This document shows, in pieces, positions 1 through 22,331 of a DNA stretch of 22,331 nucleotides. Both the position numbers and the translations under genes were made by a program. The notes under the pieces were generated by a model that was not told where the DNA came from, made no database searches, and was given only the letters and a program-made list of their open reading frames with translations. Source of the DNA: a virus; the IMG/VR virus record IMGVR_UViG_3300036045_000065, positions 1 to 22,331 of that record; one strand, written 5' to 3'. Each line of letters begins with the position of its first letter. The first letter of the stretch is position 1.

Positions 1-372
1 GGGTTGTGAAGGAGTGTATCTTTCGCCTTCGTACCTTTCACACCAAGTCATAATCTTTTTAACCTGTTCGTCAGTTAGCGAACCCCAAAAGGATTCACCT
101 TCTTCATTTTCTTCTTCGCCAACAAAGACAATCGTGCCCAAGTAGCCGCAATTGTGCTGAAATTTTCCAGGCATCAATCCTGCTTCTTCGTTGCACAGAA
201 TTGTGACGCCTGGGCCAAGCGGCACACACTCAACATAACCCTGGACTAAGGCTTGAGCCAGCTTCAAACCTTCGTGCGCCCACTCATCGTCGTTTTGAAA
301 ATCGAAAATAACCTCTTCGACTTTCGCTGGCTTGTTAGGTTCCTTAATCACCCATTTAGCTGTCTTCTGCAT
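1..372 (-). CDS. DUF3846-like protein, 3' end cut off by the window
   Basis: The open frame starts at an ATG with a GAGGGG SD and runs off the left edge after 124 codons. The middle of the protein, with CNEEAGLMPGKFQHN, then GTIVFVGEEE, then SLTDEQVKKI, follows the layout I know for DUF3846 proteins: a Cys-Asn-Glu-Glu turn, an Asn-containing strand, a hydrophobic strand and a closing 'LTdEQ' helix. That family is frequent in phages and plasmids and has no assigned function. The gene has its own promoter at 408-435. Its SD lies directly after a perfect 16-bp inverted repeat, so expression may be controlled at the promoter or the leader. The family call rests on motif memory only. Confidence 0.8.
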   Translation of the reverse strand, partial: MQKTAKWVIKEPNKPAKVEEVIFDFQNDDEWAHEGLKLAQALVQGYVECVPLGPGVTILCNEEAGLMPGKFQHNCGYLGTIVFVGEEENEEGESFWGSLTDEQVKKIMTWCERYEGERYTPSQP

Positions 373-384
373 GACTATACCCCT

Positions 385-424
385 CAATTTTGTGGTATCA
401 CTAACTTATGATACCACAAAATTG
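385..424. repeat. Perfect 16-bp inverted repeat overlapping a promoter
   Basis: The arms 385-400 and 409-424 (CAATTTTGTGGTATCA and its complement) are perfectly paired around an 8-base loop. The right arm covers the -10 element and its GTGG extension in the promoter at 408-435. The left arm falls in the leader and ends just before the SD of the downstream gene. It could be an operator for a dimeric repressor or an RNA hairpin in the leader. It is AT-rich with no U-tail, so a simple terminator is less likely. Confidence 0.8.
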
Positions 425-435
425 GCGGTTGTAAA
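408..435 (-). promoter_or_regulatory. Sigma-70-type promoter P1
   Basis: On the minus strand TTTACA (430-435), a 16-base spacer ending GTGG, and TATCAT (408-413). The -35 box begins just after the stop codon of the upstream gene. The predicted start site near 401 gives a leader of about 28 bases. The same 16-base spacer and GTGG extension occur at five other sites in this window. Confidence 0.7.
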
Positions 436-1440
436 TCAAATGTGGCAATCCACAATCACAAAGACAGTCATGGGGTCTTCGTTCTCAATGAACTTGGTGT
501 AGTAGCTATCGCCCCACTGTTCACGATCTTCAACTTCATCAGATGAACAACCGAACCAGCCCATTTTGCCCTTTTCGTGCCAGCCATTGTCATCCAGCAC
601 GCAAAAAGTGCCCCACTCAAAATGCCACCTGTACTTTGTAAGCAACTCTTCCTTCAAGAAGGGCGTATCATCAAATTTAGGCTCGGTCCACTTCTGACGT
701 TCACACTTGTCATAGGGATCAAATTCCATGACAGGAGTGCCATCTGGGTTTACCATTGGCTTGCGTGGCTCAATGCACTTGCGAACTCCCATGTTATACA
801 ATGCGGAATGCATATCATGGTCAAGCCAACGATCATCTTCAGGAACTTGGTTACGGGGCAAATCTTTGATTTCAAGCCAGCGATTGTAACGAGTCCAGAA
901 CTTTTCCGCACGTTCAGCGGCTTCAGCTTGAAGTTTATCAACATCCAAATCCTTGCGACATACATAGTCTGCAAAATTTGGCTTAGTCTCTTCTTTTTCG
1001 TTACACCAACTCTTTTTACCCATGCCGCAATCAGCCCCAGGCTTTACGGGGAGAATGCCACTCCAGCGGCCACCCACCTGATACCAGTCCCAGCGAGCGT
1101 TTTTGTTTTCCCAATAGCCATACTTACCCTGTTTCTCGTCAAACTTATACCCATGATACTCTTTGGCAAGTTCTTCTATACTGCCATAATGTTCAAGCAG
1201 TGTTTTACCAACAGAATCAGGATACTGCTTGGCCATATAACCGCCAGCTTCAATAACTTCATCCTTGCTTTTTTCGATTTCCTCTGTCTTGTCATGAAAA
1301 GACAGAAATTCTGGAGGGCAGTCACCCATATTGTTTTCTTGATAGGGCAACAGCATTTCTTCAAGCGCATCCTTCAACACGCCGTTGTGTTTGTTGAGGC
1401 GGTCATTAGTGACCTTGACAAGTACGGTAAAATGGCTCAT
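436..1440 (-). CDS. Conserved phage protein of the 'MSHFTVLV' type, function unknown
   Basis: The 334-residue protein starts at an ATG behind TAGGAGA. Its start (MSHFTVLVKV), a PYQENNMGDCP stretch near residues 33-43 and a DWYQVGGRWSGIL block near 118-130 match a family of uncharacterised proteins I recognise from many phages and some plasmids. It is rich in Trp, Asp and Glu and has no signal peptide or membrane segment, so it is probably cytosolic. The C-terminal part (WHEKGKMGWFGCSSDE, then MTVFVIVDCHI) is also typical of the family. I know of no proven biochemical role. It is the last gene before promoter P1 and follows two small genes in what looks like one transcript from the motif copy at 2111-2124. 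Confidence 0.85.
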   Translation of the reverse strand: MSHFTVLVKVTNDRLNKHNGVLKDALEEMLLPYQENNMGDCPPEFLSFHDKTEEIEKSKDEVIEAGGYMAKQYPDSVGKTLLEHYGSIEELAKEYHGYKFDEKQGKYGYWENKNARWDWYQVGGRWSGILPVKPGADCGMGKKSWCNEKEETKPNFADYVCRKDLDVDKLQAEAAERAEKFWTRYNRWLEIKDLPRNQVPEDDRWLDHDMHSALYNMGVRKCIEPRKPMVNPDGTPVMEFDPYDKCERQKWTEPKFDDTPFLKEELLTKYRWHFEWGTFCVLDDNGWHEKGKMGWFGCSSDEVEDREQWGDSYYTKFIENEDPMTVFVIVDCHI

Positions 1441-1449
1441 TTGTATCTC

Positions 1450-1797
1450 CTAGTTTGAACGATAGATTTTGCAAAGATATGCACCAAGCATATATCCTAC
1501 TGCATAATCCATGCTTTTTCTTAGAAACAGGTTTCTGTTGCAGTAATCATAACCATCAAGGAATCCAAGAGTCCAGTTTTCTCCAAACTCCTGCCTTGAC
1601 CAATCGAAAACGGGGTTCCCATCATCTTGATTAAGTATCAGGCGGGGATCATCACACTTAAAGATGCCTCTGTATAACGCCAGTGCTGTGAGTGGGCAAG
1701 CACAAGCCCCGTCAGGACCGTTCACATAGAACTTATCCTGACAAGGCATTAGGTCTTCGTGTAGATAGGCATCGCCAATTTCTTCAAGGAGTTTCAT
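1450..1797 (-). CDS. Unknown protein with a CACPLTALAL segment
   Basis: I chose the ATG at 1797 (115 residues), which overlaps the previous gene's stop by 14 bases and so suggests translational coupling. A GTG 21 bases upstream is possible, and neither start has a strong SD. The sequence VNGPDGACACPLTALALYRG has paired cysteines before a hydrophobic helix. The C-terminal helix (YAVGYMLGAYLCKIYR) is hydrophobic but short for a membrane span. I do not recognise a family with confidence. Confidence 0.7.
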   Translation of the reverse strand: MKLLEEIGDAYLHEDLMPCQDKFYVNGPDGACACPLTALALYRGIFKCDDPRLILNQDDGNPVFDWSRQEFGENWTLGFLDGYDYCNRNLFLRKSMDYAVGYMLGAYLCKIYRSN

Positions 1798-2101
1798 AGT
1801 GCTTAATGTGGACTTCACTGCTAATCTTGTAAAACATAACCGCTTTCTGGTTGTAATAGGCAGCAGTCATGTCTGCAATCTTAACAATTTCCTCCGATGT
1901 ACATGCCACCCTGACGGGGATCATTCTTTCTTCAAATAACTCCCCATCAGGACTTATCCATTGACCCTTAGCAGGGTTTAAGATCGTTAAACCCTTGCTA
2001 ATCTCACGCACTTTGTTGTCCCAGACACGATGGAATCGTGTTCGTACTGGTTTTCCATCTTTAATGGTGGGAACCAATATTTCCCAAAGATAGGTTTCCA
2101 T
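1784..2101 (-). CDS. Unknown protein, first gene after a motif copy
   Basis: A 105-residue protein starting at ATG 2101, with a weak purine-rich stretch (AGAGAC) upstream. Only about nine bases separate the start codon from the conserved ACTGTACCAAC motif, so if the motif is a promoter the leader is very short. The protein is mixed alpha/beta by eye: a strand-rich N-terminal half (YLWEILVPTI, then TRFHRVWDNKV) and a C-terminal AYYNQKAVMFYKI segment. No catalytic signature or known family is visible. Confidence 0.75.
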   Translation of the reverse strand: METYLWEILVPTIKDGKPVRTRFHRVWDNKVREISKGLTILNPAKGQWISPDGELFEERMIPVRVACTSEEIVKIADMTAAYYNQKAVMFYKISSEVHIKHYETP

Positions 2102-2110
2102 AGTGTCTCT

Positions 2111-2124
2111 GGTTGGTACAGTTT
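2111..2124 (-). promoter_or_regulatory. TAACTGTACCAACT motif, copy A
   Basis: The minus strand reads AAACTGTACCAACC here, with 12 of 14 positions matching the consensus. It overlaps the stop codon of the upstream gene (TAA at 2124-2126) and lies nine bases before the next start codon. It is the most degenerate of the five copies, with the ACTGTACCAAC core intact. It may act as promoter or operator. Confidence 0.6.
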
Positions 2125-2339
2125 TATGCAGCCTTTACTTCGTTTTCAGCCCAAGGTGGCAACCTCAACAGATCACTTGCTGGGCATACACTGATAATCG
2201 TGTAGCGATTTTTCTCCCAATAAAGAGCATCATGCATCGCAGAATTCATATCATTATAAGCCTTCATGGAAGGGGCGGTGCGCCCAGGTTCAATGAACAC
2301 GACAACAAAACCCTTCAGTAAACTAACATCCAGAGCCAT
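2124..2339 (-). CDS. Small unknown protein
   Basis: I chose the ATG at 2339 (71 residues) because AGAGG lies seven bases upstream. An in-frame ATG at 2414 would add 25 basic residues, but it has no SD and sits directly after the AAA+ gene's terminator. The protein has a hydrophobic strand (FVVVFIEPG), a helical middle (MKAYNDMNSAMHDALYW) and a second strand (RYTIISVCPA), which looks like a small alpha/beta fold. No family is recognised. It is followed at once by motif copy A. No clear promoter was found in the short gap after the terminator. Confidence 0.65.
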   Translation of the reverse strand: MALDVSLLKGFVVVFIEPGRTAPSMKAYNDMNSAMHDALYWEKNRYTIISVCPASDLLRLPPWAENEVKAA

Positions 2340-2420
2340 TGGATTTTCCTCTGCTTTCTTTGCCGATCTAAGATATTTTTTGGTATAAACAGGATGAATG
2401 CCTTGTGTAGTCATTTTATG

Positions 2421-2456
2421 AAAAAAGGCGGGCGAGGATTTATCCCGCCCGCCTTT
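2421..2456 (-). terminator. Rho-independent terminator after the AAA+ gene
   Basis: An 11-bp GC-rich stem (AAAGGCGGGCG with its complement, 2424-2434 and 2446-2456) has an 11-base loop. On the minus strand the stem is followed by a run of six U, formed by the A-run at 2421-2426. It lies 16 bases after the AAA+ stop codon. Confidence 0.92.
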
Positions 2457-2471
2457 CGGAGTTACATCGGC

Positions 2472-3911
2472 TTACTCGCCGTCGCTGTTGCAGCCAAGGC
2501 TTGCCAAGACCTTCTTGGCTTGCGTGCTGTGCCCCTGCGGGATGCGGACCAGCAGTTCAGGAGAATTCTTGAAAGCCTTCTCCTTCGGCTCAAGCATCGC
2601 AGCGTGCGGTTCCATCGCAGAGGCGGCGTTCAGAATGTCGTCTTCCTGAACATGCCCTTCGATGCCGTCTGCCAGCTTGCCCTGAGCGGCCAGACGCTGA
2701 ATCGCAGCGATCTTGGCACGTTCCAGCGTTTCACGAATGAAGGCCGGAATGCGATCCTTCAGCTTCTCGCCAACACGGGTGTAGTCCACCTTCGGGTTGA
2801 GCAAGCCACGACCATAAAGCTTAACTAGCTTAATGGCAGCTTCTGCGTCAGGACGCTTGACTTCCACAAGGGTGTCAAGACGGCCCATGCGGAGCAAGGC
2901 AGGGTTAATGTTCTCCACATGGTTAGTGGTGAACACCGTGATAATCTCACAGCCCTTAGTGTCAACACCGTCAAGGGTGTTAAGCACTTCGTCCATGCTC
3001 AAGCTACGTTCGCCATTGACCACACGATCAATGTCTTCAGCGAACAGAACCGCAGGGGCGTACTGTGCAGCGAACTGCAAGCCCTTCTTCAAATCCAGAA
3101 CATTGTCCAGATAGATGAAGGTGAAACCGTTACGCACCGACTTTAGTGCAGTAACATTGGCGGTCAGGGTCTTACCCGTACCGTAAGGACCGTACAGAAG
3201 CACGCCACGCTTCAGTGGCACACGGTACTTGCGGCAGGCATCAGCTTGTTCAATCGGCGTGAACAAACCGATGTTGATGGCATTTTGCACATCGTTGCCG
3301 AAGATCAGGTCGGACTCGTTGGTCCCACCCAAAGACATGAACTGCGGGCAATGCACGCTGGGATCAAAGTCGTATCCCTCACGCTGCCACTCAAAGCTAA
3401 CCTTGATGGCGCTGCCCTTGTAGATGCTCTTGTTGCGCAGGAACTGCTCGGTCAGATCGACCAGTTCCTTAACTTCAGCAGCGTGCTTCTGCTTCACCTT
3501 GCCGCTGATGATGAAGCGAGGGGTAGGCTCGGCAGCAATGCCGGTCTGGAGGAAACCAGCCACGCCTGGAATCTGTACACGGCCCCACGGCACCTGTAGC
3601 TTCTCGGTGCAGCTAACCGGCACGCCAATCATAGTTGGCGGGGTGCTGCCGAAGAAACCAGGGGTGGGCACAAGTTCTGCCCAACCATACTTAGACGCCA
3701 TAGCACGATGGAAGGCAACTGCGCCGTCCAGAGGGCTATAGTGAAGTTCGTGATGGATACCAACATCACGCTCGTCTTCCTCACGCTTACGACGCAGCCA
3801 TTCAATGGCTTCATCGAAGCTCATCTTGGGCGGCAGAATAATCTGCGTTCCCTGGCGTTGAATTTCCACATCCTTCACAGTGGTCTTAACGGCGGCAGTA
3901 GCAGTAGACAT
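2472..3911 (-). CDS. AAA+ ATPase with a long novel N-terminal region
   Basis: I chose the ATG at 3911 (479 residues) because AAAGGAG lies just upstream. A longer frame would translate the leader hairpin. Visible motifs are Walker A GPYGTGKT (241-248), Walker B VLFAEDID (288-295), sensor-1 FTTN (327-330) and a second-region-of-homology stretch ending RMGRLD (341-346) with arginine-finger candidates. This is a classic AAA module (Cdc48/FtsH/proteasomal type). Residues 1-200 form a region I do not recognise. There is no protease motif after the ATPase domain, so it may be an unfoldase or remodelling factor. It has its own promoter, a structured leader and a strong terminator, and it is visibly richer in G+C than its neighbours, which suggests high, separately controlled expression. 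Confidence 0.93.
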   Translation of the reverse strand: MSTATAAVKTTVKDVEIQRQGTQIILPPKMSFDEAIEWLRRKREEDERDVGIHHELHYSPLDGAVAFHRAMASKYGWAELVPTPGFFGSTPPTMIGVPVSCTEKLQVPWGRVQIPGVAGFLQTGIAAEPTPRFIISGKVKQKHAAEVKELVDLTEQFLRNKSIYKGSAIKVSFEWQREGYDFDPSVHCPQFMSLGGTNESDLIFGNDVQNAINIGLFTPIEQADACRKYRVPLKRGVLLYGPYGTGKTLTANVTALKSVRNGFTFIYLDNVLDLKKGLQFAAQYAPAVLFAEDIDRVVNGERSLSMDEVLNTLDGVDTKGCEIITVFTTNHVENINPALLRMGRLDTLVEVKRPDAEAAIKLVKLYGRGLLNPKVDYTRVGEKLKDRIPAFIRETLERAKIAAIQRLAAQGKLADGIEGHVQEDDILNAASAMEPHAAMLEPKEKAFKNSPELLVRIPQGHSTQAKKVLASLGCNSDGE

Positions 3912-3927
3912 TACGAAAGTCTCCTTT

Positions 3928-3979
3928 GGTGTTCGGACGAAGTTAATCTTCATCCCTTGATGAACTTCGGCGGAACACC
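3928..3979 (-). promoter_or_regulatory. Leader hairpin next to the AAA+ gene's SD
   Basis: Two nested paired segments, GGTGTTC with GAACACC (3928-3934 and 3973-3979) and CGAAGTT with AACTTCG (3938-3944 and 3963-3969), form a long imperfect stem in the leader. The stem ends one base before the SD sequence (CTCCTTT on the plus strand, 3921-3927). This could control ribosome access, protect the 5' end, or bind a regulator. The function is inference; the pairing is visible. Confidence 0.65.
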
Positions 3980-4012
3980 TTTTGTTCTCGCCTTAGCATT
4001 GTTGCTGTTCTT

Positions 4013-4040
4013 GTTATACCACTCGGTCGCTTTTTGTAAA
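4013..4040 (-). promoter_or_regulatory. Sigma-70-type promoter P2 for the AAA+ gene
   Basis: The minus strand has TTTACA (4035-4040), a 16-base spacer ending GTGG, and TATAAC (4013-4018). The -35 box touches the base of the serpin terminator stem, so the TTT of the box doubles as the start of the U-tail. The predicted start near 4006 gives a leader of about 95 bases containing the 3928-3979 hairpin. Confidence 0.8.
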
Positions 4041-4067
4041 GCGAGCGGGAAATAATTTCCCGCTCGC
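4041..4067 (-). terminator. Rho-independent terminator after the serpin gene
   Basis: A perfect 12-bp stem (GCGAGCGGGAAA and its complement) with a 3-base loop lies 11 bases after the serpin stop codon. On the minus strand it is followed by UUUACAAAAA. It separates the serpin unit from the AAA+ unit. Confidence 0.88.
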
Positions 4068-4078
4068 TAATCATGACA

Positions 4079-5161
4079 TTAAGGATTTGTTACACGGCCA
4101 GAAAACAACACAGTGTTGGTTTCATTGTTGCGGATGAAAAACACGAACGGGTGATCCGCATTAAAGATGCATTGCTTCGGCATTCTAACAGAAGTACAAC
4201 GCATCATACCAACAGCGGTAGCAGCAGCCGCTTCCGTTCCCTCTTCGTCAACTTGCACAAACGCCTTGTGAATAACCTCGGAAATCTTCAATGCATCAGC
4301 AGAAGTGATGCCAGAAAAATCTGCGAAGTCACTGAACGCTAGTTCAGCGCCCATTTTCTTCAGCGTATCGCCCATCTTGTACTCGGTTTCCAGCTTGAAC
4401 TTGGGCAAGGAAACTACGACCTTATCTTCATAACAAAGCGAATTAACCGCATTGTTATAAGTGGTTTCAAGATCGGGCAAAGTGTCAAGACCACGATCAG
4501 GCAACACCACAAGCATTGAGAGCTTTTCTCCCTTATAAGGGAGGTCGAGAGCCTTGAAGTTGCTGCCTTCGCCGTAAAAATACTCACTGGTAATGTGCAT
4601 CGTTGGCACATTCTTTTCGCCATCAGGCGAATAGAAAACGTCATCTTTTGTTCGCTTCTTATCGAATTCCGTTTTCCACTTGCCCTTAAAATAAATGGCA
4701 TTGGTCAGAATCAGTCGTGTTTCTGGGTTAACAAAATCACGAGTGATAATGGTGGGGATTTTCCCCCTAGTATGTTCATTGCACCATCCATTGACCGAAT
4801 CAACAGCGGCATCCGGCGCATTCACATAATCAACGGAATTAACACCGCCGCCATAAATGCTGGCGACTCGGCTCTTGTAGCTTTCGTCAAGCGGGAATCC
4901 ATCCTGACACCACAGAGCATTGGCGGTTGTAAGTTCGTAGGGACGCTCTGAAGATGAATTAACTTCATTAACCAGAGCCTTATACTCAGAATCCTCGCTG
5001 ATTTCCAGAAGGGCATCGAGCGATTTTTTGGTTTCGCCCTTCGCACCAGCTTGACACATACCCAAAGCCAACTGCACGCTGAATCCAGAATAGAAACTAT
5101 TCTCTTTCAGCGTGCCAAGCTGCGGATACAACTTAGAAGCAAATTTCAACGTATTCGACAT
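4079..5161 (-). CDS. Serpin, probably an inhibitory serine/cysteine protease inhibitor
   Basis: The 360-residue product is a full-length serpin without a signal peptide, starting at an ATG behind GAGAGGA. Visible family marks are NAIYFKGKW (154-162), an LPKFKLE strand (252-258), the hinge EEGTEAAAATA (306-316) and the serpin signature FNADHPFVFFI (333-343). The hinge has small residues at the positions needed for loop insertion, so the protein is predicted to trap proteases by the usual suicide mechanism. The loop runs on through MMRCTSV. By position and by resemblance to human SERPINB6 the scissile bond is Arg321-Cys322, which points to a trypsin-like target, although Cys322 could itself be P1. 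With no export signal it should act inside the cell or be released at lysis. No clear promoter of its own is visible. Confidence 0.96.
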   Translation of the reverse strand: MSNTLKFASKLYPQLGTLKENSFYSGFSVQLALGMCQAGAKGETKKSLDALLEISEDSEYKALVNEVNSSSERPYELTTANALWCQDGFPLDESYKSRVASIYGGGVNSVDYVNAPDAAVDSVNGWCNEHTRGKIPTIITRDFVNPETRLILTNAIYFKGKWKTEFDKKRTKDDVFYSPDGEKNVPTMHITSEYFYGEGSNFKALDLPYKGEKLSMLVVLPDRGLDTLPDLETTYNNAVNSLCYEDKVVVSLPKFKLETEYKMGDTLKKMGAELAFSDFADFSGITSADALKISEVIHKAFVQVDEEGTEAAAATAVGMMRCTSVRMPKQCIFNADHPFVFFIRNNETNTVLFSGRVTNP

Positions 5162-5194
5162 TGTTCATTCCTCTCAAGGTCTTCCATTATTGCC

Positions 5195-5221
5195 AACCCA
5201 AATATAACGCATATTTGGGTT
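5195..5221. repeat. Perfect 11-bp inverted repeat before the serpin gene
   Basis: The arms AACCCAAATAT (5195-5205) and its complement (5211-5221) surround a 5-base loop. It sits between the stop of the 28-residue peptide gene and the serpin SD. It lacks a U-tail on the minus strand, so it may be a weak terminator, a processing stem or an operator. Confidence 0.6.
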
Positions 5222-5227
5222 GCTTAG

Positions 5228-5314
5228 TCACTTAACATACATGACTAAGAAAAAAGCAAGTGCGGCTATCACAAGGATGATAGCCCACTTGAATTCATCC
5301 CACAACTTGTTCAT
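5228..5314 (-). CDS. 28-residue single-span membrane peptide
   Basis: A short frame starts at an ATG behind AAGGA, six bases away, and ends at a TGA at 5228-5230. The product begins MNKLWDEFKW, continues with a run of about 16 hydrophobic residues (IILVIAALAFFLVMYV) and ends in Lys. It looks like a one-span inner-membrane peptide with a charged amphipathic N-terminus. It overlaps the 3' end of the upstream gene by 20 bases. Small membrane peptides of this kind in phages include holin-like, lysis-inhibition or host-membrane modulators, but nothing here decides the role. Confidence 0.7.
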   Translation of the reverse strand: MNKLWDEFKWAIILVIAALAFFLVMYVK

Positions 5315-6020
5315 TTTCTTTCCTTAACTCCGCTAGATCGGCAGCAAATTCCTCAAAAGGACGTTGTGCGCCAAGGCAGTCGATAATAAAGAACTTTTCC
5401 ATCGACAAAGCGGTGAACGTAGCCCTGATGCAGTGATAATACTGCTGATCGGGTGATAGTTTCATAGCATTTGAGAGCAACTTACCATTATCAGTTTCGG
5501 CCAACGGCGTCTCTTCCATGATCTTTCTCAAAGCATAAGGGATATTCCCTTCAATTCTGTTCTCTCCATCCTCATTCATGATGTAATTCTTGTCTTCAGC
5601 CCAAGAGAATTTGGTTCCCTTGCCGTGATAAGAATAAGGAATTGAAGCCAAACACAGTTTGTCTTTCCTATCAAGCGTTACAATTGACAGACAATCGCTA
5701 ATAAGGCCAGCTTCGCACGCTCCCTCTTCATCGCACATTCGCTGCATCTCTCCTGGCTTCCAGTTCTTTTCGTCGCCAGCTTTCATGGAAGCCATATGTG
5801 AATCACAACACAGAGCAATGCCATTGATTCCAATGGCGACACGGCACATATGAGCGGCCTTTAGAGCCAACATCTTGTCAATTTGCGGCGCAAATATGCT
5901 CGCAACTTGAATGCCATCTTTCTCGATAATGAGATATGGAGGCATATCACCACGCTCGGTAATATCACACCAAATTTTCTTGCTCTCTTTGCAAGTCTCA
6001 ATAATTTGCTTAATGTCCAT
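5295..6020 (-). CDS. Unknown 241-residue protein
   Basis: The protein starts at an ATG behind GGAGAA, directly after the RNA ligase stop. It is rich in Cys (for example MCRVAIGINGIALCCDSH near residues 58-75, and CDEEGACEAGLISDC) with a hydrophobic core pattern suggesting a compact alpha/beta fold. The C-terminal part (CIRATFTALSMEKFFIIDCLG) is helical. No catalytic motif that I can name is present. The stretch IALCCDSHMASMKAGDEKNWKPGEM resembles small unannotated phage proteins only in general style. It is co-transcribed with the RNA ligase. Confidence 0.8.
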   Translation of the reverse strand: MDIKQIIETCKESKKIWCDITERGDMPPYLIIEKDGIQVASIFAPQIDKMLALKAAHMCRVAIGINGIALCCDSHMASMKAGDEKNWKPGEMQRMCDEEGACEAGLISDCLSIVTLDRKDKLCLASIPYSYHGKGTKFSWAEDKNYIMNEDGENRIEGNIPYALRKIMEETPLAETDNGKLLSNAMKLSPDQQYYHCIRATFTALSMEKFFIIDCLGAQRPFEEFAADLAELRKENEQVVG

Positions 6021-6022
6021 GT

Positions 6023-6679
6023 TTATTCTCCGTATTGTTTCCAGCCAACGCCGAATCGGTCTTTTAACTCTTGGATGTAAGCCTCAGTTTTTATTTTGGC
6101 CATCCAGAGCGTGTGATTGAAACCATCACCGCCTTTACACACTACACCTTCCTTGACGGGGCACTTACCTTCTCGCACTTCCTTGATGAATTCTTCTGTC
6201 AAGATTCCATCATAAATCACTTCAGCAACATGCAAGTGACCAAAAGCGTTGACGAAATTTCTAGGACTTACAAAACCTCGTTTGTATATGTTCACGTCGA
6301 ACAACATGAGGTCTTTTGGATCATTGTTATCAACTTTGATACCAATGCTTGCAAGCTGTTCAGGAGTGTGCCAGCCAGCAAAAGAATGTGGGCCAACAAA
6401 CTCGCAAAACACAGTTGCGCTCTGGGGTTTCTTGAATTCTGGAAAGTCTGTGAGAATTTTGGCCAAATCATAAGCGTATTTCTTGTGAAATATCTCTATG
6501 GCACAGCCAAAATCTGGATCGTCTTTGTCAAAGAATCTTCGGCGGGTTGCGTACTTATACCAACCACGCTTCTTAGACCATTCAAAAGACAAATTGCTCC
6601 CATCGTACTTGTTAAATACAATGCATTGTTGCCCGATGGGAGCAAGTTTTGATCCGCTAATTGACGGATATTCTTTCAT
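6023..6679 (-). CDS. RNA ligase (nucleotidyltransferase superfamily)
   Basis: I chose the ATG at 6679 (218 residues) because it forms an ATGA overlap with the upstream stop. A TTG 33 bases further up is less likely. Motif I is KYDGSN with the adenylated lysine at residue 24. A CEFVGPHSFAG block (motif III region), LMLFDV (IIIa), KEGVVCKGG (motif IV) and MAKIKTEAY (motif V) follow in the right order. The protein is the size of an isolated adenylyltransferase domain, shorter than T4 Rnl1 or Rnl2, and resembles stand-alone phage RNA ligases that begin with a similar 'KxYPSI' segment. It probably seals 5'-phosphate and 3'-OH RNA ends, for example in repair of tRNA cut by host anticodon nucleases. 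No polynucleotide kinase gene is visible nearby. Confidence 0.92.
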   Translation of the reverse strand: MKEYPSISGSKLAPIGQQCIVFNKYDGSNLSFEWSKKRGWYKYATRRRFFDKDDPDFGCAIEIFHKKYAYDLAKILTDFPEFKKPQSATVFCEFVGPHSFAGWHTPEQLASIGIKVDNNDPKDLMLFDVNIYKRGFVSPRNFVNAFGHLHVAEVIYDGILTEEFIKEVREGKCPVKEGVVCKGGDGFNHTLWMAKIKTEAYIQELKDRFGVGWKQYGE

Positions 6680-6879
6680 TCCTTTTTTCCCGATCCTTGT
6701 TTCCAAGGCCAAGCCGGTGTAGTCTCCAACTCTCCGACCTGCTCACAAGAAACAGTCATTGGATGTACTGTCAGACATTGCTTGGCAGTTTCCACGATAT
6801 TCACCGGAGAAGTCGTAGTCCAGTGCTTTAATCGCACTCGCAGCACAACTTCTGTTTCGTAAAGAGTTTGTTCACTCAT
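6676..6879 (-). CDS. Small unknown protein upstream of the RNA ligase
   Basis: The ATG at 6879 has a strong GAGGAGAA SD and overlaps the upstream gene by 8 bases, so I preferred it to a TTG at 6894. The product is 67 residues with a strand-rich N-terminal half (LYETEVVLRVRLKHW) and a Pro/Trp-rich C-terminus ending GSGKKE. No family is recognised. Its stop overlaps the ligase start by four bases, so the two are likely translated together. Confidence 0.75.
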   Translation of the reverse strand: MSEQTLYETEVVLRVRLKHWTTTSPVNIVETAKQCLTVHPMTVSCEQVGELETTPAWPWKQGSGKKE

Positions 6880-7294
6880 CTTCGTTCTCCTCAAATTGTT
6901 TTGGTTCTACCGTGCCCTTTTTCGGGCCTTGAGAGTGGTAAACTTCAGACACATCAGAGTTTGGAGGCGGGACACTAAAGAAAGTTACTCTGTAATGAAC
7001 CCCGTCCAAAAATCCATCTATGAAAACCAGCGGGACCATTGAACCAATTGCGCTATCGAAAATAACTTTCGGCAATTTATCAAACTTACGCATCAACTTG
7101 CCAACATTGATGCTGAATCTTGAAAAGACTACGCCTCCATCGTGTTCGCCCCCAACAATCTCCCTCAAGGATGGATAGGCCACTATATGCCATACATCAT
7201 CGTCAAGCACCGCACTAAACGAAAAACTTCCACCGTCCCAACATCGTGCGATAATTTTGGCCAAAGATTCCAATTCTTTAGGAGGACTGTTCAT
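6872..7294 (-). CDS. Unknown protein, 140 residues
   Basis: I chose ATG 7294 with GAGAG upstream. A TTG at 7309 overlapping the upstream stop (TTGA) is the alternative. The middle is rich in strands (FSFSAVLDDDVWHIVAY, VVFSRFSINVGKL, VPLVFIDGFLDGVHYRVTFFSV), which suggests a beta-sandwich or beta-barrel core, and the C-terminus is acidic (EENEDE). I see no catalytic or metal-binding signature. Confidence 0.78.
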   Translation of the reverse strand: MNSPPKELESLAKIIARCWDGGSFSFSAVLDDDVWHIVAYPSLREIVGGEHDGGVVFSRFSINVGKLMRKFDKLPKVIFDSAIGSMVPLVFIDGFLDGVHYRVTFFSVPPPNSDVSEVYHSQGPKKGTVEPKQFEENEDE

Positions 7295-7305
7295 GTTTTG
7301 CTCTC

Positions 7306-7725
7306 TCAATTTAATTCACTTACATTGTAAGGTTCAATGTACATCATATCCCCTTCTTTCAATTTCTCAGCAAGTTCTTTCAACTTGGGAATTAGTATAG
7401 CAACTTCCTCTTTGCCCAATGAATTATCAAGCCTGCCCTCTTCTGCTATTTGAATACTTTGCATAATCGCAAAATAAGCAGCACTGCTAATAATGTACAA
7501 CCCTTTCGGGGGGATTGTATTCACACGATCATTTTGTTGATTGCTCCAATTGGCAGCAATTTCAACGACCTTGCAATTATGAAGACATGCTTCCACCAAG
7601 GAGTAACGAGACTCCAAATCAATGTAAAGCCCCGTAGCATCCAAAACCAAAACAGTTTGTGATGCGTTCCAGATATACTGAAGATCAGTGCTGCTAATGT
7701 CAATTGCTTGATTTGGAAGTTTCAT
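7306..7725 (-). CDS. Unknown protein, 139 residues
   Basis: It starts at an ATG behind GGGG, 4 bases after the solenoid gene's stop. The sequence alternates strands and helices (QTVLVLDATGLYIDL, CKVVEIAANW, GLYIISSAAYFAIMQSI) and ends in a charged helix (IPKLKELAEKLKEGD). The spacing and SD support a real gene. No function is recognisable. Confidence 0.78.
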   Translation of the reverse strand: MKLPNQAIDISSTDLQYIWNASQTVLVLDATGLYIDLESRYSLVEACLHNCKVVEIAANWSNQQNDRVNTIPPKGLYIISSAAYFAIMQSIQIAEEGRLDNSLGKEEVAILIPKLKELAEKLKEGDMMYIEPYNVSELN

Positions 7726-7729
7726 AAAA

Positions 7730-8158
7730 TTACCCCTTTTTCATGCGAATGTCGCCGCCTGCTTCGACGCTACCACTAACATTACCACAATTAACGTCGC
7801 CGCCTGCCTCAACATCCTCTTTTACATTCCCGCACGTTACGTCACCGCCTGCATCGACAGAACCATTGACTTCAGTACAAGTCACGTCACCGCCTGCATC
7901 CACATTTGAACCGACGCTTTGACAGGTTACGTCGCCACCGGCTTCAACCTTGCCAGTTACATTACCATGAACAACCACTTCTCCACGTTGTACATTGACG
8001 TTAATTGCACCGCCAACAACTTCGATCTTAAAGTATTTGTTGTCGGGATATTCACCCTTGTACTTCTCGCCGTCAATGTACACAACACCATTAAGCACAG
8101 ATACGCTTGCGCCTTGTGGGACTTCATAAGAAGTACCATTGATAATCACCGTCTGCAT
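7730..8158 (-). CDS. Repeat protein, predicted beta-solenoid (bactofilin-like look)
   Basis: The ATG at 8158 has an AGGAG SD; longer in-frame starts would run into the plus-strand gene. Residues 1-50 (starting MQTVIINGTSYEVPQGASV) form a strand-rich cap of a kind I recall from phage proteins. Residues from about 67 on are 15-residue repeats of the form V-(D/E)-A-G-G-D-V-T-C-x-x-V-x-x-x, five full units with a Cys in nearly every one. The short period with Gly-Asp turns predicts a narrow beta-helix with a Cys ladder, and it may polymerise as bactofilins do. It could also be an adhesin-like or capsid-associated rod. The underlying DNA repeats with a 45-base period. Confidence 0.85.
   Translation of the reverse strand: MQTVIINGTSYEVPQGASVSVLNGVVYIDGEKYKGEYPDNKYFKIEVVGGAINVNVQRGEVVVHGNVTGKVEAGGDVTCQSVGSNVDAGGDVTCTEVNGSVDAGGDVTCGNVKEDVEAGGDVNCGNVSGSVEAGGDIRMKKG
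7751..7952. repeat. Five 45-bp tandem repeat units inside the solenoid gene
   Basis: Related segments of the form GTCRCCRCCKGCNTCNAC begin at 7751, 7796, 7841, 7886 and 7931, exactly 45 bases apart. They encode the conserved (D/E)AGGDVTC core, while the intervening bases diverge. The exact spacing implies expansion by duplication and the possibility of length variation between relatives. Confidence 0.88.
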
Positions 8159-8186
8159 TAAATTACTCCTGCCTAATAGATAAGTT

Positions 8187-8438
8187 ATGGAATTCAAACA
8201 ATGGCTTATTGAGAACGAGGGGGATATACGCTTCACTGCCTTCGCCAAAGACGGCACAGTCGTCGTATACATCAATGGCAAAAGATATGTTTACATAACC
8301 GATGCCATGTACCACGATAAGTGGAAGCGAATGATCCCTTATTCTCCCTGGAAAGTCTTGAATATCATCAAGACTCAAGTTGCCAAAGGCCAAGCGAACA
8401 TGGTTGAACCTATAATATCACAAAATTCAGCTTTGTAA
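8187..8438 (+). CDS. Small unknown protein on the plus strand
   Basis: An 83-residue frame with good protein-like composition: MEFKQWLIENEG at the start, then GTVVVYINGKRYVYITDAMY and SPWKVLNIIKTQV. The 'dGtV.VyI.GkrY.Y' strand pair and the helical 'P..vLN.IK' segment resemble small proteins I know from phage and planctomycete genomes. The competing minus-strand frame here has only a TTG start and no SD. The gene is convergent with the TrpF-like gene, overlapping its end by 12 bases, and divergent from the solenoid gene. Its SD is weak (AGATAAG) and no clear plus-strand promoter is visible. A minus-strand promoter overlaps its last codons, so it is likely covered by antisense transcription. 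Confidence 0.72.
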   Translation: MEFKQWLIENEGDIRFTAFAKDGTVVVYINGKRYVYITDAMYHDKWKRMIPYSPWKVLNIIKTQVAKGQANMVEPIISQNSAL

Positions 8439-8439
8439 A
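8412..8439 (-). promoter_or_regulatory. Sigma-70-type promoter P6, antisense to the plus-strand gene
   Basis: On the minus strand TTTACA (8434-8439), a 16-base spacer ending GTGA, and TATTAT (8412-8417). It begins just before the TrpF-like gene's stop codon, the same placement as P1 and P3. Transcripts would cross the plus-strand gene for about 250 bases before the solenoid gene start. A 7-bp inverted repeat (8355-8374) lies in this leader. Confidence 0.65.
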
Positions 8440-9149
8440 GCCACTACTTCCAAAACTGCACGGCATTTATCCAACAAAAACTTAGAATCATCTTCTGATC
8501 TAATTTTTGTCTCCATGTCAATCCAAATCGTGCCGTCGCCAACCACGTCCTCAATGCGTTTAAGCTGTTCTTTGATGTTCTCAGGCCCAAGCCCACCAGC
8601 ATACCCATTCAGCTTGGGGTGAAGTGGTTTTGGCCAAGAATCAGGCACCACCCCCTGACCAGCCGAACGATCAAAAAGGGGATAACAAATCAAGTCTTGC
8701 CCCGCTGCCTTGTGATACAGATGATCCGAAATGCCATCCATTTGGAAAATGAATTGCTTTTTCAATAGGTTGAGAAAATACATCATCTCACGCCAATGAT
8801 TCGGAAAATCATTAGGCGGGTTACTATGAAAATTAAGCTGCAATCTTGTTAGGTATTCAAGCAATTCGCCACGACTACGCAAAAATCCATCTGGCGGGTC
8901 ATCAAATAAACTTTCCAACCAGCGACCTTGCAAGTGACCAGCCACTTTGGTGTTCACATACTGTGCCTGTTTGCTGAAATCCAGCATCCAATCTTTGGAG
9001 GGGAACCTTGGCCTCTTGCCTTCATTTGCCTTAGAAAGTAAAAGCCCCCACTCAGTAGACACATTAGGGTAATCTTCGACTACCCTAAGTATGTCTTCTG
9101 GCTTTACACTCTCGTCAGCACCAGTAAAGGTAACAGTTTCAATTTTCAT
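8427..9149 (-). CDS. TIM-barrel protein resembling phosphoribosylanthranilate isomerase
   Basis: A 240-residue protein with the segment order of TrpF: a first strand (MKIETVTFTG), internal strands KVAGHLQGRW (68-77), LQLNFH (103-108) and FIFQMDG (133-139), then CYPLFDRSAGQG (155-166), NGYAGGLGPENI (181-192) and IWIDMETKIRSED (208-220). In TrpF the AGGL-PEN loop binds phosphate and a D-x-S-S-G-V-E segment follows; here the latter reads DMETKIR, and the KICG start with the catalytic Cys is absent. It is therefore a barrel relative whose usual activity is doubtful. It overlaps the helicase stop by ATGA, so both are made together. Its substrate is unknown. Confidence 0.8.
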   Translation of the reverse strand: MKIETVTFTGADESVKPEDILRVVEDYPNVSTEWGLLLSKANEGKRPRFPSKDWMLDFSKQAQYVNTKVAGHLQGRWLESLFDDPPDGFLRSRGELLEYLTRLQLNFHSNPPNDFPNHWREMMYFLNLLKKQFIFQMDGISDHLYHKAAGQDLICYPLFDRSAGQGVVPDSWPKPLHPKLNGYAGGLGPENIKEQLKRIEDVVGDGTIWIDMETKIRSEDDSKFLLDKCRAVLEVVALQS

Positions 9150-10894
9150 AATACATCCACAGTTTCCCTAGCAAGGGCAGTTTTGCTAGTAAGGATTTCG
9201 TGCAAATGAAGATCAAGAGGATGATTGCTCACCATCTTCGTAATCAGCACGTTGTTCTTTTGCCCAATGCGCAGCAAACGTCGCTCGGCTTGCTCGTTAA
9301 GGCCAGGAGTCCAATCCAAATCCACAAACAAGGCATGATGCCCATAAGTAAGATTGATTGCAACACCACCGGCCTGAATCGTTAGACCAATACCCAGCAA
9401 CTCGCCAGCTTGAAACTTATTAACAATCTCCTGCCTTTTGGCGGGACTGGTATCGCCAGTGATGACAGCCCAGCCCTTACGCTTGGCAAGCGTGTCAATA
9501 GGCTCCCTGTGTGCGCTAAACACAACAAGCGGCACATCTTGGTCTTCGCAATCTTCCACATATTCTAACATTGCAGGAATGCGAGACGCAGCCAATTCCT
9601 GACGAATATGTGAAAACTGCTTGAAATCTGGCAGCGGCGAAGAATTACTGAAGTAAGAGGCGTACTTATCCCAACTATTATCCAGATTACCCTTCAGTTT
9701 ATCAGACAATTCATCAATAATCATCGTCTGATACTGGATTTCAGGCAAGTCTGGAAGAACGTCTGCCCTTAGTCTACGCAACATTACGCTGCGAAGAATA
9801 GCATGTGCCTTCGGTGAAGGCTTTGCATACTTCCACTCATGCCCGAATCGACCGTGGGGCACACTGAATGCTTCAACGAAATCGTTGAAAGTACCGAATG
9901 TATCACCGAAACGATTGAGGGCAACAAGCAGCCCCATAAGGTCATTAACCTTATTAAGAAGCGGCGTGCCAGTAAGGAACCAAACCTTCTTGCACTTATA
10001 TGCAAGTTGCTTGATTTTCTTGTGCTTGGCAGTTTTGTTGCTTTTTACAGCGTGAGCTTCATCGCAGATCAAAACCGTGCGGCGAGCGCAGTTAGAATCT
10101 TCTTGATTCCAAGTAACAAACTTATCCTTTGCTTCAGGGACAAGCCATTTGGGTAGAACGTCGTAATTAATGATTACAGCTTCGCCAGGGTTTGGCCACC
10201 TGAATCCTTTACGAGTCCCAAGCACCTGAACTTTGTATTCAGGACGCCAAATTTCAAATTCCTGCTTCCAATTATACTTGGCATTGGCTGGGCATACGAC
10301 AAGCACCGCCTCATTAGGCTCTAGTGCCATAATCGTTTCACAGGTTTTACCAAGACCCATCTCATCGCCAAGAATTGCTCTGTCTTGCTTGGACAACCAA
10401 TCAACGCCCTTTACCTGATAGGGGTAAAGGCCAGACTTAACCGCCTCTTTGGAGCGGCTATCATCAACAAGCAGGCTTTCGTCAACTTCCAACTGAAGTT
10501 GCGATGCAATTCTGAGAACTTCTTGACGATCCTTTAGTGAAGTGCTGACATACCAAGCCTTTTCATCAGACTTGTAGAATCGCCCAGGCATAGACCTAAG
10601 CAGATTGAGAGTGGCATCGTTGTGGACCCACGGAGTAATAGTAACTTTACCAGTGGCCTCAAGGCGGCGAACAGCCTGCACGGTGGGCTTAACCACGGCA
10701 GGCTGTGAAATGACAGGCTTTTTGACAGGAGAGGGAGCGGGAGTCGCTGGCCCTTTGGCCTCTTCGGGCTTATGAGATGTACAGTAAGTAAACCAGCGAT
10801 TCCCGCTTTCAAGACGTGCGTAACCCTGTTGCGATTTAACTTGGCAACCACAAACGGCACAATACTTGTCATACTTGTTACGAATCATCACCAT
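9146..10894 (-). CDS. SNF2-family helicase/translocase, SMARCAL1-like
   Basis: The 582-residue protein starts at ATG 10894 behind GAGGGA. An N-terminal zinc knuckle (C12, C15, C38, H41) is followed by a Pro-rich linker and a region near 80-142 with the shape of a HARP domain (ITPWVHNDATLNLLRSMPG, then KAWYV). The SNF2 motor has a Q-like LYPYQ (156-160), Walker A GDEMGLGKT (176-184), DEAH (278-281), TGTPL, the motif V segment QAGGVAINL, and QAERRLLRIGQ (motif VI). HARP plus SNF2 is the SMARCAL1 annealing-helicase layout, so a role in phage replication-fork remodelling or recombination is likely. Motif copy B lies 39 bases upstream. Confidence 0.95.
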   Translation of the reverse strand: MVMIRNKYDKYCAVCGCQVKSQQGYARLESGNRWFTYCTSHKPEEAKGPATPAPSPVKKPVISQPAVVKPTVQAVRRLEATGKVTITPWVHNDATLNLLRSMPGRFYKSDEKAWYVSTSLKDRQEVLRIASQLQLEVDESLLVDDSRSKEAVKSGLYPYQVKGVDWLSKQDRAILGDEMGLGKTCETIMALEPNEAVLVVCPANAKYNWKQEFEIWRPEYKVQVLGTRKGFRWPNPGEAVIINYDVLPKWLVPEAKDKFVTWNQEDSNCARRTVLICDEAHAVKSNKTAKHKKIKQLAYKCKKVWFLTGTPLLNKVNDLMGLLVALNRFGDTFGTFNDFVEAFSVPHGRFGHEWKYAKPSPKAHAILRSVMLRRLRADVLPDLPEIQYQTMIIDELSDKLKGNLDNSWDKYASYFSNSSPLPDFKQFSHIRQELAASRIPAMLEYVEDCEDQDVPLVVFSAHREPIDTLAKRKGWAVITGDTSPAKRQEIVNKFQAGELLGIGLTIQAGGVAINLTYGHHALFVDLDWTPGLNEQAERRLLRIGQKNNVLITKMVSNHPLDLHLHEILTSKTALARETVDVL

Positions 10895-10912
10895 CTGTGC
10901 TTCCCTCAGAAA

Positions 10913-11107
10913 TCATGGTTTGGGGCTAACGGTAGTTGGTACAGTTATGGCGAGCAGCTTCCTTCTGAAGCACTCTACACGCTCTCGCCATTCCTCTTCC
11001 TGCTTGTCAGCCCAGCGACTATCGGACCCTGTTCCAAGGAAATCCACAGGTGCATCTTCGATTAAGGAATCAAATTCCTTAATGAGAGCATCCGCATCCG
11101 TGGTCAT
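10913..11107 (-). CDS. Small acidic protein, unknown
   Basis: I chose ATG 11107 (64 residues), with a weak GGA upstream, overlapping the previous gene by 29 bases. An ATG at 11134 would overlap more. The sequence MTTDADALIKEFDSLIEDAP, then a charged helix (ADKQEEEWRERVECFRRKL), looks like a small helical protein. Its last codons (ITVPTT) are encoded by motif copy B, so the 3' end is also a regulatory site for the helicase gene. Confidence 0.6.
   Translation of the reverse strand: MTTDADALIKEFDSLIEDAPVDFLGTGSDSRWADKQEEEWRERVECFRRKLLAITVPTTVSPKP
10934..10947 (-). promoter_or_regulatory. TAACTGTACCAACT motif, copy B
   Basis: A perfect copy on the minus strand, 39 bases before the SNF2 helicase start codon. 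It lies inside the final codons of the preceding small gene. It may act as a promoter or operator for the helicase and TrpF-like pair. Confidence 0.7.
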
Positions 11108-11837
11108 GGCAATGTCCGTCTTCGTCTTCTTCATTGTTGACACTTTCAGGGTGAGGACACCCGTAAGCCTTACAGCCCACAAGAGGAACAAGTGCGCCAT
11201 GTTCTCGGAACACGTTTTCCTTGTTCGTTAAGTAGTGATAAGCCAGCCTGATGGCACAAGCCAAGCTATTATCACTATGCCCCTCATCAATGCCAGGGCA
11301 AGCCTTGACCTGATCTTTCCAGTCTGACTTCTTAAACTTCTCCAACGCCTCAAGCGTCGGGAAGGTAGTAGCGAACAACACCGCCTGTTCGCAGACCATT
11401 AGTTCGTAATCCTCAAACTCCCAACGAAAGTCAGGGTTCGTATCCTGAAACTTCTTCAGACGACGCTGAAAGACTTCAGGCAATGCAGCAATGCGGGCAT
11501 CATGTTTTTCCTTGTTGGCAAAGAAGGCTTCTTGCTTACGCTGCTTCTCAGCAGAAACCCAATTCTCATGTGCCTTCCTGTCTTCGTCTTCAGTCCTATA
11601 AAAAACCTTCTGACCGTTCAAGAATAGACCACGGACAGTGTAGCCAATGCCCTTGCCATAGAACCTAGCAATCTGGCCTACCTCTGGTACAACGCCATTC
11701 TCAGGAACATAGAAAGACCAACCATCTTCTCGGACGACGGACCAGCCTTCCGTTTCCTTTTTGACAGACTTGAGTTTCACATCTTCGTATTGAAGATCAT
11801 CATCGGGATAAGTGTGCAGTAGATTATGAGTATTCAT
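11079..11837 (-). CDS. Unknown protein with a Cys/His-rich metal-binding tail
   Basis: I chose ATG 11837 (252 residues) with GAGG five bases upstream; the first gene after promoter P3. The N-terminal half has strands around GWSFYVPENG and VGQIARFYGKGIGYTVRGLFLNG, like a small beta domain. The middle is a charged helix (KQEAFFANKEKHDARI) and a helical block (FPTLEALEKFKKSDW). The last 30 residues carry many Cys and His, ending DGHCHDHGCGCSH, a likely metal-binding or metal-delivery tail. Family unknown. Confidence 0.82.
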   Translation of the reverse strand: MNTHNLLHTYPDDDLQYEDVKLKSVKKETEGWSVVREDGWSFYVPENGVVPEVGQIARFYGKGIGYTVRGLFLNGQKVFYRTEDEDRKAHENWVSAEKQRKQEAFFANKEKHDARIAALPEVFQRRLKKFQDTNPDFRWEFEDYELMVCEQAVLFATTFPTLEALEKFKKSDWKDQVKACPGIDEGHSDNSLACAIRLAYHYLTNKENVFREHGALVPLVGCKAYGCPHPESVNNEEDEDGHCHDHGCGCSH

Positions 11838-11877
11838 CGGAACCTCGGTGTTTGTGTTGTTTGGACTCCACACCACT

Positions 11878-11905
11878 GTTCTACCACGGGAACTTCGATT
11901 GTAAA
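11878..11905 (-). promoter_or_regulatory. Sigma-70-type promoter P3
   Basis: Minus strand TTTACA (11900-11905), a 16-base spacer ending GTGG, then TAGAAC (11878-11883). The predicted start near 11871 gives a leader of about 34 bases to the gene starting at 11837. It lies just after the last gene of the long operon. Confidence 0.75.
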
Positions 11906-11914
11906 GCGGATTTA

Positions 11915-12100
11915 TTAGACGGGGACAATGCTATAGCAGTGTACAAAAACGTAGGGCTTGTTTAATGTCTTCTTGACTTCTGCCACTACGTCATTGGCGA
12001 TATTGCCACATACTCCATTCGTGACAACTACGTTTACTTCACAGCGTTGCCATGTAAAATCAGCAAACGCAACTGCTACTTGACATTTGAAATTTTGCAT
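11915..12100 (-). CDS. Small unknown protein
   Basis: A 61-residue frame starting at ATG 12100, inside the last codons of the membrane protein gene (25-base overlap). The SD is weak. The sequence has alternating hydrophobic strands (CQVAVAFADFTW, EVNVVVTNGVCG, YVFVHCYSIV) and one helix (IANDVVAEVKKTL), a believable small alpha/beta domain with four Cys. It ends the long operon before promoter P3. No family recognised. Confidence 0.62.
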   Translation of the reverse strand: MQNFKCQVAVAFADFTWQRCEVNVVVTNGVCGNIANDVVAEVKKTLNKPYVFVHCYSIVPV

Positions 12101-12561
12101 GTATTATCTATACACTTAGCCTGTGATTCATCAGCAGATGTATTTCTTCCAAGTGTGTTCCATGCAACAAATGCTCCAAGTAAACATACACAAATAGCAA
12201 TAGCAATGGCATTAGCCGCATTCAGTTTACTTGCAGATTCTGCTGTTATTTGTGGGGCATTGCCTTCGGGAGTAGAATGGAGTGTAACCGTTGGCCTAAT
12301 AAGATCGACCACGAATGGCGCAGCAGCCATAGCAAGAACACAGAACCACAAATCCTCACTGCGGCCTTTGATTAAATAGACAATTGGACCGACTATACAG
12401 GCAAGAATGACTGACTGTATAACAGTCTTCATCCCAATACAACCAGTCTTCACAGTAACATTTTCGTTACTTTGCTGCTTATCAAGTGATCGCCCAATAA
12501 GAAAGGCTATAACAAAAGCAAATAAAATGCCACCATACACAATGATTGCCGTCTCTGTCAT
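12076..12561 (-). CDS. Membrane protein with about four spans
   Basis: A 161-residue protein with hydrophobic segments near residues 4-23, 45-64, 70-88 and 116-134, separated by short polar loops, with a C-terminal tail containing two Cys (residues 150 and 155). It starts at an ATGA overlap with the previous gene and has GGAGAAA upstream. It should sit in the host inner membrane. No transporter or enzyme motif is visible, so its role (membrane remodelling, exclusion or other) is unknown. Confidence 0.85.
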   Translation of the reverse strand: MTETAIIVYGGILFAFVIAFLIGRSLDKQQSNENVTVKTGCIGMKTVIQSVILACIVGPIVYLIKGRSEDLWFCVLAMAAAPFVVDLIRPTVTLHSTPEGNAPQITAESASKLNAANAIAIAICVCLLGAFVAWNTLGRNTSADESQAKCIDNTCKISNVK

Positions 12562-12956
12562 TTGGTTTCTCCAAACCTTAGTTGCATCCTCTTCTTTAGT
12601 AAGTATTTTTTGTAGCGGGATGCATCAATCTTATAGCCCAAGTCACCAGCCTTAGAAATAAGTTCTACAAAAAATTCCCTTGAATACTCTTCTGTATCTT
12701 CGCCCAAAGGCCAATCTTTGCCGACAATAATCTTACCGATGTAGTTGATTGCCGCCTCACGACAAACAGTATCCCAACCACATTCAAAGTAACTTGCATT
12801 CTTCATGCAATATTTCAGAATTTGTTTGGCTTGATCCCTTTCCAGAGAAACGCCATACCAATCTTTCATGTCTTCAATGACAACGGTAAGACCACCATAA
12901 GCACGGTATAGCCTAAGAGCGTCAAGCCTAGTCATTCTCTTCTTTCTTTTTGCCAT
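12558..12956 (-). CDS. Basic/helical unknown protein
   Basis: The ATG at 12956 (132 residues) has AGGTG upstream and follows the macrodomain stop by 7 bases. The start is strongly basic (MAKRKKRMTRLDALRLYRAYGG), as is the end (SRYKKYLLKKRMQLRF), with a helical middle, so nucleic-acid binding is possible but unproven. It ends in an ATGA overlap with the membrane protein gene. I do not recognise a family. Confidence 0.78.
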   Translation of the reverse strand: MAKRKKRMTRLDALRLYRAYGGLTVVIEDMKDWYGVSLERDQAKQILKYCMKNASYFECGWDTVCREAAINYIGKIIVGKDWPLGEDTEEYSREFFVELISKAGDLGYKIDASRYKKYLLKKRMQLRFGETK

Positions 12957-12963
12957 GTAGCAC

Positions 12964-13410
12964 CTATGGTTCGTACACAATCAGCTTGAAGGTTTCGGGC
13001 AACTTTTTGTGAAAGATTTCAATTAACTCTCTGACTTTTGGCCAACTTAGCCCACCGTTGCCACAACCCAAAGGGGCCAGGGCAATAGATGTAAATTCCT
13101 TTTCTGCAATGACACGCTCAAGGTCTTCAAGACCTGATACGATGTATGAATACTCGGAAGGATTTCTCCAGTGTGCTTTGGTTGGGAAGTTAATTACATA
13201 CTTGCCATTATTTTCCCAAAGCCAAATCTTACCTGTACTAACTTCGCCATTGCCACAAGCAAGACGATAAGCCTTAAACATCGAAGGGTAACGATTTTTG
13301 AAAGCCAAAGCGAGTCCCTTGCCCATTACACCAACACAATTGATTGTGTTAGTAATGGCATCGACTTCATTGGTGGCATCAAAAATGTTACCCTTACGAT
13401 ATTCAATCAT
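12964..13410 (-). CDS. Macrodomain, DarG/TARG1-type ADP-ribosylglycohydrolase
   Basis: A 148-residue single macrodomain. The start binds ADP-ribose through KGNIFDA (6-12) and NTINCVGVMGKGLALAFK (21-38), followed by INFPTKAHWR (73-82) and APLGCGNGGLSW. The combination NCVGVMGKGLA plus FPTKxHWR is typical of the DarG/TARG1 branch, where the lysine in the latter (K78 here) is the catalytic residue that removes ADP-ribose from thymidine or carboxylate sites. DarG is the antitoxin of the DarT DNA ADP-ribosyltransferase, a known anti-phage system, but no DarT gene is next to it. A phage-borne enzyme that erases DarT marks is the attractive reading; metabolite clean-up is the alternative. Confidence 0.93.
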   Translation of the reverse strand: MIEYRKGNIFDATNEVDAITNTINCVGVMGKGLALAFKNRYPSMFKAYRLACGNGEVSTGKIWLWENNGKYVINFPTKAHWRNPSEYSYIVSGLEDLERVIAEKEFTSIALAPLGCGNGGLSWPKVRELIEIFHKKLPETFKLIVYEP

Positions 13411-13417
13411 TTGTTAC

Positions 13418-13759
13418 CTAGACAAACATTGCCAAAGAGTCAACAGAGGAATCGTAGCGAACGCCGCAACGAGTGATGTAAAGCACATCCTCTTCGGTTA
13501 GGTCAATTTCCCTAACATCCCAATCCAACCACACTTCATCATGCTCGGCACAGCTAATGGCATCACCATCCCCACCAAACCTTTCGTGGAGATAAAGCAG
13601 TGCGCAAATGTCGGGGCGTGAATGGCGACGATCTTTCTCAGGAATCCTCTCAAATTGGATGTAATCATCGTCGTACTTCTCAAACCACTCATGAATTTGA
13701 GTCAGTTTGGCTGATTGGGAATCAATCTCGTCCATTTCGTCATCATAATCATCAGACAT
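13418..13759 (-). CDS. Acidic unknown protein
   Basis: I chose ATG 13759 (113 residues) because GGAG lies seven bases upstream; longer frames run into the previous gene. The first residues are very acidic (MSDDYDDEMDEID), and later parts hold ICALLYLHERFGGDGD and DEVWLDWDVREI, with LTEEDVLYITRCGVRYD near the end. Several such segments recur in uncharacterised phage proteins. High acidity could mean DNA mimicry, but that is speculation. Confidence 0.8.
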   Translation of the reverse strand: MSDDYDDEMDEIDSQSAKLTQIHEWFEKYDDDYIQFERIPEKDRRHSRPDICALLYLHERFGGDGDAISCAEHDEVWLDWDVREIDLTEEDVLYITRCGVRYDSSVDSLAMFV

Positions 13760-13763
13760 GGCA

Positions 13764-14069
13764 TCACTCCATTTCTTTGGCCGAATAAACGTAATCCAGC
13801 CAGTTGTAAGAAAATTTATACCTTTTACCTTTTTCAATCGGGATTGGCATGGCCCCATTGAAATTCATTCTTCTTCCATCTTGAAAAGTAATTACATTTT
13901 TACGATGCATACCATACTGGAACTCTGTATTGCTTACAACGCCTTCACAATATGCGGGCCAGAACAGCAAATACGAAATGCCACAGACCCCCGAAACAAA
14001 GAGCAGCCACAACACGGCGGCTTCAAATTTTGATTTCGGGGCAACCTTTTCGGGTTTTTGTTTTCTCAT
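13764..14069 (-). CDS. Single-span membrane protein
   Basis: A 101-residue protein with a basic N-terminus (MRKQKPEKVAPKSK), one hydrophobic segment (AAVLWLLFVSGVCGISYLLF, about residues 17-36) and a strand-rich tail (YGMHRKNVITFQDGRRM, then YKFSYNWLDYVY). Positive residues before the span suggest the tail faces the periplasm. It starts in an ATGA overlap with the CoaB/aldolase-like gene. Function unknown. Confidence 0.82.
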   Translation of the reverse strand: MRKQKPEKVAPKSKFEAAVLWLLFVSGVCGISYLLFWPAYCEGVVSNTEFQYGMHRKNVITFQDGRRMNFNGAMPIPIEKGKRYKFSYNWLDYVYSAKEME

Positions 14070-15355
14070 AACATCTCTCTTTTAGCATAATTCACAAGAT
14101 AGTCAATAGCATTGTTGCTTGTCTGCGATACACTCACAGCACCGCCTGTCTTGCCAGACAGATCGAAATTCCACTCGATGAAATCAATGACTTCTTGTGG
14201 ATCAATGCTTCGATTGAAGACGATGTTTGGACCGTGTTCCTTCAAATACACCGCAGAAAGATTGTTGAACTTTTTCAACCCTCTGGATGTATTCATGCCG
14301 CATTCGTGTGAACCACATTCATATTCCCTTTGAGAAACTTGTGGCACAAGAGAATTTTCTTTGATCGGGCAATGGAAATGCACGATGCAATCGTAATCTC
14401 TGTGTTCATGGAACACAATCCTTTGCGACTGCCCGCCAACGCTCGGCTTGCTGCCGAAAGCAATTACAGAATCAGGCCCATCGGTCTTAACCATTACAAG
14501 ACCAACGGATTCCAAATCATTGAAATTAGTTTTTCGCTTTGAAGTCAAGAAAGTGTTGTCATCCACCTTGACTGCAAAGTGTCCCACAGTAGCACCACGA
14601 AAAGGCTTATAAGCACCACGCTCAATGCAGTGATTAACAACTGCACGGAGCGACGTAGGAACCAACGCAGAATCCCAAGCAACAGACTCCCCTGCAACTA
14701 CAGTCGAGCGTGTGAAAGTTAAGTGACTTCTCAGATAAGCCATCTCAACTAATCCTTTAATTGCTTCATAACGATCTTGTGTAACGTGATACCTAGCTTC
14801 TTCTGGCGTGATAACCATGTTCATGCGAGTGCCAGTATCATTAGCAAGAACCAAATTGCAAGAAGATTCCTTCAGCAAGTTCAATCCAGCAATGTACTGT
14901 TCATCCAAAGATGAATTGAATGTTTGCTTGAAACCTACTAAGAAAATATCCTTGCGTGTGTCTCGGATTTTGCCAATAATTTTTTCTGCTGGGTGGAGTC
15001 TCAATGGAGACTTCCATTCACTCTTGTTGCGGGTCTGTAGTCGCTTTTCTTTCTTACCACGAACACCATCGAGCGAAGCATGAAAGTCGCACAAAGAAGC
15101 ATTCATGAAGATAATCTTGGTGTCCGAATCCTGTTTTAAGGTTTCAAGCAACTTCAAAACATCTTCGTTGGTTTCAAGATTATCCGCACCACCAGCCATG
15201 CGTGTAAGGTGTGTGATTACTTCCATGTTACCGGAGTAACCCTTGCAAAGACCCTCGATCAGCTTGGCGGTTTTACCGTATGCTGGCGCAGATAATGCCA
15301 AGTGCGAGCGGATATAAGAAACTGTTCCGCCACCAATAATATGTACCTTTTTCAT
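14066..15355 (-). CDS. Two-domain protein: CoaB-like N-terminus plus class II aldolase-like C-terminus
   Basis: Residues 1-205 look like the phosphopantothenoylcysteine synthetase (CoaB) fold: a start of VHIIGGGTVSYIRSH, IIFMNASLCDF (81-91), IFLVGFKQTF (137-146) and LVLANDTGTRMNMVI (168-182), which matches the nucleotide-binding end of CoaB. Residues from about 230 on resemble class II aldolase/adducin heads: TVGHFAVKVDDNTFLT (256-271), then CIVHFHCP with H326 and H328, and LKEHGPN with H374 as likely metal ligands. The two domains are normally separate proteins in different pathways. The fusion suggests a nucleotide-dependent and metal-dependent enzyme on a small sugar- or pantothenate-like substrate, not assignable here. 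The start is an ATGA overlap with the previous gene. Confidence 0.8.
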   Translation of the reverse strand: MKKVHIIGGGTVSYIRSHLALSAPAYGKTAKLIEGLCKGYSGNMEVITHLTRMAGGADNLETNEDVLKLLETLKQDSDTKIIFMNASLCDFHASLDGVRGKKEKRLQTRNKSEWKSPLRLHPAEKIIGKIRDTRKDIFLVGFKQTFNSSLDEQYIAGLNLLKESSCNLVLANDTGTRMNMVITPEEARYHVTQDRYEAIKGLVEMAYLRSHLTFTRSTVVAGESVAWDSALVPTSLRAVVNHCIERGAYKPFRGATVGHFAVKVDDNTFLTSKRKTNFNDLESVGLVMVKTDGPDSVIAFGSKPSVGGQSQRIVFHEHRDYDCIVHFHCPIKENSLVPQVSQREYECGSHECGMNTSRGLKKFNNLSAVYLKEHGPNIVFNRSIDPQEVIDFIEWNFDLSGKTGGAVSVSQTSNNAIDYLVNYAKREML

Positions 15356-16632
15356 GCCTCATCCTCCTCTTGCGCCTCATACTCTTCGCATTCGGCATTT
15401 TGTTCATCTAATTCTTTTTTGCTAATTGCAGCCATATCAGACAGGATTTTGGTTCTTAAATCCCATTCTCCGTCTTGACCGCCCAAGCCTGGAATGTGCC
15501 AGGGGTGACAAAGCCTAGCCATCACCATTTCAACACGAATTAATTCTGCAATATCACGAATCAATTCATCTGTTGGCAAGCCTTTTTCAATAGCAGCGAC
15601 AAGATGACATTTCGGGCTTGTCATGAAAGGCAAAGAGTACAATAGGGAATCCCTGACAATATCTCCCATGAGCGGGAAAATCTTAGCATCTCTAGTCATG
15701 TCCCTTTCATGGACTTCCTTCATGCCTTTAACGGTTTGTTGAAGGGATTCAACAATTTCTTCAACAGTCTTTAGTTTGAAGTATTCACTTTCAAAACGTG
15801 GATTCGGGACTACATTGCAATAAGATTGCCATACATCTTCACGCACCATTACCGCAAGCACAGGCAGATTACGTCCTTCACGGATGGTATGCCTAGCCAT
15901 TTCTGGGTGGGTGTTAAGTTTGTTCTTGGTCAACTCTTCTTGAAAGAGCATGGAGGGGTTATCAAACGCACCCTTAGCAGTAACCATCAAACAAGGATCA
16001 TTCTTGCGGTCTTCAAACTTAAAAATCAGCTTGCAATCGTAGACCTTCTCGATGACCTTAGCGGCCTTCTTGAGATTCTTTTCTTCATTGCTGTACGAAT
16101 TATAAATTACACAGACAACCCCAGGCATCACAGGAATAGCATTGAAGCCTTCCTTGCCATCTTCTTTCCCCTCAATTTGAAGAGTAAACTTTTCTCCAAG
16201 CAGTGCGTGTACCTTTTCCCAGGTGGGCCAGTTGTCTGGAACCTTCGTGCGGGCACGGGTGTATTCGTCTTGAACAAGCAATCGTCCTTGCCAAGCAGCT
16301 TGTAAATATTCATCAATGCCCATGCCTTTCAAAACAGCATGGGCATGATATTGATTGAACCCAAAAGGTCGCTCTACCAAATCTTTTTGGAAGCAATCAA
16401 CGATCAACTTGGTGGTGGTGTCTTCTGTAAATTTGCAACGCCCATAGTCATCGTACTTACCTTTGATCGGCGGGGTTCGGACAAACCAGTTATCGTGGTG
16501 GTAGCAACCACGTTGAGCCTCATGCTCATCGCTTTCAACATATGGATTTCGTGTAAGGAACAAAAGCCTTACAGGATCGCCATAGCCAATGTTGATGTGA
16601 CTAATTGCGCATACTTCGTTAAAGCTACCCAT
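15352..16632 (-). CDS. Conserved phage protein of the 'MGSFN' type, unknown
   Basis: A 426-residue protein starting MGSFNEVCAISHINIGYGDPVRLLFL, which is the opening of a family I recognise from many phage and bacterial genomes without a known function. The early Cys and the strand that follows, and the segment VERPFGFNQYHAHAV, are family-like. The C-terminus holds helices and a very acidic tail ending in EEDEA. It contains no Walker, zinc or nuclease motif that I can see. It stands three bases after its upstream neighbour and overlaps the CoaB/aldolase-like gene by ATGA. Confidence 0.85.
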   Translation of the reverse strand: MGSFNEVCAISHINIGYGDPVRLLFLTRNPYVESDEHEAQRGCYHHDNWFVRTPPIKGKYDDYGRCKFTEDTTTKLIVDCFQKDLVERPFGFNQYHAHAVLKGMGIDEYLQAAWQGRLLVQDEYTRARTKVPDNWPTWEKVHALLGEKFTLQIEGKEDGKEGFNAIPVMPGVVCVIYNSYSNEEKNLKKAAKVIEKVYDCKLIFKFEDRKNDPCLMVTAKGAFDNPSMLFQEELTKNKLNTHPEMARHTIREGRNLPVLAVMVREDVWQSYCNVVPNPRFESEYFKLKTVEEIVESLQQTVKGMKEVHERDMTRDAKIFPLMGDIVRDSLLYSLPFMTSPKCHLVAAIEKGLPTDELIRDIAELIRVEMVMARLCHPWHIPGLGGQDGEWDLRTKILSDMAAISKKELDEQNAECEEYEAQEEDEA

Positions 16633-16635
16633 GCT

Positions 16636-17088
16636 CTAGTCCCCAATGAGGTCTTCGGGTTTAATTTCGCCAGCATCAATCAATCGCTGGGCGGTTCTGA
16701 TGCGGGCATGGCGACACATGGAATCGAAAGTAAAACAACGATACCATTCGCTCTTTTTCTTCGTTGCGCCCTTCAGTGCTTCTTCCATCATCTGTGCTTC
16801 GGCGTAATGTTCGACGCCATCGCCGCCGCCCACCGAAGCGAAATGATATTCACCACTCAGAAATTCAAACATTTCGATGCCATGCTTTTGGCCAAAGTCA
16901 TATTCTTCCCCGTCCGCACCAAAACAAGGATCATAATCCTCGTAATTCAATGGATACGAACAGTATTGGTCGTCACCACCGTCCAAAACCTGACCAGTAA
17001 AATCACAACGGGTTTCAGCGTATGATTTACGCATGATCGGCTTGCCAGTAACAGGATCAAATCGCTGCACTTGTTTGTAAATCTTCAT
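16636..17088 (-). CDS. Unknown protein, 150 residues
   Basis: ATG 17088 has AGGAAG upstream, within a duplicated 15-base segment that carries the SD. The N-terminal part contains AETRCDFTGQVLDGG and QYCSYPLNYEDYDPCFGADGEEYDFGQ, with scattered Cys that may bind a metal. The C-terminal half is helical (EAQMMEEALKGA, then MCRHARIRTAQRLIDAG). The overall look is of a small phage protein of unknown role. It overlaps its neighbour by 32 bases. Confidence 0.8.
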   Translation of the reverse strand: MKIYKQVQRFDPVTGKPIMRKSYAETRCDFTGQVLDGGDDQYCSYPLNYEDYDPCFGADGEEYDFGQKHGIEMFEFLSGEYHFASVGGGDGVEHYAEAQMMEEALKGATKKKSEWYRCFTFDSMCRHARIRTAQRLIDAGEIKPEDLIGD

Positions 17089-17464
17089 TTTTCTTCCTCA
17101 CGTTTTTCTTCCTGACGTTATCCTTGCCATACTTCTCAAGACAGTGATCGCATTCATGGGTGCTTCGGAAGTTTTCTTCATTCAAAACTTGTGATACCAG
17201 TTCAGAGAACCAGAATTTCAAATTCCTATACGGATCAACTTTATCTTGCACGGTGTCTGAACCAAAATAACCATAGCCAAGAATCATCAGGCCACGCAGA
17301 ATCCCAAATGCTTCGCCGTAATACCCATCATTTGTATCAAATGGCACACTCGTTGTGTCAACCCCCTGGTTGCGTAAGCAATCACGGGAAGCATGAAGCA
17401 TCATCTTTACTTCGGATTCCACTTCACGAACCTGTTTTTCTGTCAACTTTTTGTAGCCTGCCAT
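17057..17464 (-). CDS. Unknown protein with a basic, duplicated tail
   Basis: A 135-residue protein with GAGGAT upstream of the ATG. A charged helix (LTEKQVREVESEVKMMLHAS) leads, followed by a hydrophobic core (EAFGILRGLMILGYGYFG). A CDHC pair lies near residue 105-108, and the tail NVRKKNVRKKNED is produced by a tandem 15-base duplication. The CDHC pair alone does not make a full zinc site. Family unknown. Confidence 0.78.
   Translation of the reverse strand: MAGYKKLTEKQVREVESEVKMMLHASRDCLRNQGVDTTSVPFDTNDGYYGEAFGILRGLMILGYGYFGSDTVQDKVDPYRNLKFWFSELVSQVLNEENFRSTHECDHCLEKYGKDNVRKKNVRKKNEDLQTSAAI
17088..17117. repeat. Tandem 15-bp duplication carrying an SD
   Basis: The plus strand reads TTTTTCTTCCTCACG followed by TTTTTCTTCCTGACG, one mismatch. 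It creates the RKKN-V-RKKN tail of one gene and duplicates the AGGAAG ribosome-binding site just upstream of the next start. Confidence 0.85.
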
Positions 17465-17471
17465 GTCATCC

Positions 17472-18272
17472 TCACTTGGTAAAATCCATAAGATACTTTA
17501 CACCTTTTGAAGCAGCATCCGCTACATCAAAAATGTAGAACGGATCATCTTTCATTCTCTTGATCCAAGCACCCATTTGCTCCTGATGATTCAGGTTGTG
17601 TTCGTACTTAATTGGATCAATTCCAAATTCAGCACAAAGGTATGCAGTGCCGATTTCGCTTCTCAGTTCACAACTGGCATAATCTGCTTCATAGCCTAAC
17701 CTAATCTCAGACCAGTGCATGAGTTCGTGAAATAGTGAGTAATAGTAGCCAGGAAGACCACCGGCACCAATTACAAACTGTTCCCTGAACGGTAGGGCAA
17801 TGTGGTCGAATGGCGGGTAGTAATAGCGGGACTCGTTGCCGCCGTACTTAATCTTTGCTTTAGACTGCACGGCCATTTTATCGGCAGCTTCGTGCTTTAC
17901 TGCTTCCTTGACAATCTTGCGGTCGCCATCAAACCCGCCAACCGTTTGTTCAATGTTGAATACGGTCCACGGCTTTAGTTTATTAATACCACAATTATCT
18001 CGCTTGTAAAGCGATAGACGTGCGCCCCAACTGCCAGCTTGGACAGACGTAGGACGTGGATTGATTTTGACACCCAGCATTTCCCATTGAAGCAGGGTTG
18101 CCCACCAATGGGATTTAAGCTCAAGCTCGCTTGAGATTAGATTCAGAATGATAGGATTGATGCCATCAAAAGCAGCTTTGGACACGAAGTTCTTGTGAAC
18201 CTGTCCGTACCACGGCATTTGCTTATTTTTTAATGAATCAATGATCCTTTCATTAATAGAAAGATGATACAT
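17472..18272 (-). CDS. ArdC-like antirestriction protein with zincin-type metallopeptidase domain
   Basis: A 266-residue protein. The N-terminal half has the ArdC-type pattern (FDGINPIILNLISSELELK, then a Trp-rich helix HWWATLLQWEMLGVKINP), the region that binds single-stranded DNA in ArdC. The C-terminal half has the zinc site HELMHW (182-187), with a downstream glutamate in ELRSEIGTAYLCAEFGI (202-218) as third ligand, then a QEQMGAWIKRMKDDP helix typical of the family. ArdC proteins protect incoming DNA from host restriction enzymes and are often on plasmids and phages. The SD is GGGAG. A possible internal promoter lies at 17983-18010. Confidence 0.87.
   Translation of the reverse strand: MYHLSINERIIDSLKNKQMPWYGQVHKNFVSKAAFDGINPIILNLISSELELKSHWWATLLQWEMLGVKINPRPTSVQAGSWGARLSLYKRDNCGINKLKPWTVFNIEQTVGGFDGDRKIVKEAVKHEAADKMAVQSKAKIKYGGNESRYYYPPFDHIALPFREQFVIGAGGLPGYYYSLFHELMHWSEIRLGYEADYASCELRSEIGTAYLCAEFGIDPIKYEHNLNHQEQMGAWIKRMKDDPFYIFDVADAASKGVKYLMDFTK
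17983..18010 (-). promoter_or_regulatory. Possible internal promoter P5 in the ArdC-like gene
   Basis: Minus strand TTTACA (18005-18010), a 16-base spacer ending GTGG, then TATTAA (17983-17988). It matches the other promoters closely, including the CGCTTTACAA start, but sits inside a coding region, so it could be chance or could drive the distal operon genes. Confidence 0.4.
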
Positions 18273-18281
18273 AACGCTCCC

Positions 18282-18521
18282 TTAACCGTCTATTCTAATG
18301 AAGGTGTCTCCTTCTCCTAGACGATAGAATTTTTGGCCTCTTCCAAGACCCAAGCCTATGCCATTCTCACAATGGCAATCAGTACACATAATGGCCCACG
18401 GACCATTATGTAGTTTACCGTCAACAAACTCATTGACGATAGATTTCCTGCATAAATCACATCGCATTGGGGTGTCCCCAACCCATTCTTCACGACTTCT
18501 TGTAAGCGTTGTCGATCCCAT
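18282..18521 (-). CDS. Small zinc-binding protein with two C-x2-C knuckles
   Basis: I chose ATG 18521 (79 residues) since AAGGAG lies upstream; the longer frame is a shadow of the previous gene. Cysteines C21 and C24 (MRCDLCRKS) and C46, C49 with H50 (MCTDCHCENG) form a probable zinc ribbon, with FVDGKLHNGPWAIM between them. The tail (GIGLGLGRGQKFYRLG) matches small phage proteins I have seen without known function. It may bind nucleic acid or a protein partner. Confidence 0.85.
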   Translation of the reverse strand: MGSTTLTRSREEWVGDTPMRCDLCRKSIVNEFVDGKLHNGPWAIMCTDCHCENGIGLGLGRGQKFYRLGEGDTFIRIDG

Positions 18522-19119
18522 CGAAATCTCCTTCAGCAAATGGCTGTAATTCGTACTTAAATTCTTCTTCCAACGAAGCGAGTCCCAACGGGAACTGCTC
18601 CAGCAATTTTTGCTGGTATTCGTTTGGCTTAAACTTCGTAAGCGAAGACAGAAGAAGAAGATATTCTGCTTCGTAAGCCCTAGCACGCTTTTCCAAAGCA
18701 ATGCCGTCTTCTTTTTTCTGTAGTTTACCGTGCCAGAAATCAACACACTTGGATGCTGTATACACCATCCCGCCCAATTGCATGAACGGGTCTTTTTTGC
18801 AAATCTCAGGCCAGTTTACAGGCACCAAGACGATGCAACATTTCTCGCCGCCCTTTTGTACTTCAATCCAAACGTGCAAAGCATTAAGAGGCTCGTTGGT
18901 CAAGGCGGTTGGAGTAACCTTGTTGCCAACCAACCTCCAAAACAACGTCATAAGCTTATTTATACTTTTGTTAGGAGTCAGCACAGGGGTCATCATCATC
19001 GCAACCCCATCGTCAATTAAAGATACAACCTTGCCGACTGCGGCGGTCATATCTTGCGGCAACGACTTGTCATTCTCATTGGTAAATTTGGCCCATTTCT
19101 CAATCAGCAAGCCAGACAT
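18490..19119 (-). CDS. Unknown protein, 209 residues
   Basis: I chose ATG 19119 because GAGGGG lies upstream. The protein is mostly helical with a strand around CIVLVPVNWPEIC, and contains a VDFWHGKLQKK segment and a C-terminal acidic stretch (FPLGLASLEEEFKYELQPF). No catalytic motif is recognised. It overlaps the small zinc protein by 32 bases. The two are probably translated together. Confidence 0.8.
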   Translation of the reverse strand: MSGLLIEKWAKFTNENDKSLPQDMTAAVGKVVSLIDDGVAMMMTPVLTPNKSINKLMTLFWRLVGNKVTPTALTNEPLNALHVWIEVQKGGEKCCIVLVPVNWPEICKKDPFMQLGGMVYTASKCVDFWHGKLQKKEDGIALEKRARAYEAEYLLLLSSLTKFKPNEYQQKLLEQFPLGLASLEEEFKYELQPFAEGDFDGIDNAYKKS

Positions 19120-19130
19120 GATAGCCCCTC

Positions 19131-19472
19131 TCACCAGTCAAGCTCAATGCTCAACTTGTTGTCCTTGTGCCAGAAGTAAAGTAAAATCTGAGGGAGGATT
19201 GTTTCGTCCAGCTTTTGGCCAGGGCGAAGACACTCCCATAACTCCATCGGATCGACGGAATTATAAGGTTGTTCGTCAGAGTTGCCATGCCTCTGAAATA
19301 GGTAGGTCTTACCTTCTTCAAGATGGGTTTGAATGAGCCATCTTGGATCGCAAATACGATCTATCCTTACCTCTAGGGTTTTTGTCTCTGGGTTGAAAGA
19401 CAAGGCAGTGTAGACGATAGAATCGTCACGGCCCTGTTCTTTGCCCAGCAAGTTATCAATTGGCATACTCAT
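19131..19472 (-). CDS. Unknown protein, 113 residues, first gene of the long operon
   Basis: ATG 19472 or 19466 (third residue) are both possible and neither has a good SD. The sequence has strands (SIVYTALSFNP, KTLEVRIDRI, KTYLFQRHG) and a C-terminal ILLYFWHKDNKLSIELDW, a plausible beta-rich small domain. It follows the plus-strand zinc gene head to head, so its promoter should lie in 19473-19655, where I found no clear box. Confidence 0.75.
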   Translation of the reverse strand: MSMPIDNLLGKEQGRDDSIVYTALSFNPETKTLEVRIDRICDPRWLIQTHLEEGKTYLFQRHGNSDEQPYNSVDPMELWECLRPGQKLDETILPQILLYFWHKDNKLSIELDW

Positions 19473-19492
19473 TTATATTCATGGAAGATGCC

Positions 19493-19729
19493 ATGCCATT
19501 TTGTGTAGTGTGCGGTAAACCAACTCCATATTACAGAACATGGAGTTGGGAAAGGGAAGTGTGGGATAAATACGGACCACTTCCCCTTAGTTGCTTGTGT
19601 TGCCCCGAACATAGCAAGGAAGAAGCATTTTTGGCCGAATGTCATCATCGTGACATTAAGCAGCAATTGCTTTTTCCCCACAGTGAGACACACCCCTCTT
19701 TTCCAACTCTTCAAGCCCCGCTTCCGTAA
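19493..19729 (+). CDS. Small zinc-knuckle protein on the plus strand
   Basis: A 78-residue frame from ATG 19493, with GGAAG upstream. MPFCVVCGKP gives C4 and C7, and LSCLCCPEH gives C34, C36 or C37 with H40, the same knuckle style as the N-terminus of the SNF2 helicase in this window. Its 3' end overlaps the RuvB-like gene convergently by 74 bases. Two stem-forming inverted repeats lie inside it. Codon content in the non-overlapping part looks coding, but no plus-strand promoter was identified, so it stays tentative. Confidence 0.55.
   Translation: MPFCVVCGKPTPYYRTWSWEREVWDKYGPLPLSCLCCPEHSKEEAFLAECHHRDIKQQLLFPHSETHPSFPTLQAPLP
19520..19549. repeat. Perfect 10-bp inverted repeat
   Basis: CCAACTCCAT (19520-19529) and its complement (19540-19549) surround a 10-base loop. 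A second, 8-bp pair (GGGAAGTG with CACTTCCC) follows within the next 40 bases. They lie in the plus-strand zinc gene and upstream of the long minus-strand operon. Confidence 0.7.
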
Positions 19730-20729
19730 TAGAATACCCACGGGTAGTTACTGTAATGTAAGGCAATTGCTCATCGGTAGCCTCAAGTAGCCACGGAAGA
19801 ACATACTTTTGTAGTTCTTCAGCTTTGACGCCTGCCACGATTGGCAAACGCTTCTCGGCTACTGGCCCCTGTCCCAACGCCTTCAAGATAGCCAGTCGCT
19901 TGTAAGTCATGCCGAACGGGTCAATCTCGTTATCTTCGGCAACCTTGTTTGCAACATCTTCCCAGCTATCGGGGTTCATGTTGTGTTCCAGTTTCATTTC
20001 CCTAGCGAAAGCCAGGGCTTCACGGGGAACACGGGAACAAAACTTGGCAACCAAGTTACAAACATGATCGTCAAACTCAGGGTGATGAGACTTGACAATG
20101 TGCGCAATCTCATGCTTGTTGTACATGTTCAGGTTTACCTTCATAAACCTAGTATCGAACGCATCGAACAACTGACCACGATCAGTCGTAGCGATCATCC
20201 AGTGAACATTACGGCAGTCGATTGTGCAGCCACGCTCAGTAACAAGAATTCGGTCCTGATACTCGGTAGCCTTCAGCAGCCCCTGAACAATCATATTGTT
20301 CAATGCGTGAACTTCGTCAATGAATACGTCAACCGGAGGAAGAACGTATCGCTTGTTTCCAGCATCGAACAATTCAACACCACGCTCAAGCAAAGCCTTC
20401 TCGATACCAAGAAAAATGTCATGGACATTCTTCAGGGCACGGGGAGAAAACTCTGCCATTGGCAGCAAGCGTGCCTTGTTGTGACGACGAACCAACTCGG
20501 TCTTACCACAACCAGCCTTGCCGATGAAGGCAAGGTTGACCTCGCTGCTAACGTGATTGTGCTTGCCCAGCGCATCAAAGTCCACACGGGTTACTCGGCA
20601 CACCGCTTTTTGGTTGCCAATAAACCCAAAGTAAGGGCTAGAAGGATTTTGAGGATCAAGGTATTGCTTTCGGATTTCAGCACTCGGAGTATTCCAGTGC
20701 TTCGGATAAAACTGAAGTTCTTTTTGCAT
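19656..20729 (-). CDS. RuvB-like AAA+ ATPase
   Basis: I chose ATG 20729 (357 residues) because GGAGG lies upstream and motif copy C and a terminator lie before it. Motifs: Walker A GKAGCGKT (70-77), Walker B VDVFIDEVH (133-141), sensor-1 IATTD (179-183), arginine finger FDTRF (191-195), and a C-terminal winged-helix segment (YVLPWLLEATDE, then YITVTTRGYSITEAGLEEL) like RuvB. The protein resembles RuvB Holliday-junction motors, and it has an N-terminal extension of about 60 residues. No RuvA or RuvC is seen here. It may act in phage recombination or fork processing. Confidence 0.92.
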   Translation of the reverse strand: MQKELQFYPKHWNTPSAEIRKQYLDPQNPSSPYFGFIGNQKAVCRVTRVDFDALGKHNHVSSEVNLAFIGKAGCGKTELVRRHNKARLLPMAEFSPRALKNVHDIFLGIEKALLERGVELFDAGNKRYVLPPVDVFIDEVHALNNMIVQGLLKATEYQDRILVTERGCTIDCRNVHWMIATTDRGQLFDAFDTRFMKVNLNMYNKHEIAHIVKSHHPEFDDHVCNLVAKFCSRVPREALAFAREMKLEHNMNPDSWEDVANKVAEDNEIDPFGMTYKRLAILKALGQGPVAEKRLPIVAGVKAEELQKYVLPWLLEATDEQLPYITVTTRGYSITEAGLEELEKRGVSHCGEKAIAA

Positions 20730-20747
20730 TTGTGCCTCCACAACCAC

Positions 20748-20761
20748 AGTTGGTACAGTTA
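20748..20761 (-). promoter_or_regulatory. TAACTGTACCAACT motif, copy C
   Basis: A perfect copy on the minus strand, 18 bases before the RuvB-like start codon. It touches the base of the terminator hairpin that ends the sigma gene. A TSS at or just after the motif would leave only the SD between it and the start codon. Confidence 0.75.
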
Positions 20762-20792
20762 ACAACAAAGGGGCCGAAGCCCCTTTGTTGTT
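20761..20792 (-). terminator. Terminator hairpin after the sigma gene, UUCG loop
   Basis: A perfect 14-bp stem (AACAACAAAGGGGC and complement) closes a C(UUCG)G tetraloop on the minus-strand RNA. It lies 7 bases after the sigma factor stop, and the U-rich 3' arm (UUUGUUGUU) serves as tail. It abuts motif copy C. Confidence 0.9.
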
Positions 20793-20799
20793 AAGTACG

Positions 20800-21747
20800 T
20801 TACGCAACTTCCTTGCGAGAGTACGCCTTCTTGACCTTATCCAACGCACTCTTCAGCACGTTGTTGATGGTCATGCGGCTGTACGGGCGTCCCGTCTTTG
20901 GGTTGTGGGTGTTCTTGGCAAGGTCGGCCTGCCAACCATAGTACGGGTACATGGTGCAGAGAATCACTTCTCGCTCCAATTCCGTAAGGCCAGCACGGTC
21001 AATCGCTTCGTACAGTTCGTAGTTGCAGGGGACGGTATCACGCTCGCCGTCGATGCCACAACGTCCCTCAGTGTAGTCCACGACAGAGGATTCTTCCCCT
21101 TCCTGAACAATCTGAGAACCGTTGATGATCTTGCGACGTGCATCCTTCAAAACCGCCAATTCACTCTCAGTGATGTTCATCTTGGCGTATACTTCATCGT
21201 CCGACACCTTCCCGTTGAAGGAGTTGGCGGTCTTGTCGAAGAGACGAACCAACTTCATCGCCTCATTGGTCAGAGGAGTGAAGGGGTTGGCCTTGTTCGC
21301 AGCAGTGGTCAAACGACGAGTGATAGCGTGCCACGCAAAGGTGGTGAACGCCGTCTCTTCCGTATAGGAATAGATTGCGTCAAGCACTGCCATCAACGCT
21401 TCCTGATAGAAGTCGTCAATCTCGCAAACGCCACCGTAGTTACGCTTCCCAAAGGAAAGGGCGTGCTTACGAGCCAACGGTGCATGGCCACAGAGCATCT
21501 TGTATTCGATGCTGCGCACAGCCTGAATTGACGGGATTGCTGCAACGATTGCAGCCGCCTGATTGTCGGTGATTCCAGGCCAATCAGATGCCTTGAAAGA
21601 CTTCTTGAACAGCTTGATGCGAAACGCTCGCTGCTCCATTCCCAGGTCTTCAGCAAGCAACTTGAGGTTCTTGTTGCCCTTGCGCATGATCGCAAGGCAG
21701 GCTTCCAACTCACTCTCACTCAGCTTCACGGTCGGCAAAGTAGTCAT
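20800..21747 (-). CDS. Sigma-70-family RNA polymerase sigma factor
   Basis: A 315-residue protein starting at ATG 21747 with AAGGAAAG upstream. Region 2 is clear at about 110-150 (DDFYQEALMAVLDAIYSY, then FTTFAWHAITRRL), and region 4 at about 250-308 (LTELEREVILCTMYPYYG, then YSRMTINNVLKSALDKV). Residues 1-60 contain a helix-turn-helix-like segment. It should bind host core polymerase and redirect it to phage promoters. It lies beside three of the five TAACTGTACCAACT copies and behind the best host-type promoter in the window, so it is probably an early gene that switches on a later set. The spacer between regions 2 and 4 is long and acidic. Confidence 0.94.
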   Translation of the reverse strand: MTTLPTVKLSESELEACLAIMRKGNKNLKLLAEDLGMEQRAFRIKLFKKSFKASDWPGITDNQAAAIVAAIPSIQAVRSIEYKMLCGHAPLARKHALSFGKRNYGGVCEIDDFYQEALMAVLDAIYSYTEETAFTTFAWHAITRRLTTAANKANPFTPLTNEAMKLVRLFDKTANSFNGKVSDDEVYAKMNITESELAVLKDARRKIINGSQIVQEGEESSVVDYTEGRCGIDGERDTVPCNYELYEAIDRAGLTELEREVILCTMYPYYGWQADLAKNTHNPKTGRPYSRMTINNVLKSALDKVKKAYSRKEVA

Positions 21748-21775
21748 AGGCTTTCCTTTCTTCGCCAGAGTTAAT

Positions 21776-21818
21776 GCGATGCCCCACTGTCACCAGTTGG
21801 TACAGTTATCGGCATCGC
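21776..21818. repeat. 8-bp inverted repeat enclosing motif copy D
   Basis: GCGATGCC (21776-21783) and GGCATCGC (21811-21818) pair around motif copy D. Inside, ACTGT and ACAGT pair again, so the sigma leader RNA could fold into a long stem holding the motif, beginning 29 bases before the start codon. Confidence 0.7.
21795..21808 (-). promoter_or_regulatory. TAACTGTACCAACT motif, copy D
   Basis: A perfect copy, 47 bases before the sigma start codon and downstream of promoter P4, so it lies in the P4 leader. It could be a second promoter or an autoregulatory operator for the sigma gene. Confidence 0.7.
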
Positions 21819-21925
21819 CCGTGTTGTGGTTTCCGCCCCTACATGAGATACGTTCCATCGCAGCAAGATTTTCATGCAGAGGGGAAAATTCTCAAAAAAC
21901 ATCCATCGCATGTGCCATGCGGGAT

Positions 21926-21953
21926 ATTCTACCACAACAAAAGAAGTTGTCAA
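21926..21953 (-). promoter_or_regulatory. Sigma-70 promoter P4 for the sigma factor gene
   Basis: Minus strand TTGACA (21948-21953), a 16-base spacer ending GTGG, and TAGAAT (21926-21931): the strongest consensus match in the window. The leader is about 170 bases and includes motif copy D and a small hairpin (21909-21921) followed by a U-run, which may attenuate transcription. Confidence 0.85.
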
Positions 21954-21986
21954 TCTGGCTTTTCGGTTTTTTTCTCGCTCCCTTCC

Positions 21987-22000
21987 AGTTGGTACAGTTA
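21987..22000 (-). promoter_or_regulatory. TAACTGTACCAACT motif, copy E
   Basis: A perfect copy, 34 bases upstream of the P4 -35 box and 6 bases after a terminator-like hairpin. It may drive or block transcription into the sigma control region. Confidence 0.7.
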
Positions 22001-22006
22001 AGACAC

Positions 22007-22029
22007 GAGCCGAACCGAAAGGTTCGCTC
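22007..22029 (-). terminator. Hairpin at the end of the rightmost gene
   Basis: GAGCGAACC pairs with GGTTCGGCTC (one bulge) around a 4-base loop, overlapping the stop codon. The U-tail is weak (GUGUCUU), so it may be a poor terminator or an RNA end-stabilising stem. It precedes motif copy E. Confidence 0.6.
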
Positions 22030-22331
22030 ACTTTTTGGAAAAAGTGAAAGTGGCTGGGTAAGTCTCATTGTACCCAGGCTTATCATACTCTACCACCCAT
22101 CCTGCCTTTTTGAAGATTTCTTCAACGTCCAACCATCGCTTGTTGAAAAGATCGCCTCTCTCAACCTCTTCATGCCCAGCGATTTTATGTGCCTTCTCAA
22201 GAATTAATGCTATGGCATCGTCTTGTTTGACAACTGCCCTGCCATAGCTGTACTCTCTGGCAATTAATTCATTGAAGGCTTCAATTACAAAATCTGGGAT
22301 AATTTGATTTTTGATTTTGGCCTTAGCAACT
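22028..22331 (-). CDS. Conserved phage protein, 5' end cut off by the window
   Basis: The frame is open from the right edge for 100 codons and stops at TGA 22028-22030. The visible part begins KAKIKNQIIPDFVIEAFNEL, contains SYGRAVVKQDDAIALIL and RWLDVEEIFKKAGW, and ends VEYDKPGYNETYPATFTFSKK split over two strands. This order of 'IPdfVieaFNELI', 'WLdVE.i..kAGW.VeYdkPgYnE' is familiar from uncharacterised proteins of many tailed phages. No enzymatic motif is visible. The start is outside the window, so length and SD are unknown. Confidence 0.85.
   Translation of the reverse strand, partial: VAKAKIKNQIIPDFVIEAFNELIAREYSYGRAVVKQDDAIALILEKAHKIAGHEEVERGDLFNKRWLDVEEIFKKAGWVVEYDKPGYNETYPATFTFSKK

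Follow-up and report, generated by a model that had tools for sequence, protein, structure and literature searches.

We found that the window, by which we mean the whole 22,331-base IMG/VR virus record analysed here, carries a serpin gene that is intact in sequence and predicted fold, has an inhibitory hinge, lacks an export signal and sits as an accessory gene within the genome of a huge phage. In our judgement it is an evenly balanced proposition that its product acts within the cell to inhibit a protease of the host, the most likely candidate being an anti-phage defence protease. The features of the gene on which this reading draws are as follows.

4079..5161, minus strand: gene for a 360-aa serpin, running from ATG to TAA and encoding no signal peptide
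4196..4246, minus strand: hinge to canonical P1 (residues 306-322, EEGTEAAAATAVGMMRC), matching the P17-P9 motif, with Cys322 as canonical P1 and Arg321 as P2
4133..4165, minus strand: C-terminal serpin signature FNADHPFVFFI (residues 333-343, from the translation)
5170..5174, minus strand: Shine-Dalgarno-like AGAGG in the sequence, 8 nt before the serpin ATG

The earlier note on this DNA had placed a full-length serpin at positions 4079-5161, and both coordinates and description hold, the gene lying on the minus strand and being read from 5161 to 4079. Its 360-aa product covers nearly the whole Pfam Serpin model (PF00079; residues 4-360 aligned to positions 3-370 of the 370-position profile), and this full-length domain scores 355.9 bits (E 3.8e-106) against a cut-off (gathering score) of 27 bits, so that the match is not due to chance. 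The C-terminal signature, which we take to agree with the PROSITE serpin pattern, is complete, and the shutter residues S25, S28, N154 and H298 are intact in the alignment and presumably correspond to S53, S56, N186 and H334 of α1-antitrypsin. The hinge EEGTEAAAATA, found at residues 306-316 of the translation, is likewise whole, as had been proposed, and its EEGTEAAAA portion (residues 306-314) matches the P17-P9 hinge motif ExGTEAAAA of inhibitory serpins (PMC8233489). Structure prediction, which the earlier note had suggested as a check, gave a confident serpin fold (AlphaFold2, pLDDT 86.9, pTM 0.83) in which residues 308-321 are modelled as a strand (4A) in sheet A, that is, in the loop-inserted state. 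Moreover, the top Foldseek matches in the PDB are all serpins (TM 0.80-0.85, the best about 0.85), many of them cleaved or loop-inserted. By sequence, chloropin (8gxv) ranks first among PDB entries with an E value of 2.5e-64, and SERPINB3/4 nearly ties with it as the best match. The inserted strand of the model is compatible with an inhibitory mechanism and does not prove one, yet we regard it as very probable that the window serpin is competent as an inhibitor. Its hinge and predicted fold are as in the prokaryotic inhibitory serpins (chloropin, the Methanolobus and other archaeal serpins, and miropin), with the Methanolobus serpin being 43% identical to it.

Prokaryotic inhibitory serpins are mostly exported or lipid-anchored, whereas the window serpin has no leader. 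Its start is fixed by the AGAGG 8 nt upstream and by a TGA in the same frame (nucleotides -6 to -4 ahead of the ATG), which excludes an N-terminal extension or a hidden signal peptide, and the earlier claim that a signal peptide is missing is therefore well founded. As background we used 69 cellular serpins from the genomes of two prokaryotic phyla. The hydrophobic N-terminal segment that usually accompanies export was present in 60/69 of these and a lipobox-like motif in 24/69, and neither occurs in any of the three phage serpins (that of the window and those of the viral contigs L024 and L027, described below). This agrees with the N-terminal transport peptides noted on most prokaryotic serpins (PMC8233489). 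As the window serpin carries no export signal, action inside the infected cell is most likely, and more specifically in the cytosol of the infected bacterium. In this respect it is like the vertebrate clade B serpins (SERPINB6, SERPINB3/B4 and SERPINB1), which are also leaderless and cytosolic.

The reactive loops of the three phage serpins read EEGTEAAAATAVGMMR-C in the window, EKGTEAAAATAVVMMK-C in L027 and EEGTEAAAATSVVMAR-L in L024. We found Arg or Lys at hinge position 16 in all three but in only 5 of the 69 cellular serpins, and [KR]C at positions 16-17 in two of the three compared with none of the 69, both counts being post hoc and based on only three phage sequences. In α2-antiplasmin and C1-inhibitor it is position 16 that acts as P1, and SERPINB1, which has Cys as a P1, uses both positions 16 and 17. 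In the bacterial serpin chloropin the canonical P1 has been measured to be position 17 (PMC10090351), and Cys322 is therefore the canonical P1 of the window serpin and Arg321 its P2. Chloropin itself is secreted and has Arg at P1 (PMC10090351), unlike the window serpin with its canonical P1 Cys and its Arg at P2. Arg321 occupies hinge position 16 and becomes P1 only in a shorter register, so that, judged from the loop sequence, the target would be trypsin-like if position 16 is used and elastase-like or broader if position 17 is. The trypsin-like target suggested by the earlier note is thus plausible in the 16-residue register alone, the canonical P1 being Cys322 and not Arg. The same note had likened the loop's MMRC (residues 319-322) to SERPINB6. 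The resemblance to the MMMRC of SERPINB6 exists but is superficial, since the window has one residue fewer before the Arg, which places Arg321 at P2.

Around the serpin the window has the character of a huge-phage fragment. All of its main genes lie on the minus strand, and PHROG matches point to a phage helicase, a sigma factor, an RNA ligase, a clamp-loader AAA protein and an anti-restriction protein, which agrees with the tightly packed phage-type genes described earlier. No near match to the window was found among GenBank phages, and no phage hallmark gene (terminase, capsid) among the main proteins tested of this 22-kb stretch. The neighbours that matter here are listed below.

2472..3953, minus strand: AAA ATPase that follows the serpin downstream and shares 61% identity with its counterpart in LR756511
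5295..6020, minus strand: uncharacterised gene of 241 aa that separates the serpin from the RNA ligase
6023..6712, minus strand: RNA ligase that borders the serpin slot on its other side, with 50% identity to the LR756511 ligase
12964..13410, minus strand: DarG-like macrodomain (PADLOC DarG, 213.8 bits; Pfam Macro)
17472..18272, minus strand: anti-restriction-like protein with ArdC N-terminal domain and MPTase-PolyVal
20800..21747, minus strand: phage sigma factor of the sigma-70 family

The sigma-70-family factor points to a bacterium as the host. By protein comparison, seven window genes (the AAA ATPase, the RNA ligase, orf 6872, the macrodomain, the ArdC-like gene, the clamp-loader AAA gene and the sigma factor) recur in unchanged order in the uncultured 595-kb phage LR756511.1 (positions 141,980-153,566), with 29-61% identity to the window proteins. 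Six of these seven, all except the AAA gene beside the serpin, keep that order in the 390-kb contig IMGVR 3300036766_002289 (L013), at 33-57% identity. Both relatives possess a large terminase, and while they have these collinear genes in common with the window, the serpin is in the window alone, with none anywhere in LR756511 or in IMGVR 3300036766_002289. In the AAA/RNA-ligase slot of LR756511 two small unrelated genes replace the serpin and the 241-aa gene, the latter having no Pfam, PADLOC or NCBIfam family and no tblastn match in LR756511. Because collinear, terminase-bearing relatives do without it, we consider the serpin an accessory gene. Its codon usage correlates with that of the rest of the window at 0.836, as close as for core genes, and this speaks for a long residence in the phage. 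Among the neighbours, the AAA ATPase has homologues of about 43% identity in 70-kb Salmonella, Shigella and Klebsiella phages, inconsistently named as ATP-binding protein, cell division protein or metalloprotease. The macrodomain is kept in both huge-phage relatives, has no DarT partner among the proteins tested, and is a candidate anti-DarT counter-defence gene.

In the mechanism that we propose, the serpin would remain in the cytosol of the infected cell, where a host protease would cut its exposed loop at or beside Arg321/Cys322, upon which the cut loop would snap into β-sheet A and leave the protease covalently trapped. The target would most likely be a regulated defence protease, trypsin-like or caspase-like, of the sort that activates killing effectors such as nucleases or pores, and with one serpin molecule spent per protease molecule abortive infection would be kept from firing. 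Pro-nucleases have as their partners the caspase-family CanA and the trypsin-like proteases that are fused to HamA, Avs1a and LmuA, and protease activation of defence nucleases has been demonstrated for Hachiman, AVAST and canu (PMC12799240). Defence proteases stand out as possible targets among the cytosolic proteases with an exposed active site that are of consequence to a phage. The HamA trypsin cuts after Ile (PMC12799240), a cleavage that the window loop does not mimic, so that HamA is no obvious match. The DarG-like macrodomain, the ArdC-like protein and the RNA ligase nearby would suit a counter-defence region, which is suggestive, and these neighbours are conserved also in the relatives that have no serpin. 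Of the interpretation offered in the earlier note, a host defence protease as the target is the part that fits best.

A cytosolic serpin could also serve a housekeeping purpose, shielding freshly synthesised phage proteins from the proteases of host protein turnover or restraining a protease of the phage's own with no link to defence, and a huge phage presumably makes many proteins over a long infection; phage T4 PinA, an inhibitor of Lon, is a functional precedent. We consider this reading unlikely, though it deserves to be taken seriously, since Lon, ClpP, FtsH and HslV keep their active sites in chambers, out of reach of a folded serpin, and since the lack of the gene in close phage relatives fits better with a variable arms-race gene. 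That prokaryotic hub serpins have been proposed to control cytoplasmic proteolysis (PMC8233489) counts in its favour.

Serpins, single-use protease traps otherwise known from animals, animal viruses and some microbes, proved to be as unusual among phage genes as the earlier note had held, and no more than three carriers came to light among prokaryotic virus-like genomes. The window serpin belongs to no PHROGs family, keyword searches of the open-access literature found no description of a phage serpin, and in the viral fold library Foldseek gave no tailed-phage serpin match, the informatively named serpin matches all being from eukaryotic viruses (pox, mimivirus-like, baculovirus and others). 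A tblastn search of 50,697 phage records returned two serpins, in MT835510.1 and MT835777.1 (GenBank 'Bacteriophage sp.', scaffolds from human faeces); both were set aside, being lipobox serpins beside a TolC-like protein, an RNA methyltransferase and a phosphofructokinase, and the records are probably mislabelled bacterial DNA. Six serpin pattern scans over 2.9 million viral contigs, which were based on conserved motifs and hence are not exhaustive, gave five serpin contigs besides the window, two of them convincing. The first (L027) is a contig of 430,229 bases in which a leaderless serpin is accompanied by a terminase, a ParB-like gene and other phage-type genes. The second (L024, IMGVR_UViG_3300033149_001352; 136,445 bases) has, along with its leaderless serpin, two genes for TFIIB and several for RNA ligases, as well as inteins and a match to a phage major head protein, and reads as an archaeal tailed-virus-like genome. 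The latter contig also encodes radical SAM enzymes and glycosyltransferases, and its serpin lies directly downstream of an RNA-ligase-like gene. Two other IMG/VR serpins (L026, L028) were set aside for their signal peptides and bacterial-type neighbours, and a third (L025), inside a 3285-aa frame, was kept apart from the convincing cases. This frame, at 2028-11885 of the 128-kb, GC-rich viral contig IMGVR_UViG_3300047994_000617, has a complete serpin domain of 350.9 bits at residues 519-887 and no other Pfam domain. A scan for NA.YFK returned one new contig (L030) without a serpin, and one for DHPF.F.I returned 33 contigs with a serpin only in the already known L023; among the viral contigs, a search for serpins close to that of L027 gave only the self-match, and the exact window-serpin query gave no match.

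In two trees the window serpin joins that of L024 (SH-aLRT 92; 93/58 in the careful tree), and the two fall within the prokaryotic part, apart from the eukaryotic set, on long branches. The nearest sequences to the window serpin are archaeal and bacterial, at 43% identity at best. AU tests did not reject the three phage serpins as a single clade (p 0.31), nor did they reject joining the window serpin with eukaryotic serpins, SERPINB4 included (p 0.285 and 0.547). The phylogeny proposed in the earlier note as a check thus gave a weak grouping with an archaeal-virus-like serpin rather than with vertebrate clade B, with a eukaryotic join left unrejected by the AU tests. On the simplest reading of the sequences, a prokaryotic serpin would have been acquired with its leader lost or already absent. 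The long branch, the gene's absence from two collinear relatives and the small number of carriers might also be expected of a passenger, gained by recombination, briefly kept, and non-inhibitory or neutral. This seems to us improbable, for the reading frame, hinge and shutter residues are intact, identity of 43% at best to cellular serpins together with phage-like codon usage implies long residence without decay, and leaderless serpins recur in unrelated viruses.

Release at lysis requires no signal peptide, and secreted bacterial serpins such as miropin inhibit host proteases, for instance plasmin (PMC8233489), so that the window serpin might act outside the cell, where it would shield progeny virions or surviving kin against proteases of the environment, of grazers or of animal guts. 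We judge this quite improbable, given that the protein has no export or virion-targeting signal, that a soluble, diffusible inhibitor would be diluted once released, and that nothing in the window indicates an animal-gut habitat; the protection from grazer or gut proteases put forward in the earlier note finds no support here and fits poorly with a cytosolic protein. Finally, although bacterial serpins are indeed met with in mislabelled 'phage' records (MT835510, MT835777), an assembly chimera or bacterial contamination is so improbable that we reject it, as phage genes collinear with LR756511 flank the serpin on both sides on one strand and its codon usage matches that of its neighbours.

Returning to the serpin as an intracellular trap for a defence protease, we note that the poxvirus CrmA/SPI, giant-virus and baculovirus serpins share with it the combination of a viral genome and an intracellular serpin. 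They differ in that structural identity is only 12-28%, the window's host is a bacterium, and the loop is another one, CrmA having Asp at P1. CrmA is the precedent for a viral serpin directed against host death proteases, and covalent serpin traps are a standard means by which animal viruses disable protease-driven cell death. The CrmA precedent is cited also in PMC8233489. Tentatively, and with rather less conviction than we attach to the proposal for the window serpin itself, we suggest a parallel to poxvirus CrmA, in which phages and viruses of archaea would have taken up serpins to serve as suicide traps against the defence proteases of their hosts. Such serpins would form a leaderless anti-defence class, marked by a basic residue beside the scissile bond, and their targets would be the trypsin-like or caspase-like proteases on which bacterial and archaeal immunity draws. 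The family is well known, and the window serpin is most likely doing what the family does; what is new is the huge-phage and tailed archaeal-virus-like setting, the leaderless form, and a possible use against prokaryotic immunity. Proteases have recently been recognised as switches of bacterial antiviral immunity, and a phage serpin would bring this together with the strategy of animal viruses as a general, mechanism-based inhibitor of protease-driven immunity, and would bear as well on the scattered occurrence of serpins across prokaryotes.

Two hairpins lie next to the serpin gene.

4040..4068, minus strand: 13-bp hairpin just after the serpin stop, -23.4 kcal/mol, z -5.06, terminator-like with a weak U tract
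5194..5222, minus strand: 13-bp hairpin in the gap between the serpin and the gene upstream of it, -16.8 kcal/mol, z -2.5

The consensus promoter and terminator scan of the window was at chance level, and the hairpin at 4040..4068 is absent from the list of the consensus terminator scan. Elsewhere in the window, positions 7730-8281 encode a bactofilin-like protein with repeated AGGDV motifs, its Pfam score of 20.6 being below the cut-off of 27.9, and positions 14066-15355 encode a CoaB/DFP-type domain fused to a class II aldolase-like domain. This fusion is 67% identical in LR756511, yet lies there about 103 kb outside the collinear block, which indicates that gene order has been rearranged.
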